The notes under the pieces: generated by a model
Seen by the model: the letters and a program-made list of their open reading frames with translations, nothing else
Database searches by the model: none
Told to the model about the DNA's origin: nothing
NCBI GenBank assembly: GCA_016186045.1
Contig: JACPMJ010000007.1
Coordinates: 1 to 57,322, forward strand
Length of the DNA: 57,322 bases
DNA from: Candidatus Uhrbacteria bacterium
Lineage (GTDB): Bacteria > Patescibacteriota > Patescibacteriia > JACQRZ01
Direction: 5' to 3'
Shown here: one piece after another, positions 1-57,322 of the stretch
How positions within the stretch are numbered: position 1 is the stretch's first letter
How the letters are laid out: each line of letters starts with the position of its first letter
Position numbers and translations under genes: made by a program

Positions 1-274
1 AGCAAGAAAAATTCTCTATCGAGTGTATGCTGTCTGGAAACGAGGAACGCCGTATGAGAAAAGAGATACCATCGCACAGGATAAAAAAATATCTGAAAAA
101 TAAGTTATCCACTTGACGGAAGATTCCAGGTCTCGAACCTCCTCCTTGGCGAAAAACAGGTGCGTGCCAGCGCGCCAAAAATTCTGAATTCGTTTGGGAA
201 AATGGGGGGAAATCAGTGGGACGCGCTTCGCGCGTCCCACTTTCTGGCTTTGAAAAAGCCGTTGAGTTCTGTAT

Positions 275-349
275 TGGTGCACCCGCCAGGAATCGAACCT
301 GGATCACAAGCTCCGCAAGCTCGCATTCTATCCTTTGAACTACGGGTGC
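275..349 (-). tRNA. tRNA-Arg (anticodon GCG), CCA encoded
   Basis: Reverse complement GCACCCG...CGAGC-TTGCGGA-GCTTG...CAGGTTCGATTCCTG-CGGGTGC-A-CCA folds as a cloverleaf; the anticodon loop TTGCGGA gives GCG. Confidence 0.88.
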
Positions 350-434
350 AAAAGAAAGACAAGAAAAACAAAACCCAATAACAATCCCCGCTTACACGGG
401 GATTACTATAGCAATTTTTTTTTGATCACGCAAC

Positions 435-986
435 CTATATCTTCAACGTCCGAAATATCGTATCAAAAAATGGTTCAAATTTATGTTCCAAACTCTCCAC
501 GACATACTGTTGCAAATGTCTCCTCAATGCTTCCGGATCCTCTCCATCTAAAGGAATAGCAAGCATTCCATGGATTCCTCCTTTTTCCTGGATATACAAT
601 ATCGGTTCTTCAACGGCATTTTTGATAATCCAAAAAAGTTCTATTTTCCCAAACGGATATTCCTTACTCCCTACGCCTATTTTTTGATGGTCAATAGCGC
701 ATGTAATGCTCTGTGGCTCCTGCACATGCCGTAAAAACAAGATGGCAGTTGCAATGATAATAAGAACTCCAAAAAGAAAATTCCCCGTTGCAATACTATA
801 CACAAGCAACGCCCCCACAATAAGCCCGGCAATCGTATACCAGAGGAGTCCGCGCTCGTGCCGCTCATATGCCTCAAATGTCCATGCAAAAAGCGGGTAC
901 GCTTGTGTCATCTCTTCTTTGTCGTGTTCTTGTTGCATATATTTCATCTCTCCATAAAGTATACCACACTGATGTATGGTCTTCAA
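435..986 (-). CDS. Membrane protein with two transmembrane helices, unknown function
   Basis: ORF of 183 aa with a hydrophobic segment (LLWYTIAGLIVGALLVYSIATGNFLFGVLIIIATAILFL); the true start may be the internal MKYMQQEH. Confidence 0.65.
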   Translation of the reverse strand: MKTIHQCGILYGEMKYMQQEHDKEEMTQAYPLFAWTFEAYERHERGLLWYTIAGLIVGALLVYSIATGNFLFGVLIIIATAILFLRHVQEPQSITCAIDHQKIGVGSKEYPFGKIELFWIIKNAVEEPILYIQEKGGIHGMLAIPLDGEDPEALRRHLQQYVVESLEHKFEPFFDTIFRTLKI

Positions 987-987
987 A

Positions 988-1012
988 TGTCCGATTCGGA
1001 GAGGGAGGGATT
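988..1012 (+). repeat. 25-bp direct repeat identical to the 3' end of tRNA-Ser (att-like)
   Basis: tgtccgattcggagagggagggatt at 988-1012 is identical to 1196-1220, which covers the tRNA-Ser 3' terminus. Confidence 0.8.
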
Positions 1013-1204
1013 TCCGCTCTTCGTCATCTGGATTATTCTATATGATGACTTCATTTGTCCTGGGCAGCAATCAAACATTCACTGGATGTTTGATTGGCAC
1101 AAAGCTTCGGACTTCTCCTCGCTTTGTTGCTGCCCGTTCGAATCCCTTTTCATCTCTTATATTGAACAATAACAGACTATCCTATAGTCTCCTATTGTCC
1201 GATT

Positions 1205-1295
1205 CGGAGAGGGAGGGATTCGAACCCTCGATACGGTTTTAACGCCGTATAACAGGTTAGCAACCTGCCGCTTTCGACCACTCAGCCACCTCTCC
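1205..1295 (-). tRNA. tRNA-Ser (anticodon GCT), no encoded CCA
   Basis: Reverse complement GGAGAGGTGGCTGAGTGG...CAGG-TTGCTAA-CCTG...long variable arm...GGGTTCGAATCCC...CCTCTCCG. Confidence 0.92.
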
Positions 1296-1418
1296 ATAAA
1301 CTGAATAGTTCTACTATACGAAAAAAAGAGTAATGTGTCAATGAACCTTTAACGGATGTCATTGACGGCGAGCTCTTTTTTTCATATACTTCTCATACAT
1401 GCCATATTTTTGCTTTCC

Positions 1419-2639
1419 ATGAAATCATTTTTCAAAAAAATCATCCCGAAAAAACTCATCATTCTGTTTTGGCATAAACCAAAAGCCATGCTTGCGGCTT
1501 TGCTTTTTGGATTTCCCGCACACCGATTGGTCTGTATCGCAGTTGCCGGAACAAAGGGAAAAACAAGCACCGCATACTACCTCAGCCATATTTTGGATTC
1601 CGCAAACATAAAAAATGTACTCTTCTCCACTGGCGCACTCAAGATAGACCGGGAAGAAACACTGAACACACTGAAACTCACCACGCCAACGCCGTTTTTT
1701 CTCCATTCATTTCTTGCAAAAGCTTGCAGACACGGCTGTACGCATGCCATTATAGAGGTGTCATCCCACGCCATTGATCAACATCGCATCTGGGGTATCC
1801 CGTTTTCACTTGCCATCATGACAAACCTTACGCCAGACCACTTGGAATACCACACTGATCATGAAGAATACATTACCGTTCACAAACGCCTCGTGACAAA
1901 AAAAATTACCGCGATCTTTCTGAATGGCGATGATAAAAATCTTTTGCCATTTTCCTCATTTCCGGCGGCAAAACAAATCTTTACAACAGATCCATTCATG
2001 AAAAAAATAAAAGCCGAGTCTCCACTCCCGGGCGCGTTCAATGCGATGAATCTGCTCATGGCGGCATGTGCAGGACGACGATTAAATATATCGGAAAATA
2101 CCATTCTCACGGCAATAAAAACCATGACAAGCGCGCCCGGACGCACGGAAAAAATCAGCGAGGGCCAAAACTTTGACGTGATCGTTGACTACGCGCATTC
2201 CCCGGAATCGCTCAAAAACTTCTTTGAGGCATTCAGGCTCGCATACAAAAAAAATATAATTGCGGTATTTGGCGCATGCGGAGATCGGGATCCGCAACAG
2301 CGCCCGTGGATGGGAAAAATTCTTGATACCTATGCGGATATCTGCATCATCACTACTGACGATCCTTATTCCGAAAACCCAAACGCTATTGCCAGTCATA
2401 TACAAAGCGGTATCATGCAGAAAAAACCCAACGAGACGCTATTTAATATTCCTGATAGAAAAGAGGCGATGCGCAAGGCGTTTTCGCTTGCTCGCGAAGG
2501 CGACTGCGTTTGTATCCTGGGAAAGGGCGCGGAACAATGGCAAGTGTTTGGAGCAAATGGAACAAAAAAAATACCATGGGACGATCGAAAAATTGCGCGG
2601 GAATTGCTCACTCCTCCCGCGCAAACGTCAGGCCAATGA
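1419..2639 (+). CDS. murE: Mur ligase family protein (MurE-like)
   Basis: P-loop AGTKGKTSTAYYLSHIL, EVSSHAIDQHRI, NLTPDHLEYH, VDYAHSPESL, FGACGDRDPQQRPWMG; a TTGACG-17-TATACT promoter lies upstream. The start is set at MKSFFKK. Confidence 0.85.
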   Translation: MKSFFKKIIPKKLIILFWHKPKAMLAALLFGFPAHRLVCIAVAGTKGKTSTAYYLSHILDSANIKNVLFSTGALKIDREETLNTLKLTTPTPFFLHSFLAKACRHGCTHAIIEVSSHAIDQHRIWGIPFSLAIMTNLTPDHLEYHTDHEEYITVHKRLVTKKITAIFLNGDDKNLLPFSSFPAAKQIFTTDPFMKKIKAESPLPGAFNAMNLLMAACAGRRLNISENTILTAIKTMTSAPGRTEKISEGQNFDVIVDYAHSPESLKNFFEAFRLAYKKNIIAVFGACGDRDPQQRPWMGKILDTYADICIITTDDPYSENPNAIASHIQSGIMQKKPNETLFNIPDRKEAMRKAFSLAREGDCVCILGKGAEQWQVFGANGTKKIPWDDRKIARELLTPPAQTSGQ

Positions 2640-3306
2640 CATCCTGCGCACCGGCATTCTTCAATGTCCGCGCCGCTTCAATCAACGTTGCGCCGGTGGT
2701 ATACACATCGTCAATAAGATAGATGATGCTCCCCTGTATATTTTCTTTGTCATGGACAGCAAACGCTCCCGCGATATTTTTCATTCGATCAAATCCGGAA
2801 AGCTCCACCTGACTCTGCGTATTCACAACGCGCTCAAGCGCACCTGCGACAATCGGCATCTGCAGTTCTCTCGCATACGCGCGCGCAATCAATTCCGATT
2901 GATTAAACCCGCGATCACGGAATCTTTTCTTATGAATGGGAATAGGGACGACGCGTGCGTGCGTCGCCGTCTCACGCCGGCATGAGACATATGCACGCGC
3001 AAGCAAGACGCCCATCACAGCTCCCACGTCAGCGACATATTCGTACTTCAACGCATGCACCATCTTTCGCGCGAAAGGATCCATATACGAATATGCGGAA
3101 AACAAAAAAGAGACTGGCGTGTTTCTTGCGCAGTCTCCGCAAAACATCCCTTCGCTTTCTTTTTTGCAAATCACGCACCCGCGAAGAATGTATGGCAAAA
3201 TAGCCGTTTGACACTCCTCACATGCCCACATGCCTTCTCTGCCGCACCGCAGACATTGTTTGGGAAATATGGCATCGACAAGCCACCGGAACATTCTTAT
3301 TTCCAT
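2608..3306 (-). CDS. comF: ComF family phosphoribosyltransferase
   Basis: CxxC zinc motif (CLRCGREGMWACEEC), VPIPIHKKRFRDRGFNQSELIA, PRPP loop YLIDDVYTTGATL. Confidence 0.9.
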   Translation of the reverse strand: MEIRMFRWLVDAIFPKQCLRCGREGMWACEECQTAILPYILRGCVICKKESEGMFCGDCARNTPVSFLFSAYSYMDPFARKMVHALKYEYVADVGAVMGVLLARAYVSCRRETATHARVVPIPIHKKRFRDRGFNQSELIARAYARELQMPIVAGALERVVNTQSQVELSGFDRMKNIAGAFAVHDKENIQGSIIYLIDDVYTTGATLIEAARTLKNAGAQDVIGLTFAREE

Positions 3307-3947
3307 GTCGCGCTATCCACCAGCCACACGCTATCTTCCTTTTTGAATGTCACAAAAATATCCTGGGTATATACTTTGAAATTTGTGGGTGTCCCAATGT
3401 ATTCTCTTCGCTGGGTTGTCACCAAAAATTCCCCCTTGCCGGCAGTTTGATCAATCGACGTCACTTTATATGAAAGCGCCTTGGTGACGACGCCGGTATA
3501 CGACGTGGGAAATGGCTTGCTGGCCCCCTCTGCAATAAGCAGTTCCGATTTCTTCTTGAGGTCCTCTGTCATGTATGGAAATAAATCTTTGATGTTCTCA
3601 AAATTATTCTGGTTTGAAAATGTGCCATACCGATCCACAAACGGCAGGGTTAGCGCGACAAGTTTCGCGGTCACCTCATCCGGCTGTTCTTGGGGCTGTT
3701 GAAGAGGGATCTGTGTGGGAGTCTGTCCGACAGGGGGAGCATTTTGTGCTCCATTTTGGTTTGTAGGGCCCTCCGTATCTACCGGCGCTCCGCCATTGTC
3801 TTCTATGGGGCTTTCAATAATCGGCGTCTCGCTTACCGACGCCTGTTGGGCTTGAAAAAATCGTGTTGTCTGCCATATCACAACGACAATGAGGATCACG
3901 ACGGTTCCGATAAGAGCGGATAAGATGACTTTGAGTCGTATGGGCAT
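3297..3947 (-). CDS. Single-pass membrane protein of the T4SS-like locus, unknown function
   Basis: 216-aa ORF with N-terminal TM (VILSALIGTVVILIVVVIWQTT), Pro/Gln linker and C-terminal globular domain; follows the VirB4-like gene on the same strand. Confidence 0.65.
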   Translation of the reverse strand: MPIRLKVILSALIGTVVILIVVVIWQTTRFFQAQQASVSETPIIESPIEDNGGAPVDTEGPTNQNGAQNAPPVGQTPTQIPLQQPQEQPDEVTAKLVALTLPFVDRYGTFSNQNNFENIKDLFPYMTEDLKKKSELLIAEGASKPFPTSYTGVVTKALSYKVTSIDQTAGKGEFLVTTQRREYIGTPTNFKVYTQDIFVTFKKEDSVWLVDSATWK

Positions 3948-3982
3948 AGGAATAGTTCTTAGTACTTAGTGTCACTTCACAA

Positions 3983-5869
3983 TTATTTTTTGTGTGTCTC
4001 TTCAAACTCTTTTTTTGCCGCATCTATCTCCAAAAGCTGGCGCGGATCCGTGGTAATAAGCTGATCCTCTGAATATGACGCGACCACCTTGATGGCAACA
4101 TGCTTTTGTCCGGCAAAAAAGATGCCTTCACCGGGCGCGCTTTCCAAAAGAAGATATTTCTCTCCCTCTGTCAGCATAAATGTTTTTTGGATAACATCAA
4201 TAGCTGCCGGGGATTGCTTGAGAAGAATCTGGATTGCGGAATTTGTAAGAATCGCCTTACCGTATTGAGAGTTCAAAAAATCATTCACATCCTGTGTAAT
4301 AGTGGTGACACCAAGATAATACTTGCGACACCGCTTTACTAATGCAAAAATAAATCGCGCGGAATCCTCATGTTGCATCAGCCACCACGCCTCATCAATG
4401 ACGAGAATGCGTTTTTTCCGCTCCGAACGGACCGTATTCCAAATATAATTGACAATCGTATAAATCGCACTCGGCCGCAATTCATCCTCAAGATCGCGAA
4501 CGGAAAATATCACCAATTGGTTGCGCATCTCCACATTTGTCGGATGGTTCAAAAGCCCGGCAAACGTGCCTTCCGTGTATTTCCGCAAACGCATAGGAAG
4601 TGTTCCGGTGCCCTCCATGCCCTCCAATACGTCCAAAAGGTCACTGACAATGGGTGGCTCAGCAGTGGAAAGATCTGTATCAGCAGTGATGTCCTTTTTT
4701 GCATATGTCTCAATAAGCGCGCGATCCATAATGGAATCCTCTTCCTGGGTAAACTGCCCAAGCATAAGCCGCATCAGACCCTTCAGGGTAATCACCGCGC
4801 TTCGGATAATATCCGCGGTAGACACCTGCTCTCCCACGGGCCGCGGAAGATCAAACGGGTTGATCTTGCTTTGCGATGAAAGTGAAATATTAATAAACGT
4901 ACCTCCCACCGCCTCGCACAAATGCTGGTACTCACGCTCTGGGTCGATAATAATCACATCCACGCCCATCATCATGGAGCGCAATACTTCAAGTTTAATG
5001 GTATAGCTTTTGCCTGCTCCGGATGTTGCAAATACCACTTCATTCGCGTTTTGCATGGAAAACCGATCGAAGAGAATGAGACTATTATTATGCCGATTGA
5101 TGCCATAGAGAATGCCAGTATCCGACGTAAGATCGGATGAAATAAATGGAAACGCGGCTGCCGCAGGGGATGTATTCATGTTAAAACCGATTTGAAGCTC
5201 GTCATTGCAGATGGGAATTGTAGAATTGAACCCCTGCTCTGCCTGATATAACACGCGCTTGGTATAGACGATCTTTGAGCCAAATACCCCCTCCATGTCT
5301 TCTGTCAGCCGATCAAGCTCCTCAAGAGATTTTGCGTACAGCGTCACATAGAGACCAACGGAAAAAAAATGCTCAGTGCCTTGCGTAAGGTCGTCGCGAA
5401 GTTGTTCCACATCCCGCAAGGCGGTCTCTGCGGCCGGATCACGCGGCTTTCCCTTGTCCGCGGCCATGCCGATTTCAGCCTGCAGAGTCCCCGCCTTATT
5501 CCGCAGCTGTTTCAGCACCATCTGCACGGGCAAGGGGGCAAAAAAGATGGATATGTCAAACGATGCGCTGTAATTGATAATGGGAGAAAACCAGCCAACC
5601 GCGATATAGCGTGGATAACCTACCACAAAAAGCGTCCGGACAAACTGCGTACCCAAACGCGCGTAGGTTGTCTGAATCTCAAATGATGCCGGAGCGATAA
5701 AATCACGCAAGGCAACCAAGCCACGCCGATAGGCAAACTCTTCCTCCAAGATTTTTTTTTGCGTTTCTTTTGCGCGCGCTTTTTCCGTTTGCGCAGAAAT
5801 TTTTTGCGTTTCTTGCGCAGACGCGCTTTTTTTGACCTCTTTTTTTGGAACTACCGGCTGGAATGCCAT
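3983..5869 (-). CDS. VirB4/TraC-like type IV secretion ATPase (ATPase portion)
   Basis: Walker A FATSGAGKSYTIKLE, IIIDPEREYQHLCEAVGG, Walker B RILVIDEAWWLMQ, TITQDVNDFLNS. Confidence 0.92.
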   Translation of the reverse strand: MAFQPVVPKKEVKKSASAQETQKISAQTEKARAKETQKKILEEEFAYRRGLVALRDFIAPASFEIQTTYARLGTQFVRTLFVVGYPRYIAVGWFSPIINYSASFDISIFFAPLPVQMVLKQLRNKAGTLQAEIGMAADKGKPRDPAAETALRDVEQLRDDLTQGTEHFFSVGLYVTLYAKSLEELDRLTEDMEGVFGSKIVYTKRVLYQAEQGFNSTIPICNDELQIGFNMNTSPAAAAFPFISSDLTSDTGILYGINRHNNSLILFDRFSMQNANEVVFATSGAGKSYTIKLEVLRSMMMGVDVIIIDPEREYQHLCEAVGGTFINISLSSQSKINPFDLPRPVGEQVSTADIIRSAVITLKGLMRLMLGQFTQEEDSIMDRALIETYAKKDITADTDLSTAEPPIVSDLLDVLEGMEGTGTLPMRLRKYTEGTFAGLLNHPTNVEMRNQLVIFSVRDLEDELRPSAIYTIVNYIWNTVRSERKKRILVIDEAWWLMQHEDSARFIFALVKRCRKYYLGVTTITQDVNDFLNSQYGKAILTNSAIQILLKQSPAAIDVIQKTFMLTEGEKYLLLESAPGEGIFFAGQKHVAIKVVASYSEDQLITTDPRQLLEIDAAKKEFEETHKK

Positions 5870-5881
5870 ATTCGCGGTCCT

Positions 5882-6586
5882 TTAATATTCTTCTATCTGT
5901 AATTTATTCGTCTCCACCATCTTTTCCTGCGGCGCTGTTTCAAAATTATATATGGAATAAAAAAGCTCTATCAGGCTCTGGGTATCCAATTTCGCCGAAT
6001 TCAAACCCAAACTTCGCAAGCCGGACATCACGGTCTCCACCCGCAAATCAAGAAAATGTTTCCGCTGGAAAAACCGCTCACGGCTCAGCACCACGTCTCC
6101 TGACGCGGAAAAAATAGTCTTTGCCTGCTGGATAAAGCCCTTGCGCACGTCTGCCATGGGATTATACGGAACCGCGATAAAAAATTTCTTGTCCATAATC
6201 TGACCAATCTGCACAAGTTCCGAAACGTATTTCCGATACTCCGCCATTTGCATTTTTAAAAGGTCATTTGTCTGTTCTTTTTCTATCTTTTCAAGTCGCG
6301 TCAGGTATTTTGTGATGTCAAATATACGGGATTGCACCACAATCTGTAAAGGAAAATCAATAGTATTCAAAAAATTCTGATATCCCAAAATAGTCGCCTG
6401 CTGTTCGTCTTCTGATTTGAGAAAAAAATTAACGGACGCAACCAAAATCACTGCGCAAAGCGTACCGTCTTTCAAAATGACAGTATCGTTGGTAATTTCG
6501 CGTATCTTGACATATTTTTGTGTTGACGGCGTTGATTTCGTCGCCGCCATACCGGCCGCCTCGGTTGTTTTTTTCTTCGCTGCCAT
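5882..6586 (-). CDS. TraC/VirB4 N-terminal-like protein
   Basis: 234-aa ORF directly upstream of the VirB4 ATPase; ILKDGTLCAVILVASVNFFLKSEDEQQATILGYQNFLNTIDFPLQIVVQSR resembles the VirB4/TraC N-terminal region. Confidence 0.75.
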   Translation of the reverse strand: MAAKKKTTEAAGMAATKSTPSTQKYVKIREITNDTVILKDGTLCAVILVASVNFFLKSEDEQQATILGYQNFLNTIDFPLQIVVQSRIFDITKYLTRLEKIEKEQTNDLLKMQMAEYRKYVSELVQIGQIMDKKFFIAVPYNPMADVRKGFIQQAKTIFSASGDVVLSRERFFQRKHFLDLRVETVMSGLRSLGLNSAKLDTQSLIELFYSIYNFETAPQEKMVETNKLQIEEY

Positions 6587-6625
6587 ATAAGGATTATTGT
6601 ACCATGAAATGCCTGTCTTAAAAAT

Positions 6626-7075
6626 CTAAAAAAGTTCCGTTCCTTCATCGTCCGCGCGCGCGCCCTGATAAATGCCGCCGGTATCCACCACCAGCAGGAG
6701 CTCTGACATGCGCTGGTCTGAAATCCGCTGATGTTTGAGTTCCTCGATTTTTTCTTTTTTCTCTGACGTTTCTTCTTCCATACGCGCAATATTGAATTCC
6801 TTTCTCCATACCATGAGTGGCGGATGCATGACTGCGCGCGTCACATTCAGGATAAAAAAATGAAACGCCTGGCCATTTATCTTCAAAAAACCAAGAATGC
6901 CGCCCACAAGCGCAAGTACGATGGCGATGGGAATAAATAGCGCAAGCGGAAACATTTTATACGTTACAAATATCAGTAGGGCATCCACAAACACAATGGC
7001 AAATTGCCGAACCGTAATAGGTCCCATGATTTTGTCTTCGTTTTCTATAAATTGTGGGACTGTCACTTGTTCCAT
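6626..7075 (-). CDS. PrgI family protein
   Basis: 149 aa; VPQFIENEDKIMGPITVRQFAIVFVDALLIFVTYKMF plus two TM helices, adjacent to VirB4 as in PrgI-type T4SS loci. Confidence 0.85.
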   Translation of the reverse strand: MEQVTVPQFIENEDKIMGPITVRQFAIVFVDALLIFVTYKMFPLALFIPIAIVLALVGGILGFLKINGQAFHFFILNVTRAVMHPPLMVWRKEFNIARMEEETSEKKEKIEELKHQRISDQRMSELLLVVDTGGIYQGARADDEGTELF

Positions 7076-7084
7076 AAGAAAAAT

Positions 7085-10000
7085 TTACATTCGTATCCGT
7101 TCGTTGAGCTCAAGTACGGCATCAAATTCCTGCTCCGTAAGGTATGGCTTTTCTTCAGCCTTCAGCTGGTCAATGACGCTTGTGATGCTCTTGCCCTTTA
7201 TAAGCGCCGTCTGGCCAATCTGCACATAGAGCATATTGATCTCATTCTCGCGCCATGCGGCAATTGCCGTGAGTTTTTTGGTGAATGATTCGCGCTCCAT
7301 CGCCTGAATCTTATCATAGATACGACTGGCGGCGTTCAACGGATCTTCAGACAGCCGGCGAAAATCCTTCAGTGTCAAAATCTTCAATTCTTCTATGGTA
7401 TCCACTAAGCGCGGCGACCGCCTCACATCTGAAAAAGAAACTTTTCCCGGCTGCGGGGGAGCGGATTTCACGCTGACCGGAATATGAAAAATATTTGAAA
7501 ATAGTCCACCGCTCGCAGGCTGTCCGTGCGGCATAACACCGGTAGACAACTCTTGGAGCGTCTGCGGCGCAGATATGGATTCTGGTTCTGGCTTTTGCGT
7601 CTGCGCAGGTATCAAAAGCGATACTGAATCTGTTTTCTCCTGCACAGGTTGTTCAATATTTTTCACTTGTTCTTCTTCCTGCTTTTTTTGCTGTTCTTCC
7701 ACTACCTTCCAAGTACCTTCTTCTGCGCGCGCTTTCTGTGTTTGCTCGGCCTCGCGTTTCTGTTCTTCTTCTGCTTTTCGAGCTTTTTCTTTTTCCGCCT
7801 GCTCTCGCGCGGCTTGCTCGGCTTTTTGCTTTTTTTGCTGTTCTTCCATAGCCTTCCGCGCAATTTCCTCTTCTTTTTTCTTCTCTTCCTCTCGCTTTCT
7901 CTGTTCTTCTTCAGCATATTTTCTTGCGCGCTGTTCTTCGTCATCCTTTTGAACGGATATCTGCGCCGCTTGAGTTGACGGGGCGGTCAAATACGTTCCC
8001 TTCTGTTTTTCAACGATCATGGGTACGCCGTCAACCTCCTCAATAGCAAGCTCAGGTAATCCGGCATGTTGGATATGCGGCATATCCACTGCGCCAAAAA
8101 ATGAATGCGGCTGTTTATGACTCACAACCGCTCCCTCAGTTCCGGCTTCTTTTGCAGTTTGTTGAATGGACAGCTTTTTTGCAAAAAATGTCGGCACCGC
8201 TTTCAATGCTTTCCGAAAAGGGAGTGTGTCTAATTTCAAAGGGATTGCAAAATATGTTTGTTTCACAACAAGTGGTGGCAGAGCCATGTGTACCTTTTCC
8301 TCCAAAAACCCCGGAGAAACGTGCACGGTTTCTTTTTCTTTCTGTGCAAAAGTCATCGGAGGCGGTGCAAATTCTTTTGGCGAGACATATTGGGGAGGTA
8401 TAAGCGACGGTTTTGGCGGATGAGGCGGCACTGGCTTTTTCATGGAAATAGGTATGTTCCTCATGGCGCTCATCTCCGGAAACTGGGGAAGAACAAGTGG
8501 CAGAAAAGGCAGTTTAGGAACGCCATGGGAGGCAACGGGTCGCGATCTGCCAAATTTTTTTGGCTGGGGAGTGAACTCGCGCCGTACCAATTCCTTAATC
8601 TCTTGGACGTCTTTTTTAATAGAAGTTGATGGAGCGCTTACCTCTTTGATATTTATCACGCCCTGTGATATAAGATCCGTAGCCATATTTGCATTCCGCA
8701 CAATCGCATGTGCTGTTTTCACATCCAATCCAAATCCACCGGTCTTTACCGACTCGCTCAGCCGCTCTCGTATTTCAATGGCGGTGCGAATATTTCTTAG
8801 ACGCGTCACGACCGCCTTTTGCAAGCGCGCATGGAACGCCGGATCAGTAATCACAATACCACTCATAGAAAGTACTTCATGCGCAAGTTCCTCATAATTT
8901 TTTCCTGAAAAAGGACTCGGCCGGAGCTGTTCTTCTATCATGATATCTGCTGCGGATATTTCATGGATTGTAGGTGGAGTTTGAAAAAATGCATCACGCG
9001 CCTCCACTACAAGAGGCGCCAAGGAGTGGAGAGACTGGGACGGAGCAGGTAATTCCGGCACTGCCAATATTGATTCCGGCAAAGAAAATGAAGATGCATA
9101 TTCCTCCCTGTCCAAAGGCAAAGGAGCGGCGCTCGCGGCACCAGCTCCCTCTTGTTCGCGTGCAGTGTCTTGCGCCTGCACATCCTGTCTAAAAGGCGAC
9201 AGCGGCGCTGAAGGTGGACGATCATCCGGTGAGGGACTTTCTTCTTCATCATACGAACTCCCTTCTTCGCCATAGGGAATGATTACCCACTGCTCCTGCG
9301 GAATATGCGCAAGACTTTCCGGAAATAGCCGCGCCGTCCGATATACCTCCAAAATATGGCGGAGTATCTCCCTGTCCTGCTCCTGTAAGCGACGGGCGTT
9401 TTTGTTTTGCGCCAGATATTGCGCAATGTGCAAAGTTGAAGGATCACCGTCTGAAAAACTGATAAAATCCTTCAGCCATTCAACAGTATATGAAGAGTAT
9501 GTTTTTCCATCTCGCTCAATATGCGCTCCCTCACCAATGGTCTGCTTATTTTCATAGAGCGCACGAAGAAATTCCGCAGAATAGCCTTTGACATTCAAGA
9601 AAAGATCCACGGCAAGATCGTTAAATGCACGCTTGCCTGTGTCATCTGCGCTTAGATAATCTATAAAATTCTTTTCAATAATATAATGAAACTGCATGCG
9701 CCTTTGATCAAGAGGCAACGCATGAATGTTCCTGATATGCTCTCTCATCTGCTCATTTGCAAATCTCATAAGCGCTTTCAGCAGTATGCTCTTTCCTATA
9801 TATACCCCTTCATCCACACCAAATGCCTGTAATATCTCTCTACTATCCATAAAATAATGCGGAAACGGCGCGACAAACTCGCCCATGATGTCCTGCGCAA
9901 GTTCTTCTGTTTTTTCCGCAGAAAATCCAAAAATCTTTTTGACATGCCGCGGAATGTCTCCCAAGACGACGTCTTTGAGTAATACATCCATAACAATATC

Positions 10001-10147
10001 TTCAAGCATATCCCTCTCTTTTTGCGCCAAATCAAATTTCTCGCTTATCCGTTCAAAGAGCTCGGCATATTCTTCGGATTCCAAGCATGCCACCACATAT
10101 GGCGGAAGCGTTTGGATAAGCCGATTTATTTTATTCATGTCCAGCAT
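7085..10147 (-). CDS. Large Pro-rich/coiled-coil protein of the T4SS-like locus, unknown function
   Basis: 1020-aa ORF; Pro-rich centre and a long KAEEEQKREAEQ-type charged coiled coil; sits between the VirB6-like and PrgI genes. Confidence 0.75.
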   Translation of the reverse strand: MLDMNKINRLIQTLPPYVVACLESEEYAELFERISEKFDLAQKERDMLEDIVMDVLLKDVVLGDIPRHVKKIFGFSAEKTEELAQDIMGEFVAPFPHYFMDSREILQAFGVDEGVYIGKSILLKALMRFANEQMREHIRNIHALPLDQRRMQFHYIIEKNFIDYLSADDTGKRAFNDLAVDLFLNVKGYSAEFLRALYENKQTIGEGAHIERDGKTYSSYTVEWLKDFISFSDGDPSTLHIAQYLAQNKNARRLQEQDREILRHILEVYRTARLFPESLAHIPQEQWVIIPYGEEGSSYDEEESPSPDDRPPSAPLSPFRQDVQAQDTAREQEGAGAASAAPLPLDREEYASSFSLPESILAVPELPAPSQSLHSLAPLVVEARDAFFQTPPTIHEISAADIMIEEQLRPSPFSGKNYEELAHEVLSMSGIVITDPAFHARLQKAVVTRLRNIRTAIEIRERLSESVKTGGFGLDVKTAHAIVRNANMATDLISQGVINIKEVSAPSTSIKKDVQEIKELVRREFTPQPKKFGRSRPVASHGVPKLPFLPLVLPQFPEMSAMRNIPISMKKPVPPHPPKPSLIPPQYVSPKEFAPPPMTFAQKEKETVHVSPGFLEEKVHMALPPLVVKQTYFAIPLKLDTLPFRKALKAVPTFFAKKLSIQQTAKEAGTEGAVVSHKQPHSFFGAVDMPHIQHAGLPELAIEEVDGVPMIVEKQKGTYLTAPSTQAAQISVQKDDEEQRARKYAEEEQRKREEEKKKEEEIARKAMEEQQKKQKAEQAAREQAEKEKARKAEEEQKREAEQTQKARAEEGTWKVVEEQQKKQEEEQVKNIEQPVQEKTDSVSLLIPAQTQKPEPESISAPQTLQELSTGVMPHGQPASGGLFSNIFHIPVSVKSAPPQPGKVSFSDVRRSPRLVDTIEELKILTLKDFRRLSEDPLNAASRIYDKIQAMERESFTKKLTAIAAWRENEINMLYVQIGQTALIKGKSITSVIDQLKAEEKPYLTEQEFDAVLELNERIRM

Positions 10148-10153
10148 ATGCGC

Positions 10154-13100
10154 TTATGATTTCTTTGAATTTTCTTTTTTGTTTATCAAATTACCTTGAG
10201 CTTGGGTAAGAGATCCTAATTGCTCAATTTTTTCTCCTTCACTCAACGCGGTATTCTTCAAAATTCCCGCTTGTTGTTGGTTGAGGGTTTTTAATTTCTT
10301 GTCAGTATTATCGCTCACACCGGATGGTTTCGCGTCTGCCGTTTGTTTTGATTCTCCTTTTGGCGAGTCTGCTGAAGATTTTACGGATGCACCTCCGCCG
10401 GATGATCCGCCAACACTGCCACCTCCGCCACCCCTGCCTGATGGCCCACTACTCACAGCTCGAGCGCCACCGGACGTCTCCTCGCCTCCGCCGGAAAGCC
10501 CACCCAATTCTCGCGCGATTTTTTGTCTTTCTCTGTCAATGGCTCTGGTCTCCTCTGTCCGCTTGTGCGGATCTTGGATAGCTGTCGCCTCCTTGTATAC
10601 TCTATCAAGATCACTCATTTGAGATTGAAGCTCTTGCGTACGCGCTTCTTTTTCTACTTGAGCGTTTTGCGCCTGTCGTTCCGGTCGCCGCTGTGCCTCG
10701 CGCTCCTGAAGCTGTTTCTCAAGACCTTGTATTTCTTTTTGAACATCTTGGAGGCTTCTTCCCCCTGCGTTTTTCTCGCCACGCATCATCGCATCCTTCA
10801 TACTGTTCAGCCGAGAAATCCGTACACCCAACGGCAAATTTTTCGTATCCTCACCCTGCGGAGGAGGCTGTTGGCCCGTATCTTGCATCGTTACTTCTAT
10901 GGTTTCTTTTTGTGCACCTTTGTCACCGGTACCAAACCTGCGATCATCAGATAATTTCTGTTTTTCTTCTTGGATACGCGCTTTCAAATCTTCTATGGTA
11001 TGCCCTTTTGCTTTTTCCTGATCAGTCAAATTCTTTGCGGTTGCTCCCAATGTTACCTTGCGAAGCTCATATCCTTCAGCATTCGGATCCAAACCAAGAA
11101 GCGCCGCCTCCGCCTGTTTGCGCCCTTTTTGAATTCGTTTCTGGTCTTCCTGTTCCTTTGTAAGGTCATTTTCCATTCGTGAAATTTTTCCTGCGTGCGA
11201 TGGCTGGGCAGGCTGAGGCGATAGTTTTGCGGCATGTGCCTCCATTTCCTTGCCAATTTCTTCTTTCACTTCCTTTTCGTTCTTTTCCTTCGCCGGTGGT
11301 GACTCTGGTTTTTGCGCAACTCCACCTCCCATGGGAGTAAGTGTCCTAAAGGGCTTTTGATCAGTCGGCCTCCCTCCGCCAAGCGTCTCCTCCGCCATAC
11401 TCTTGAGATCCTCAAGCTCACTCTTTTCTTTTACCGGCGGTGGCTCTGGTTTTTTAAATAATTCATGCAGTCCTTTTGACTTATCCCACTCCTCCTTTGC
11501 GCCTTTAGCTAGAGAGGTATCTCCTATGGCTTCCCCCGCTTTTTTCGCAAGAACTCCTATATCAGTTGCTTTGTTAATCTCTCCAAATTTTTTCTTTCCT
11601 CCTTCTATCGCTTTGTCAGCTTTGACTGCGGCGGTTCCTACTCCCACCATCACACGGTTTCCAGTAGCCTGTGCTCCTCTTGATAGAGCTCCCTTAGCAG
11701 CAGAAAATGCTTCTCCCGGATTTTTGTATACTGATCCAACCTTTGTTGCCGTAGCCTGAGCTCCGGCTGTAAATTTGCCTCCCACGGTCCGTGCGGCTCC
11801 AAGAGCGGCTTGCATTCCTGTGCTCGCCTTCTCTTTTGCGGCTCCACCTAATTTTCCTAAACCCTCCGCGCCAGCCTTGCCAAGCGCGGGAACATCTGTC
11901 TTTGCCATGGTACCAGCCAGCCGCACAGCGCCCTTTCCGGCTGACTTCAATGCTCCAATACCCGCCCGCCCAGCGGCTCCGGCAATTCCCGGAACTGCTT
12001 TCGCACTGCCTTTTGCAAAACTGCCAATCGCGGCTCCTGCCTTTCCTGCGCCTGTTGCGCCGGCTCGCGCAGCAGCTGCTATACCTGCAGGAGCCGACTT
12101 CGCGAGCTGGACCGCCCCGGCGCCAACCTTTTTCGCGCCTGCTGCACCGGCTTTTGCTCCGGCACCAGCAAGCTTAAATGGCATTGCCGCCGTGCCTGCT
12201 CCTATACTTTTCATTTTATTCATAGCACCTGCGGCTATGCCACCACCTACACTTGAGAGCTCCTGTGCCGCAACAAGGCTTGCCAATAGCATGACAATAC
12301 CCAGGATAAACCCCGCAATGCCCGGCGCAGTGCCGGCTATGGACGTTCCCACAGAAAGCGCTCCTGATTTAGGATCTTTGGAATCTGGCCACTCCTGGTC
12401 CCCAAGCTCCCGATGAATCTGGACATCTGACGCGTCTTTTTTACCCTCAGCCGCATTTTGCGTCACCGCCAGAGAAATCCAAAGAAAAAATGCCAATACC
12501 GGACCCAAAATAACATAATTTGCAAAATTCTTCCACCACCTTCCTGAAAGCTGTTGCGCCATATCTATGGGAACCGCGGAAAGAAAAAACGCAAACGGCG
12601 AAAGCGTCACCAAAAACCAAATCGCAACAATGCGGATAATAAGCTGGATTGCGATAACCGCGAGCACTACCAACGCAATAAAAGAATAAATAAGCCCGAA
12701 AATCAAAGAGATAAAAATAGTGTTATAATTAACGTCACTACCTTCGGTCATCTTCAAGACATTTTGCACGCCAAGCATCGCCATGAAATTTCCCGGGCCT
12801 GCGGCAGAAAACGCACCTACGAACGTCATCATCACCACTTGCGCGAAATCTATGAGTAATCCACAGATGGTACGAGAAAAATTGATGAGAATCGCCATGA
12901 GAATAAGCTTGGGAAGTGTCCGTGAATAATGGTATTTTTCCTGCTGTAAAATGGTGCCTGCCGCAATAGCCAAAAGCACAAGCACAAAAAACATATTGCA
13001 GATATCCCGCACAATACCCCAGCCTTTTGCAACGGCAGTGGAAAAAATAAAGTCATTATAGCTGGCAACTGCTATAATGATATATATGAGAATGGTAATG

Positions 13101-13300
13101 CACTTGCCGACCAATCCAAGAATCAAATTGACCAAATATCCAAATCCTTGTGCGAGTTTTTCTCCAACAGTGCCGATAGCAGTACCCTGGGCATACGCAT
13201 GTTCGGCAAATCCAAATACGCCAATGCCGACTCCCATACAAATGAGCAATAAAAAAAGCACTGCTCTTTTCTTGCGCGCAATTCGTTCACATAGTGCCAT
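10154..13300 (-). CDS. VirB6/TrbL-like multi-pass membrane protein with Ala/Gly-rich and charged C-terminal regions
   Basis: 1048-aa ORF; signal peptide followed by several TM helices (FGYLVNLILGLVGKCITILIYIIIAVASYNDFIF...), then a low-complexity C terminus; T4SS context. Confidence 0.8.
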   Translation of the reverse strand: MALCERIARKKRAVLFLLLICMGVGIGVFGFAEHAYAQGTAIGTVGEKLAQGFGYLVNLILGLVGKCITILIYIIIAVASYNDFIFSTAVAKGWGIVRDICNMFFVLVLLAIAAGTILQQEKYHYSRTLPKLILMAILINFSRTICGLLIDFAQVVMMTFVGAFSAAGPGNFMAMLGVQNVLKMTEGSDVNYNTIFISLIFGLIYSFIALVVLAVIAIQLIIRIVAIWFLVTLSPFAFFLSAVPIDMAQQLSGRWWKNFANYVILGPVLAFFLWISLAVTQNAAEGKKDASDVQIHRELGDQEWPDSKDPKSGALSVGTSIAGTAPGIAGFILGIVMLLASLVAAQELSSVGGGIAAGAMNKMKSIGAGTAAMPFKLAGAGAKAGAAGAKKVGAGAVQLAKSAPAGIAAAARAGATGAGKAGAAIGSFAKGSAKAVPGIAGAAGRAGIGALKSAGKGAVRLAGTMAKTDVPALGKAGAEGLGKLGGAAKEKASTGMQAALGAARTVGGKFTAGAQATATKVGSVYKNPGEAFSAAKGALSRGAQATGNRVMVGVGTAAVKADKAIEGGKKKFGEINKATDIGVLAKKAGEAIGDTSLAKGAKEEWDKSKGLHELFKKPEPPPVKEKSELEDLKSMAEETLGGGRPTDQKPFRTLTPMGGGVAQKPESPPAKEKNEKEVKEEIGKEMEAHAAKLSPQPAQPSHAGKISRMENDLTKEQEDQKRIQKGRKQAEAALLGLDPNAEGYELRKVTLGATAKNLTDQEKAKGHTIEDLKARIQEEKQKLSDDRRFGTGDKGAQKETIEVTMQDTGQQPPPQGEDTKNLPLGVRISRLNSMKDAMMRGEKNAGGRSLQDVQKEIQGLEKQLQEREAQRRPERQAQNAQVEKEARTQELQSQMSDLDRVYKEATAIQDPHKRTEETRAIDRERQKIARELGGLSGGGEETSGGARAVSSGPSGRGGGGGSVGGSSGGGASVKSSADSPKGESKQTADAKPSGVSDNTDKKLKTLNQQQAGILKNTALSEGEKIEQLGSLTQAQGNLINKKENSKKS

Positions 13301-13360
13301 ACTTTTCTTCTGCTTTCTTAATATATATAGTATATCACAGTATCAAAAATCAGCGCAGTG

Positions 13361-13395
13361 AATAAAAAAAGACAGAAAACTCTTTTTCTGTCTGG
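13361..13395 (-). terminator. Hairpin A, copy a
   Basis: gacagaaaactctttttctgtc; on the minus strand the stem is followed by a T-run; sits after the 13462 gene stop and before the VirB6-like gene. Confidence 0.75.
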
Positions 13396-13461
13396 TTGAT
13401 GTCATTCCTCGGTACGCCATCCGTCAGCTGGCGAATGACTCGAGGATCGGCATTTTTGCCG

Positions 13462-15075
13462 CTATGGGCCGATGAGCGCCTCCTCGCTCACACGGTACAG
13501 CAGATGGCTGTTTGGAGTCCCGGCAAGTATGCCGCCATCATCTGTCAGGAGAAGGTAGAACTTCCGCTCTGACGCAGAGTACACCACGTACTCTATTTTC
13601 CATGCCTGGCCGCAACGTCCCCATTCGCTACAACTGAAACTTACATTCTGATGGTCCGAGTCCGCGAAGTACTGGAGAATCTTATTGCTACTACCGGTCT
13701 GGCGCCAATCTTTGAGATTGTACTGCCAGCGAGCAATGCTCAGATTCTGCATGAAATAGTTGTCGTCGCATACGGATATGGTCCACGGACCGTCGAACAT
13801 GGTCTCGCGACACGCTGAATTTGCGGTATTCCACGAGAAATACCATAGTGCGGTATTAGTTGCTGCCATGCGGGAGTGGAGGAGGTCATACAAGAATCCC
13901 GGCGTGGCGAAGTATTCCGGAATGGCGATGGATGTTTCTCCCGAGGGAATGGTCCCCGCGCGAATCTGCATGGTTTGCGCGGTGGTGTCCCAGCCTTCCA
14001 AGAGCTTTTTCTCCGGATATGTACTCCAGGCATTGAAAAAGTATCTTGGGCCGTTACTGTATCTCTTGCTGTAATCAACGGGGGCGTACTTTATGCAAGA
14101 GCCATACTGGTGAATATACAGGTATTCATAGCCTGGTTCGACGAATTCGAATGACTCCCCGCTATCCGCGATTTTGAACACGCCGGCATGGAGACTGCCA
14201 CTTGATCTGCACATGCGATCATTATCTGAAAATCCAAAGCCATCCATGTAGGTCCAATAGAACGCTGAGATATTGAACCGTATTTCGCCCGTCTGGGAAT
14301 AGGCGATACCGTCTATTCTTGTTTTACCAAGATACGGATTACTGCCTATATAGTACCCCTTATCGCCGGGATACAGAGGTATGTACGGCCCCGCCCCTTT
14401 GATCTCCGTGAGTCTTTCCAAGCCGGGAACGCCGTTTACTTGCGTAAACAACGGTGGCGGAGTGGGCGTGGGTGTAGGTGTTGGAGCGGGCGTAGGCGTG
14501 GGTGTGGGTATGGGTGTGGGTGTTGGAGCGGGTGTAGGAGTTTTACTTGCTATCAACCGCATGGTGACGTTGATAGCCTTATTCTCCATTACCTCCACAG
14601 ACTGGCTCGCCTGTGCCACTACTCTAGTGACATCGTCTTCCGCCCTAACAAGTAGAATAATGGGGCCTACTGGCAGAAATTCACGCGGGGATTTGGGCAG
14701 CGTGACAGAACTTGTCGCAGCATTTTCCACATCACCTGCCGGATAAGCAAATGCTTGAGCGATCTCTGTACCATCAAGCTTGAGCGCCATAAACCTGATC
14801 CACATGGTATTAGATGGAATGACCTGAACACCACGACGTGCCGGCCAACGGATGGTCAGTGTCGCGTGCCGTGCCCATTTCGTAGGATCATCCGCGACAA
14901 TTTTGTTCGCTGATGCACTATCGTCGGAATGTACCGGAACGGACGAGACATCCAAAGAGAGCTTATTGGCTACGGATGGGCTAGACGACTCCTTTGTATT
15001 GAGAGGCACTGTGGAACAGGCGATAAGGAAGCTGGCGAAGATCCACATTGAACCGAGTTGTATCCTCTTGTGCAT
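13462..15075 (-). CDS. Lipoprotein with PT-repeat linker and C-terminal SEEAL motif
   Basis: Lipobox FLIACS, TPTPAPTPTPIPTPTP linker, C terminus LLYRVSEEALIGP. Start set at ATGCACAAG behind TAAGGAG (ORF extends to 15096). Confidence 0.75.
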   Translation of the reverse strand: MHKRIQLGSMWIFASFLIACSTVPLNTKESSSPSVANKLSLDVSSVPVHSDDSASANKIVADDPTKWARHATLTIRWPARRGVQVIPSNTMWIRFMALKLDGTEIAQAFAYPAGDVENAATSSVTLPKSPREFLPVGPIILLVRAEDDVTRVVAQASQSVEVMENKAINVTMRLIASKTPTPAPTPTPIPTPTPTPAPTPTPTPTPPPLFTQVNGVPGLERLTEIKGAGPYIPLYPGDKGYYIGSNPYLGKTRIDGIAYSQTGEIRFNISAFYWTYMDGFGFSDNDRMCRSSGSLHAGVFKIADSGESFEFVEPGYEYLYIHQYGSCIKYAPVDYSKRYSNGPRYFFNAWSTYPEKKLLEGWDTTAQTMQIRAGTIPSGETSIAIPEYFATPGFLYDLLHSRMAATNTALWYFSWNTANSACRETMFDGPWTISVCDDNYFMQNLSIARWQYNLKDWRQTGSSNKILQYFADSDHQNVSFSCSEWGRCGQAWKIEYVVYSASERKFYLLLTDDGGILAGTPNSHLLYRVSEEALIGP

Positions 15076-15085
15076 ACTCATCTCC

Positions 15086-15733
15086 TTACTCCACAATCAC
15101 GTTCACTTTTCCACCGGATTTGACAGTCACGGACAGAGAGGATGATGCCTTTCCATCCAATGAAGCTGCGATGATAGCGGCAACGCCTTCTGATTGCGAC
15201 CGCACAACGCCATTCTGCACCGAAGCTATCCCCGGATCTGAAGATGACCATGTTACTGAGGAGTTTGTCGAGGTATCTGACATGGTCACAATCGCATTGA
15301 GCTTGACTTCCACTGGATTCAGTTGCCCGTCTGGATTTTGAGCGCTTACATGAATCGTCGTAGACGACTCAGCTCGTATTTGCACTTTGACGGCATATGA
15401 CGCAGGCGTAGGAGTTGGCGTGGGGATTGGCGTTGATACAGGCGTCGCCGTTTGAACGGGCGTTGTTGACGGAGATGAGGTTTGTCCCGCAGACTGGCTG
15501 GGGCTGGGCGTGATATACACTGAAGCGCTCACGCTTGGCGAAACGCTTGGAGATGAGGAGACGTCTGTATTTGGTGCCGGAGACTGGTCTTGCGAACCTG
15601 TAGGAAGCGGCGATTCTGCTGGCTTTGCAGAAGAGCTCGTTTGTGCAGGATCCGATCCATTGAGTGGGGGTATGAGCGCTACACAGCCCGCAAGGGCTAT
15701 GAACGCCAAGGGAAGCGCAGATATCCGCTTCAT
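15086..15733 (-). CDS. Lipoprotein with PT linker and BIG_2-like bacterial Ig domain
   Basis: Lipobox FIALAGC; VEVKLNAIVTMSDTSTNSSVTWSSSDPGIASVQNGVVRSQSEGVAAIIAAS matches the BIG_2 pattern; RBS AAAGGAGG. Confidence 0.75.
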   Translation of the reverse strand: MKRISALPLAFIALAGCVALIPPLNGSDPAQTSSSAKPAESPLPTGSQDQSPAPNTDVSSSPSVSPSVSASVYITPSPSQSAGQTSSPSTTPVQTATPVSTPIPTPTPTPASYAVKVQIRAESSTTIHVSAQNPDGQLNPVEVKLNAIVTMSDTSTNSSVTWSSSDPGIASVQNGVVRSQSEGVAAIIAASLDGKASSSLSVTVKSGGKVNVIVE

Positions 15734-15795
15734 GGGCTTGTATTCCTCCTTTTCTTTATTTTTTAAGGTACTGCAAAGGGAATTCTACAACACAC

Positions 15796-15820
15796 AAAAA
15801 ACCGTGTCAAGGAGACACGG
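15796..15820 (-). promoter_or_regulatory. Hairpin B, copy 1: terminator of the coiled-coil gene overlapping a promoter for the 15733 lipoprotein
   Basis: Minus strand: CCGTGTCTCCTTGACACGGTTTTTTGTG; TTGACA-17-TAGAAT lies across the hairpin. Confidence 0.7.
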
Positions 15821-15843
15821 CCATCCTTATTTTGTTTGACGAA

Positions 15844-16284
15844 TCAATTCGTCACTAAATTGAGTTTCATTTTGATAAACTGAATTTCCTGTTCCTGTTT
15901 GTCAACTTGCAACTGAATACGTTTCAACCACTCAATGGCAAACGCATGATCTTCTTCAATACGCTTCATGCGAGTCGCAATCTCCTCCAGTATTCCCAAC
16001 ATGTGCCGATAATCAGTTTTCGTCACCATCGTCTCTTCAATACGTGACAACCGCTCTCCATGATCAACGGCGGTTCCAATAAGCGAATCAAGTTTCTTAT
16101 CATGATCGTCGAGACGAGATTCTATCTTGTCAAACCGCGCGTCATGCTCTGCGAACTTCGCATCCATCTTGTCAAACCGCGCGTCATGCTCTGCGAACTT
16201 CGCATCCATCTTATCAAACCGCGCGTCAATCTTACCAAACAGTTGGTCATGATCCTCAAGTTTTTTAAAAATTTTGTCTTCCAT
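15844..16284 (-). CDS. Coiled-coil protein with tandem FDKMDAKFAEHDAR repeats
   Basis: ATG at 16284 (MEDKIFKKLEDHDQLF); promoter TTGACC-16-TATACT lies upstream (and inside the longer ORF call); the 42-bp repeat is visible in DNA. Confidence 0.7.
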   Translation of the reverse strand: MEDKIFKKLEDHDQLFGKIDARFDKMDAKFAEHDARFDKMDAKFAEHDARFDKIESRLDDHDKKLDSLIGTAVDHGERLSRIEETMVTKTDYRHMLGILEEIATRMKRIEEDHAFAIEWLKRIQLQVDKQEQEIQFIKMKLNLVTN

Positions 16285-16360
16285 ATATTCTTCAGTGATA
16301 TATCTCACCCATTCAGTATACTCTCTCAAAAAGGACGGTCAATAGTGGAAAAAATAAAAA

Positions 16361-16384
16361 GACAGAAAAACGCTGTTTTCTGTC
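16361..16384 (-). terminator. Hairpin A, copy b
   Basis: gacagaaaaacgctgttttctgtc, T-run on minus strand. Confidence 0.8.
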
Positions 16385-16454
16385 TGGATTGGTGTCATCC
16401 CAGAATGACAGTTTTTAGACAGTCTGAGGCGGACTCCCTCGCAATGACAATGAC

Positions 16455-17558
16455 TTATGGAACGAGCGCCTCCTCGCTGATGCGGTAAAGTCTATCTCCA
16501 TAAGCCTTTACCGACGTCAATATGTAGAATTTTTTTTCACTCTGTGAGTATACGAAGTGGTAGACGACCGCTGGGCCATAGCTACTGCCGAAAGACTTAA
16601 AGTACTCAACAATATTCTTACCGACCACTTCCTTCTCACCCGTTTCGTGAACGCGGAAAATGGAGGTACGGGGATCGCCAGCTATCCGAACAGATGCACT
16701 TGTCCTACCAATGAAGTAGGCGGTGGTACCGGTAAATGCCGTCCGCTCCCGCACAACGGTCAGCGCACGCTCATTCTCACAGGTCGCATCCACGCATGGA
16801 GCCTTTCCATAGTCTGGCCCGTCATCGTACGTTTTATCATCATCCAAACCAAAGATGTCCGCACTGGCGACATCTGACAGCTTGAGCGAGCCGGTGTTCT
16901 TGGTCCAGACGCTTGTGTTGAAAGAAATTTCTTTCTTCGCGACATCCACGCTCTTCACTACCCACGGTGCTACGGAAACACTTGCGGCTTCCGTGAGTTT
17001 GGAAAAGGCGAAGTCCCGCCTGGGATACTCTCCATAGAAAGTCTTTCCTGAATCCGGTTGTCCTGGGATCACTGTTTTTTTCTGACCCAGTGCGATGTAT
17101 TCAAATTCATCCTTGACACTCGTTTTCTTGAAAATCGCGAAATTTCTAAACTGCACTAGTTCAGTATCGCACGTTGAACATAGAAGCGGAGTGGATCCAT
17201 GAGGAATAATCGTCTGGATGTACATATCTCCGGACGCGGAAAGGGCAAGCCCCTCTTGACCTGGGTTATTTTCTTGTCTCTTGCCAAGATATCCACCAAT
17301 TCCCGATACTCTCTCCAGCCCGGCAACACCCTCTACCGGCACAAAATTTATCTTCAGGATATTATCCGGAAGCGGAGTCGGCACTGGCGTAGGAGTGGGT
17401 GACGGGGTAGGGGTAGGCACCGGGGTCGGAGATTGCGCCACCGTAGGCGCGGAAGTTGCGGTTTGCGCGGTGGTGTCCGCTTTTTGCGTTTGTTGCGGCA
17501 CTGATGCCACACAACCGGCGATGGCGACGAGCGCGAGAGGGAGGCTCTTCTTGAACAT
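16455..17558 (-). CDS. Lipoprotein with PT linker and SEEAL C terminus
   Basis: MFKKSLPLALVAIAGCVASVPQQTQK; C terminus RLYRISEEALVP; paralogue of 21535..22623. Confidence 0.8.
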   Translation of the reverse strand: MFKKSLPLALVAIAGCVASVPQQTQKADTTAQTATSAPTVAQSPTPVPTPTPSPTPTPVPTPLPDNILKINFVPVEGVAGLERVSGIGGYLGKRQENNPGQEGLALSASGDMYIQTIIPHGSTPLLCSTCDTELVQFRNFAIFKKTSVKDEFEYIALGQKKTVIPGQPDSGKTFYGEYPRRDFAFSKLTEAASVSVAPWVVKSVDVAKKEISFNTSVWTKNTGSLKLSDVASADIFGLDDDKTYDDGPDYGKAPCVDATCENERALTVVRERTAFTGTTAYFIGRTSASVRIAGDPRTSIFRVHETGEKEVVGKNIVEYFKSFGSSYGPAVVYHFVYSQSEKKFYILTSVKAYGDRLYRISEEALVP

Positions 17559-17636
17559 GATGGGGTACCCTTTCCTTTCTTTTCTGATGATTGTCATTCC
17601 AGACTCGATCTGGAATCCAGTAATTTATAGCCTTTT

Positions 17637-17706
17637 TGTGAAGGTACGGACTTACAAAAAGAATCCTACACACAAAAAGAGAGGGTGTCAATGGGACACC
17701 CTCTTC
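17637..17706 (-). promoter_or_regulatory. Hairpin B, copy 2, plus conserved downstream 40 bp (promoter of the 17558 lipoprotein)
   Basis: Minus strand: GAGGGTGTCCCATTGACACCCTCTCTTTTTGTGTGTAGGATTC; TTGACA-17-TAGGAT. Confidence 0.7.
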
Positions 17707-18392
17707 AAATGGCGCTCTGCCAAAAATTGAGTTGTGATTTTTAATTTTTTCGGTACGCGCAATTCATGAATGATAGGAGCCACTGTTTGCCAATCATCTT
17801 CTGTAAAATATCGCCAAAGCATACGGGAAATATATCTGCTATAATATTGCCGTTTCTCGGATTCATTGTGCCATGGCCGTTTGCAAAGCAACCCATCCCA
17901 ATTTGTAAGCGCCTCAATATCGCGCGATGTATAGCGTATCATAGTGATACATGTTCAATAAGATATGCAATCTGACGTTCCACACACGCGCGATTTTCTT
18001 CCGCATCGCGAAGAAAAATATGCAGAGGAATGGTAAACGACGTTTTTTTATCTAAAAGTTCTGTTAATAATTTTTCTTCAGTGATAGCACCTAGTCCGAA
18101 TTTTTCTTCCGCAAATTCTTCCAAGTCTTTTAGCAGCCATCCTTGTTGTTTTGTAAGAAACGCAAGATCTATGTAGTCTTTTATCTCGTCACGCGAACAA
18201 AGAGCTGAAGCCTTACTCGCCGCGCTATCCCTCAACCCCGCCGTTCGAATATTTCCAAATAATACAAACTCGTCAATATTTCTATTACCGTCCGCGAAAG
18301 GTATCACAAAACAAGGGATCGCGCTCAAATATACGCACTATCTCCCTCTGTTCGCCGGTTAAATCAATAAACTCTTTTAAATCATGCACCAT
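17688..18392 (-). pseudogene. AbiEii-like nucleotidyltransferase remnant (18392-17939) plus coupled downstream ORF (17942-17688)
   Basis: ATG at 18392 gives MVHDLKEFIDLTGEQREIVRIFERDPLFCDTFRGR*; the C-terminal part (AGLRDSAASKASALCSRDEIKDYIDLAFLTKQQG) is in another frame and the catalytic GG/GS..D.D segment is absent. The next ORF overlaps by ATGA. Confidence 0.6.
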
Positions 18393-18440
18393 ACACATTG
18401 ATTATACCAAACGCATACGCTTCGTCAAAAAAATAAAAAA

Positions 18441-18465
18441 GACAGAAAAAACGCTGTTTTCTGTC
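18441..18465 (-). terminator. Hairpin A, copy c
   Basis: gacagaaaaaacgctgttttctgtc; followed on minus by TTGACG-16-TATAAT. Confidence 0.8.
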
Positions 18466-18701
18466 TGGATTAGTGTCATCTCTTCTTTGTCATTCCAAAT
18501 CCCCGATCGTAGTCGAGGACAGGCCCGATCTGGAATCCAGAATTTTTTATTGATGCCAAGCAAAGCCTCATCGCGAAGTCCTGTCCGGTCAGACTGTCTA
18601 AGATCCTCGGGTCAAGCCCAAGCCTGTCCTCGGATTTGATCCGAGGAATGACATAAAAGGCAGGCTAAGAATGACAGTAATCACACTATTTTACGAGCTT
18701 T

Positions 18702-18750
18702 TTGTGAAGGTACGGACTTTAAAAAGGATTTTACACACAAAAAGAGAGGG
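18702..18750 (-). promoter_or_regulatory. Hairpin B, copy 3: left arm missing, promoter half retained
   Basis: Minus strand: ATGGTATATTGACACCCTCTCTTTTTGTGTGTAAAATCC; TTGACA-17-TAAAAT; the ATPase stop codon TGA lies in the -35. Confidence 0.65.
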
Positions 18751-18752
18751 TG

Positions 18753-19913
18753 TCAATATACCATAAGCGGATTTCCGGATTCAATGAGCTGTACATCTGT
18801 TTCGTATGATTTTGAGAATGACGTTTTCTTAAATGTCTTTTTTTTCCATTTTATTTCATACGCGCTTAGCGCGTCTCCCTCTTTTACGATCAAATCAACT
18901 TCTCCGCCAAAACGAGAACGCCAAAAATAAAGACTTCGTGTTCCGCCGCGCAAGAGATTATCTTTTGCCCATTCCGAGATCACCCAATTTTCCCATAACG
19001 CCCCGATATCGGAACGCAATGGACTCTGAGAAAATTCCTTAAGAATAGCATTTCGGACTCCCGTATCCCAAAAATAAATTTTTTTGCTTTTTGATATCTC
19101 TTTTCGCGGATTTGTGCTAAAAGCAGGCAAACAAAAAATAACATACGTTTGCTCAAGAAGCTCTATATATCGCTCTACAGTCTGTCGAGAAATACCAAGA
19201 GCTATGGATAGCTCATGTACTGAAACCTCCGATCCTATTTGATGCGCAAGAAGCATAAGTAAGCGATGTAATGAGACAGGAGTCTTTACGAGTCCAATTT
19301 GCAAAATATCTTTCAAGAGATAATCAGATGAAAGTTGAATAAGAAATGTTTCTTTTTCATGGGTTGTTATTGCTTCCGGATAGCTCCCGAAAACTATAGA
19401 TTGCATAAGAATTTCATGCACCTGACCTGAGAAATATTTCAATATATGATCATCAGTAAACGTATCGCTATACCATTCTTGAGCAGCGAGTATTTCACGG
19501 AATGCGAGCTGGGGAAGAAATAATTTTTCATTTCGCCCTGCTAAACTTTCTGCCGCTTGATTGAGAAGATTCAAACTTGAAGATCCAAGAAGAAATATTT
19601 TTACCTGGGTACTCGCGTCGTACCATCCTTTTATAATCCGAGCTGCTTCAGGAAGACGTTGTGCTTCATCCAGTACAAAAATCTTAGGGTTACCAAATAA
19701 CAGAATGGCATGAGTAGGATTTAATGAGGAGACAGAAAGAAATCGCTGGCGATCAACCTCAACATCCATATTCAGAAATATCACTTTTTCATCCTTAAAA
19801 ACGTGTTGAATAAGCGTTGTTTTGCCAACCTGCCGCGCACCTACAATAATCCCAATCTTAGATGTATGTAGCATTTTTAAGAGAATATTTTCTGCTTTTC
19901 TTTTTATAAACAT
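18753..19913 (-). CDS. AAA_14/DUF4143 family ATPase
   Basis: GARQVGKTTLIQHVF, IFVLDEAQRLPEAARIIKGWYD, LGSSSLNLLNQAAESLAGR, C-terminal FWRSRFGGEVDLIVKEGDALSAYEIKW. Confidence 0.9.
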   Translation of the reverse strand: MFIKRKAENILLKMLHTSKIGIIVGARQVGKTTLIQHVFKDEKVIFLNMDVEVDRQRFLSVSSLNPTHAILLFGNPKIFVLDEAQRLPEAARIIKGWYDASTQVKIFLLGSSSLNLLNQAAESLAGRNEKLFLPQLAFREILAAQEWYSDTFTDDHILKYFSGQVHEILMQSIVFGSYPEAITTHEKETFLIQLSSDYLLKDILQIGLVKTPVSLHRLLMLLAHQIGSEVSVHELSIALGISRQTVERYIELLEQTYVIFCLPAFSTNPRKEISKSKKIYFWDTGVRNAILKEFSQSPLRSDIGALWENWVISEWAKDNLLRGGTRSLYFWRSRFGGEVDLIVKEGDALSAYEIKWKKKTFKKTSFSKSYETDVQLIESGNPLMVY

Positions 19914-19951
19914 ACGATTATTCGCATTATAAATAATATTTTATATTATTA

Positions 19952-19981
19952 AGTATACAATATAGCCTGCTATATTGTCAA
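19952..19981 (-). promoter_or_regulatory. Promoter with a 22-bp palindrome between -35 and -10 (putative operator)
   Basis: Minus strand: TTGACA-18-TATACT; the palindrome ACAATATAGC-ag-GCTATATTGT spans 19957..19978. Confidence 0.7.
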
Positions 19982-20007
19982 ATATATTGACTAAAAGTAA
20001 TAAAAAA

Positions 20008-20057
20008 GACAAAAAAACGCTGTTTTCTGTCTGAGGATGTCAATGGGACACCCTCTC
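20008..20057 (-). terminator. Fused hairpins A (copy d) and B (copy 4) without the usual spacer
   Basis: gacaaaaaaacgctgttttctgtc directly followed by tgaggatgtcaatgggacaccctctc. Confidence 0.75.
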
Positions 20058-20097
20058 TCCATACTATTCTCACTATATATTTAATAGACGAAACCCT

Positions 20098-21228
20098 TTA
20101 AAGAATCTTTTGTAACGATATGCACCGTATTCTTCCTATCTGCCTCAAAATATGAGGGGGTTTTCTTCTCTTTTTTACCGCGTTCCACTTGCATTCATAC
20201 AAACTCACTCGGGACCCTTGCTCTTCTATGAGATCAATCTCTGCTCCGTCATATGTCCGCCAAAAATATTGCAAAGCAGAAATTCCGTGATACGCGCGAT
20301 ACTTCATCCGTTCGGCAATAATAAAATTCTCCCAGAGTCCGCCCATGTCCGTACGCTCACCTGAAAAATTAAAATTATTTATAATCACGTTCCGAATGCC
20401 GGTATCATAAAAGTATATCTTTTTCAGTTTTGTGATTTCCCGCCGTTTATTTTTTGTATACGGAGGAAGACGAAAAATAATGTAATTTTTTTCCAGTAAA
20501 TCTATATAGCGCTCTACGGTTTTCACATCTATGCCACACGTACGAGAAAGTTCATTCATTGAGTATTCCGATCCTATTTGAAGACCGAGCGCTTTGAGGA
20601 GAGAAAAAAGCACTTGCGGATTCTTCACTTGTTGAAATTCAAAAATGTCCTTATACAGAGCGCTGGATGCCAACTCACGCAAAAGTCTCTCTTTTGAATC
20701 AAAGGATGCCTGAGATACAATCTCAGGATATGATCCGAATATCATAAGATGTTCTATTTTTTTTCGCTGTGAGATCGGATCAAGCTCGGAAAATATTTCT
20801 TCTAACGAAAGAGGATAGAGAATATGCGTGAATTTCCTTCCCGTCAACGATTCTGATGTGGCGTCAAGAAGGTTAATACTTGATGACCCCGTCACGATAA
20901 TCTGTTTTTTCTTCTTATAATAATCCACAAGTATCTTGACTGTCTGTCCGATATCAGCTACTTTCTGACCTTCATCTATAAAAACAATATCATAATCGTT
21001 TACCAATCCTTTTAAAAATAAGCTATTCTTGCCCGCAAGAAGATCCCTGTCATGCGGATCATCACAATTAAATGACAGGATCTTTTTATTCTTAATCGTT
21101 GAGGCATGAAAAATGTCTTGCATGAGCGTAGTCTTGCCTACTTGTCTCGCGCCAATGAGGATGATCACTTTTCCAAGAAAAAAATCCTTTATGATAGTAT
21201 TCCTTAGTTTTCTGCGATAGTGAGTCAT
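20098..21228 (-). CDS. AAA_14/DUF4143 family ATPase
   Basis: GARQVGKTTLMQDIFH, IVFIDEGQKVADIGQTVK, VTGSSSINLLDATSESLTGRK, YFWRTYDGAEIDLIEEQGSRVSLYECKW. Confidence 0.9.
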   Translation of the reverse strand: MTHYRRKLRNTIIKDFFLGKVIILIGARQVGKTTLMQDIFHASTIKNKKILSFNCDDPHDRDLLAGKNSLFLKGLVNDYDIVFIDEGQKVADIGQTVKILVDYYKKKKQIIVTGSSSINLLDATSESLTGRKFTHILYPLSLEEIFSELDPISQRKKIEHLMIFGSYPEIVSQASFDSKERLLRELASSALYKDIFEFQQVKNPQVLFSLLKALGLQIGSEYSMNELSRTCGIDVKTVERYIDLLEKNYIIFRLPPYTKNKRREITKLKKIYFYDTGIRNVIINNFNFSGERTDMGGLWENFIIAERMKYRAYHGISALQYFWRTYDGAEIDLIEEQGSRVSLYECKWNAVKKRRKPPHILRQIGRIRCISLQKIL

Positions 21229-21298
21229 AAGCGTAAATTATGGATTACACTCCTTATTTTACACATATTCTTTTTCTTGTCAACCGCGTAATAAAAAA

Positions 21299-21322
21299 GA
21301 CAGAAAAACGCTGTTTTCTGTC
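21299..21322 (-). terminator. Hairpin A, copy e
   Basis: gacagaaaaacgctgttttctgtc; followed on minus by ACGCGGTTGACA-16-TAAAAT. Confidence 0.8.
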
Positions 21323-21534
21323 TGGACTGGTGTCATTTCTTCTTTGTCATTCCGAGCGGTCAGCGAGGAATCCCGACGTTAAAAACATGATACCAACGGG
21401 ATCCTTCACGGAGTTTATCCCAGATTGCGATCTGGGGTTCAGGATGACAGAAGTGAGTTTTTAGACGGTCTGAGATCCCGTTGATATAAGTAAAAAGCGT
21501 CGGGATTCTTCGAGCTTTACCCTCAGAATGACAA

Positions 21535-22623
21535 TTACGGAACGAGCGCCTCCTCGCTGATGCGGTAGAGTAAGAAGCCAGTATTCCTCGCGAGTATGTA
21601 GAACTTATGATCTGTCCGTGAGTACACAAAGTTGTGCACCACCTGTACATACGAAGATTTCGTGAAGTATGCGGCAACGCTTTTGCCCACTATCTCTTTT
21701 GCGCCGCTCTCACTGACGCGGAAGATAGTCGTACTTGTTCCTATATCATCCCTGCCAATGAAGTATGCGATTGCACCGGTGAACGCTGTCCGCTCTCGCA
21801 CCACAGAAAGCGCACGATCATCCTCGCATTCCGGAGTATTGCACGATCCTTCCCATGGAAGAATTCTAGCATAAAGACTGGAGAGCAGCACATCTCTGCC
21901 GAAAAAATCTCCGCTCGCGACATCCGAAAGCACGAGGGGCCCCGTATTCTTTGGCCAGACCGCGGTGTCGAAGCTGACCTTCTTACTAGCACGGTCCACG
22001 CTCTTCACCACCCATGGCGCCATGGAGACACTCGCGGCTTCACTCAATTTTGAGAAGGTGAAGTCCTCTCTCTCATAGAGGTAGCCTATTTTCCCGGGAT
22101 CTGAAGAGTTTGGTCCCCAAATGCCTTTTCCTGACATTGCGACGTATTCAAATTCGTCCTCGACGGTTGTCTTCTTAAAGACCGCATAATTGGGGTCATT
22201 GCCTGAACGAGATATATTCATATCACAGGCAGGACAGAGAACAGGAATAGAATTAGTAGGAATCGATACCTGAATATACATATCCCCTGATGCGGAGCTC
22301 GCAATGCCGAAGACCCTAAATTGTGAATATCCATAATTCACAGGAGAAGCGCCGAAAGTTCCGTTATCTATTAGTTCGATTTCGGGCGGCGCGGGCTGAT
22401 CTGGCCAGAATTTCAACTTGAGAATCGATTTCGGAAGCGGAGTGGGTACTGGCGTGGGAGTTGGCTTGGGGGTGGGAGTAGGCGACGGGGTCGGAGATTG
22501 CACCGCCGTTGGCGCGGAAGTTGCGGTTTGCGCGGTGGTGTCCGCTTTTTGCGTTTGTTGCGGCACCGATGCCACACAACCGGCGATGGCGACGAGCGCG
22601 AGAGGGAGGCTCTTCTTGAACAT
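21535..22623 (-). CDS. Lipoprotein with PT linker and SEEAL C terminus
   Basis: MFKKSLPLALVAIAGCVASVPQQTQKADTTAQ; C terminus FLLYRISEEALVP; N terminus and upstream DNA nearly identical to the 16455..17558 gene. Confidence 0.8.
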   Translation of the reverse strand: MFKKSLPLALVAIAGCVASVPQQTQKADTTAQTATSAPTAVQSPTPSPTPTPKPTPTPVPTPLPKSILKLKFWPDQPAPPEIELIDNGTFGASPVNYGYSQFRVFGIASSASGDMYIQVSIPTNSIPVLCPACDMNISRSGNDPNYAVFKKTTVEDEFEYVAMSGKGIWGPNSSDPGKIGYLYEREDFTFSKLSEAASVSMAPWVVKSVDRASKKVSFDTAVWPKNTGPLVLSDVASGDFFGRDVLLSSLYARILPWEGSCNTPECEDDRALSVVRERTAFTGAIAYFIGRDDIGTSTTIFRVSESGAKEIVGKSVAAYFTKSSYVQVVHNFVYSRTDHKFYILARNTGFLLYRISEEALVP

Positions 22624-22696
22624 GATGGGGTACCTTTCCTTTCTTTTCTGATGATTGTCATTCCAGACTCGATCTGGAATCCAGTAATTTATAGCC

Positions 22697-22767
22697 TTTT
22701 TGTGAAGGTACGGACTTATAAAAAGAATCCTACAGCTAAAAAGAGAGGGTGTCAATGGGATGCCCTC
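22697..22767 (-). promoter_or_regulatory. Hairpin B, copy 5, plus conserved downstream segment (promoter of the 22623 lipoprotein)
   Basis: Minus strand: CCATTGACACCCTCTCTTTTTAGCTGTAGGATTC; TTGACA-17-TAGGAT. Confidence 0.7.
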
Positions 22768-22794
22768 GCAACACTCCCTCAATACACACTTCAT

Positions 22795-23217
22795 CTATTT
22801 TTTCAGTTGCCGAAAAATAAATACGATATATTTTGTAAAATCTTTCACATTTGAGCGGAGAAGCGAAAGGAAGAGATGGGTGTCTACACTCTCATATCGG
22901 TGCACTATGCGATTTCGCAAACCAACAATCGGCGCCATTTTCTCCGCAAAATTTTTAGGCAGTATGCCGCGCTCCGCAAGCGTAAAAAATGTGCTTTGAT
23001 AATCTTCAGAGATAGGAAGATTTAGTTCCCGGATAAAATACGTATTGATGTCAATAATAGTATCAACAATAAGCTGAAGAAGCCTTTCCGCAATATGCAA
23101 TTTCCCTGAATCAGATTTGATCTGCTTATCTGAACACGCCAAAAGATCTTCCAATTCTTTGAGGTATTTGTCAATTTCAGTAAGTTTTTTTGTGACAAAC
23201 GCTTTTTCAAACCCCAT
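22795..23217 (-). CDS. HepT-like HEPN toxin
   Basis: 140 aa with RNRIVHRY (Rx4HxY motif); overlaps the 3' end of the MNT gene. Confidence 0.85.
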   Translation of the reverse strand: MGFEKAFVTKKLTEIDKYLKELEDLLACSDKQIKSDSGKLHIAERLLQLIVDTIIDINTYFIRELNLPISEDYQSTFFTLAERGILPKNFAEKMAPIVGLRNRIVHRYESVDTHLFLSLLRSNVKDFTKYIVFIFRQLKK

Positions 23218-23605
23218 ATTTTTTTGTTAAACGCAAGTGTTGATCCCGATAGAGCGGCGCCGCTTCAACGAATTGCTTAAACGCATATCCACGCATATGC
23301 GCAAAAATAAATTTTTGAGCTTCATACAATACTTTTCCGTCTTTAAAAATCGCATACAGTAACAACGGCGATGTTTTCTTGAGATTCACAATGTCAATGG
23401 CATCATTTGCAAAAAACAACGAGAGATCATATGCCAGCGCGGTTTCTTGCGCAAGAGAAAGTGTTTTCTTTGATTGAAATGCAATATCAATATCGCTCGA
23501 TGGCAGCGCCTTCCCTGTTGCGCGTGAACCAAAAAGCACAAGCAAGCTCAGCGAATACTTCCTTGCAATTTCGGTGATAGTTTTTTTCTTCGATATTTTT
23601 TTCAT
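23207..23605 (-). CDS. MntA-like minimal nucleotidyltransferase antitoxin
   Basis: LFGSRATGKALPSSDIDIAF matches GSx10DxD; start set at MKKISKKKTITEIARKY. Confidence 0.87.
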   Translation of the reverse strand: MKKISKKKTITEIARKYSLSLLVLFGSRATGKALPSSDIDIAFQSKKTLSLAQETALAYDLSLFFANDAIDIVNLKKTSPLLLYAIFKDGKVLYEAQKFIFAHMRGYAFKQFVEAAPLYRDQHLRLTKKYGV

Positions 23606-23683
23606 ATATTTTTCTCCTTCTATCATATCATGAACACCTATCATCGGCAACCATGTCAAAATAATAAACCACGTAATAAAAAA

Positions 23684-23707
23684 GACAGAAAAACGCTGTT
23701 TTCTGTC
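23684..23707 (-). terminator. Hairpin A, copy f
   Basis: gacagaaaaacgctgttttctgtc. Confidence 0.8.
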
Positions 23708-23835
23708 TGGACTGGTGTCATCCCGAGTCCCTCGGGAATACTCGGGATAAACTCCGTGGAGGGATCCCGAAGCTATACTGTTTTAGCGTCGGGATTGCCA
23801 CGGTCGCTATCGCTTCCTCGCAATGACAGAAACAA

Positions 23836-23895
23836 GGACTAACTTATAAAAAGAATCCATCACACAAAAAGAGAGGATGTCAAGTGGACACCCTC
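23836..23895 (-). promoter_or_regulatory. Hairpin B, copy 6, plus conserved segment
   Basis: Minus strand: GAGGGTGTCCACTTGACATCCTCTCTTTTTGTGTGATGGATTC; TTGACA-17-ATGGAT. Confidence 0.6.
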
Positions 23896-23898
23896 TTC

Positions 23899-25134
23899 TT
23901 ACTTCAGTAAGAAAGGCACAAAATACAATGGATATGCTTTCACTTCTGAAGATATTCTTGGACTATCTTGCCAATATACTCCGAAACATGACGATTGAGG
24001 ATGTAATTTTTGAAATAAGGAAAAATCATAGCGATGCGAGCTCTTTTTCTTAATTTCAACGGCAATCAACCTCTCTTGGAACTGCATGACAAAATCTATT
24101 TCTCTCCCAGTTTTTGTCCGCCAAAATTGAGGTTTAATTTCCCGCTTTATACATTCTTGAAACAACGCGTTCTCCAAAAGCGCTCCATTATCGCCTCGCG
24201 CGTCCAATGAACGAAAATCATTTACCACGCTATTTCTTAATCCGGTATCAAAAAAGTACATTTTGGGATTTTTAACAAGCTCTTTACGCTTATTTGTAAA
24301 ATAGGGCCGAACAAAAGAACAGATGAATGTTTTTTCTAAAAAATTTAATTGCTTTTTAAGCGTTATATATGAATATTCCGAGATAGTACATAATTCCGTG
24401 TAGTCAATCAAATTCCCAATCTGCAATCCAAGCGCCTTGATGAGTTTTTCAAATTTATAATCGTCAATAAGTCCGAGTAGATCCCGTACATCCCGTAAAA
24501 AATATGTACTATAGATATTCTTGAGAACTTCACGTTTTTCATCTAATGACTCTGACGCGAGAACGCGCGGATAACCGCCAAATAACGTATATTCCTCAAA
24601 TAATTTTGAAAAGGTGTATTGTATCTCGTCTGATAGTGAAAGAAGCTTCATTTGCGAAACGCGACGACCATACGAAAGATATGTTTCAGAAAGATGCGGC
24701 GCTTTCCACGTAAGAAACTCTTCAAAATCAAATGGATATAAATTAAAAATAAAAATACGTCCGACGAGATATTTCACCGCTTGCACCGTAAGATCAATAC
24801 TTGATGATCCTGTAACAATAATTTTAAACTGATACTGGTCGTATATATATTTTAATTTTTTTCCCCCTTCGCTCGCATACTGAAATTCATCAATAAAAAG
24901 ATACTTTGATTTTCCATAGATACTGGCAAAATTTTTGATATCTCTTTCAAAAAGGGAGAGCGTATCTCTGTCTTCAAAACTGATCATTTGCGCGGATGAT
25001 AATCTTTTAGCAAGCTCTTTTATAAGCGTCGTTTTACCGCATTGCCGCGGACCAATAATTGCCAAAATCTCAGGAGCTTCCAAATATCGTAAAATAGTGT
25101 TCTCTAATTTCCTTTTAATATACATATAAAACAA
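23899..25134 (-). CDS. AAA_14/DUF4143 family ATPase
   Basis: GPRQCGKTTLIKELAKRL, KYLFIDEFQYASEGGKKLKYIYDQ, VTGSSSIDLTVQAVKYLVGR, FWRTKTGREIDFVMQFQERLIAVEIKKK. Confidence 0.9.
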   Translation of the reverse strand: MFYMYIKRKLENTILRYLEAPEILAIIGPRQCGKTTLIKELAKRLSSAQMISFEDRDTLSLFERDIKNFASIYGKSKYLFIDEFQYASEGGKKLKYIYDQYQFKIIVTGSSSIDLTVQAVKYLVGRIFIFNLYPFDFEEFLTWKAPHLSETYLSYGRRVSQMKLLSLSDEIQYTFSKLFEEYTLFGGYPRVLASESLDEKREVLKNIYSTYFLRDVRDLLGLIDDYKFEKLIKALGLQIGNLIDYTELCTISEYSYITLKKQLNFLEKTFICSFVRPYFTNKRKELVKNPKMYFFDTGLRNSVVNDFRSLDARGDNGALLENALFQECIKREIKPQFWRTKTGREIDFVMQFQERLIAVEIKKKSSHRYDFSLFQKLHPQSSCFGVYWQDSPRISSEVKAYPLYFVPFLLK

Positions 25135-25208
25135 TATATCTTACTAAAATTATAGTACTCTATAAGAGTAGTATATATTTATATTTTTGTCAACCGCGTA
25201 ATAAAAAA

Positions 25209-25232
25209 GACAGAAAAACGCTGTTTTCTGTC
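25209..25232 (-). terminator. Hairpin A, copy g
   Basis: gacagaaaaacgctgttttctgtc; followed on minus by ACGCGGTTGACA-17-TACTCT. Confidence 0.8.
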
Positions 25233-25376
25233 TGGACTGGTGTCATCCCAAGCGGAACAATGTCATCCCGAGTCCCTCGGGAATACTCGGGATAAACTCC
25301 GTCGAGGGATCCCGATGTTTTCTACTTATAAATACGGGATTCCTCGTTTCACTCGGAATGACAAAATGAGGGAAAT

Positions 25377-25445
25377 TGTGAAGGTACGAACTTATAAAAA
25401 GAATCCACCACACAAAAAAAGACCGTGTCAAGAGAGACGACGGTC
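25377..25445 (-). promoter_or_regulatory. Hairpin B, copy 7: terminator of the giant gene plus conserved segment
   Basis: Minus strand: GACCGTCGTCTCTCTTGACACGGTCTTTTTTTGTGTGGTGGATTC; TTGACA-17-GTGGAT. Confidence 0.6.
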
Positions 25446-25475
25446 TTTTCTAAACCACTTTCCTTTTTCACCTTC

Positions 25476-28400
25476 CTAATGCAATGGAGTATCGCTACTG
25501 CTAAACTCTCCGGGCTGTTTTGTATCTATGGGAAGCTTAAGCGTCTTGCATATCTTTGTCTTCCGACTCCAGTTGTCCATGGCCTCTATGCACACCCTAT
25601 TGCCATCAATCTTACTGTTTCTAAACGTATAACTGTTGAGGGCGAATTTAGGGTTTTTACAAGGAGTCTCCGACGGCTCCGACGACGTACATGGCGGCTG
25701 ATCCTTGTACCCATCTCCTTCATCTTTTACAGGAAGTATGGGAAAGACATTATACGAATCTTCGGGATTCACATCGCTTGAGGATAATGTCACATACCGC
25801 AAAGGAAGCTGATCATTGTCCACGTCAACATAAAATTCTATCTTTACGATCGGCGCGCTCGCGGCTCCGATCTTTATCCAGCTGAAGCTGTCTGCGGCTC
25901 CTTCTTTGTTGTAGATGCCCGGATAGCGTACCGGCCAAGCGGCGTCATTAAACCAGCGCGGCGCTGTTTTTCCCTCTGTTGCTCTGAACCTGCCGCTTGA
26001 GCCAGGCACGCCGCTTGATGACGCATCTTCATATACCTTCGCAAACGGGATGGGATGAGACGCGTAATCAAAATCATCCGCGTTAAAGTTGGATACTGTT
26101 GTGCCGGGAGCGAGAGTATTCAAAATACTCTTATCAAAATCTGAAAGAAAGAGGTTATATGTGGCATTCGTGTCATCCCACAACGGCGGCGGAGTAATCT
26201 TGCTATTATACACATCCAATGAAATCCTCCAGCCATTTGTGGCATCTCCTATGAATTTCGGTTGGCCTGAATACGGACTATTGTCGCTTGTTCGCGCCTC
26301 TAAAACATCTGTAAAATCTTTTATGGGGCTGTTAGCTGTTTTCAGCGCGACAAGAATCGCTTCTCGTTCCCTATCCGGACGGGTGTTTATGACAGCATTA
26401 TAGTTTGTATTACTGCCACTCGTATATTCTGACCACTTACTCCAATCCCAGTTAAATTTCTTCGTATCAAGCTTAAAATCTGCAACCGGAGCGCTTGGGA
26501 GCGAAAAATCAGATACGGGATCAGATGTGATTTCCGCGTTTTTGTTATACAACTTTGGTCTACTCTTGTAATATTGCTCCAATGTCTGCCTTTCACCGGT
26601 CTCATCCTCTGAATGATTTTTCGTTCCATTTGGATCTCTAGCTGCCGCCCGTTCATTGATGGTAAAGCCAAACCGATCTGCACCACTGCCCTTTGAGCCG
26701 TACCACCGCCATTGCGATATGGTGCGTTTCAGGATGATGGGCCCGGTGGACGTGGCACCTGCTTGCATCGTGGTAAGCTGTTTTCCCTTGGCTCCGCCCC
26801 AGTCAGGTTTCTCTACGTTTTTTACGATTGAATAAAACGGCACTGATTTTTTTTCTTGTGCCACGCGCACCACGCGCGCGCAATACACATCCCGATAGGT
26901 CGCCTTTGCGGTGATGTTATATCCGCCTTTTCCCAAAAGTCTGCCTCTTTGGGGGATAGGTATTGACACGCCTTGATTAGTCGCTTCCTCATTTTCTATT
27001 TCTGATTTTGGCGTCAAATTGCAAGAGGGTCCACCCATGTTCGCTCCATTATATTCAAGTACTTCCGTATAGTTTTTCGCGCAGTTGTTTACAAATCTAC
27101 CTTCTGTAGCATCCCAATGCCATTCTGTCTCCACGGTGCCTTTACGCGTGATGGTGGATGGGGGAATAACATCTCCGCCATAGGAATTATACCCAATCGT
27201 GTCCTCTCTCTCTTGGGGATCAGCGTATGCGGATGTGCCATCGGCACGATATCCTCCGGCAGTAGTACTGTATACTTCAACGAGTCTTCCCGTTATCTTG
27301 CCATTATTCGGATCTATTCCTAGGCCTACTAAGCCCTGAGGAGTACCCCCTTTTGTAGAAAAATCTCCTTGATAAAACTCTACCCTTGCGATTGGCACTA
27401 TTTCCCATTTACCGGTGGTTGCATTTTTAACAATTTTCTTTTCCACAGTAGTCACTCTGTCCTTTCTCATCACCGTCTCTTCCGCTTGCATCTTTGTATC
27501 TGCACACGGGTTGGAGGTGCAGGTTTCCACCTTATATCCCGTTTGACTAGAACCAGTTGCCCAGTCGCTCTGGTCTATATCGCCATCTTTATTACTATAC
27601 TCTCTATCGCCATACGACCCCGGTCCTCCGGTTCGAACTTTATCTACTCGATGCGTATTTTTTTCTCCGCAGGTAACCGTGCTTCGTGTTTTACACTCAT
27701 TCCATGTTTGCCCATGACACTCAACAGTTCTTTCACAAACTCTACTGGATCCCACCCAATAATCTTGAAAATGGTAGAAGTCTTGACACGTTCTTTCGGC
27801 ATTAGTTGTGGCATCATCTGGACACTTATACTCTCCTCCTGAGGAATTCTCTCCTGGATTTCCATCACACTCGTCCTTTGGGGGGTCGTTCCCACCAATT
27901 TGACCACCTGTTTTACCAGTACCGCATGCTCCTTCCTCTGCTTTATGAGTAAAAGTATTGGGACCATAGAAGTCCGCAACCGCGGCGTCCCATCCTCCTA
28001 CACAAGGATAAGAGTCTTTGCACTCATAAGGCGTTGTCGTAAAAACCCTTCTCCATGGCTGTTCTTGAGGTATATTAGAAGTACGCCAGTCTTCACTTAT
28101 ACCCGGAACTCCACTCATAGCAGTCACCGGGCTCGGATCGTATGTTGTGACTTTCTTTTTTGCAGGCAATTCCACATACCTTTGCGTACCATTCGCGCAT
28201 TTACCGTCTCCATCATTAGTTGGTCCGGCTCCTCCAAATGCTTTATCCTTAGCCTCATCACACGTCTCCACAATGCGCGCTATGACATCTGTTGTTGGGG
28301 CGAGTACGTTTCTTGCTGGGTAGTCGCTTGGATGCGTTGGGACTCCATCCTTTGTTGTAAGATCTCCCGTGTATGTTTTAGGGTATCCTGAAACATTTGT

Positions 28401-31400
28401 TATAGTTACGAGCCCCTCTGCCACTGATTTTGTCGTCCCCCCTGCATTTTCATTGATCGTAAATTCCGTCACGCGATCCACTCGCATCACAGACTCCCTA
28501 TATGGCACGGCGTTTGACGTAATCACTCGCCCGATACCGGGAATTTCTGCAACAGCAGGCACAGCCACTGTAATAGGGTTTTGGGTAGTATTCTTCAGCA
28601 CCTCCTCATGTTCGCGCACACTAAACTGCGCGCAAAAATAAATGTCATCATTTGAAAAATCCTCTGATAGCCCGGAACCACCAATGGCCGCAGTAGCACT
28701 TGCAGAACTTTCTAAGGCGGCCTGTGTTTCTGTGCGATCAGACGGATACCAATTCAGGCACGCGCCCTTAAAACCGAAATTGGAAATATCACTGCGTGCG
28801 GCAACGTTCAATCCCGGAATTCCAAGAACACCAAAATACGTATCCGAAAACTTGGGATACGGCTCAAGACAGTACCCTTCTATGCCCTGATATTCATCTC
28901 CCTTTTTATTCTCATACTTGCAAGAATCTACTGAAAACTTCCTGTTTTCAAGCGTATCGGCAGAAGATGCCTTGGGGTGATATCGCACATCTGGGGCATC
29001 ACTGCGCGGCCGCACTCGGCAGGAATTAAATACTTCAATCACCGGATCCGCGGGCGACATCACAAGATTCAGACGACCCGGTATTACGGTGGATTTCTGC
29101 GGCCATCCGAACAATGACGTATGCCCGGATACGCCAGCCAAGCGCGTACTCCACCCTCCAAGAAACTGAAAATCAGGCCGTGCCATGCCGGTAAGAGAGG
29201 CAAACGGGATAGGAGTCTTGAGCGCGGCATTATGCGCTTCCTGAGTAGTTTCAGCTGTGGCTGAAGACGTAAATAATGAAGGTTCCAGCGTATTGGTCTT
29301 TTCCGGCTGGTTTATGGTGTTTGAGAATAGGGGATTTGCGCATGTGCCATCTTCTGCGCGCATATTGCATGGCACACGGCTTGTACAGAATACTTTTTGA
29401 GTGGTAGGATCGGTATAATAGAACGCACAATCCAGCCATGTCTTACAGGTGCGATCTAAGCGCACTTTGAGAAGCGTATTCGCGTCATTGGTTGACGTGC
29501 TATTTCCCGGATCTGTCAGATTTATGGGGATGCCGCGCCTGCCGCCGTTTGTATAGTCAGCATAATATGCGGAAGAACCATATTTCAGCCCTTCTACGTT
29601 CGCATCATTAAAAAGTATACACCCTCCATCCACATCCATTTTTCCATTGCACTCTCCTTTGTTTTCCGCATTCGCAAGATAGTAGTACTCGCGTTGGCAA
29701 GATACGCTTGGCGTGCCTCTGCCGTAATCATCCCGCAATGTTTCATCTGTCTTACATTCCGGATCTATAATCTTTCTACAGGTCTTCTGAGACGAGGGGC
29801 AAATCTTGGGTATGTTATTTTCCAGTATGGCATCATCATCTTCCGTGCATTCTTTCTCTGTGCACTCACCATTGCCAAAATTCTTACAGTCCGCATCCGC
29901 GGTGCACGCAACCTCAACCGTAGAGCCTGCGCATGTTTTGTAATACCATACGCCTTTTATCTTGAGTTCGGCAATCTGTGCATTCTTTTGCTCTGAGGTG
30001 AGTGTGGAATCATTTTTTATTTTATTTATATCATTGTCTGTGGGCGTGCGCCATCTACAAAGCTTTTTCCCGGGATTCTTAAAAAAGACATCTTTTTGTC
30101 CGGCAAGTAAAAACGCCTTGCATGAGACGGCATCCAAAGCGCATATTCCTTGCGCCAAATCCTGCAATCTCGCCTCCTCTGGAGTTATTTTCAGATATCG
30201 CGTGATCCAGTCTTCGGTTTTTGTGTCTATACTCAAGCTCCGAGTACTCACGGCGTCACTGATGTCCAAAGTCGGCTTGCCATACGCGGTACAGCCCGCA
30301 TCAGCCGCTTGGCAGGATTTTGTCTGGTCTTGTATGAGATACATGGATGCGGCACTCTGCGCATATGCTTTGCATCCAACCATCTCGTTCGGGCATAGCC
30401 GTTCCACATCTCGGAACACCGCTTGCGCACCCGCGCGATCCGCATACAGCTTACAGCCGATCTGATCTTTTTTTGCGGTGGTCTTGTCTGCCGGATTTGC
30501 CACGCACTCATCCGGCAGGACCCATGAGTCGTCCACGGCATATATCACACCCGATGCCTGCTTGACAATAATGGAGTCAAGTAAAACAGTGGAAAAAGCA
30601 TCAGTAAGATTCTTTGGAGTGACCGTGATGCGCACTCCGGAACCCCCCTGAACCACGGGGTGGACATTGGCTAATTTTGCAAAGGAGAATGTCAGATACC
30701 GCCATGTGTTTGCGGGCAACGTGGAGCTGGCGGAAGAGATCGTCACCGTCCGGCCGTCTGTATCTTCAAAACCCAAAATATCCATCTTCACTTTTGCCTC
30801 TTCTGTGCCAGAAACCTTTATGCTCAAGCCCGCGAGATAGGAGACATCACCCAGCAGAAGCAATCCGTTTTTTTCAAATGTGACAGGCCCGGCAACGGGT
30901 GTAACAGTGACTTTATTCTTCATCTCAAGACTGTGGTTTCCCAAGCTCTCCGACTCATTGGACGCGGTCGCGGGAAGAGAAGTTTCACCTGCGAATGCTG
31001 TCCAGCCGTCTGCGGTATTGTCTTCAAAATTACTATAGTCCACCATGACCACATTGCCCGCGGTAGGATCTCGAAACTCCCTGCATCGAGCAGACGATGA
31101 CGGACACGTCTGGCTCAAAGAAGGAGTTATTTTGTAGATGTTTCCAGCAGTTCCGTCCAACGTGCGACGGTATTCAGTGCAGTCGTCAGTAAGGTATATG
31201 AGCTTGTCCATCTGATAATATTCCGCCTCAAAACCAGCAGTATCCTTTCTGTTTACATACAATTGGCGGCAGTTTGGCGTGGTGATGTTTGGATTGGTAA
31301 ATTGATTATAATAATATGTCGCGTCATCGCCGTTATTTTTTCCGTCTCCGGTGCAGTCACACTGCTCAGTCCCAAAACACGCGGGCGCGCCACTGCTATC

Positions 31401-34400
31401 CGCCTGCACGGTGAATACATCCAAGCGGTATCCGCCCAGATTTGACCCCATGGGGCTATAAAACACCGTTACTTTGTTTGGATCTGTGGGCTTTTTTTCG
31501 CACCATCTGATTTCTTTGAAATAGTCGCGTTTTTCCGCTCCAGCGCCTGTGAGAACGTTTGTGAATTCATCACATCCCGCGTCTGACACTAAACATTGTC
31601 GGACCGTGGGCGATGTGGGAATAAACGCGGCGTTTGTGCTGTCTTGCGCCAGGCCAAGCTGGGATTGAATGCGCGTTTTTTGGATACTGTAGTCGGTCAG
31701 GCCTGCGCACGCCTCCTTGCATCCTGTTTTGGGGCCGGTGGCGGCGATAGGAAACCCTCCCACCTCCTGCGGCGTATACAGCTCGCATCCCACGTACTCC
31801 TCCGCGCAGTGTAAAGTAAACGGCTTGCACTCCTCCCTGCGATACGATGGCTTTGTAAATGGTTTGCCGGTAGTGGCATCATTGACCGTATTGTTCGCGT
31901 CATCGCATTGGTAATAATTTGGCGCGATTTTTGTGTATGTTTCCTTTTCTTTCACCCCCTGATAATCACTGAAAAACGATCCTTGCTCTATCTGTGCGCC
32001 ATAGACATATGTATCACCCGCCTGGGTATACAGATATACACGAAGTTCATCGAGAGGGCTATAATCTTTGAGTGTTGTTTTGGTAAGACTACAACGCTTC
32101 CACGTAGGACCTATGGCACACTTCTGGACTCCTTGATCTGCATCAGATCCAAGCGCAAGAGTAATGACGGAATCTTCTGAGGATTTTGCCCAGAGAGAAA
32201 ATGTAAATGTTTTTCCCGACACGCTATCCAATCCATGGCTTTTTTTATGTAAATGCACACGGTATTCTCCCCCACCACCGCCATTTTCTTTTCGGGTAAT
32301 CTTACCAACTGGCTCTTTTATACCATTTGGAGAAATTTCATTTGTTACACGTTGCCAGGTAATCGTGGGTTGATTTTCTCCATATATACACAAACTCCAG
32401 CTCTCCTCTGTACCCCCGCACCAGCCATTCTTATTTCCCATGATATCTGACTGAGGAGCAAAATTTTTAAACGTAGCGCCTTTTGGTATGACTCCCCTGC
32501 ATCCTTCCGCTTGCGCAGTGCATTCCGCGGCTTTTGGAGTGAAATACGCCTTGTTTGCGGAATCCCAGTCTTTTACTATAGAGTTTTTGGAGGTTCCGGT
32601 GGTCCTATTCGCGCCCATAAAACGTGTCGTACTATACCATGCGCATCCGGCAGTGTTTTCATTGCATGCATCGTGCTTGGGTATGCTGTCTTTCAGATAG
32701 TAGCTGACCCCTTTCGTACTCTTGTCTATAAATTCATCACAGCTTGCGTACAAGGGTTTGCACTGTGTGCCATTGAACCGCCAAATTTTTTTCTCCTCCA
32801 GACAATAGCCATACATCTTGGGAGCGCACTTCCCTTGGGCGCCGTCTTCCAGACAGGATTGCTCATCCAAACAGACCTCTGAACGGACCACGGTTCGCTC
32901 CTCATCATCCATACCGCATGTGGAGGCGGTTAAACAGACATTCTTTTCATCGTCGGATGGTTCGGCCGTCGCATTGATAGCAGATCCGTCAAGTTTTTTT
33001 GTCAGACAGCTTTTGTCGCAACATACGACGCCATCTCCGTTGGTATCGTTTTTACATATGGTCTGCTCCGTATCTTTTGTCTTTCCCTGCACCGGGCCAT
33101 ATCCCTTCACGGCGCAGTACAAGGAGGGCAGTTTCAATACCCAGTTCGGATCCACAAGCCGGAAAAACTTGCTGGATGGATCGTCAAACGCGTCTACCAT
33201 GTTTTGCAAGGTACAGCTTTTTTCGGATCCGCAGGCGTCATCATGATCTCTGATATACAACGCGGCAAATTCCCAGGAAACCGGCAGGACCCGGTATTTC
33301 CGCAAGACAACCAATGAATTATACGGATAATTCGTCTCCCAGCTGGGCTGGATGGCTTCTTCCATGGATCGCGGTTTACTTTGACTGTCAAACCCAAACA
33401 CACCATTTGGATTGAGCCCCGCATTCTCTCCTTTTTTAAACGCATCTATGGCCTCTGTCACGGTCATTTTCTGCTGGACGGCGTTTGCAAACGCGTCTCC
33501 CAGCACGCACGCGTTTGCGCTGGTATCGCATGATGATGAGCGAAGCTGGGAAAGCACATCCATGACTCCGGCATCTATGCCACTTACCCGCGTAAGCGTG
33601 GCTGTGTACTGACGCACTGCGGCGATGCCACCGCTGGACGGCCCCGCGTCGGGATTGTATACGGCGTCCATGACCGCCGCCTGAGCAGGATTTATCGCCT
33701 GAAGCGGAGCGTTCGCAATGGCCGTAACCGCGGCTTGGGCAAGATCCACTCTTTCTTCCGCTTGCCTCACCTCCTGTATCACCCGCGTAACAACGGCTTG
33801 CGCTTGCTCTACTTCTTTTTTTGCTTCTTCTGAGGGAGGAATAGCTCTCGCTCCTTCAAGTACGGCATTTGCGTTATCAAGCTTTTCTTGTGCTAAATCA
33901 AGTTTTGCTTTTTCAGCCAATAGCTTCGCCTTTGCGGCGTTGTCTTTCGCGCTTTTTTCCAACGTGTCCGCGAGTTTATTGAACTCATTGTCTTTTGACG
34001 CCGCCTGCCATTGCTTAATATTTCTCACTAATCCTTGCTTCAGGTAATTCATGCCCTTGCTCAACAGAGAGTCCACAAACGTGCCTACAATATCCGCGGC
34101 GTCTGCCACAAATTTTCCTGTCACGCCTTTTACCGGATCGGAGCTATTTTCCTGGCCCTTTTCTAGTCCACCTTTCAGCTGAGAACGCACAATATCTCCG
34201 GGCGTTTTGATATTTCCCGCCTCGTCCTCCTCCGGCTTAAACGTGAGTTTATCTATGAACTCAGCCATGGTCGCGGCGGCAACTTGTTTTTCATGCGCGT
34301 CAAAAAACGCGGTGTTCGCATTGAATGCCACGCCCACATCGCTGGATTCGGTGTCAAAAAGATCTCCAAGTGTTTTCCAGTTTGCCAAGGATTTCGGATC

Positions 34401-35204
34401 AAATGTCTTAAACTGATCATACAAGTTCCCCCAGTTTTTTGCCAGATCGTTCACATTACAGACGGGCTCTACATCCGGATCTTCCCCCAATGACCCGATG
34501 CCCAGGGAAATTTTGAAAGAGATGTTCGCGTTGGGGTTACAGAGAAATCCCAAAACAGACGCCACCTCTTCCGATGTGCCGCCCTCCTGTCCGCGACGAT
34601 CCGCTTCTGCGCGCTTTGCTTCATTTTTATTCATCTGATTCACATCACCTCGGATATTCTTCGCCTTGGCCTCAGCCGCGTCTGCTTTTTGACCATAATC
34701 TGCCGAGGCCTTTTCAAGACCGTATTGCTTAGCGCTATTTGAATCAGCTCTATAATCTGATCCTTCTTTATCAAGTTTAGCCGCATTTTTTGTCATGTCT
34801 TCCTTCTTTGATCTATTAAAACCTTTTTCAAATCCCTTTGCCATGCCTTCCAAGCCGAAACTCAAAAATTTTCCGCCAATATCTTTCATCTCCTTGTCCC
34901 ACGCCTTGGTGCTCCAGAACGGCTCCTGGCCTTTTTTTCCTGTGGCAAATTCTTGCAGTGCCGTCTCCACCATCTTATGCGCGAGACTTTTTGCCAAACT
35001 CTTTAATGTCTTATATACCGCCGTCTCAAGGCCCACAACAATCGCCTCACCGATCCATTTGCCAATGTTTCCCAAGCTGAAAATTTCCGCATTCGGTAAT
35101 TGCGCCCGCACCGGCGCTGGCCGAAACGCCATATACACGCCCGGCATCAGCATGACAGCGACAAGAAATACGATTAGTGTTTTTTTTGCATGGGAAAGGC
35201 GCAT
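25476..35204 (-). CDS. Giant (3242 aa) secreted Cys-rich protein with carbohydrate-binding-like modules
   Basis: Single open ORF; signal peptide MRLSHAKKTLIVFLVAVMLMPGVYMAFRPAPVRAQ; repeated C-x5-GC-x2-[YF] motifs; jelly-roll-like TFTFSLWAKSSEDSVITLALG...VYLYTQAGDTYVYGAQIEQG. Confidence 0.85.
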   Translation of the reverse strand: MRLSHAKKTLIVFLVAVMLMPGVYMAFRPAPVRAQLPNAEIFSLGNIGKWIGEAIVVGLETAVYKTLKSLAKSLAHKMVETALQEFATGKKGQEPFWSTKAWDKEMKDIGGKFLSFGLEGMAKGFEKGFNRSKKEDMTKNAAKLDKEGSDYRADSNSAKQYGLEKASADYGQKADAAEAKAKNIRGDVNQMNKNEAKRAEADRRGQEGGTSEEVASVLGFLCNPNANISFKISLGIGSLGEDPDVEPVCNVNDLAKNWGNLYDQFKTFDPKSLANWKTLGDLFDTESSDVGVAFNANTAFFDAHEKQVAAATMAEFIDKLTFKPEEDEAGNIKTPGDIVRSQLKGGLEKGQENSSDPVKGVTGKFVADAADIVGTFVDSLLSKGMNYLKQGLVRNIKQWQAASKDNEFNKLADTLEKSAKDNAAKAKLLAEKAKLDLAQEKLDNANAVLEGARAIPPSEEAKKEVEQAQAVVTRVIQEVRQAEERVDLAQAAVTAIANAPLQAINPAQAAVMDAVYNPDAGPSSGGIAAVRQYTATLTRVSGIDAGVMDVLSQLRSSSCDTSANACVLGDAFANAVQQKMTVTEAIDAFKKGENAGLNPNGVFGFDSQSKPRSMEEAIQPSWETNYPYNSLVVLRKYRVLPVSWEFAALYIRDHDDACGSEKSCTLQNMVDAFDDPSSKFFRLVDPNWVLKLPSLYCAVKGYGPVQGKTKDTEQTICKNDTNGDGVVCCDKSCLTKKLDGSAINATAEPSDDEKNVCLTASTCGMDDEERTVVRSEVCLDEQSCLEDGAQGKCAPKMYGYCLEEKKIWRFNGTQCKPLYASCDEFIDKSTKGVSYYLKDSIPKHDACNENTAGCAWYSTTRFMGANRTTGTSKNSIVKDWDSANKAYFTPKAAECTAQAEGCRGVIPKGATFKNFAPQSDIMGNKNGWCGGTEESWSLCIYGENQPTITWQRVTNEISPNGIKEPVGKITRKENGGGGGEYRVHLHKKSHGLDSVSGKTFTFSLWAKSSEDSVITLALGSDADQGVQKCAIGPTWKRCSLTKTTLKDYSPLDELRVYLYTQAGDTYVYGAQIEQGSFFSDYQGVKEKETYTKIAPNYYQCDDANNTVNDATTGKPFTKPSYRREECKPFTLHCAEEYVGCELYTPQEVGGFPIAATGPKTGCKEACAGLTDYSIQKTRIQSQLGLAQDSTNAAFIPTSPTVRQCLVSDAGCDEFTNVLTGAGAEKRDYFKEIRWCEKKPTDPNKVTVFYSPMGSNLGGYRLDVFTVQADSSGAPACFGTEQCDCTGDGKNNGDDATYYYNQFTNPNITTPNCRQLYVNRKDTAGFEAEYYQMDKLIYLTDDCTEYRRTLDGTAGNIYKITPSLSQTCPSSSARCREFRDPTAGNVVMVDYSNFEDNTADGWTAFAGETSLPATASNESESLGNHSLEMKNKVTVTPVAGPVTFEKNGLLLLGDVSYLAGLSIKVSGTEEAKVKMDILGFEDTDGRTVTISSASSTLPANTWRYLTFSFAKLANVHPVVQGGSGVRITVTPKNLTDAFSTVLLDSIIVKQASGVIYAVDDSWVLPDECVANPADKTTAKKDQIGCKLYADRAGAQAVFRDVERLCPNEMVGCKAYAQSAASMYLIQDQTKSCQAADAGCTAYGKPTLDISDAVSTRSLSIDTKTEDWITRYLKITPEEARLQDLAQGICALDAVSCKAFLLAGQKDVFFKNPGKKLCRWRTPTDNDINKIKNDSTLTSEQKNAQIAELKIKGVWYYKTCAGSTVEVACTADADCKNFGNGECTEKECTEDDDAILENNIPKICPSSQKTCRKIIDPECKTDETLRDDYGRGTPSVSCQREYYYLANAENKGECNGKMDVDGGCILFNDANVEGLKYGSSAYYADYTNGGRRGIPINLTDPGNSTSTNDANTLLKVRLDRTCKTWLDCAFYYTDPTTQKVFCTSRVPCNMRAEDGTCANPLFSNTINQPEKTNTLEPSLFTSSATAETTQEAHNAALKTPIPFASLTGMARPDFQFLGGWSTRLAGVSGHTSLFGWPQKSTVIPGRLNLVMSPADPVIEVFNSCRVRPRSDAPDVRYHPKASSADTLENRKFSVDSCKYENKKGDEYQGIEGYCLEPYPKFSDTYFGVLGIPGLNVAARSDISNFGFKGACLNWYPSDRTETQAALESSASATAAIGGSGLSEDFSNDDIYFCAQFSVREHEEVLKNTTQNPITVAVPAVAEIPGIGRVITSNAVPYRESVMRVDRVTEFTINENAGGTTKSVAEGLVTITNVSGYPKTYTGDLTTKDGVPTHPSDYPARNVLAPTTDVIARIVETCDEAKDKAFGGAGPTNDGDGKCANGTQRYVELPAKKKVTTYDPSPVTAMSGVPGISEDWRTSNIPQEQPWRRVFTTTPYECKDSYPCVGGWDAAVADFYGPNTFTHKAEEGACGTGKTGGQIGGNDPPKDECDGNPGENSSGGEYKCPDDATTNAERTCQDFYHFQDYWVGSSRVCERTVECHGQTWNECKTRSTVTCGEKNTHRVDKVRTGGPGSYGDREYSNKDGDIDQSDWATGSSQTGYKVETCTSNPCADTKMQAEETVMRKDRVTTVEKKIVKNATTGKWEIVPIARVEFYQGDFSTKGGTPQGLVGLGIDPNNGKITGRLVEVYSTTAGGYRADGTSAYADPQEREDTIGYNSYGGDVIPPSTITRKGTVETEWHWDATEGRFVNNCAKNYTEVLEYNGANMGGPSCNLTPKSEIENEEATNQGVSIPIPQRGRLLGKGGYNITAKATYRDVYCARVVRVAQEKKSVPFYSIVKNVEKPDWGGAKGKQLTTMQAGATSTGPIILKRTISQWRWYGSKGSGADRFGFTINERAAARDPNGTKNHSEDETGERQTLEQYYKSRPKLYNKNAEITSDPVSDFSLPSAPVADFKLDTKKFNWDWSKWSEYTSGSNTNYNAVINTRPDREREAILVALKTANSPIKDFTDVLEARTSDNSPYSGQPKFIGDATNGWRISLDVYNSKITPPPLWDDTNATYNLFLSDFDKSILNTLAPGTTVSNFNADDFDYASHPIPFAKVYEDASSSGVPGSSGRFRATEGKTAPRWFNDAAWPVRYPGIYNKEGAADSFSWIKIGAASAPIVKIEFYVDVDNDQLPLRYVTLSSSDVNPEDSYNVFPILPVKDEGDGYKDQPPCTSSEPSETPCKNPKFALNSYTFRNSKIDGNRVCIEAMDNWSRKTKICKTLKLPIDTKQPGEFSSSDTPLH

Positions 35205-35207
35205 AGA

Positions 35208-36158
35208 TTATTGTTTCACCTCTTGATATGCTTGTTTTGCCAATGTTTTGAGTGTCGCGTCATCTATCCTTTTGAGGTCTTCTTCGGAGATCCTGCCGGT
35301 TTTACGTAAAAGGTCACGGAGTTGGTCGGGACTCATGGCATTTGGATCAAACTGCTCTTGCGCAGTAAACGGCTGGGAGGGCGCCGGCTGGACAGCCTGC
35401 GGAATAGAGGGAGTGGACTGATCCCTCGCCTCCTGCTCCTTGATGACCTTTTCGTACGTGGATTCAAATACCTGGCCGTATATATTTTTGAGAGCTGTGT
35501 CATCTACGTTTTTCAAATCTTTTTCAGACATGCCCTGACGCACCAGAAACGCGCGGATCTCCTGCGGAGACAAATTCCGCAAATCCTCAATGGTCATGGG
35601 CGTGTCAAAGCCGGGAATCGTAACCGCAGGCAGGGGAAGCTGGGCTTGTCCGCCAAGCACCGCCTGGCCTCCCAATAACCCGCCGCTCAACTTGGGAATG
35701 TTTTCCGTGCTCGTAGATGCGGAAGTGTTGAAAAGCTCGCTCTGGATATTTCCGCAGGCTCGCTTTGATTCATCGCACAGCGGATCATGGCCGGTGCGCA
35801 GTTCCGTCTTGTCATCATAGCCATCGCCATCACTATCATCCAGAAACGCGCTGGTGCGGTAAATGGTAATTTCATCAAAATCATTCAGGCCGTCCTTGTC
35901 CGTGTCGGCGTTTTTCAATACTTCGTCTGTTTTTTCTTTTTGTTCGTCTTTTGAAAGTTGTTGTACGGGAAGTGGCTTTGATCCGTCCTTGCGCGCAAAT
36001 GGATATTGTATATTTTTTGTGATTCCCTGCAAACCGAATATTGAAATGCCCGCGAATAATAATATAAACAAACCAACGAGCGGACGTTGATCCTGTTTTT
36101 TGGAACTGTGCGTTTCTTGCGCACCGCCCTCGCCTTCTGAAAAATGCTGTTCTTCCAT
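35208..36158 (-). CDS. TM-anchored protein with TSP3/EF-hand-like calcium-binding repeats
   Basis: TM LVGLFILLFAGISIFGL; DTDKDGLNDFDE, DSDGDGYDDKTELRTGHDPL; ends 4 bp before the giant gene start. Confidence 0.8.
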   Translation of the reverse strand: MEEQHFSEGEGGAQETHSSKKQDQRPLVGLFILLFAGISIFGLQGITKNIQYPFARKDGSKPLPVQQLSKDEQKEKTDEVLKNADTDKDGLNDFDEITIYRTSAFLDDSDGDGYDDKTELRTGHDPLCDESKRACGNIQSELFNTSASTSTENIPKLSGGLLGGQAVLGGQAQLPLPAVTIPGFDTPMTIEDLRNLSPQEIRAFLVRQGMSEKDLKNVDDTALKNIYGQVFESTYEKVIKEQEARDQSTPSIPQAVQPAPSQPFTAQEQFDPNAMSPDQLRDLLRKTGRISEEDLKRIDDATLKTLAKQAYQEVKQ

Positions 36159-36225
36159 ACTCTATATGGTCTTACATACAGTATACCGCGCTTTATGTAT
36201 GCGTAAAGTGGATAATGTCTCTCTG

Positions 36226-37269
36226 TCATTCCCGGAACACAGTCTGGGATGACAATAGAAGTTTTGTAACCTCCCGCCACTGACTCACGGAAATTTCCTG
36301 CGCTCGCGCTTTTTCTTGTACATCCGCTTTCTGAAAAGCGCTCAACACATCTGTAAGCGGGATACGAAGTTTTTTTGAGATGCTCTGCGCGCACTGTTTT
36401 CGTTTCGCGGAAAATCCCGCGCGAACGATGGAGAAAAAGAACTTGTCATTCCGAACGGTCAGTGAGGAATCCCGTCGTTCTTTATCAACATCCTTAAACT
36501 TTTGCATATCACTCTCATTTCCTCCTCTGTCATTCCCGCCATCGAGCGGGAATCCAGTATTTGACGTTTTCCTTATAGCTCTGGATCCCCGATCAGAGCC
36601 TGTCCTCAACTTGATTGGGGATCGGGGATGACAATTCTTATACTGTTTAGAATCTTTCACCACCAGCCGCACCACCGCGCTGTCCACGTTTGGCTTGGGA
36701 AAAAAAGAATTTCTCGACACGGGAAATAGGATGCGCGCCTCCGCGTAATACTGCACAGATACCGCGAGTAGACTCATCTGTGGCGGTGATGCGGCGATGC
36801 GCTGTGCGACTTCTTTCTGCATAAGCAGTATCAATTCTTTGGGCCGTGGCGTATTTTCCAAAAACTTTCGTATGATCTGCGAGGTGATATGATACGGAAT
36901 ATTCGCAATCACGCGATATGCGCCGTCTTTTTTACCAAATATCGTATTTGGGATCGCGCGGATGTCGTCTTTCAGAAGTGTGATATTGTCATTCTCGTCT
37001 CCCCCTTTGTCATTCCCGCGAAAGCGGGAATCCAGTATCCAAAAAAGATGCGCATCTATCTCCACGGCAACCACTTTTTTCGCGCGAACAGCAAGCTCTG
37101 CCGTGAGCTCCCCGCTTCCGCTCCCGATCTCCACAATCGTATCCGTTTTTTTTATACCCGCCGCCTCAACTATTTTTCGTATGATATTTGTATCTATCAA
37201 AAAATTTTGTCCGCGCCGGTGCAGAGGCCGGACTCCTGATTCACGCAAAAATTGCATGGGGGTAGGCAT
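36226..37269 (-). CDS. rsmA: 16S rRNA dimethyladenosine transferase with two in-frame repeat-derived insertions
   Basis: HRRGQNFLIDTNIIRKIV, VEIGSGSGELTAELA, NIPYHITSQIIRKFL, FFPKPNVDSAVVRLV, FSAKRKQ. Start set at MPTPMQFL. Confidence 0.9.
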   Translation of the reverse strand: MPTPMQFLRESGVRPLHRRGQNFLIDTNIIRKIVEAAGIKKTDTIVEIGSGSGELTAELAVRAKKVVAVEIDAHLFWILDSRFRGNDKGGDENDNITLLKDDIRAIPNTIFGKKDGAYRVIANIPYHITSQIIRKFLENTPRPKELILLMQKEVAQRIAASPPQMSLLAVSVQYYAEARILFPVSRNSFFPKPNVDSAVVRLVVKDSKQYKNCHPRSPIKLRTGSDRGSRAIRKTSNTGFPLDGGNDRGGNESDMQKFKDVDKERRDSSLTVRNDKFFFSIVRAGFSAKRKQCAQSISKKLRIPLTDVLSAFQKADVQEKARAQEISVSQWREVTKLLLSSQTVFRE

Positions 37270-37308
37270 ATATTGACGTACTATCTTTATTTGTGTTATA
37301 CTCCCCTG

Positions 37309-37364
37309 TGTAGGAGTAATCCTACTAATCACGCGGTCCCGCTCAAAGCGGGATTTTCGCTTTT
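37309..37364 (+). ncRNA. Candidate small RNA
   Basis: TTGACG (37273) -18- TATACT (37297), then gtaggagtaatcctac and a terminator tcccgctcaaagcgggattttcgctttt. Confidence 0.45.
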
Positions 37365-38045
37365 CATATAGATTCTTTTACCTGTATAGAACTTCCCAAA
37401 ATCTATATATTTATCTTTAACGGCATGCAATTCTCCTGCCACCTTTCCACGCACACCGACGATACTGATTTTTTTACCTTTTATCTTCAGTCGTTCCAAC
37501 GGCGCCAATAAATCCGAGTCGCCAGAAAACAATATGATTCCCGTCACTTTTTCCATGTCATCAAGTATGTCCATAGTCATCTCAACGTCAAAATTACATT
37601 TTGGTTCTTTGATTATTATGCCTGACTTATTAAGCTCATCCATTAGTTCATAAATTTTTTTCTTAACACCACTATCAAACAGGGTCATTGTTCGTCGTTG
37701 AAAAAATAGACCCTCATTAATATTTTTTGAGATAAACTTCATTGATTTCGTCTTTAAAATTGCGCCTGTCATTTTGATACGCCTATGAAATGCTTCTGAA
37801 TTTTTTTGATCTCTTTCATTCAGACCATAATAAACTTTAATTTCTTTTATATTTGAGAAACTAAAAAGCTGTTTTATAACATCTTCCATGCGAAATCTCC
37901 ACCCCAAAACATCCTGCCAATGAAACATATTCGTTAAATCCAAATATGCGAAAATGGATGTTTCTTTAGATATCCATTCTAAATAATCTTTCCTAACTAT
38001 GGATGTATTAAAAATTTTTTGAGGAATATCCATATTTCTTATCAC
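37329..38045 (-). CDS. NYN domain (LabA/DUF88-like) protein
   Basis: IFAYLDLTNMFHWQ, KEIKVYYGLNERDQ, NFDVEMTMDILDD, GIILFSGDSDLLAPLERLKIKGKKISIVGVRG. Confidence 0.85.
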   Translation of the reverse strand: MIRNMDIPQKIFNTSIVRKDYLEWISKETSIFAYLDLTNMFHWQDVLGWRFRMEDVIKQLFSFSNIKEIKVYYGLNERDQKNSEAFHRRIKMTGAILKTKSMKFISKNINEGLFFQRRTMTLFDSGVKKKIYELMDELNKSGIIIKEPKCNFDVEMTMDILDDMEKVTGIILFSGDSDLLAPLERLKIKGKKISIVGVRGKVAGELHAVKDKYIDFGKFYTGKRIYMKSENPALSGTA

Positions 38046-38051
38046 TGCTCT

Positions 38052-39254
38052 CTACGCATGCCTCCTTCCATTCAGCACAAAATACAGCGCGGTAAAGATG
38101 CCACCAAGGAAAAACGCAAAGTCCCAGCGGCCGGGAAAAAAATAAAACACCAACACACATAATCCCGCGGCAAGAATCTTTCCCACCGTGAGACTCATTT
38201 CAAAAAAAATCACCGTACGAACGATGGAGTGGCGCGTGGCATAGTCATACAGTCCGCTAAACAGTGGAACTGTGAGTATGTTTTTTGAAGTCCGCGAGAA
38301 AAAATCCACCAGAAATACACTCGCGCCTCCGCGCGCAAAAAACCGCATCATCCACCCAAGCGCATAGAGCGCGGTACCTGCCTGAAGCACGCTTTTTCTA
38401 TCTTTGAGGTCTGCCATACGCCCGGCATACAGCGTCACCAATGCCGTGACGAGCGAAGACAGCGCCACAATGCCGCCCGCCTGCACAATATTTCCTACCG
38501 CGACATAGATGAAAATAGGCCAGACAGTAAGCACGATCAGCTCCTCGCCAAACCCAAGGTATCCCACAAAATACCTGCGATTTTCTTTTGCGATGAGAGA
38601 CTGGTATGCCTCGCGGTATTGGAATTGCGACGGAGTAAACTCCTCCCGAGAAAGCAAGAGTGGCAAAGTGGATAACAAAATGGTCACACACATGAATATA
38701 AACAGCGTCGGAAACCCGAAAAAATTCACGATAATACCCCCAATAAGCGGGCCGAAAATAAATGCGGCAGAGTCAAAAACAGTCAAAATACCAATATCCC
38801 TTCCCCGTTCGCCGTATTGGCTGAAAAACGCGAAATCCGCATGGTACCCGGGCCAAAAAAACGTCTTTTGAAACGCGAGCGCGATGATGGAAAGATAAAA
38901 AAACACCGGATGTGACGGAATGGCAATGAGAAAAATAAGGTAGAGTATGAGGATAAGGGATCCGATAATCATGCTGTGGCTAAACCCTTTTTGTTTTGCG
39001 ACTTTTCCACCCAATGGCATGATAAAAAAATACAGCACATATACTGCAAAATAAAAAAACATGATCTTGTGCAGCGGAAAACCTATCGTATACAGATACA
39101 CCGGCTCAAAAAGCATCGCCGCCGCGAGCGCAAAATTTAATATGGTTATGGAAAGATAAAATTCTTTGAGCTTGTGCGGAACACGAGATGGAAAAAAGCT
39201 CCGCTCAAAGCAAAGAAGTGAGGAGACGAGTCGTTTGAGATCGGTATGAAGCAT
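38052..39254 (-). CDS. MFS transporter
   Basis: 400 aa, ~12 TM segments; GRMADLKDRKSVLQAG resembles the MFS loop motif. Confidence 0.85.
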   Translation of the reverse strand: MLHTDLKRLVSSLLCFERSFFPSRVPHKLKEFYLSITILNFALAAAMLFEPVYLYTIGFPLHKIMFFYFAVYVLYFFIMPLGGKVAKQKGFSHSMIIGSLILILYLIFLIAIPSHPVFFYLSIIALAFQKTFFWPGYHADFAFFSQYGERGRDIGILTVFDSAAFIFGPLIGGIIVNFFGFPTLFIFMCVTILLSTLPLLLSREEFTPSQFQYREAYQSLIAKENRRYFVGYLGFGEELIVLTVWPIFIYVAVGNIVQAGGIVALSSLVTALVTLYAGRMADLKDRKSVLQAGTALYALGWMMRFFARGGASVFLVDFFSRTSKNILTVPLFSGLYDYATRHSIVRTVIFFEMSLTVGKILAAGLCVLVFYFFPGRWDFAFFLGGIFTALYFVLNGRRHA

Positions 39255-39258
39255 AGTC

Positions 39259-39278
39259 AGTACTCAGTACTGAGTACT
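39259..39278. repeat. Perfect 20-bp palindrome AGTACTCAGTACTGAGTACT
   Basis: Self-complementary; a related agtactgagtact at 39374-39386, both in the divergent MFS/phosphomannomutase intergenic region. Confidence 0.8.
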
Positions 39279-39390
39279 TGGTTGTTAGTACTCGATAATA
39301 ATAAAGATTATTTTTGACGCAACGTAATGATGTGATACTCTACTATTATAACATACGCAACAACTGAGAACTAAGTACTGAGTACTCTAT

Positions 39391-40764
39391 ATGTCCATCT
39401 TCAAAGCATACGACATCCGCGGAACGGTGCCGAATGAAATAAACGAAACCGTTGCGGAGCGTTTTGGAAAAGCATACGCGGAATTTCTCATAGCAAAAAA
39501 TAGTGACGCAAAAAAACCGCTCTCCATCGCCGTTGGTATGGATAACCGCATATCCTCTCCCGCGCTTCATGCACAAGTCATCCGCGCCATGCGTGAAAGC
39601 GACATCAATGTCGTGGATATCGGGCTTTGCTCCACGCCATTTTATTATTTCGCCGTTTCATATCTGGGACTTGATGGCGGCATTATGGTAACCGCATCGC
39701 ATAATCCGCCTCAATATAATGGGTTCAAGCCGGTACTTGCTCGTGCGGCTCCATTAGGAAGCGAGTCCGGGCTGAAAGATATAGAGGCGATGTATGAAAA
39801 AATACCTGTCATTCCCGACCTGATCAGAAATCCAGTATTAGGCACCCTCTCCTCGCGCGACATATTAGGCGAATATATTGACGCGAATCTTGCCTTTGCT
39901 CCGCCTGCGGATATGCAGGACCTCACGGTGACAGTGGATGTGGGAAACGGCGTCTCTTCACTCATGTGCGCAGCGCTGTTTGACCGGCTCTCCTGCAAAC
40001 TCATTCCTTTATATTTTGAATTGGACGGAACGTTTCCAAATCACATGCCAAATCCGCTTATTGAGGAAAATATCAAGACGTTGAAAAAAACAGTGCGAGA
40101 AAAACACGCGAGTCTTGGCATCGCGTTTGACGCGGATGGCGACCGCTCCATATTTGTGGATGAGCGCGGAGAAACAATACCGGCCGATCTGATGACCGCG
40201 TTGGTTGGGCGCGAACTTCTCGCCCTCTATCCGCATGAACATATTCTCTATGACCTCCGCTCAAGCTGGGCGGTGAAAGAAGCCATCGCGGCCGCAGGCG
40301 GCACACCATCCATCTGTCGCGTGGGACATGCATTTATCAAAAAGCAAATGATGGATGAACACGCGCTCTTTGCCGGCGAGGTATCCGGACATTTTTATCT
40401 GCGGTTTGCTAATTTTGGATATTTTGAGGCGCCGCTCGTAGTCACGCTTCTTGTGCTCAATCTTATGGCACGCACAGGAAAGCCACTCTCAGAACTTGTT
40501 CAACCATTGAGGACGTATTTTTCAACGGGAGAGATAAATTTTGAAGTTGCAGATAAGGCGGTGATACTGAAAACCATAGAGACACGCTACGCGGATGCAA
40601 AGAGTATCGCGCATCTTGATGGCGTGAGTATTGAATACGATGACTGGTGGTGCAACGTCCGCGCCTCAAACACTGAAAATCTTTTACGCTTGAATCTGGA
40701 GGCAAAGACGGAAAATTTGCGCGATGAAAAACTCGCGGAGGTACAAAATATAATCCAAAAATAA
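39391..40764 (+). CDS. manB: Phosphomannomutase/phosphoglucomutase
   Basis: FKAYDIRGTVP, VTASHNPPQYNGFK, AFDADGDRSIFVDERGE, GEVSGHFYLR. Confidence 0.92.
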   Translation: MSIFKAYDIRGTVPNEINETVAERFGKAYAEFLIAKNSDAKKPLSIAVGMDNRISSPALHAQVIRAMRESDINVVDIGLCSTPFYYFAVSYLGLDGGIMVTASHNPPQYNGFKPVLARAAPLGSESGLKDIEAMYEKIPVIPDLIRNPVLGTLSSRDILGEYIDANLAFAPPADMQDLTVTVDVGNGVSSLMCAALFDRLSCKLIPLYFELDGTFPNHMPNPLIEENIKTLKKTVREKHASLGIAFDADGDRSIFVDERGETIPADLMTALVGRELLALYPHEHILYDLRSSWAVKEAIAAAGGTPSICRVGHAFIKKQMMDEHALFAGEVSGHFYLRFANFGYFEAPLVVTLLVLNLMARTGKPLSELVQPLRTYFSTGEINFEVADKAVILKTIETRYADAKSIAHLDGVSIEYDDWWCNVRASNTENLLRLNLEAKTENLRDEKLAEVQNIIQK

Positions 40765-40767
40765 TCT

Positions 40768-41586
40768 ATGAACATCGGTATTTTTGACTCGGGATTCGGC
40801 GGACTCACCATACTCAAAGCAATTTCAAAACTTCTTCCGCACTATTCCTACATCTATCTGGGAGATAACGCCCGCTCTCCCTACGGCGACCGCTCTGCGG
40901 ACCGCATCTATGAATTCACGCGCCAAGGCGTGGAATTTCTTTTCAAAAAAGATTGCAAGCTTGTCATCTTGGCATGCAATACCGCCTCCGCGCTCGCGCT
41001 CCGAAAACTTCAACAGGAGTGGCTTATCAAAAATTATCCTGACCGGCGAATTCTTGGCATTATCATCCCTGTAGTAGAAGCGCTCGCGCCGATACAGACA
41101 AAAAAACAAAAACGCGTAGGTGTCATAGGAACGCGCGCCACTATTCTTTCCAATGCGTATAAAAAAGAAAGTGAGAAACGCGGCGGCGCACTCCATGAGC
41201 TCATCCAACAGGCGTGTCCGTTACTCGTGCCACTCATTGAAGAGGGATGGCACAAGACTCCTCCTGCTGCGATGATCATAAAAAAATACATCCGCCCGCT
41301 CAAACTCAAACAGGTGAATGTACTTGTGCTCGGATGCACGCACTATCCGCTGATAAAGGAAAAAATCCAGAGTGTTATAGGAAAAAATGTGCGGCTTATC
41401 GATCCGGGGAGCGTGGTGGCGCACTCGCTCAAATCGTATCTTTCACGACACGCGGAGATTGAGTCTGCACTTACGAAAAATTCTCACCTTGCATTTTTCA
41501 CTACGGACGCATCAGAGCGCGTCGCCTCCCTCGCCTCGCGATTTTGGGGATCGCATATCTCGTTTGAGCTTGCGAAAGTGGAGTAA
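40768..41586 (+). CDS. murI: Glutamate racemase
   Basis: IGIFDSGFGGLTILKAI, YLGDNARSPYGDRS, ILACNTASALAL, LGCTHYPLIKEKI. Confidence 0.95.
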   Translation: MNIGIFDSGFGGLTILKAISKLLPHYSYIYLGDNARSPYGDRSADRIYEFTRQGVEFLFKKDCKLVILACNTASALALRKLQQEWLIKNYPDRRILGIIIPVVEALAPIQTKKQKRVGVIGTRATILSNAYKKESEKRGGALHELIQQACPLLVPLIEEGWHKTPPAAMIIKKYIRPLKLKQVNVLVLGCTHYPLIKEKIQSVIGKNVRLIDPGSVVAHSLKSYLSRHAEIESALTKNSHLAFFTTDASERVASLASRFWGSHISFELAKVE

Positions 41587-41626
41587 TAAAAAAAGAGCGC
41601 ATATACACGCTCTTTTTTTATTACTT
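41586..41626. terminator. Bidirectional terminator between murI and trpS
   Basis: aaaaaaagagcgcatatacacgctctttttttatt between convergent genes. Confidence 0.85.
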
Positions 41627-42613
41627 ACTATCTCCCCTCCCCAACCCAACCGCATCTCGCACCTCTGCAAAGGTTTTACTCGCGATCTTTTTTGCCCGCT
41701 TCGCGCCGTCATCCAAAATACTATTTAACAGCTTCTCATCACTGCGAAACTTTTTGTATTTTTTTTGAAACGTCCCAAGAAATTCACAGATCGCGTCCGC
41801 CAAACCTTCTTTGAATTCTTTATACCCCTTCCCCTCATATTTTTTTTCAATATCAGAAATAGGCGTATCCGTAAGCGCGGAATAGATCGTGATAAGATTT
41901 GAGACCGCCGGCTTTTTTTCGCCGAAAATAATCTCCCGCCCGGAGTCTGTCACCGCGTGTTTTATCTTATCTCGCGCCTCATCAATCGTATCCGTAAGAA
42001 GAATATAGTTATATGCGCTGGACGCGGTCTTTGCCATTTTCTTTGTCGGATCATCGAGTCCCATGATGCGAGCGCCAAACTTGTGCAGTACGCCTTCGGG
42101 TATCGGAAACACCTCTCCAAATTGCGCGTTGAATCTGCGCGCAAGTTCGCGAGTAATTTCCATATGTTGCATCTGATCATGGCCAATCGGAACATGCGTC
42201 GCTTTATAGAGTAAAATATCCGCCGCCATCAACACGGGATAATCAAAAAGCGCCGCATTGATATTTTTCGCATCCTCTTTACTCTTTTCCTTGAACTGAT
42301 GCATGAGCTTGAGCTCTGATACCTTCGCAAGAGAATTCAATATCCATGTGAGCTGTGTATGCTCAGCCACCTCGGACTGCACAAAAAGAATATGCCTTTC
42401 AAAATCCACGCCTGCCGCAAGATACGTCGCCGCGACATCAAGCGTCAGCGTACGCAGTTTTGCCGGAACATGACGCACCGTGATTGCATGTAAATCCACA
42501 ATACAAAATACGCATGGATACTCTTTTTGCAAAGAGATCCACTGTTTGATGGAGCCGATATAGTTCCCAATGTGTAGCGTGCCCGTGGGCTGTACGCCGG
42601 AAAAAACAAGCAT
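41621..42613 (-). CDS. trpS: Tryptophanyl-tRNA synthetase
   Basis: FSGVQPTGTLHIGNYIGSI, LMAADILLYKATHVPIGHDQMQHMEITRELA, KKMAKTASSAYN. Confidence 0.95.
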   Translation of the reverse strand: MLVFSGVQPTGTLHIGNYIGSIKQWISLQKEYPCVFCIVDLHAITVRHVPAKLRTLTLDVAATYLAAGVDFERHILFVQSEVAEHTQLTWILNSLAKVSELKLMHQFKEKSKEDAKNINAALFDYPVLMAADILLYKATHVPIGHDQMQHMEITRELARRFNAQFGEVFPIPEGVLHKFGARIMGLDDPTKKMAKTASSAYNYILLTDTIDEARDKIKHAVTDSGREIIFGEKKPAVSNLITIYSALTDTPISDIEKKYEGKGYKEFKEGLADAICEFLGTFQKKYKKFRSDEKLLNSILDDGAKRAKKIASKTFAEVRDAVGLGRGDSK

Positions 42614-42618
42614 AAAAA

Positions 42619-43128
42619 TTACCGAATAGCCGCATGGTGCTCAAGTATCTCAATTCTCTGTTCAAGACGATCATATTTCCCCCTTAACGCCACAAGCTCT
42701 GTGTCAAGGTTTTCATGAAGTTTTATAAACCCATCCATATGCGTTGCGAGTCTGTTCTCTGTTTCGCGAAGCTCATCTTTTGTCGCCATCTGCTCACGCA
42801 TATACTGCTTCATTCCCACTACTTCTGCCACTAACCGATCTTGCGTCTCCTCAAAACGATTTTGCTTCGCATCCATGCCACCTATCTTCGCATCCATGCC
42901 ACCTATCTTCGCATCCATGCCACCTATCTTCGCATCCATGCTGGCAATTTTTTCTGCAAGCAAATCTTGTGTTTCTTCAAAACTGTTTTGCCGCGCACTG
43001 AAACCACCTATCTTCGCATCCATATCAGCAACCCTCACCACTAACCGATCTTGCGTTTCTTCAAAACTGTTTTGCTTCGCCTCAATACTGTCAAGTTTCG
43101 CTACTATTTTTTCTAATATTTTTTCCAT
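42619..43128 (-). CDS. Coiled-coil protein with MDAKIGG tandem repeats
   Basis: IGGMDAKIGGMDAKIGGMDAK; 21-bp tandem DNA repeat around 42869-42940. Confidence 0.75.
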   Translation of the reverse strand: MEKILEKIVAKLDSIEAKQNSFEETQDRLVVRVADMDAKIGGFSARQNSFEETQDLLAEKIASMDAKIGGMDAKIGGMDAKIGGMDAKQNRFEETQDRLVAEVVGMKQYMREQMATKDELRETENRLATHMDGFIKLHENLDTELVALRGKYDRLEQRIEILEHHAAIR

Positions 43129-43192
43129 ACAATACTTATTATGCTGTATAGTTCTATTGTACGTTACCTATTATGCGCGTCAACTCGCCTTC

Positions 43193-45085
43193 CTACACCC
43201 GTATAATCACAGGAAGTACCATAGGACGCTTTTCTGTCTTGTGAAACAGGAACTGTCCCACGTCATCCCGTATCTTATTGCGCACCGGCACCCAATTCGC
43301 GATGTCTGCCACGTTATTTTCCGATATCAACTTGCGTATCAGCATACGCACGTCATTCATGAGCCGTTCCGCTCCCTTGATGTAAATAAAACCGCGGGAG
43401 ATGATGTCCGGCGACGCGGCAAGCACGCCCTCCTTGTCTATGGTCGCGATAATCACCATCATGCCGTCTTCTGCCAATACCTGCCTGTCCCGCAAAACGA
43501 CACTTCCCACATCTCCCACGCCAAGACCGTCCACCATCACATAATCGCAGTCAAGTTTCACGGGAAGAAGCCTGCCTTGACCCGCATGATTAAATTCCAT
43601 GACCTGTCCATTGTCCAATACGAATACATTTTTTTCATCCCATCCCATCTGATATGCGATCTCCGCGTGATGCACCAGCATGAACCGTTCACCGTGGATG
43701 GGTAAAAAATATTTTGGCCGCACCAATCCAAGCATGAGTTTCATCTCCTCTCGGTATGCATGGCCTGATGTATGCACGTCAAACATTTTGTTGTAAATCA
43801 CATTCGCGCCAAGGCTGTATAAATTATTCATAAGATTCATCACCGCGCGCTCGTTGCCCGGAATAGGCGACGAAGACAAAATCACCGTATCGCCTTTTTG
43901 AATTTTTACATGGCGATGCTCTCCGCGCGACATGCGGCCCAATGCGGACGTCTCCTGTCCCTGGCTTCCCGTGGAGACGATCACAAGCCGATTGTCCGGA
44001 TAATTTCGTATCTGATCGATCTTAACCACTACGCCGCGCGGCACCTTGAGATTCCCAAACTCCACCGCCGTGGCAAGCGTCTTTTCCATGCTCATGCCGG
44101 AAATCGCTACTTTGCGGTTCAAAGCAGACGCGGCATTGATGATCTGCTGGACGCGGCTTACCAATGACGCAAATGTCGCCACGATGATTCTACCTTCCGC
44201 TTTCCTGAAAAGCTGTTCTAAATTGTTTTCTATCTCTTTTTCAGACTGGCAAAATCCCGGCCGCTCCGAATTGGTGCTGTCCGAGCACAAAAGAAGCACA
44301 CCTTCGCCGCCAAATTTTGCAAGTTTCCAAAACTCCGTAGGTAACTGGTCCTGCGGCGTGTGGTCAAATTTCCAATCGCCGGTATGCACCACGGTTCCCA
44401 CTGGCGTGTGCACCGCAATGCCTACGCTATCCGGAATATTATGATTCACGCGAAAGAACGACACCTTAAACACGCCCATCTGAAGAATATCTTCAGGATT
44501 GATAACTGTAAGATTGGTATGGCGCACCAGATTGAACTCCTCCAAGCGGTCGCGAATCATGCCAATGGTCAGCTGTGTTGCATAGATCGTGGGAAATCCC
44601 AGATCTTTCACGTAATACGGAATTGCTCCGGTATGGTCAAGATGGCCATGCGTGATAAACACTCCGCGGAGCTTATGACGATTCTGTTTGACATAATCAA
44701 TTTTGGGAAGCACAAAATCAATGCCCGGCATTCCCTGAATGGGGAACATGAGTCCCATGTCGATGATAATCATATCCTTGCCGTATTCCAAAAGCATCAT
44801 GTTCCGTCCAAACTCGCTCAAGCCACCCAAAGGAATAACTTTCAGTTTTTCTCCTGTGCCAAATACATGCGATACCTGTGGCGCGTGATATACACGCTCT
44901 GCAGGAGGCATGGGATGCCGTGTGCCATGATGTCGTCTCACACCTCTGCGCTGACGGCCCTTACCGCCGCCCTTTGAGGGAAGTGGATGATGCGCAAGAG
45001 GCCCTTGCGCGCCTGATTTCATTTCCATACTAATATCACTTCTATTAAGAATAAGCTGCGCAGAAGCATGCGATGCGTTCTGCAT
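43193..45085 (-). CDS. rnj: Ribonuclease J
   Basis: GGLSEFGRNMMLLEYGKDMIIIDMGLMFP, FITHGHLDHTGAIPY, HTGDWKFDHTP, HTSGHAYREEMKLML, FLPIHGERFMLVHHAE. Confidence 0.95.
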   Translation of the reverse strand: MQNASHASAQLILNRSDISMEMKSGAQGPLAHHPLPSKGGGKGRQRRGVRRHHGTRHPMPPAERVYHAPQVSHVFGTGEKLKVIPLGGLSEFGRNMMLLEYGKDMIIIDMGLMFPIQGMPGIDFVLPKIDYVKQNRHKLRGVFITHGHLDHTGAIPYYVKDLGFPTIYATQLTIGMIRDRLEEFNLVRHTNLTVINPEDILQMGVFKVSFFRVNHNIPDSVGIAVHTPVGTVVHTGDWKFDHTPQDQLPTEFWKLAKFGGEGVLLLCSDSTNSERPGFCQSEKEIENNLEQLFRKAEGRIIVATFASLVSRVQQIINAASALNRKVAISGMSMEKTLATAVEFGNLKVPRGVVVKIDQIRNYPDNRLVIVSTGSQGQETSALGRMSRGEHRHVKIQKGDTVILSSSPIPGNERAVMNLMNNLYSLGANVIYNKMFDVHTSGHAYREEMKLMLGLVRPKYFLPIHGERFMLVHHAEIAYQMGWDEKNVFVLDNGQVMEFNHAGQGRLLPVKLDCDYVMVDGLGVGDVGSVVLRDRQVLAEDGMMVIIATIDKEGVLAASPDIISRGFIYIKGAERLMNDVRMLIRKLISENNVADIANWVPVRNKIRDDVGQFLFHKTEKRPMVLPVIIRV

Positions 45086-45218
45086 TTTTTTATAAATGTA
45101 AATATACAGTCATTTGCCCCTCGTCCTCCCTTAATTTAAAGACGAGTCCTTACAATATGCTAAAAATGCTTTTTGTAGATATTCTAAAGACATAAGGCAG
45201 ATTCAGAATCAAATTAAA

Positions 45219-45276
45219 GGAGGACGAGAGGATTCGAACCTCCATGGCCTTGCGGCCGATAGCTCCTTCATCCTCC
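45219..45276 (-). pseudogene. 58-nt truncated tRNA-like gene without D or anticodon arms
   Basis: GGAGGATG-...-GGCC-GCAA-GGCC-..GGAGGTTCGAATCCTCT-CGTCCTCC: paired acceptor, T arm and variable-arm-like hairpin only. Confidence 0.6.
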
Positions 45277-45282
45277 CATATT

Positions 45283-45340
45283 TGCCGCGAGTGGGAGTCG
45301 AACCCACACATCCTTACGGATACATGGCCCTGAACCCATG
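45283..45340 (-). pseudogene. 5'-truncated tRNA-Leu-like gene (CAG loop, variable arm, T arm and 3' acceptor strand)
   Basis: CATGG-GTTCAGGG-CCATG, ATCCGTAAGGAT, GTGGGTTCGACTCCCAC, TCGCGGC-A; no matching GCCGCGA 5' strand or D arm upstream. Confidence 0.65.
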
Positions 45341-45354
45341 CCCCTCCTTATCAA

Positions 45355-45438
45355 TGCCCCTAAGAGGATTCGAACCTCTAAGGGATTTCTCCCACATGGT
45401 TCTGAACCATGCGCGTATGCCAATTCCGCCATAGGGGC
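45355..45438 (-). tRNA. tRNA-Leu (anticodon CAG)
   Basis: GCCCCTA...CATGG-TTCAGAA-CCATG...AGAGGTTCGAATCCTCT-TAGGGGC-A. Confidence 0.92.
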
Positions 45439-45540
45439 ATTGATAAGGAGGGCAAGTTTCCGCCATAGGGGCATTGATAAGGAGGGCAAGTTTCCGCCAT
45501 AGGGGCATTGATAAGGAGGGCAAGTTTCCGCCATAGGGGC
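45439..45540 (-). repeat. Three tandem 34-bp copies of the tRNA-Leu 5' end plus spacer
   Basis: Minus-strand unit GCCCCTATGGCGGAAACTTGCCCTCCTTATCAAT x3 directly upstream of the intact tRNA-Leu. Confidence 0.9.
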
Positions 45541-45566
45541 GCGAATACAGTTCTCGGTACTGTGTA

Positions 45567-47369
45567 CTATCTTTTCCACTGCCGTTTTGTCTTGATATGC
45601 CACGCGGAAATATCCGCAAACCGATCTGAAGGATACACGATTTGTTTTTTATCTGCCACGCCTTTCATATCTTTTGTCATCACATAATTATATGAAGGGC
45701 TTACCAAGAAAATTGCCGGTACTTCTTCCACAATGATAGCGCTGAATTTTGTATATCGCTCCGCGCGCTTTTCCGGATCAGCCAGTGTTCGGCCTTCTTC
45801 CAAAAGCGTATCCGCGTCAGCGTTTGAAAATAATGAAAGATTCAGTCCCGGCGCCCTGCTTTGCGACGAGTGCCAATACGGATATACGTCCGGATCGGAT
45901 CCAATGATGGCGCCATACAAAAACGCCTGGTAATTCCGCGGATTAATGACATCTTCCTTAATGCGTGACGAATCTATGGATTGAATCTCTGATGTTACGC
46001 CAACCCCTTTCCAGCTCTCTTGGATGCTCTGTGCCATGGCGATGCTTTCCGTCTTATTGACAGTGGTCATGACGATATGCAACTCGCGCTTTGTGTCGGT
46101 ACCTGCTTTTTCCGCACGCATCATGACGCCACGCTCATCCTCCTGCCAACCCTCTGCATGAAGTAATTCCTTTGCTTTCAAAATATCATACGGATATGTT
46201 TTCCCGTGTTCATCGTATCCAAGGAATCCGGGTAAAATTGGCGAATGGACCACGGTTCCCTCTCCTGCAAGAATATTGGAAACGATCTTTTCCTTGTCAA
46301 TGCCATATGCAAGCGCCTGCCGAACCGCCTTTGCGGAAAAATCTTTGTTTTGCGCCTGGTTCAAAAAAAGCGCGGTATATTGCGGAAGGCTAAACGTATA
46401 ATACCGCAATCCCTTGTCTTGGAGAAGTCTCGTGCGCAATTCATGCGGAAGAAAACTGATGCCATCAACATTTCGATTTTTCAATGCTTGTATGGCAGAC
46501 TCCCCATCCGGGTATAATTTGAATATGAGAGTATGAAGATACGGCTTTCGTCCATAATAATCGTCATTCCGCGCAAGCGTATACGAATGGATCGTCCCAT
46601 CGCTGTCTTTTTTCAATGATTTGAATTTCCATGCGCCAGTCCCAATGGGCCGTAAATTCAGCGCCGCAAGAGAGACTCCCTCCGGTGAAATCTGCTCCCA
46701 CAAGTGTTTCGGGATGATCTGTGTTGTCATAAGATCAATAAACGGAGCAAACGGCTTTTTGATGCCAAACTGGACGGTATCATCATCTTTTTTCTGGACA
46801 TACACGTCTTTGAAACTTGTCGCAAGCGGGCTCTTGATATTTGCATTTTGAATCTGGGTAATGGTGAAAAGAACATCGTCCGCAGTGAATGGCTCACCAT
46901 CATGCCAACGTATATTTTTTCTGAGATAGAATGTGTACGTCAGTCCGTCGGAACTCAATTCATAGCGCTCCGCAAGGTCCGGCACAATGGCGCGGTTCAC
47001 ATCATAGTGCATGAGGCCGGAAAAAATCAGTTTGGAAAGGTCGCGGTCAACGTCATTGTTTTGAAAAAGCACCGGATTGACATACTGTGGCGAACCAATG
47101 AGACTCTCGGTGTATTTTCCTCCCTGCCGGGGAATGCTTTCAGTATTCCACAGGTATAAACGAAATGAAAGGAACGCAACGTTTATGAGAAGCACCAAAA
47201 AAAGAATTTTCACGATGCGATATTCCACCTGTGACAAAATACGCGGAAGATATTTCAGCTGCGCGATGCGGGGCAGATGAAATGTTGAAAGCGATGCTAC
47301 GATTTTTTTATCCAATGCCGCGTGTGACTGATTATTTTTTTTCCAAAATGAAAAGGGAAACTGCTTCAT
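45567..47369 (-). CDS. Membrane-anchored oligopeptide ABC transporter substrate-binding protein (SBP_bac_5)
   Basis: DLAERYELSSDGLTYTFYLRKNIRWHDGEPFTADDVLFTI, AVRQALAYGIDKEKIV; N-terminal TM. Confidence 0.9.
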   Translation of the reverse strand: MKQFPFSFWKKNNQSHAALDKKIVASLSTFHLPRIAQLKYLPRILSQVEYRIVKILFLVLLINVAFLSFRLYLWNTESIPRQGGKYTESLIGSPQYVNPVLFQNNDVDRDLSKLIFSGLMHYDVNRAIVPDLAERYELSSDGLTYTFYLRKNIRWHDGEPFTADDVLFTITQIQNANIKSPLATSFKDVYVQKKDDDTVQFGIKKPFAPFIDLMTTQIIPKHLWEQISPEGVSLAALNLRPIGTGAWKFKSLKKDSDGTIHSYTLARNDDYYGRKPYLHTLIFKLYPDGESAIQALKNRNVDGISFLPHELRTRLLQDKGLRYYTFSLPQYTALFLNQAQNKDFSAKAVRQALAYGIDKEKIVSNILAGEGTVVHSPILPGFLGYDEHGKTYPYDILKAKELLHAEGWQEDERGVMMRAEKAGTDTKRELHIVMTTVNKTESIAMAQSIQESWKGVGVTSEIQSIDSSRIKEDVINPRNYQAFLYGAIIGSDPDVYPYWHSSQSRAPGLNLSLFSNADADTLLEEGRTLADPEKRAERYTKFSAIIVEEVPAIFLVSPSYNYVMTKDMKGVADKKQIVYPSDRFADISAWHIKTKRQWKR

Positions 47370-47443
47370 AATTCAAAAACGAGCGCTATCAAAAAATTTG
47401 AAAATTGTCATCCCCGACCAGATCGGGGATCCAGTCAAAAAAC

Positions 47444-47662
47444 TTACGGGAAAAAAAGTCGTGCAAGCGAAGAAGAGAGAAAGAGAATCGCAAAAAGAAT
47501 AGTCATGACAAAGAGGGCTTTTTCAACGCCGCGCTTTGCGCGATAAATGTTGCCTTCACCGCCGAAAAGTGAAGAAACACCAGCCCCTCTGCTTTGCATA
47601 AGGATCGTGACAATAAGCAATGCCGCTGATGCCCCCTGAATGATTGTAAGCGCGAGTTTCAT
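47444..47662 (-). CDS. secG: Preprotein translocase subunit SecG
   Basis: MKLALTIIQGASAALLIVTILMQSRGAGVSSLFGGEGNIYRAKRGVEKALF; promoter TTGACA-16-TATACT upstream. Confidence 0.9.
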   Translation of the reverse strand: MKLALTIIQGASAALLIVTILMQSRGAGVSSLFGGEGNIYRAKRGVEKALFVMTILFAILFLSSSLARLFFP

Positions 47663-47768
47663 ATCTCTTAAGTATACCAGAATGGCGCACCGTGTCAATA
47701 CGTTGCACGGTACTATAAAAAAAGCGCCTTTCTGTCTGCCAGAAAAACGCTTTGAGATTAAGAAAAAC

Positions 47769-49340
47769 CTAGAGGTTTTGGGAAAGATGGAAAATCTCCT
47801 GTACGTACAGGATATCCGCCTTTCTCACCTTTTTGAGAATCGTCTTTTTCTCCTCATCCGTGAAGAGATGAGCCAGACAAAGAAGAAATATCCTATCGCG
47901 CTCTTTCGCCTTCTGACAGAAGAGCTTGGAAATTTCCGTGATCCCTTCTTTCTCGCGGACAGCGCCAATCGTATTTCTTGAGAGAGCCACAAGGCACTCG
48001 CCAATACGTGCACAGATCCGTATATACGAAACATGCGCCTTGTCTCGCGTATGGGTGTCAGATATCTCTTCGTATGCCTCATGGGCGATAGAAAAGAATT
48101 CCGGTACATACATGACGCCGAAATCTTTCCGAAACGTCAGTGTTGAAATGAGAGATGCGCACGCACTAAGTCGCGTAGACGCATCGACGATGTTGTTGAG
48201 TGTCTCACACGCCTTATCTCGATTCCCGTCAAGCATATGAGAGAGCGCGATATACTCAAATGCCTGTACACGATCGATGCCGTATAGCTTATGTGCGACT
48301 TCGAGTGCCTTCTCGTAGTCTCCGCTGTCAGCATACGAACGGACCGCACTCACCTCAAGACTCAACAAATCAGAGACGCTGTTATCTTCTGCCTCCAAAA
48401 GAGCCGCCTCCGGATCTTTGAAGCTCTTCGCTTTGGCGATTTCTGCGCGAACCATATCTATGTGATCCGGATAGAGTTCACAAGAAGCATCCGCTTGTGC
48501 GAGTGCGCGCTCTGCTTCTGCAAGTGCCGCATCCTCATCAACTTTTGCAAATGACTGAAAAAGTGCGATTGAGGCAAACGTGCTCGCACGCTCCAGTGGA
48601 GCGTCTATACGCTCGGCAAGAGAAAGGACGAGAGAGAAATTTTTCTCCTCTCCAAATGTCCAGCGTTCGACCATCTCCTTCAGCAAAAGATCTCTGACGA
48701 GATCTTTCTCTCCCATGATCAGGTCTATGATGTCGTGCTCGCGACCAGCCGCCCGATAGGCGTTGAGAAAAAAAGAATACGGATGATCGTCTACGAGTAT
48801 TCCGTTGAACTTATAGGGAAGAAATTGTTCCGCCGCTTTATGCGCAAGCTGGAAAAACTTTGCCGTTGACGAATGGTGTCTTCTTGCCGCTTCCTCTGCA
48901 AGATCGCAGTACAGCTCAAGAACGAGGTCTCGATCCTTGAGAAACCCGATATCATCAATCGCCTCGTCAAACTTTCCTGCCTTGATTTTTTCCGCAATCA
49001 AATCCCTGCGAGCATATGCCTGCTGAGAATCATCGGAAATTTTCTGCGCCTCCCAGTCCGCCTCGAAGGTCTGACCCTGCTTTGCCTTTGACTTGGCGAT
49101 ATCTGCCTGGATGATGCCAACGGCATGTTCATCATCTTGATCACGCATCCGTACCTGAAGCTTCCGAGCCTCACTCATAAGCCCGGCCCGAGCCAAACTT
49201 CCGGAAAGAGAGCGAATAGCAATTCTTTGGTTGATAGAGTCTTCGATGTCATCAAAAATGACATTTGCGCGCTGTAAAAGCCCAACACCTCTCTCGTAGT
49301 TTTTCGCCGCACCAACGATACGGTTCGTAACATCTTCCAC
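47769..49340 (-). CDS. Alpha-helical TPR-like repeat protein, unknown function
   Basis: 523 aa of repeated helical hairpins (KAGKFDEAIDDIGFLKDRDLVLELYCDLAEEAARR etc.). Confidence 0.65.
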   Translation of the reverse strand: MEDVTNRIVGAAKNYERGVGLLQRANVIFDDIEDSINQRIAIRSLSGSLARAGLMSEARKLQVRMRDQDDEHAVGIIQADIAKSKAKQGQTFEADWEAQKISDDSQQAYARRDLIAEKIKAGKFDEAIDDIGFLKDRDLVLELYCDLAEEAARRHHSSTAKFFQLAHKAAEQFLPYKFNGILVDDHPYSFFLNAYRAAGREHDIIDLIMGEKDLVRDLLLKEMVERWTFGEEKNFSLVLSLAERIDAPLERASTFASIALFQSFAKVDEDAALAEAERALAQADASCELYPDHIDMVRAEIAKAKSFKDPEAALLEAEDNSVSDLLSLEVSAVRSYADSGDYEKALEVAHKLYGIDRVQAFEYIALSHMLDGNRDKACETLNNIVDASTRLSACASLISTLTFRKDFGVMYVPEFFSIAHEAYEEISDTHTRDKAHVSYIRICARIGECLVALSRNTIGAVREKEGITEISKLFCQKAKERDRIFLLCLAHLFTDEEKKTILKKVRKADILYVQEIFHLSQNL

Positions 49341-49441
49341 GATATACCTCTTTCATTTTTCATTGTAAATGTGCGTAAAAAAAGCATAGCATGTAAATGC
49401 CATTTTGTCAAGGAGGCCGCATTCTGCTATGCTTCATACAT

Positions 49442-50164
49442 ATGAACACTCTGCAGAATCAAAATCATCCGCTTATCGTCTTTTCTCTTGCGCTTGCGGC
49501 AATTCTTATGTTTGGCGGCATACTTGCGCTGAAAAAGCCTACTGTAAAAACGCAACATACAAAACAAACTGCGAATCAGGCGGTACAAATAACGAAGCAG
49601 AAGGAGACCGTCCCACGCGAGGTGATACGTGCGCATGCGAATACAGACACATTCGCATACGCGCAAGGACCCAAAGATGCATCCGTGACAGTGGTGGAAT
49701 ACTTTGACTTTCTTTGTCCGTTTTCAAAGCAGTCCGCCCAGACCGTGGAGCGCCTGACACAAACATACGCGACATCATCCGTGCGCTTCGTCTTTCGCCA
49801 GGCTCCTGCCGCAAACGTGTATCCCGCATCATTGCCCGCCTCAAACGCATCGCTCTGCGCAAATGAACAGGGAAAATTTTTCCCCATGTACTCGCTTCTC
49901 TTTGGCCAGCAGAAAAAAATCACCGCGGAAAATTTTTCGTTCTTTGCGTATGAGCTGGGCCTTGATAAAAGCATGTTTGACGCATGCATGGACAGCAGGA
50001 AATATCAAAAGTGGATCTCAAAGGATCTTTCAGACGCTGTCACACTGGGGCTCAATGGCACGCCTACCTGGTTTATCAATGAAAAACGATTTGTGGGCGC
50101 CATGCCGTTTGATGTACTTTCACAGTACATACAGGACGAATTGACAAGTGATAAAAACAATTGA
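49442..50164 (+). CDS. DsbA-like thioredoxin-fold protein with CPFS site
   Basis: N-terminal TM; VVEYFDFLCPFSKQSAQTVERL, GLNGTPTWFINEKRFVGAMPFDVL. Confidence 0.85.
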   Translation: MNTLQNQNHPLIVFSLALAAILMFGGILALKKPTVKTQHTKQTANQAVQITKQKETVPREVIRAHANTDTFAYAQGPKDASVTVVEYFDFLCPFSKQSAQTVERLTQTYATSSVRFVFRQAPAANVYPASLPASNASLCANEQGKFFPMYSLLFGQQKKITAENFSFFAYELGLDKSMFDACMDSRKYQKWISKDLSDAVTLGLNGTPTWFINEKRFVGAMPFDVLSQYIQDELTSDKNN

Positions 50165-50256
50165 TTGAAGAGTTCCTCCTCCTACTTTACATTTTTTTAA
50201 AAATGCGATATACTCATTCCTGATACGTCTTTTATCCACATGTCAGGAATTTTTTT

Positions 50257-53121
50257 ATGCTGAACAAAATCGTCGTCCGCGGTTCGCGCGTGCATAATCT
50301 CAAAAATGTCAACATTGATATCCCGCACAACAAGCTCATTGCGTTCACCGGACTTTCCGGCAGCGGAAAATCATCACTCGCGTTTGACACCATTCACGCG
50401 GAAGGACAACGACGGTTCATGGAAAGCCTTTCCAGCTTCACCAAACAGTTCATGGAAAATCTCGATAAGCCGGATGTGGATCAGATAGACGGACTGCCGC
50501 CGACTATCGCTATCGACCAACGCACCTCGTCCGCATCGCCGCGCTCCACAGTGGGCACCTCCACGGAAATATACGACTACCTCCGGCTTCTCTTTTCTCG
50601 CACCGGCACCCCGCATTGCCCGTCATGTAAAAAGCCCATTGTCCGACTTTCAAAACAACAGATCATAGAACACATCCAAGCGCTCATGAAAGAAAAAACA
50701 TCAGAGGTCCTTATTCTCGCACCTATCATCAAACAGGAAAAGCTTGACTTGGATCGTATCACCACAGAACTCCAACGCATTGGCTACCATTCTGTCCGCA
50801 TAGACAAGCTTCTCTACCAGCTCCGTGAGCTTATTCGATCCGGCATTGATGAGACAAAAAAACACACCTTGGAAGTGATCGTGGAAAAAATCCCAAAAAA
50901 CGAACTCCTAAGCTACGACCGCGGCAGACTTATCGGAGTTATCAATACTGCGCTTGAACTGGGAGACGGAACTCTGACCGTCTCACTTCCTGAAAAACGA
51001 AACGAAGTGACCCTGACACAAAATCTGGTGTGTCCTGCATGCCATATTACCATCCCGGAAATTGATCCACGAAGTTTTTCATTCAACAATCCTCTTGGCG
51101 CCTGTTCGGCATGCACTGGTTTGGGATATCTGCTCAAATTCGACCCTGAACTGCTCATCCCAAACAAAAAACTCACCATTGCGCAAGGCGCTATCCAGCC
51201 ACTCAACAAACTCTATGCAAATGCAAGCAGTTATCTTACGCTCATTGATCAAGCGCTCATGAGACATGGGTGTTCCATCCATACTGAAATTGAAAAAATG
51301 ACGCCAACACAACTAGCTGTCCTTTTGCGCGGCGAATCCGGAAAAAAAGCAAAACCACCTGTGAAAGGAAAGGATTTTGATACTCAAAAAGAGGTATCAT
51401 TCACCGGCATCATTCCGTACCTCGAGGGAAAGTATCATGAGACGGATTCCGAATATCTCCAGAAAGAGCTGGAAGACTATATGCGCAGATTCAAATGCTC
51501 CACTTGCGACGGCAAGCGGCTGAAGCCGGAACTCCTTATGGTGCAGGTGAGCGGCCACACCATAGACCAGGTCGTGGCGCTTTCCATTGTCAAACTTATT
51601 GAATTTTTTAATCACATTGATCCTGAAAAAAATAAAAAGCACACACTTTCCGCAGACGCACAAAAAATCACCAAGCCCATCTTGAAGGAGGTGTACAAAC
51701 GCGCACAGGCGCTCCTTGATGTGGGACTCAATTATCTTGTCTTGGATAGAAGCATGACTACACTTTCCGGCGGAGAGGCACAGCGCGTCAAGCTGGCAAA
51801 CCATATCAGCTCGTCATTGGTTGGCGTGGTGTATGTGTTGGACGAGCCATCTATTGGCCTGCACCCAAAAGATACGGAACAGCTTATATCCACCCTGCGC
51901 ATGTTGCGCGACAGCGGCAACACTGTGTTGGTAGTGGAACACGACAAAAAGATTATTATGAGCGCGGACATGATCGTGGACGTGGGTCCTGGCGCGGGAA
52001 AAAACGGCGGAAAAATCATTGCCGCGGGAACACCTGCAGAAGTATTGAAAAACAAACACTCTGTCACTGGGAGATATCTCTCCGGCAATGCATCCATCCC
52101 ACTGCCAAAAAAACTGCGGCAGGGAACGGGTGCGTTCATAGAAATCATCGGGGCGAGTGAGTTTAATCTGAAAAATATTACCGTCAAAATTCCTTTGGGA
52201 AAGATGATTTTTGTTACCGGCCTGTCCGGTTCGGGAAAATCCACACTCATTGTTGAAATTCTCAGTAAGGCGCTCACAAAGAAATTTTATCGCTCCAAAG
52301 ATGAACCGGGAAAGCACAAGGAAATCCGTGGCATGGAACACATTGATAAGGTGGTGGTCATAGATCAATCGCCTATTGGTAGAACGCCGCGCTCAAATCC
52401 CGTCACTTATACAAACATCTTCACGCCAATCAGGGAGTTATTCACCGAACTTCCCGAGGCGAAGATCAAAGGATTCAAGCCGGGACACTTCAGCTTCAAT
52501 GTCAAAGGCGGACGATGTGAGACGTGTATGGGTGAAGGAATGATGCGCATTGACATGCGATTTCTTTCCGATGTCTATGTGGAATGTCCGGATTGCCGTG
52601 GAAAGAGATACAATAAAGAGGCGCTGGAGGTGCACTACGAGGGCATGTCTATTTCTGATGTGCTTGATATGACCGTGGATGAGGCGATTGTCTTTTTTAC
52701 TAAGTATCAGACGATCAAAGAAAAACTCAAGACGCTCTCGGATGTGGGACTGGGATACATCAAGCTCGGACAGCCGGCGAATACGCTCTCCGGCGGAGAG
52801 GCCCAGCGCATTAAACTCGCCTCGGAACTCTCACGCCGATCCACGGGGAAGACGCTGTATATCTTGGACGAGCCCACCACCGGCCTGCACTTTGAGGACA
52901 TCAAACAGCTTCTCAATATTCTCCATCAGCTTGCGGATAAGGGAAACACGGTACTTATTATTGAACACAACATGGATATTATTAAAAACGCGGACTGGAT
53001 TATAGACCTCGGTCCGGAGGGTGGAGAAAAAGGCGGATACGTGGTCGCAGAAGGAACACCTGCGGATATTGTAGCCACTAAAAACAGCTGGACCGGGAAA
53101 TATTTGAAGGAGGTGTTGTGA
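50257..53121 (+). CDS. uvrA: Excinuclease ABC subunit A
   Basis: VRGSRVHNLKNVNIDIPHNKLIAFTGLSGSGKSSLAFDTI, duplicated ABC signature LSGGEAQR, zinc motifs CETCMGEG/CPDCRGKR. Confidence 0.98.
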   Translation: MLNKIVVRGSRVHNLKNVNIDIPHNKLIAFTGLSGSGKSSLAFDTIHAEGQRRFMESLSSFTKQFMENLDKPDVDQIDGLPPTIAIDQRTSSASPRSTVGTSTEIYDYLRLLFSRTGTPHCPSCKKPIVRLSKQQIIEHIQALMKEKTSEVLILAPIIKQEKLDLDRITTELQRIGYHSVRIDKLLYQLRELIRSGIDETKKHTLEVIVEKIPKNELLSYDRGRLIGVINTALELGDGTLTVSLPEKRNEVTLTQNLVCPACHITIPEIDPRSFSFNNPLGACSACTGLGYLLKFDPELLIPNKKLTIAQGAIQPLNKLYANASSYLTLIDQALMRHGCSIHTEIEKMTPTQLAVLLRGESGKKAKPPVKGKDFDTQKEVSFTGIIPYLEGKYHETDSEYLQKELEDYMRRFKCSTCDGKRLKPELLMVQVSGHTIDQVVALSIVKLIEFFNHIDPEKNKKHTLSADAQKITKPILKEVYKRAQALLDVGLNYLVLDRSMTTLSGGEAQRVKLANHISSSLVGVVYVLDEPSIGLHPKDTEQLISTLRMLRDSGNTVLVVEHDKKIIMSADMIVDVGPGAGKNGGKIIAAGTPAEVLKNKHSVTGRYLSGNASIPLPKKLRQGTGAFIEIIGASEFNLKNITVKIPLGKMIFVTGLSGSGKSTLIVEILSKALTKKFYRSKDEPGKHKEIRGMEHIDKVVVIDQSPIGRTPRSNPVTYTNIFTPIRELFTELPEAKIKGFKPGHFSFNVKGGRCETCMGEGMMRIDMRFLSDVYVECPDCRGKRYNKEALEVHYEGMSISDVLDMTVDEAIVFFTKYQTIKEKLKTLSDVGLGYIKLGQPANTLSGGEAQRIKLASELSRRSTGKTLYILDEPTTGLHFEDIKQLLNILHQLADKGNTVLIIEHNMDIIKNADWIIDLGPEGGEKGGYVVAEGTPADIVATKNSWTGKYLKEVL

Positions 53122-53125
53122 GACC

Positions 53126-53267
53126 GTTGCAAAACCCTCCGATTGTCATCCCCGATCCCCAATCAAGTTGAGGACAGGCTCTGATCGGGGATCCAGAATT
53201 CTTCTTAAATTAAAAGAACTGGATTCCCGCCTTCGCGGGAATGACATGCTTAGCTGAGTTTTGCAAC
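53126..53267. mobile_element. MITE-like element with GTTGCAAAAC terminal inverted repeats
   Basis: GTTGCAAAAC at 53126-53135 and GTTTTGCAAC at 53258-53267, flanking internal palindromes gtcatccccgatc...ggcgggaatgac. Confidence 0.65.
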
Positions 53268-53319
53268 AGCCTCTGTTGTAGAAATTTGACAGATATTCCA
53301 CATGTGCTATAGTACATGT

Positions 53320-53385
53320 GCTAACCACGGATTCACTCGCAACCCTGAAAGTCCGAGATTCATTTCTCGGATTTTCTTTTTATTT
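53320..53385 (+). ncRNA. Candidate small RNA or leader/attenuator upstream of leuS
   Basis: TTGACA (53286) -16- TATAGT (53308), terminator tccgagattcatttctcggattttcttttta. Confidence 0.5.
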
Positions 53386-53426
53386 TCATTATGATAAAAT
53401 AACACCACGCTTACGAAATATCTTAA

Positions 53427-55865
53427 ATGCACATACGTATGTATTCCCATAAAAAAATTGAGAAAAAGTGGCAGGCGTATTGGGAGAAAAACAGGACATT
53501 TGAGGCGGCAGAAGATCCTGAAAAGAAAAAACAGTACATCTTGGATATGTTTCCCTATCCTTCGGGCGACGGTCTGCATGTGGGGCATCCGGAAGGGTAT
53601 ACCGCGAATGATATTTTTGCGCGTTACCTACGCATGAATGGATACAACGTCTTGCATCCGATCGGCTTTGACGCGTTCGGTTTGCCTGCGGAAAATTACG
53701 CCATCAAACAAGGAGTCCACCCAAAAGAATCAACGGAAAAAAATATCACGCACATTCGTGAACAATTGCTCGCGTTTGGTTTTTCCTATGACTGGAGTCG
53801 CGAAGTAACCACCTCATCGCAAAAATATTATCACTGGACCCAGTGGCTCTTTCTCCAGCTCTATCGCAAAGGTCTTGCATACAAAAAATCCGCTCCGGTG
53901 AACTGGTGCGAAAGTTGTCAGACCGTGCTTGCAAACGAACAGGTGGTGAGCGGCGAATGCGAGCGATGCCATACCGCCGTCGTTCAAAAAAAATTAGAGC
54001 AATGGTTTTTGAAAGTAACCGCGTACGCGCAAGAACTTCTCTCCGGACTTGAGACATTAGACTGGCCCGCGCCTATCAAAACCGCCCAACGCAATTGGAT
54101 CGGAAAAAGCGAGGGCGCGCATATCTCATTTCCTATTGCGGACTCCCACCTCTCCATCTCCGTATTTACCACTCGACCCGATACACTCTTTGGCGCGACG
54201 TATATGGTACTCGCGCCGGAACACGAATTGGTTGAAAAACTCAAAAAAAGCATGACGAATCAGTACGAAGTGGAGGCGTACCAGAAGGCGACACAGAAAA
54301 AAAGCGAACTCCAGCGCACACAGCTTGAAAAAGAAAAAACCGGCGTCGCGTTGGGCGGCGTCTACGCGATCAATCCCGCCACACAGGAAAATATTCCCAT
54401 CTGGATCGCGGATTATGTCGTGCCGTCATACGCAACGGGCGCGATCATGGCGGTGCCGGCGCATGACAGCCGCGACTTTTCCTTTGCAAAAAAATATCAT
54501 CTCCCTGTTCGGATGGTCGTCTGTCCGCACTACCCCGCGCCCACCTGCCCAATTCTTGATGAGGCGTATGAGGGGGACGGACATCTCGTGGAGTCAGGAA
54601 AATTTACCAGCATGAAGAATATCGAGGCAAAAAAAGCGATCGCAGAGTCAGTGGGTGGCGTACTTCACACGCAATACCGCCTGCGCGACTGGCTGATCTC
54701 GCGCCAACGGTATTGGGGCGCGCCGATTCCTATTATCTATTGCGCAAACTGCGGGACACAAGAAGTGTCAGAGGCGGACCTGCCGGTACTCCTCCCGACA
54801 GATGTAGACTTTCGCCCTACCGGCGAATCCCCGCTTATGCGTTCGAAAAAATTCCACCGCGTCTCCTGTCCGAAATGCGGCAAGCGCGCGCGCAGAGAGT
54901 CTGATACCATGGACACCTTTATGTGCTCCAGCTGGTACTACCTTCGCTATCCATCAGCGGATGACGCGCACCATCCTTTTACACAAGAAAAAACGTCGTA
55001 CTGGTTGCCGGTAGATATGTATGTGGGTGGCGCGGAACACGCGGTCCTGCATCTTCTCTATGCGCGATTTATTACCAAGGCGCTCTGCGATATGGGATTT
55101 CTTTCGTTTGACGAGCCATTTGCACGCCTGCGGAATCAAGGACTTATCTTGGGCGAAGACGGAGAAAAGATGTCCAAGTCTCGCGGCAATGTCATAAACC
55201 CGGATGATATTATTGACGCGTATGGCGCGGATACGATGCGCATCTATATTATGTTTATGGGGCCATTAGAGGACGCGAAACCATGGAACACCTCCAGCAT
55301 CATGGGGTCGCGCAGATTTTTGGATAAGGCGTGGGATATTTTTATGAAAACCGCGGATGAAGATGCGGATGCACAATCTTCGGAATTTCTTACGCGCCTG
55401 CTCCACAAAACAATACAAAAAGTGACCAACGACATCGTCACTTTTCATTTTAATACCGCCATCAGCACGCTCATGATGTTATTAAACGGTATGCAAGATG
55501 CGGTGAAAAAAGGTATACCGGTTGGCAAAAAAACAAAAGAGACATTTCTTTTGCTTCTCTCTCCATTTGCACCGCATATCGCAGAAGAACTTTGGGAGTC
55601 ACTGGGACATGCGGAGACACTTGCCTACCGCGCATGGCCGTTATATGATGAAGCGCTTTTAATAGAAGATGCTGTGACACTTGTTATCCAGATAAACGGA
55701 AAGGTGCGCGATACCATGGAGGTGGCGGCCGGCATTTCGGAAGATGAGGCAAAAAAGCCCTTCAAATGGACTCTATACAAAAATGGATTACAGGAAAAGA
55801 AATCAAAAAAATTATTTTTGTCGGCGGAAAAATTCTCAATATCGTGTGTGGGGAGTCTTAAATGA
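53427..55865 (+). CDS. leuS: Leucyl-tRNA synthetase
   Basis: DMFPYPSGDGLHVGHPEGYTANDI, GEKMSKSRGNVINPDDII, SSWYYLRYP. Confidence 0.97.
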   Translation: MHIRMYSHKKIEKKWQAYWEKNRTFEAAEDPEKKKQYILDMFPYPSGDGLHVGHPEGYTANDIFARYLRMNGYNVLHPIGFDAFGLPAENYAIKQGVHPKESTEKNITHIREQLLAFGFSYDWSREVTTSSQKYYHWTQWLFLQLYRKGLAYKKSAPVNWCESCQTVLANEQVVSGECERCHTAVVQKKLEQWFLKVTAYAQELLSGLETLDWPAPIKTAQRNWIGKSEGAHISFPIADSHLSISVFTTRPDTLFGATYMVLAPEHELVEKLKKSMTNQYEVEAYQKATQKKSELQRTQLEKEKTGVALGGVYAINPATQENIPIWIADYVVPSYATGAIMAVPAHDSRDFSFAKKYHLPVRMVVCPHYPAPTCPILDEAYEGDGHLVESGKFTSMKNIEAKKAIAESVGGVLHTQYRLRDWLISRQRYWGAPIPIIYCANCGTQEVSEADLPVLLPTDVDFRPTGESPLMRSKKFHRVSCPKCGKRARRESDTMDTFMCSSWYYLRYPSADDAHHPFTQEKTSYWLPVDMYVGGAEHAVLHLLYARFITKALCDMGFLSFDEPFARLRNQGLILGEDGEKMSKSRGNVINPDDIIDAYGADTMRIYIMFMGPLEDAKPWNTSSIMGSRRFLDKAWDIFMKTADEDADAQSSEFLTRLLHKTIQKVTNDIVTFHFNTAISTLMMLLNGMQDAVKKGIPVGKKTKETFLLLLSPFAPHIAEELWESLGHAETLAYRAWPLYDEALLIEDAVTLVIQINGKVRDTMEVAAGISEDEAKKPFKWTLYKNGLQEKKSKKLFLSAEKFSISCVGSLK

Positions 55866-55992
55866 CAACAGTCTTCGAAGTCATCTGTATGTCGGACCCT
55901 TCGGAGCGCGACTGGCGCGAGACGGAGGAAATTTTCAGCAGAAAATTATCCGTGTCCGACATGCAGGTGACTGAAGAATAGATTGTTGTCAT

Positions 55993-56430
55993 TTAAGACT
56001 GTAAGAGTTTTAGGAGAACATCAAAGGAATCATCCTTTGATGCTTTATTTTTTTTCACATATCCACATCTCACACACGTATGAACAATGACTTGCTCTCC
56101 TTTCTTCACCTCAACTCCCGTTGGCTCCATCATGCCATTACACCCCGCGGCGCGATCTCCCGGATACACATCCACGTGCTTACTCCACAGACATTTTTGA
56201 CAGTGATTTGTATATCCATTTCCATACATCAAAAACCCGCAGTGTCCGCAGATGAAGTCTTCTTTTTTTCTCTGGAATTTTTTTGACTGTGACGTGGTTT
56301 TCATAGTATATGTCATTCTCTTAGACTTCACTGTGTCATTCCTCGGATCAAGTCCGAGGACAGGCTTGGGCTTGACCCGAGAATCCAGTCTTTCTATACT
56401 CTTTATACAGAAAAAACTTTTATTTTGCAA
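55993..56430 (-). CDS. RNHCP domain-containing protein
   Basis: FICGHCGFLMYGNGYTNHCQKCLWSKHVDVYPGDRAAGCNGMMEPTGV...HTCVRCGYVKKNK; the start is probably internal (MTYTMKT or MKTTSQS). Confidence 0.85.
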   Translation of the reverse strand: MQNKSFFCIKSIERLDSRVKPKPVLGLDPRNDTVKSKRMTYTMKTTSQSKKFQRKKEDFICGHCGFLMYGNGYTNHCQKCLWSKHVDVYPGDRAAGCNGMMEPTGVEVKKGEQVIVHTCVRCGYVKKNKASKDDSFDVLLKLLQS

Positions 56431-56470
56431 GATATTTTAAGATTATACGAAAATCTGTAAATCCCAGAGC

Positions 56471-56666
56471 GTTGCAAAACTCTTATTTTGTCATCTCAGA
56501 TCCCCGATCGCAGTCGAGGACAGGCCCGATCTGGGATCCAGTATTTGTTTTAAATAAAAGAAACTGGATTCTCGGGTCAAGTTCCCGATTTTTGAACGAG
56601 ACCTTGAGTTCATAAAAATCGCAATGCCTGTGGTGCCCGAGAATGACACGAGAGGGGTTTTTCAAC
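56471..56666. mobile_element. MITE-like element with GTTGCAAAAC-type terminal inverted repeats
   Basis: gttgcaaaac at 56471-56480 and gtttttcaac (one mismatch) at 56657-56666; internal gtcatctcagatcc...gagaatgac. Confidence 0.6.
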
Positions 56667-56854
56667 GGGCTCACGTACGAGTTACAAAACGTATCTTTTG
56701 TTATTCAAGAATGTCAAAAAAAGCCGTATTTTATAATATATTTCAATAGTATAGAAAAATCTGTAAATCCGAGCCCATTGCAAAACCCCTCGCAAATATA
56801 CTGAATTCATGGTAAAATAGAGGAAGAATAAGACATAAAAACACTTCCTCACAT

Positions 56855-57322
56855 ATGAAAAACTTTATTATCCCCAATGCATATCTCTCCTCGACCGTAT
56901 ACGACAATCTTGTTCCCAAAGACGACTTTCTCCGCCTCCTTCTCGAGCTCATCGACTGGAGAGAGATGGTATGGGATCTCTGTAAGCTCGCAAAAAACGA
57001 CGAGGGAGGACGTCCTCGATACAATCATGTGCTTCTTTTTAAAATGCTCTTCCTTTCATTTCTCTTTAATACGTCAGACAGAGACACCGAGGAGCTGTGT
57101 ACGAATAATATCCGTTGCAAGTTCTTCCTCGGTCTGGAACTCCAAGAAAACGCTCCGGATTTCACCACGCTGTGCCGATTTCGAAACGATCTCCTCGCGC
57201 AGTTCGGCAAAGAATGGCTGGACGATGTTTTCTCCCAAATCATTGCAGAATGCAAAAAGCTTGGTGTGAAGTTCGGCGCCGTCCACGCCTTGGACGCCAC
57301 GCACAGTATCGCCCGCGTCGAC
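56855..57322 (+). CDS. Partial IS5/IS1182-like transposase, N-terminal part (runs off the window)
   Basis: MKNFIIPNAYLSSTVYDNLVPKDDFLRLLLELIDW...RPRYNHVLLFKMLFLSFLFNTSDRDTEELCTNNIRCKFFLGLELQENAPDFTTLCRFRNDL...VHALDATHSIARVD; DUF772-like. Missing from the ORF track because it has no stop inside the window. Confidence 0.85.
   Translation, partial: MKNFIIPNAYLSSTVYDNLVPKDDFLRLLLELIDWREMVWDLCKLAKNDEGGRPRYNHVLLFKMLFLSFLFNTSDRDTEELCTNNIRCKFFLGLELQENAPDFTTLCRFRNDLLAQFGKEWLDDVFSQIIAECKKLGVKFGAVHALDATHSIARVD

Follow-up and report, generated by a model that had tools for sequence, protein, structure and literature searches.

A two-block alternating array with lipoprotein and defence-like genes at the giant/virB6 junction of a Candidatus Uhrbacteria T4SS-like locus

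Layout of the array

The region analysed here covers ~12 kb of a 57,322-nucleotide window, positions 1 to 57,322 of contig JACPMJ010000007.1, in the 0.93-Mb genome of Candidatus Uhrbacteria bacterium (assembly GCA_016186045.1). It lies in a locus resembling a type IV secretion system (T4SS), between a giant gene encoding 3,242 residues and a VirB6-like gene, and is divided by two kinds of hairpin-bearing block, A and B, with seven copies of each. On the minus strand, the blocks follow one another strictly in the order B, A, B, A, as had been claimed from an initial reading of the sequence (the original prediction). All seven A hairpins are present, within 1–2 nt of their predicted places. Six of the seven predicted B hairpins are likewise present, but the remaining one, B5 (~18740), is a half hairpin that retains only the promoter side, the other arm being gone. 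A, with up to three mismatches allowed, gave five matches against 0.00 in shuffled sequences; B gave two against 0.00.

The intervals between blocks differ in kind (Table 1). Each A-to-B interval holds cargo: three DUF4143 ATPases, a MntA/HepT pair, an AbiEii remnant, and a coiled-coil gene. The B-to-A intervals hold lipoprotein genes, or REP-only and empty remnants; the predicted content of PT-linker lipoproteins or REP palindromes is indeed seen, except at 20007–20058, where B4 abuts A4 and the interval has zero length. GC content alternates accordingly, from 0.35–0.43 in cargo to 0.52–0.54 in lipoprotein genes, with the listed backbone genes at 0.46–0.49. The A and B copies are near-identical, unlike the genes that they enclose, which have no relation to one another or diverged long ago. 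In six separate places non-homologous cargo adjoins near-identical A and B edges. The blocks, but not the enclosed genes, are recent copies. A search of the whole genome confined A (up to three mismatches) to the array; the B block was likewise confined, with weaker matches elsewhere to the REP-like part of the query only. Over the window, Rfam models matched tRNAs only.

Table 1. Features of the array in window coordinates, ordered along the minus strand; terminator and promoter roles are predicted.
Feature	Coordinates	Strand	Description
Giant gene	25476..35204	minus	Left boundary; 3,242 aa; T4SS-like locus
B1	25421..25445	minus	Terminator of giant gene, joined to promoter of the first unit, which is REP-only; imperfect bulged stem
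A1	25208..25233	minus	Terminator, then promoter region of AAA411
AAA411	23899..25134	minus	AAA_14-DUF4143 ATPase; GC 0.35
B2	23872..23896	minus	With A2 makes a REP-only unit
A2	23683..23708	minus	
MntA + HepT	22795..23605	minus	Toxin-antitoxin pair made up of HepT and the Polbeta nucleotidyltransferase MntA; GC 0.38-0.40
B3	22745..22767	minus	Terminator/promoter of lip370; stem partly mismatched, weak hairpin
lip370	21535..22626	minus	PT-linker lipoprotein; GC 0.52
A3	21298..21323	minus	-35 TTGACA of next gene ~15 nt past hairpin
AAA376	20098..21228	minus	AAA_14-DUF4143 ATPase; GC 0.38
B4	20033..20058	minus	Abuts A4 directly; unit interior empty
A4	20007..20032	minus	One C-to-T arm change; G-U pair still possible
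AAA386	18753..19913	minus	AAA_14-DUF4143 ATPase; GC 0.38; stop TGA inside TTGACA of B5
B5	18728..18757	minus	Half block; promoter retained (TTGACA-17-TAAAAT), hairpin arm gone
A5	18440..18466	minus	
AbiEii-like remnant + ORF	17688..18396	minus	Remnant (17939-18328) and 84-aa ORF with its stop in B6 loop
B6	17680..17704	minus	Terminator/promoter of lip380; dG -17.4 kcal/mol
lip380	16455..17561	minus	PT-linker lipoprotein; 61% aa identity to lip370
A6	16360..16385	minus	
cc161	15844..16284	minus	Coiled-coil gene
B7	15800..15822	minus	Same design, different stem sequence
Big_2-like lipoprotein + lip544	13462..15733	minus	Big_2-like lipoprotein (15086-15733); lip544 (13462-15078)
A7	13370..13393	minus	Terminator upstream of VirB6-like gene
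VirB6-like gene	10154..13300	minus	Right boundary

Terminator-promoter blocks

By their fold, A and B are predicted minus-strand intrinsic terminators, each joined to a downstream promoter. A stable hairpin precedes a T-run on the transcribed strand in all copies other than B3 and B5, with folding energies of -8.7 to -8.8 kcal/mol for A and as strong as -17.4 kcal/mol among complete B copies. An invariant TTGACA (-35) lies inside the 3' arm of B, which is predicted to combine the terminator of the preceding gene with the -35 and, in most copies, the -10 of the lipoprotein unit. A is predicted to terminate the lipoprotein unit and, for most cargo genes, is closely followed by a promoter-like site. 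The copied stretch reaches well past the hairpin itself. Promoter-like sites are barely more frequent in the region than in shuffles (30 versus 26.4 ± 5.1), and block-associated sites are among the best.

The predicted minus-strand transcripts would run from the promoter in B through a lipoprotein gene to the terminator in A, and from the promoter after A through cargo to the terminator in B. Most units thus carry a predicted promoter and terminator of their own. The proposed insulation of cargo, by a promoter after A and a terminator at B, is therefore predicted for most units, but it is not peculiar to cargo: since both blocks are terminators joined to promoters, lipoprotein units would be equally insulated. 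In addition, B5 is without a hairpin and that of B3 is weak.

Cargo and lipoprotein units

The predicted toxin-antitoxin (TA) and defence-like character of the cargo is largely borne out. Two adjacent genes match HepT-like (9.8e-24) and Polbeta (1.4e-18) families, and all three large ATPases are of the AAA_14-DUF4143 type and match PADLOC PDC-S01, a candidate defence gene, over nearly the full protein (best E-values 1.8e-88 to 1.8e-132). The AbiEii assignment is weak, below the Pfam cut-off. The ATPases are 51–63% identical to genes of other genomes versus 30–40% to each other, and fall into three separate, strongly supported clades whose closest kin are in other genomes, which rules out tandem duplication of a single ATPase cassette. 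The genome contains 11 DUF4143 matches, mostly outside the array. AAA411 is flanked by 252-nt direct repeats of a whole B-REP-A unit (B1-A1 and B2-A2).

The lipoprotein genes lip370 and lip380 have a composite history. Their 135-nt upstream stretches are 96% identical, and identity then falls from 92% over the first 60 codons (dS 0.21) to 59% over the remainder (dS 2.0). This pattern shows that a B block and signal peptide were copied onto old paralogues. The REP-only and empty units may represent lipoprotein units minus their coding part. An AlphaFold model of lip380, built from three sequences, was poor (pLDDT 46).

The giant/virB6 junction in other genomes

Across 78 genomes of the class, the conserved flanking genes enclose variable content. 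The giant-virB6 junction is at most 200 bp long in 37 genomes and longer in 41, exceeding 3 kb in 16, and long junctions contain genes for lipoproteins and TA systems, among others. Content differs between relatives, in place of the fixed gene order that would have spoken against the original prediction. In G019, a genome from another family, a separate set of blocks alternates as X-Y-X-Y-X, unrelated in sequence to A and B. Three others (G074, G004, and G027) carry lipoprotein duplications at this junction, one of them (G074) with a copied terminator/promoter stretch. In two more (G008 and G005), MntA/HepT and DUF4143 cargo occupies the same site without copied paired blocks, indicating that cargo can build up in the absence of such blocks. 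Repeat-containing intervals in G100, G154, G117, G118, and G049, classed by eye, look like REP or palindrome families and were set aside as paired-block candidates.

No A array emerged when the exact A pattern was sought across 84,980 species genomes; all matches were single and terminator-like, in 13 unrelated genomes. Searches of viral contigs for the A pattern, and for relatives of lip380 and VirB6, returned nothing.

Origin of the array

On balance, we favour the view that the array arose by local amplification of a lipoprotein region where the giant gene meets virB6 in a T4SS locus of the Patescibacteria type, and that its junctions have been copied and foreign single-gene units taken in; we consider this probable. 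Intergenic terminator-promoter junctions would have been copied within the lipoprotein region, and A|B junctions may be able to accept foreign cargo since this would form its own transcription unit, leaving the giant gene and virB6 undisturbed. Block copying and the gain or loss of cargo would proceed mainly by RecA-type homologous recombination, for which ectopic conversion, unequal crossing-over, and Campbell-type insertion of DNA with one B-x-A unit are candidate routes. Natural transformation possibly feeds this recombination, since the genome encodes ComEC.

A more ambitious version, in which the two lineage-specific alternating blocks serve as insulators and homology arms of a recurrent, recombinase-free cassette platform at this junction in Patescibacteria of the class, we hold to be rather unlikely. 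TA and defence units would then enter, replace one another, and disappear between the surface-protein units, and the array would resemble an integron but depend on homologous recombination.

Alternatively, the junction could quite possibly be an ordinary hotspot, where TA and defence genes enter singly by unrelated illegitimate events and the A and B copies, a by-product of lipoprotein tandem duplication, merely provide terminators and promoters with no role in gain or loss. The two genomes with similar cargo but no paired blocks, the recurring lipoprotein duplications at the junction, and the many DUF4143 genes outside the array are all in keeping with it. It accounts less well for the six places where unrelated cargo meets near-identical edges, for the whole-unit direct repeats around AAA411, and for the second pair of alternating blocks in G019.

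It is highly improbable that A and/or B are the substrate of a site-specific cassette system, integron-like or otherwise, although an ordered series of repeat-bounded single-gene units with abundant TA genes initially recalls a chromosomal integron. The original prediction had noted neither an integrase nor an attC-like consensus, and this was confirmed: the attC core GTTRRRY is absent from all 14 A and B blocks, no integron integrase (TIGR02249) scores above cut-off in the genome, where sub-threshold matches are found just as in 14 of 14 control genomes, and the array proteins searched yielded no recombinase. The hairpins, moreover, bear terminator T-runs and -35 boxes. A chromosomal integron is therefore rejected. 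That A and B should be nothing more than generic terminators recurring by happenstance is hardly credible: both fold as intrinsic terminators, and A-like ones do occur singly elsewhere, but the blocks are confined to this locus, not spread genome-wide, alternate strictly, and are copied well beyond the hairpin.

Comparison with known systems

Patescibacteria have tiny genomes and a T4SS believed to serve them in living on host cells (PMC12102498). The locus described here shares with the one reported in that paper a chromosomal set of VirB4/TraG, PrgI/VirB3, and VirB6. The main text of that paper does not use 'giant', 'variable', or 'hotspot', and mentions 'lipoprotein' once, in passing, with regard to VirB7. 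In many genera, the T4SS locus contains a variable region of surface lipoproteins and TA/defence genes, which points to a place where the cells may vary their display to hosts or rivals. If the favoured reading is true, a copied terminator-promoter junction that admits foreign genes into an operon region undisturbed would be a simple, recombinase-free route to gene arrays.

The original prediction saw here an undescribed kind of accessory island. An ordered, repeat-bounded accessory region in a T4SS-like locus is certainly present, but the phrase is too strong as regards mobility, given the lack of recombinase, integron integrase, and attC core, and similar hotspots are known. Indeed, accessory hotspots with self-contained expression units have been described before. 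In the minimal mobile elements of Neisseria, a conserved pair of flanking genes encloses accessory genes that differ across genomes, exchanged, it is thought, via homologous recombination and often with natural transformation. The term occurs in PMC3082526 and PMC3898611, among others. Giant and virB6 similarly flank differing accessory genes, whereas the array has many side-by-side units and two alternating copied terminator-promoter blocks. Phage morons are self-contained accessory promoter-gene-terminator units between conserved genes. Most of the cargo units are predicted to be of this kind, but they lie in a bacterial T4SS locus, are multiple, and share repeated boundary blocks. Like chromosomal integron arrays, the region is an ordered series of units, mostly of one gene each, that are bounded by repeats and include TA cargo; unlike them, it has two alternating blocks instead of one attC per cassette, and its cargo has predicted promoters of its own. 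The cargo families match those of defence and TA islands (PADLOC PDC-S01 and MntA/HepT; PMC7641770), where cargo is clustered directly, whereas here lipoprotein units and copied junctions come between one cargo unit and the next. The unusual feature is the two-block alternation; one other family (G019) shows it too, with blocks unrelated in sequence.

Order and confinement of the array

The alternating array of two hairpin blocks, A and B, put forward by the original prediction is borne out. On the minus strand, it runs from the stop of the 3,242-aa giant gene at 25476 to the start of the VirB6-like gene at 13300, in the order B-REP-A (REP, palindromes), AAA411, B-REP-A, MntA/HepT, B-lip370-A, AAA376, B|A without interior, AAA386, half-B-REP-A, an AbiEii remnant with an 84-aa ORF, B-lip380-A, cc161 and B-two lipoproteins-A. 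AAA411, AAA376 and AAA386 are DUF4143 ATPases, cc161 is a coiled-coil gene, and lip370 and lip380 encode PT-linker lipoproteins. Shuffled sequence contained no hairpins like A or B, and both blocks were confined to the array in whole-genome searches. DUF4143 has 11 matches in the 0.93-Mb source genome, three within the 12-kb array; one gene, at C17, is seemingly split into two matches.

Anatomy of blocks A and B

Both blocks are predicted intrinsic terminators on the minus strand: A consists of AGACAGAAAACAGCGTTTTTCTGTCT followed by a T-run, and B, in an example copy, of GAGGGTGTCCCATTGACACCCTC followed by CTTTTTG. A predicted promoter is joined to each hairpin type, A as well as B. In B, TTGACA occupies the loop and 3' arm of the hairpin and is invariant across all aligned copies; a 17-nt spacer containing the T-run follows, with TAGGAT, TAGAAT or TAAAAT next in four copies. 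The B stems vary by copy (GAGGGTGTC vs GGCCGTGTC and GACCGT-GTC) around the unchanged TTGACA. Two stem base pairs are altered on both sides between copies, which is weak evidence of covariation because one or two independent events may account for the changes. Downstream of A, a TTGACA-like hexamer and a -10 precede most cargo genes (those between A and B). Apart from the two stops in the table, cargo genes end 2-39 nt away from the B hairpin. With promoter B and terminator A both retained, the REP-only units might give rise to structured non-coding transcripts about 150-300 nt long.

Coordinates of array features in the source contig and in the relative G019
Feature	Position	Strand	Remark
AAA386 stop codon	18753-18755	-	TGA within TTGACA (-35 box) of next B unit; sequence read directly
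84-aa ORF stop codon	17688-17690	-	TGA within TTGACA (-35 box) of next B unit; sequence read directly
REP-only units	18440-18757, 23683-23896, 25208-25445	-
lip370/lip380 mosaic stretches	21535-22647 and 16455-17597	-	sharp identity fall after ~60 codons
G019 array X-Y-X-Y-X	L185 ~10422-15583		giant-virB6 junction; different family

Age of the blocks and their genes

Tandem duplication of the three ATPases is ruled out, because they share only 30-40% identity and each falls in a separate, strongly supported clade of an 81-row tree, closer to genes of other genomes (63%, 58% and 51% identity). By contrast, the A and B sequences at their edges hardly differ (AAA376 and AAA411 agree at 94% over 72 nt of A stretch); judged by sequence, the blocks postdate the genes they border. 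Two base compositions alternate along the array, since cargo genes have a GC content of 0.35-0.43 and lipoproteins 0.52-0.54; the listed T4SS/backbone genes have 0.46-0.49.

Over 135 nt spanning the promoter, lip370 and lip380 are 96% identical; nucleotide identity is 92% in the first 60 codons (dS 0.21) and falls to 59% beyond (dS 2.0). Such a drop suggests that recombination ended within or close to the PT linker, and that promoter and signal peptide were converted between old paralogues. A complete B-REP-A unit lies on both sides of AAA411 (252-nt alignment, 73% with gaps, long perfect stretches), the remains expected if cargo had been inserted by homology together with one unit; other routes are possible.

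The giant-virB6 junction in relatives

The closest relatives compared belong to the same family as the source (VirB6 38-51% identical). The giant-virB6 interval was read at 108 loci; the giant gene, called via homology or ORF length, lies upstream in 78, with intervals of ≤200 bp (37), 201-1000 bp (13), 1-3 kb (12) and >3 kb (16), a few of which (e.g. G047, G150) may lack true synteny. The following junction, from virB6 to the next gene, measures ~3-30 bp in nine family members read. In most genomes of the class that were read, virB6 is preceded by large ORFs of ~1,200-3,900 aa, and most of these resemble the 3,242-aa protein (25476-35204), whose sole domain match is a weak one to a carbohydrate-binding domain. 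In G043:C2, two identically scoring VirB6 matches (653814 and 685584), ~32 kb apart in opposite orientation, suggest a duplicated T4SS stretch.

Junction contents include lipoproteins (G002, G004, G011, G027, G032, G049, G055, G074, G132) and coiled-coil genes (G004, G009, G019), the former and some of the latter called mostly from N-terminal sequences by eye, with no predictor; MntA/HepT (G005, G008, G019); DUF4143 (G005, G008); HicA and AbiEii (G032); HicB (G019); and, upstream of virB6, Y1 (IS200-like) transposases (G027, L181 2211-2564; G132, L276 12084-12794). Lipoprotein genes are duplicated in G004 and G027, and those of G074 carry a copied 236-nt terminator/promoter-like stretch (90% identity). 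No copied paired blocks were found in the G008 and G005 junctions, which hold similar cargo, so the blocks are not needed for cargo accumulation.

In G019, blocks X and Y alternate with no sequence relation to A and B. X precedes secreted-enzyme pairs (matrixin-like peptidase, Amidase_6) and a coiled-coil gene; Y precedes MntA/HepT and HicB. Genome-wide, X and strong Y matches are restricted to the array. The first Y contains a terminator-like hairpin, and a TTGACA promoter-like site follows both copies.

Origin of the array

Within the scope of the tests made, an integron can be excluded, with no attC core in the A/B blocks and no integron integrase above cut-off in the genome. On the best-supported account, a lipoprotein region had its terminator-promoter junctions duplicated and would have taken in foreign one-gene units, leaving flanking T4SS genes undisturbed. 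The array was probably driven by homologous recombination between blocks, given the lip370/lip380 mosaic, the direct repeats around AAA411 and the ComEC encoded in the genome. Our searches turned up no published account of the region, and the searched main-text passages of the T4SS paper PMC12102498 are silent on it. Resemblance to the locus of that paper, together with genome size and gene content, is the ground for calling the locus Patescibacteria-type. The accessory-island interpretation is supported in part, and the cassette mechanism is plausible but unproven. The array resembles accessory hotspots, a known kind, with moron-like units added.

Follow-up and report, generated by a model that had tools for sequence, protein, structure and literature searches.

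Closely spaced terminator-promoter pairs in E. coli and B. subtilis have been linked to RNA polymerase recycling (PMC6978380, PMC6978322, PMC11347151). In the meningococcal cbbA-fHbp intergenic region, a rho-independent terminator is closely followed by the −35 and −10 boxes of a surface lipoprotein gene, and changes in one stem arm result in read-through that adds to the gene's own promoter (PMC8026042). In phages T7, T3 and SP6, as little as 14 bp can separate a terminator from a start site (PMC11347151).

We analyzed a 57,322-nucleotide stretch of DNA from a Candidatus Uhrbacteria bacterium (the window; contig JACPMJ010000007.1), which carries a repeated hairpin, B. Like the E. coli and B. 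subtilis pairs, B combines a putative intrinsic terminator with a nearby promoter, such that, by analogy, polymerase held on the DNA could re-initiate; unlike those pairs, in which promoters lie up to about 1000 bp away, the −35 box of B is inside the terminator stem. As in the cbbA-fHbp region, copies B5 and B3 might give read-through, but in that region the stem and promoter boxes are treated as separate elements, and both sequence and organism are unrelated to B (PMC8026042). The T7, T3 and SP6 terminators resemble B in having termination and initiation signals within a few bp, but they involve single-subunit phage polymerases and promoters, while B has sigma70 −35 and −10 boxes. No direct precedent for a −35 box inside a terminator stem was found in the open-access papers searched.

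Signals in the hairpin B copies

The initial annotation described, on the minus strand, a hairpin with TTGACA in its loop and descending arm. We confirmed this arrangement in seven copies between 15.8 and 25.45 kb (Table 1), and a pattern search recovered the B hairpins where none was expected from 100 shuffles. TTGACA is intact in all seven, its TT lying in the loop and its GACA in the 3′ arm, and starts (minus strand, plus-strand coordinates) at 15810, 17691, 18756, 20043, 22755, 23883, and 25431. Its TGA serves as the stop codon of ORF 17688-17942 in B2 and of the ATPase ORF 18753-19913 in B3. The B7 hairpin follows a 3242-aa ORF.

Table 1. Predicted features of the array (plus-strand coordinates)
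Feature	Position	Strand	Remarks
B1 hairpin + T-tract	15800..15822	-	stem CCGTGTC/GACACGG; putative terminator of ORF 15844-16329
B1 promoter	15782..15810	-	TTGACA-17-TAGAAT; upstream of lipoprotein gene 15086-15733
Third lipoprotein gene	15086..15733	-	after B1; weak Big_2 match
A6 junction	16315..16385	-	putative terminator (16360-16385), then TTGACC-16-TATACT 17 nt past stem
Lipoprotein gene	16455..17561	-	after B2
B2 hairpin	17680..17704	-	AGAGGGTGTC CCATT GACACCCTCT CTTTTTGTGT; −17.4 kcal/mol, z −4.7
B2 promoter	17663..17691	-	TTGACA-17-TAGGAT; upstream of lipoprotein gene 16455-17561
A5 junction	18401..18466	-	putative terminator (18440-18466), then TTGACG-16-TATAAT 11 nt past stem
B3 promoter	18728..18756	-	TTGACA-17-TAAAAT present; left stem arm absent
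B4-A4	20007..20056	-	B4 hairpin (20033-20056) joined directly to hairpin A4 (20007-20032)
A3 junction	21256..21323	-	putative terminator (21298-21323), then TTGACA-16-TAAAAT 14 nt past stem
Lipoprotein gene	21535..22626	-	follows B5; paralogous to 16455-17561 (61% aa)
B5 hairpin	22745..22767	-	two broken left-arm pairs (GGGCATC); −8.4 kcal/mol, z −0.6
B5 promoter	22727..22755	-	TTGACA-17-TAGGAT; upstream of lipoprotein gene 21535-22626
A2 hairpin	23683..23708	-	putative terminator
B6	23855..23896	-	good putative terminator hairpin (23872-23896); TTGACA intact; −10 lost (ATGGAT)
A1 hairpin	25208..25233	-	putative terminator
B7	25403..25450	-	good putative terminator hairpin, outer stem GACCGT/ACGGTC; TTGACA intact; −10 lost (GTGGAT)

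Folding energies of copies 1, 2, 6, and 7 range from −14 to −18 kcal/mol, 3.4-4.7 sd below shuffled sequences, and on the coding strand a T-tract (CTTTTTGTGT or TTTTTTGTG) lies directly 3′ of each stem. Hairpins and T-tracts sit 0-42 nt past stop codons on this strand. Copies 3 and 5 were not distinguishably more stable than shuffled sequence; copy 3, which has no left arm, forms no fold (−1.1 kcal/mol, less stable than most shuffles). The outer stem pairs of B1 and B2 differ with pairing kept (CC/GG versus GG/CC). Copy 4, which the initial annotation left unscored, lacks both T-tail and −10 and passes directly into hairpin A. Rfam yielded no family match at the gathering score across 13000-26000. 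Judged by these sequence features, copies 1, 2, 6, and 7 carry good predicted intrinsic terminators, copy 5 a weakened one, and copy 3 none.

A sigma70-type −35/−10 pair with 16-18 bp spacing occurs in copies 1, 2, 3, and 5, but not in 4, 6, and 7. Every hexamer previously placed 17 bp past TTGACA was correct (TAGAAT, TAGGAT, and TAAAAT in copies 1-3; TAGGAT, ATGGAT, and GTGGAT in copies 5-7), giving a TAnnAT-type −10 at exactly this distance in four of seven copies (1, 2, 3, and 5) and poor boxes in copies 6 and 7. Seventeen bp is also the preferred spacing of the genome, with a TAnnnT-type box at 41 of 345 TTGACA sites compared to ~10 at other spacings. As had been claimed, the three copies preceding lipoprotein genes (1, 2, and 5) all have good −10 boxes (the association being only 3/3 versus 1/4 of the copies with no such gene downstream), and copy 3 keeps TTGACA-17-TAAAAT despite having lost its left arm. 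In the stretch from B2 or B5 to the start codon of the following lipoprotein gene, no other strong promoter was listed.

All three lipoprotein genes encode proteins that begin with lipobox-like signal peptides, and REP-like elements flank these genes. DNA of 21535-22626 and 16455-17561 is ~98% identical from B through the signal peptide and linker, then falls to about 50-60%; the near-identity of these 5′ blocks indicates that the block was copied. Full-length homologs of the lipoproteins were found only in the same genome.

Terminator-promoter pairs beyond hairpin B

Within the same array, the hairpin A junctions (A3, A5, and A6) resemble B in that a putative intrinsic terminator is followed by a TTGAC(A/G/C)-16-TAnnnT promoter. 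Unlike in B, the hairpin does not include the −35 box, which starts 11-17 nt beyond the stem.

The initial annotation regarded stopping and restarting within ~45 bp as unusually compact. This was not supported, as sampled stretches of the genome contained 11 strong promoters 0-40 nt past terminators versus 1.1 (1.08) expected. The class sample contained 9 such promoters versus 0.70 expected, while the family sample had no enrichment (0 sites at 0-40 nt, about 0.7 expected). The B overlap is only ~20 bp tighter than the pairs in the sampled stretches of genome and class. Since the chance expectation for a −35 box within a stem is 0.54 per sample, a single overlap is at about chance level, and all B copies probably descend from one.

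Searching the rest of the genome revealed that A and B are confined to one 10-kb locus. B was absent from the 95 relatives searched, and no copies were found in IMG/VR. The class-wide pattern TGTC..TTGACA..TATAAT matched 55 of 380 genomes, but none of 30 loci read from these matches had a terminator-like stem and T-tract. Several were back-to-back divergent −35 boxes, and one (L054) had a long palindrome around the −35 with no T-tract. In a GTDB scan, terminators with the GGTGTC..TTGACACC stem were common across bacteria and mostly lacked a −10. Boxes at the right spacing occurred in 16/252 versus 150/3864 (p 0.067), and better boxes in 8/252 versus 46/3864 (p 0.016). A few do have a −10, among them two from Clostridia (L105 and L123) that lie upstream of a MraZ-like gene; because another promoter-like site is nearer that gene, we did not count them as precedents.

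Conservation of TTGACA and alternative readings

In a six-copy alignment, TTGACA is the sole invariant run of six columns (p about 4e-4 for the named site), and not one column of the left arm is invariant. Stem pairing leaves the invariance of the two loop Ts unexplained. The sequences thus suggest that the best-kept part of B is the −35 box rather than the stem. The earlier proposal that the promoter is the conserved part is therefore supported for TTGACA, but not for the −10, which is kept in only four of seven copies. Promoter use explains the invariance of TTGACA only in part, since the hexamer also persists in copies 6 and 7, whose −10 boxes are poor. Selection is only weakly indicated by conservation among recent paralogs, and since the copies are paralogous repeats of one locus, they are not independent events. 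Across the copies, terminator and promoter functions appear to decay independently: copies 6 and 7 have a good terminator but have lost the −10, while 3 and 5 have a good promoter but a lost or weak terminator.

One alternative is that B is only a terminator. TTGACA would then be a coincidence, as a GTGTC...GACAC stem holds GACA and the loop ends in TT, and would have been copied by array duplication, with the lipoprotein genes using other promoters or read-through. Consistent with this, most terminators with the same stem have no −10, chance predicts 0.54 overlaps per sample, and copies 6 and 7 lack good −10 boxes. However, TTGACA and the loop Ts are invariant beside a variable left arm, stemless copy 3 retains its promoter, a usable −10 lies at exactly 17 bp in four of six measurable copies, and B2 and B5 have no listed competitor before the lipoprotein start codons. 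We consider this reading unlikely.

Far less probable is a recombination reading, in which the invariant TTGACA is the junction of a cassette array and cargo between A and B copies is exchanged through such short shared sequence. B3 becomes homologous to the other copies precisely at TTGACA, where the upstream gene takes its stop; A1 and A3 share sequence up to GCGGTTGACAA and diverge beyond; and the cargo is diverse (DUF4143 ATPases, MntA/HepT-like, AbiEii-like). Against this, only a single junction is precise, the A and B sequences differ, the REP-like elements would be simpler recombination sites, and no second genome with the array was found among 95 relatives. No integron integrase in the genome scored above the family cut-off; matches to TIGR02249 were partial only, as in all 14 control genomes, and we rejected an integron cassette array.

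It is similarly improbable that the hairpin is an attenuator, or a repressor operator on the −35 palindrome, rather than a terminator: repressor operators are classically found as palindromes over the −35, and L054 has such a palindrome, but B carries coding-strand T-tracts 3′ of its stem, directly follows stop codons of unrelated upstream genes, has no Rfam family match, and changes its outer stem between B1 and B2 with pairing kept, as expected of RNA pairing rather than a fixed operator.

A candidate terminator-promoter relay

The reading that we favor, and which the sequences make probable, is that B is a terminator-promoter relay in which the overlap arose once and then spread as a B-lipoprotein-A-cargo array duplicated. 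The signals, their positions, the conservation of TTGACA, and the general enrichment of terminator-promoter pairs are properties of the sequence. From these we infer that each signal is active, where transcription starts, and how the element evolved.

Transcription of an upstream gene (HepT-like, AbiEii-like, DUF4143 ATPase, or another array gene) would form the GTGTC...GACAC RNA hairpin, and polymerase would come off within the CTTTTTGTGT tract. As duplex DNA, the same stretch would also serve as a sigma70-type promoter, with the −35 straddling the loop and 3′ arm, the −10 just past the T-tract, and transcription probably starting at a G/A 8 nt past the −10. Structurally the two need not conflict, since the hairpin is an RNA fold and recognition of the −35 takes place on duplex DNA. 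Polymerase would stop atop the next promoter, and may therefore briefly occlude it or, once terminated, be re-used there directly.

The overlap most likely arose in a genome whose promoters often abut terminators, before array duplication multiplied it. Both functions would have been retained in copies 1 and 2, with the terminator decaying in 3 and 5 and the promoter in 4, 6, and 7. A stronger proposal is that B is a selected coupling device, in which polymerase released on the next promoter re-initiates there, expression of each surface lipoprotein is linked to transcription of the defence-like gene before it, and new lipoprotein domains are plugged in as the block (relay, signal peptide, and linker) duplicates. 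On present sequences we think this improbable.

If starts and stops map as predicted, the ~42 bp of B would form a minimal natural terminator-promoter relay, with a single hexamer doing both jobs. Such a relay would be useful for asking if polymerase that terminates obstructs the following promoter or supplies it. The occurrence of promoters abutting terminators at ~10 times chance in this genome and the class sample is a simple, testable packing rule for small genomes.

Sequence and folding of the hairpin B copies

A pattern search recovered hairpin B, a repeated intergenic element on the minus strand, at every site named in the initial annotation, with 0 matches expected in shuffled sequence. 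As that annotation had described, TTGACA spans the loop (TT) and descending arm (GACA) and is followed 17 bp on by the hexamers listed in the table. Copy 4, which had been left unscored, is a stem joined directly to hairpin A, the second repeated hairpin of the array.

Features of the array region. Coordinates refer to the plus strand; all genes and elements lie on the minus strand.
Feature	Position	Remarks
B1	TTGACA start 15810	17 bp on: TAGAAT
B2	TTGACA start 17691	17 bp on: TAGGAT
B3	TTGACA start 18756	17 bp on: TAAAAT
B4	TTGACA start 20043	no box 17 bp on
B5	TTGACA start 22755	17 bp on: TAGGAT
B6	TTGACA start 23883	17 bp on: ATGGAT
B7	TTGACA start 25431	17 bp on: GTGGAT
Lipoprotein genes	15086-15733, 16455-17561, 21535-22626	after B1, B2 and B5
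REP/MITE-like CATTCCGAG element	23716-23796, 25261-25315, 21369-21421	12 matches in genome
3242-aa ORF	25476-35204	just upstream of array; without clear Pfam family; weak CBM_4_9

Copies 1, 2, 6 and 7 fold at -14.2, -17.4, -16.2 and -17.8 kcal/mol, respectively, 3.4-4.7 sd below shuffles. The outer stem pairs are CC/GG in B1 and GG/CC in B2, yet pairing is kept in both, as expected of an RNA hairpin. Stop codons of the upstream genes lie 0-42 nt before the B hairpins, and in copies 2 and 3 the TGA within TTGACA is itself that stop codon (17688-17691; 18753-18756). In copy 5, two stem pairs are broken and folding barely beats shuffles, while copy 4 folds, but has lost its T-tract and -10 box. 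Copy 3 lacks the left stem arm yet retains TTGACA-17-TAAAAT, as originally noted; its homology to the other copies begins exactly at TGA/TTGACA (18753-18756).

Copies 1 and 2 seem to carry both signals undamaged. The promoter survives in copies 3 and 5, where the terminator is lost or weak; in copies 6 and 7 the terminator is retained and the -10 is lost; and of copy 4 only the stem is left. By sequence, the terminator and promoter functions thus appear to decay separately. Good -10 boxes do precede the lipoprotein genes in all three cases (copies 1, 2 and 5), compared to 1/4 of the other copies, a suggestive difference in numbers too few to test.

Conservation and occurrence of the -35 box

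In 456 kb sampled from the same genome, 41 of 345 exact TTGACA sites carry a TAnnnT-type -10 at 17 bp, versus ~10 at other spacings. Given this sharp excess, the spacing in hairpin B is the organism's preferred one. When six copies were aligned (copy 4 left out), 21 of ~71 columns were invariant, and TTGACA was the sole invariant run of six (chance 4e-4 at this named site, 0.019 anywhere in the alignment). The left arm contains zero invariant columns, and stem pairing does not explain the two invariant loop T's. The invariant TTGACA is the strongest support for the proposal that the promoter is the conserved part, and suggests that the -35 is what is retained; against this, all copies are paralogous versions of a single element, and the -10 has decayed in two that keep TTGACA (6 and 7).

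Neither A nor B has copies in the genome outside the array locus, and B was found in 0 of 95 relatives searched and not in IMG/VR. Scanning GTDB with GGTGTC..TTGACACC plus T5 yielded 84 terminator-like sites on eighty contigs. At these, a -10 occurred at 16-18 bp in 16/252 positions versus 150/3864 at other spacings (p 0.067); for better -10 boxes, the values were 8/252 versus 46/3864 (p 0.016). The -35-in-terminator arrangement recurs at low frequency and is mostly coincidental. In the class, we also observed back-to-back divergent promoters with -35 boxes that together make up a TGTCAA..TTGACA palindrome (sampled locus L046; genome matches G080:C96 and G192:C2).

Terminator-promoter spacing

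The initial annotation considered stopping and restarting within ~45 bp unusually compact. This did not hold. Sampled stretches of the same genome contained 141 terminators and, at 10/12 matches or more, 174 promoter-like sites; 11 promoters had a -35 starting 0-40 nt past the stem versus 1.08 expected (8 without the three A junctions of the array), and nineteen 20-kb stretches from the class gave 9 versus 0.70. The family sample had no excess, with none at 0-40 nt and one at 42 (~0.7 expected). At the sampled loci of the genome and class (L022-L033 and L205-L235), strong promoters with the -35 starting 0-40 nt past an intrinsic terminator are enriched ~tenfold.

Offsets of +10 to +40 are the norm. 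The B offsets, -10 and -12, are the sole in-stem case in the own-genome sample; the class sample has one weak, AT-rich case. Since 0.54 such overlaps are expected by chance, the overlap in B needs no special cause, and many copies have it because of duplication.

Array setting and possible function

The array (13370-25450, minus strand) is regular, with up to seven units of B, a lipoprotein gene or REP-like remnant, A and cargo. The cargo includes a coiled-coil ORF and defence/toxin-antitoxin-like genes: three DUF4143/AAA_14 ATPases, an MntA/HepT-like pair and an AbiEii-like gene. Hairpin A is also a terminator, with a strong promoter 11-17 nt past the stem at A3, A5 and A6. The 3242-aa ORF is probably a giant surface protein. 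REP/MITE-like copies flank lipoprotein genes and occupy B-A intervals without one, and gene loss via recombination between them is suggested. Two lipoprotein paralogs (16455-17704 and 21535-22767) share ~98% DNA identity from B through the 5' UTR, signal peptide and Pro/Thr linker, so B travels within a promoter-plus-signal-peptide block. Past the linker, identity falls abruptly to about 50-60%. This pattern would reflect gene conversion or a block that was recently duplicated, of the sort seen in families of variable surface lipoproteins.

The two functions can coexist in B, since the hairpin would form in RNA while sigma would read the -35 as duplex DNA. The initial observation holds and its interpretation is half supported: B appears to be a real, neat and compact terminator-promoter junction, of modest novelty. 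Published single-molecule experiments show that polymerase may remain bound to DNA once intrinsic termination has occurred, and can then re-initiate from promoters close by (PMC6978380, PMC6978322, PMC11347151). The meningococcal cbbA-fHbp region illustrates how expression can be tuned by the strength of a terminator that lies immediately upstream of the promoter for a lipoprotein gene (PMC8026042). Polymerase terminating at B would come to rest over the spacer and -10 region of the promoter that follows, where it may re-initiate or briefly block that promoter.

Follow-up and report, generated by a model that had tools for sequence, protein, structure and literature searches.

A giant cysteine-rich exported protein of a patescibacterial type IV secretion operon, probably a class-specific surface subunit for host contact

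The window analysed here, a 57,322-nucleotide stretch of a Candidatus Uhrbacteria contig, carries a cysteine-rich exported protein of 3242 aa (P0001, hereafter the giant; Table 1) for which we favour, with some reserve, a role as a class-specific surface subunit of a type IV secretion system (T4SS), built of a stalk and a variable tail and probably serving as a host-contact adhesin or fibre. Little is known of the way in which ultra-small Patescibacteria recognise their hosts and keep hold of them, and descriptions of their T4SSs include no adhesin; a near-universal, class-specific surface protein encoded in the operon would offer a concrete, single-gene target for host contact. Surface proteins associated with T4SSs are already known as a type, and it is the domains of the giant that would be new. 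Within the open-access PMC literature searched, the giant is apparently an undescribed, class-wide core surface protein of the T4SS operon.

Table 1. Positions in the window of the giant, its segments and the neighbouring operon genes
Feature	Position	Strand	Evidence
Giant secreted Cys-rich protein P0001, 3242 aa	25476..35204	minus	ORF and translation; class-wide homologues
Putative signal peptide, aa 1-34, predicted cleavage after ...PVRA	35103..35204	minus	Giant's only hydrophobic segment
Helical N-terminal region, aa 35-544	33573..35102	minus	AlphaFold2 model, mostly low to medium confidence
Most conserved core domain, aa 545-697 (RKYRVxPVxWExAA ... DPNWVLK)	33114..33572	minus	Alignment A1
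Putative Cys-stapled beta region, aa 778-2149, most of 46 conserved Cys columns	28758..32873	minus	Conservation and model
C-x6-C module C815, CKPLYASCDEF	32730..32762	minus	HMM cross-detection and motif count
C-x6-C module C847	32634..32666	minus	HMM cross-detection and motif count
C-x6-C module C895	32493..32522	minus	HMM cross-detection and motif count
First jelly-roll (CBM-like), about aa 905-1090	31935..32492	minus	NF048003 at 949-1081; PDB profile
C-x6-C module C1133	31776..31808	minus	HMM cross-detection and motif count
C-x6-C module C1204, strongest cross-detection	31563..31595	minus	HMM cross-detection and motif count
C-x6-C module C1367	31074..31106	minus	HMM cross-detection and motif count
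Second jelly-roll (CBM_4_9/CBM22-like), about aa 1391-1550	30555..31034	minus	PF02018; PDB profile
C-x6-C module C1604	30363..30395	minus	HMM cross-detection and motif count
C-x6-C module C1631	30282..30314	minus	HMM cross-detection and motif count
C-x6-C module C1688	30111..30143	minus	HMM cross-detection and motif count
C-x6-C module C1802	29769..29801	minus	HMM cross-detection and motif count
Variable C-terminal tail, aa 2160-3242	25479..28727	minus	Length variation; distances not tracking VirB4
TSP3-repeat protein, one TM segment, adjoins giant in nearly all examined loci	35208..36158	minus	Profile matches, gene order
KsgA, conserved neighbour upstream	36226..37332	minus	Profile match, gene order
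VirB6-like polytopic membrane protein, 8 predicted TM	10154..13300	minus	Topology and position; no Pfam match
Coiled-coil-like cytoplasmic operon protein	7085..10147	minus	Profile search, topology, gene order
PrgI/VirB3-like protein, 2 TM	6626..7075	minus	Topology and position; named by comparison with published operon
VirB4 N-terminal-domain protein (TrsD-like)	5882..6586	minus	Topology, gene order
VirB4 ATPase, CD1110 family	3983..5869	minus	NF045971, E 7e-105; PF19044

Export and domain anatomy

A genuine open reading frame on the minus strand encodes the giant, whose hydrophobic N-terminus agrees with the secreted protein of 3242 residues named in the preliminary description of this DNA; the protein has 94 cysteines, and the genome measures 0.93 Mb. 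The single hydrophobic segment is followed by an A-x-A-type site, the N-terminus is hydrophobic in 68 of the 69 homologues of the giant, and Ala34 (giant numbering) is kept in 83% of them. Counting against the adhesin reading, none of the 69 has an LPxTG sorting signal, just three have a possible lipobox, and no clear second transmembrane segment was seen in any; no obvious anchor is present at the C-terminal end of the giant.

The N-terminal domain matches nothing in Pfam, NCBIfam or the PDB. An AlphaFold2 model of aa 36-725 (mean pLDDT 70) is confident in its core at aa 545-695; most blocks of the core domain (aa 545-697) reach a pLDDT of about 90-98, and this domain has no fold match in the PDB. 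Cys222 and Cys249 in the N-terminal region are conserved in 96-97% of the 69 homologues. The Cys region that follows was modelled from 66 sequences over aa 765-1960 (mean pLDDT 81.5, pTM 0.56; secondary structure numbered with an offset of 764) and consists almost wholly of beta structure.

Two jelly-roll domains resembling carbohydrate-binding modules (CBMs) had been proposed for the giant, and Pfam, NCBIfam and PDB profile matches bear them out. The first matches CBM chains (E 9e-7) and the second matches 4xup (E 7e-15), to which Foldseek also aligns the CBM_4_9-like domain with a TM-score, by target, of 0.68. PF02018 (CBM_4_9) is recognised in 27 of 35 giant relatives, with the whole-protein score of the window's own giant falling slightly under the Pfam cut-off. 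Structure prediction by segment likewise returned a confident all-beta Cys region and jelly-rolls with CBM folds, and it is these jelly-rolls alone, and nowhere else in the giant, that solved structures match. An NCBIfam identity as a phage head spike fiber was set aside, as the match covers only the first jelly-roll, and so were long Foldseek matches to Cry toxins, reelin, ELAPOR1 and phage tail proteins, which are low-TM, multi-domain alignments driven by the jelly-rolls, with an rmsd mostly above 25 A. A second partial match in the same genome (L046:7079-11185, on G000:C15) is a 1368-aa frame running off the contig end; all it has in common with the giant is the first jelly-roll region (47% identity), and it seems to be another, fibre-like protein.

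The two embedded domains share both fold and sequence family with the CBM_4_9, CBM22 and CBM16 jelly-rolls, but in the giant they are set into a Cys-module stalk without a detected catalytic domain. This bears on the possibility that the giant is a secreted effector, an enzyme carrier or a T4SS substrate acting on the host once released, with its CBMs for targeting. Such a role would suit a protein with a signal peptide, no recognisable anchor and CBM domains of the sort typical of secreted enzymes; we nevertheless consider it improbable, given that scans of members found no catalytic family in the core, the Cys region or the tail, that a Sec signal would bypass the T4SS, and that near-universal conservation of the scaffold is unusual for effectors.

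A degenerate cysteine module

The preliminary description also listed ten strings as copies of a repeated, evenly spaced cysteine module. All ten are present, at 29.4-32.7 kb, and the motif is far more frequent than in shuffled sequences: C-x6-C-x2-[FY] occurs 8 times in aa 601-2700 against 0.25 expected (none of 20,000 shuffles reaches 8), and shuffles that keep every Cys in place give an expectation of 0.84, none of 5,000 reaching 8. The narrower C-x5-GC-x2-[FY] occurs 5 times against 0.02 expected. HMM profiles were made for each of ten module sites (C815, C847, C895, C1133, C1204, C1367, C1604, C1631, C1688 and C1802), and each was tested on the other sites against Cys-fixed shuffled decoys. 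Because these ten sites cross-detect one another far above the decoys (for example, 18.2 vs 0.0 bits from C1133 to C1204), C-x6-C is a real degenerate repeat, more than a spacing of cysteines.

The original list nonetheless needs amending. It overlooked C815, and it included CKTWLDCAFYY at C1920, which is no copy: it has the spacing C-x5-C, it scores no higher than decoys with any module profile, and the model places it within a long strand, which sets it apart from the other sites. Nor are the modules evenly spaced, successive starts being 27 to 238 residues apart because the jelly-rolls and other inserts sit between them. At nine of the ten sites in the model, a three-residue helical turn begins two residues past the first Cys and a strand begins at the second; C847 is the sole site without the helical turn. 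No known disulfide-repeat family claims the modules in Pfam, NCBIfam or, by sequence or by fold, in the PDB, and relative to these three collections both the C-x6-C module and the N-terminal core would be new protein families.

Across the 69 homologues, whose sequence identity is about 24-45%, 46 Cys columns are at least 90% conserved. Throughout the class the Cys sites correspond in position as orthologues and do not form a variable array, a point absent from the preliminary description. The same genome encodes a VKOR beside a DsbA-like thioredoxin (G000:C4:13066-14116, elsewhere in the genome), and a DsbA-like thioredoxin also lies within the window at 49397-50164. These genes make oxidative folding of the giant plausible, and together with Cys conservation and the turn geometry of the model they underlie the predicted Cys pairing by which the giant would be disulfide-stapled.

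A variable C-terminal tail

Beyond C2149 the homologues differ greatly in length, from 206 to 2078 aa, and the tail of some relatives holds CBM_4_9, PA14 or Kelch-type domains. Pairwise distances in the core track those of VirB4 (r 0.60, 0/500 permutations), whereas those in the tail do not clearly do so (r 0.21, 43/500 permutations). Length also varies within the Cys region of one relative, an open frame of at least 4039 aa (L031, G001:C32) with 1609 residues between the anchors C1367 and C1584 against about 200 in others; this is the largest value found and is consistent with a 2275-aa segment.

Distribution of the giant

The giant was matched in all 11 genomes of the family and in 259 of 287 sampled genomes of the class, a sample covering about 90 families. 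The core profile (A1) matched 34 of 382 genomes phylum-wide, all 34 of the same class, with no match in the sampled genomes of other classes; VirB4 of the CD1110 family was found in 53 of 59 genomes phylum-wide. As judged by these profile searches, the giant is a near-universal, class-specific core component, which the preliminary description had not proposed.

The missing giants in the genomes examined are mostly contig breaks. Twenty unmatched class genomes were listed. Every one has a match to the VirB4 family, which in 17 exceeds the cut-off, and each assembly consists of about 20 contigs or more. Upstream of VirB4 in 16 unmatched genomes, nearly all contigs end before or inside the giant's expected place. 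Two genomes (G126 and G154) have a giant fragment at that place though unmatched, and another (G028) has a fragment with TSP3 and KsgA at the end of a separate contig, while at two loci (L167 and L170) a few kilobases of other sequence lie upstream of VirB4 and no giant is accounted for. A phage or plasmid origin was rejected, as searches of 50,697 phage and 72,556 plasmid records found no match to the giant.

The T4SS operon and its neighbourhood

The position of the giant beside T4SS genes, already pointed out for the window, extends to its homologues: VirB6 lies downstream in 19 relatives that represent many families. On contigs of sufficient length, the order is (MFS)-KsgA-TSP3-GIANT-VirB6-coiled-coil protein-PrgI-TrsD-like-VirB4. 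The gap between the giant and VirB6 is less than 2 kb in most of the 19, about 7 kb in G019 and G260, and 12 kb in the window; giant fragments at two further loci (L166 and L174) directly adjoin VirB6. Counted against the T4SS-subunit reading are four relatives (G024, G095, G122 and G211) in which TSP3 adjoins the giant and VirB6 was not detected within about 15-19 kb; in the remaining relatives the contig or retrieved stretch stops before the VirB6 position. Membership of the giant in a conserved chromosomal T4SS operon is well supported by these comparisons of gene order.

In the window, about 12 kb of additional genes (13462-25134) separate the giant from VirB6; in relatives they are mostly absent from this place. 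They include several short secreted or lipoprotein-like genes, two of which (16455-17597 and 21535-22794) are near-identical at the N-terminus, three DUF4143/AAA_14 ATPases and a small nucleotidyltransferase-like/HEPN-like pair. Given the 7 kb found in G019 and G260, the interval may be an insertion hotspot.

In other classes, different exported proteins occupy the slot upstream of VirB6. One locus (L123) reads TSP3-1959 aa-283 aa-VirB6, and exported proteins of 557 and 687 aa lie upstream of VirB6 in two others (L116:5533-7206 and L124:11842-13905, respectively). The 1959-aa protein (L123:11944-17823) has 27 Cys, and an exported protein of 1204 aa in a further T4SS neighbourhood (L107:7197-10811) has 58. 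The giant showed no homology to these four proteins by hhalign, with single sequences only compared. The presence of unrelated exported proteins in this position suggests a class-specific slot.

Perhaps the giant is a general surface or envelope protein that merely neighbours the T4SS genes and KsgA. The four relatives with the giant and TSP3 and without VirB6 nearby would fit this idea, as would the frequency of KsgA and other housekeeping genes near virB4 (PMC12102498). We give it little credence, however, for the order of giant and VirB6 is kept across many families, usually less than 2 kb apart, and the same slot in other classes again holds a different exported protein, as in L123.

A probable role in host contact

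We propose that the chromosomal, probably non-conjugative T4SS of the class has the giant as a dedicated surface subunit. Sec would export the protein, which would fold oxidatively once outside the cytoplasm, and the helical N-terminus and the conserved core (aa 35-697) would probably lie at the envelope, next to the VirB6/VirB3/VirB4 translocon. Over aa 778-2149, about 40 conserved Cys in short C-x6-C loops would staple an all-beta stalk bearing the two CBM jelly-rolls, and the variable tail would display lineage-specific binding domains. So built, the giant would probably act as the host-contact adhesin or fibre of the T4SS, keeping the epibiont on host glycans while the machine acts.

An adhesin or host-contact fibre was also the earlier guess, and it is still the best supported one, because of the conserved CBMs, the CBM, PA14 and Kelch domains in the tails of relatives, and placement with a machine on which epibiosis depends in Saccharibacteria, where it is essential; anchoring, glycan binding and the adhesin function itself are predictions. 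Neither of the two outcomes that the preliminary description named as refuting its reading was obtained, neither an assignment of the modules to a known disulfide-repeat family nor a lack of homologues near other T4SS loci. Against the adhesin reading it counts that CBM-type folds also occur in non-adhesins.

TraN, the mating-pair stabilisation protein of F-type T4SSs, is likewise Cys-rich, secreted and T4SS-encoded, but the giant is several times longer and goes with a different type of T4SS; membership of the TraN family was rejected, since PF06986 was unmatched in all members scanned (Pfam; A4, A5 and A6 members). PrgB, the adhesin of pCF10, is Cys-poor. Like PrgB-type adhesins, the giant is large, exported and encoded with an MPF_FATA-like T4SS, a comparison of how the proteins would work; it differs from them in being apparently Cys-stapled and in lacking LPxTG, and we rejected a PrgB-type identity because no homologue has this signal and no polymer-adhesin or other PrgB family is matched in Pfam or NCBIfam. 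Surface adhesins often serve contact in Gram-positive conjugation (PMC12857230).

Patescibacterial T4SSs derive from MPF_FATA, the conjugation systems of monoderms, and are mostly without relaxase (Quinonero-Coronel et al. 2025, PMC12102498). The system described there has the same VirB4, PrgI/VirB3, TrsD and VirB6 genes, is chromosomal and has KsgA nearby; what the present analysis adds is the giant, a partner gene of class-wide occurrence. No PrgB-like adhesins were detected in that survey, and a giant Cys-rich protein is absent from its text (PMC12102498). The giant fits the place of this missing adhesin: it is exported and co-operonic, its folds include glycan-binding ones, and it combines a beta stalk rich in Cys with a variable tip. 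The Saccharibacterium S. epibionticum requires T4SS genes for its epibiotic growth (PMC10633639); its T4SS is of the same non-conjugative kind and also belongs to an epibiont, but to one of a different class, and the giant's core profile has no match outside the class of the window.

It is tempting to speculate further, although we hold this to be doubtful, that the giant represents a T4SS subunit of a new kind: an external fibre, stapled by disulfides and able to bind glycans, that takes the place of the conjugative adhesin and also of the outer channel parts that the system lacks. Every patescibacterial class would then have put an unrelated exported protein of its own between KsgA/TSP3 and VirB6, and this slot would be a determinant of host range in epibiosis.

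The main rival to the host-contact reading is a structural one, in which the giant is an extracellular channel scaffold of the T4SS that replaces VirB7/9/10 and VirB8 and spans the wall or S-layer, while type IV pili and T4SS pilins recognise the host and the CBMs grip the cell's own polysaccharide. This is a real, if rather unlikely, alternative. The Cys scaffold and N-terminal core are extremely conserved, with core distances that track VirB4; the giant directly adjoins VirB6; VirB8/9/10 are rare or absent in patescibacterial T4SSs (PMC12102498); and all 12 class genomes tested carry T4SS_pilin genes, whose products could serve in recognition. A tail that varies strongly and in relatives bears accessory glycan-binding domains is, by contrast, more typical of a recognition protein, and the giant has no homology to any channel subunit. 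The roles of conduit and adhesin may both apply. T4SS_pilin (PF18895) domains also occur inside other giant frames of about 2,100-3,450 aa, away from the giant studied here (G072:C1:501430, G083:C1:568590, G016:C1:79954, G156:C1:73380, G176:C1:986209 and G124:C1:498423), and the open frame bearing PF18895 in G072 is 14,266 aa long.
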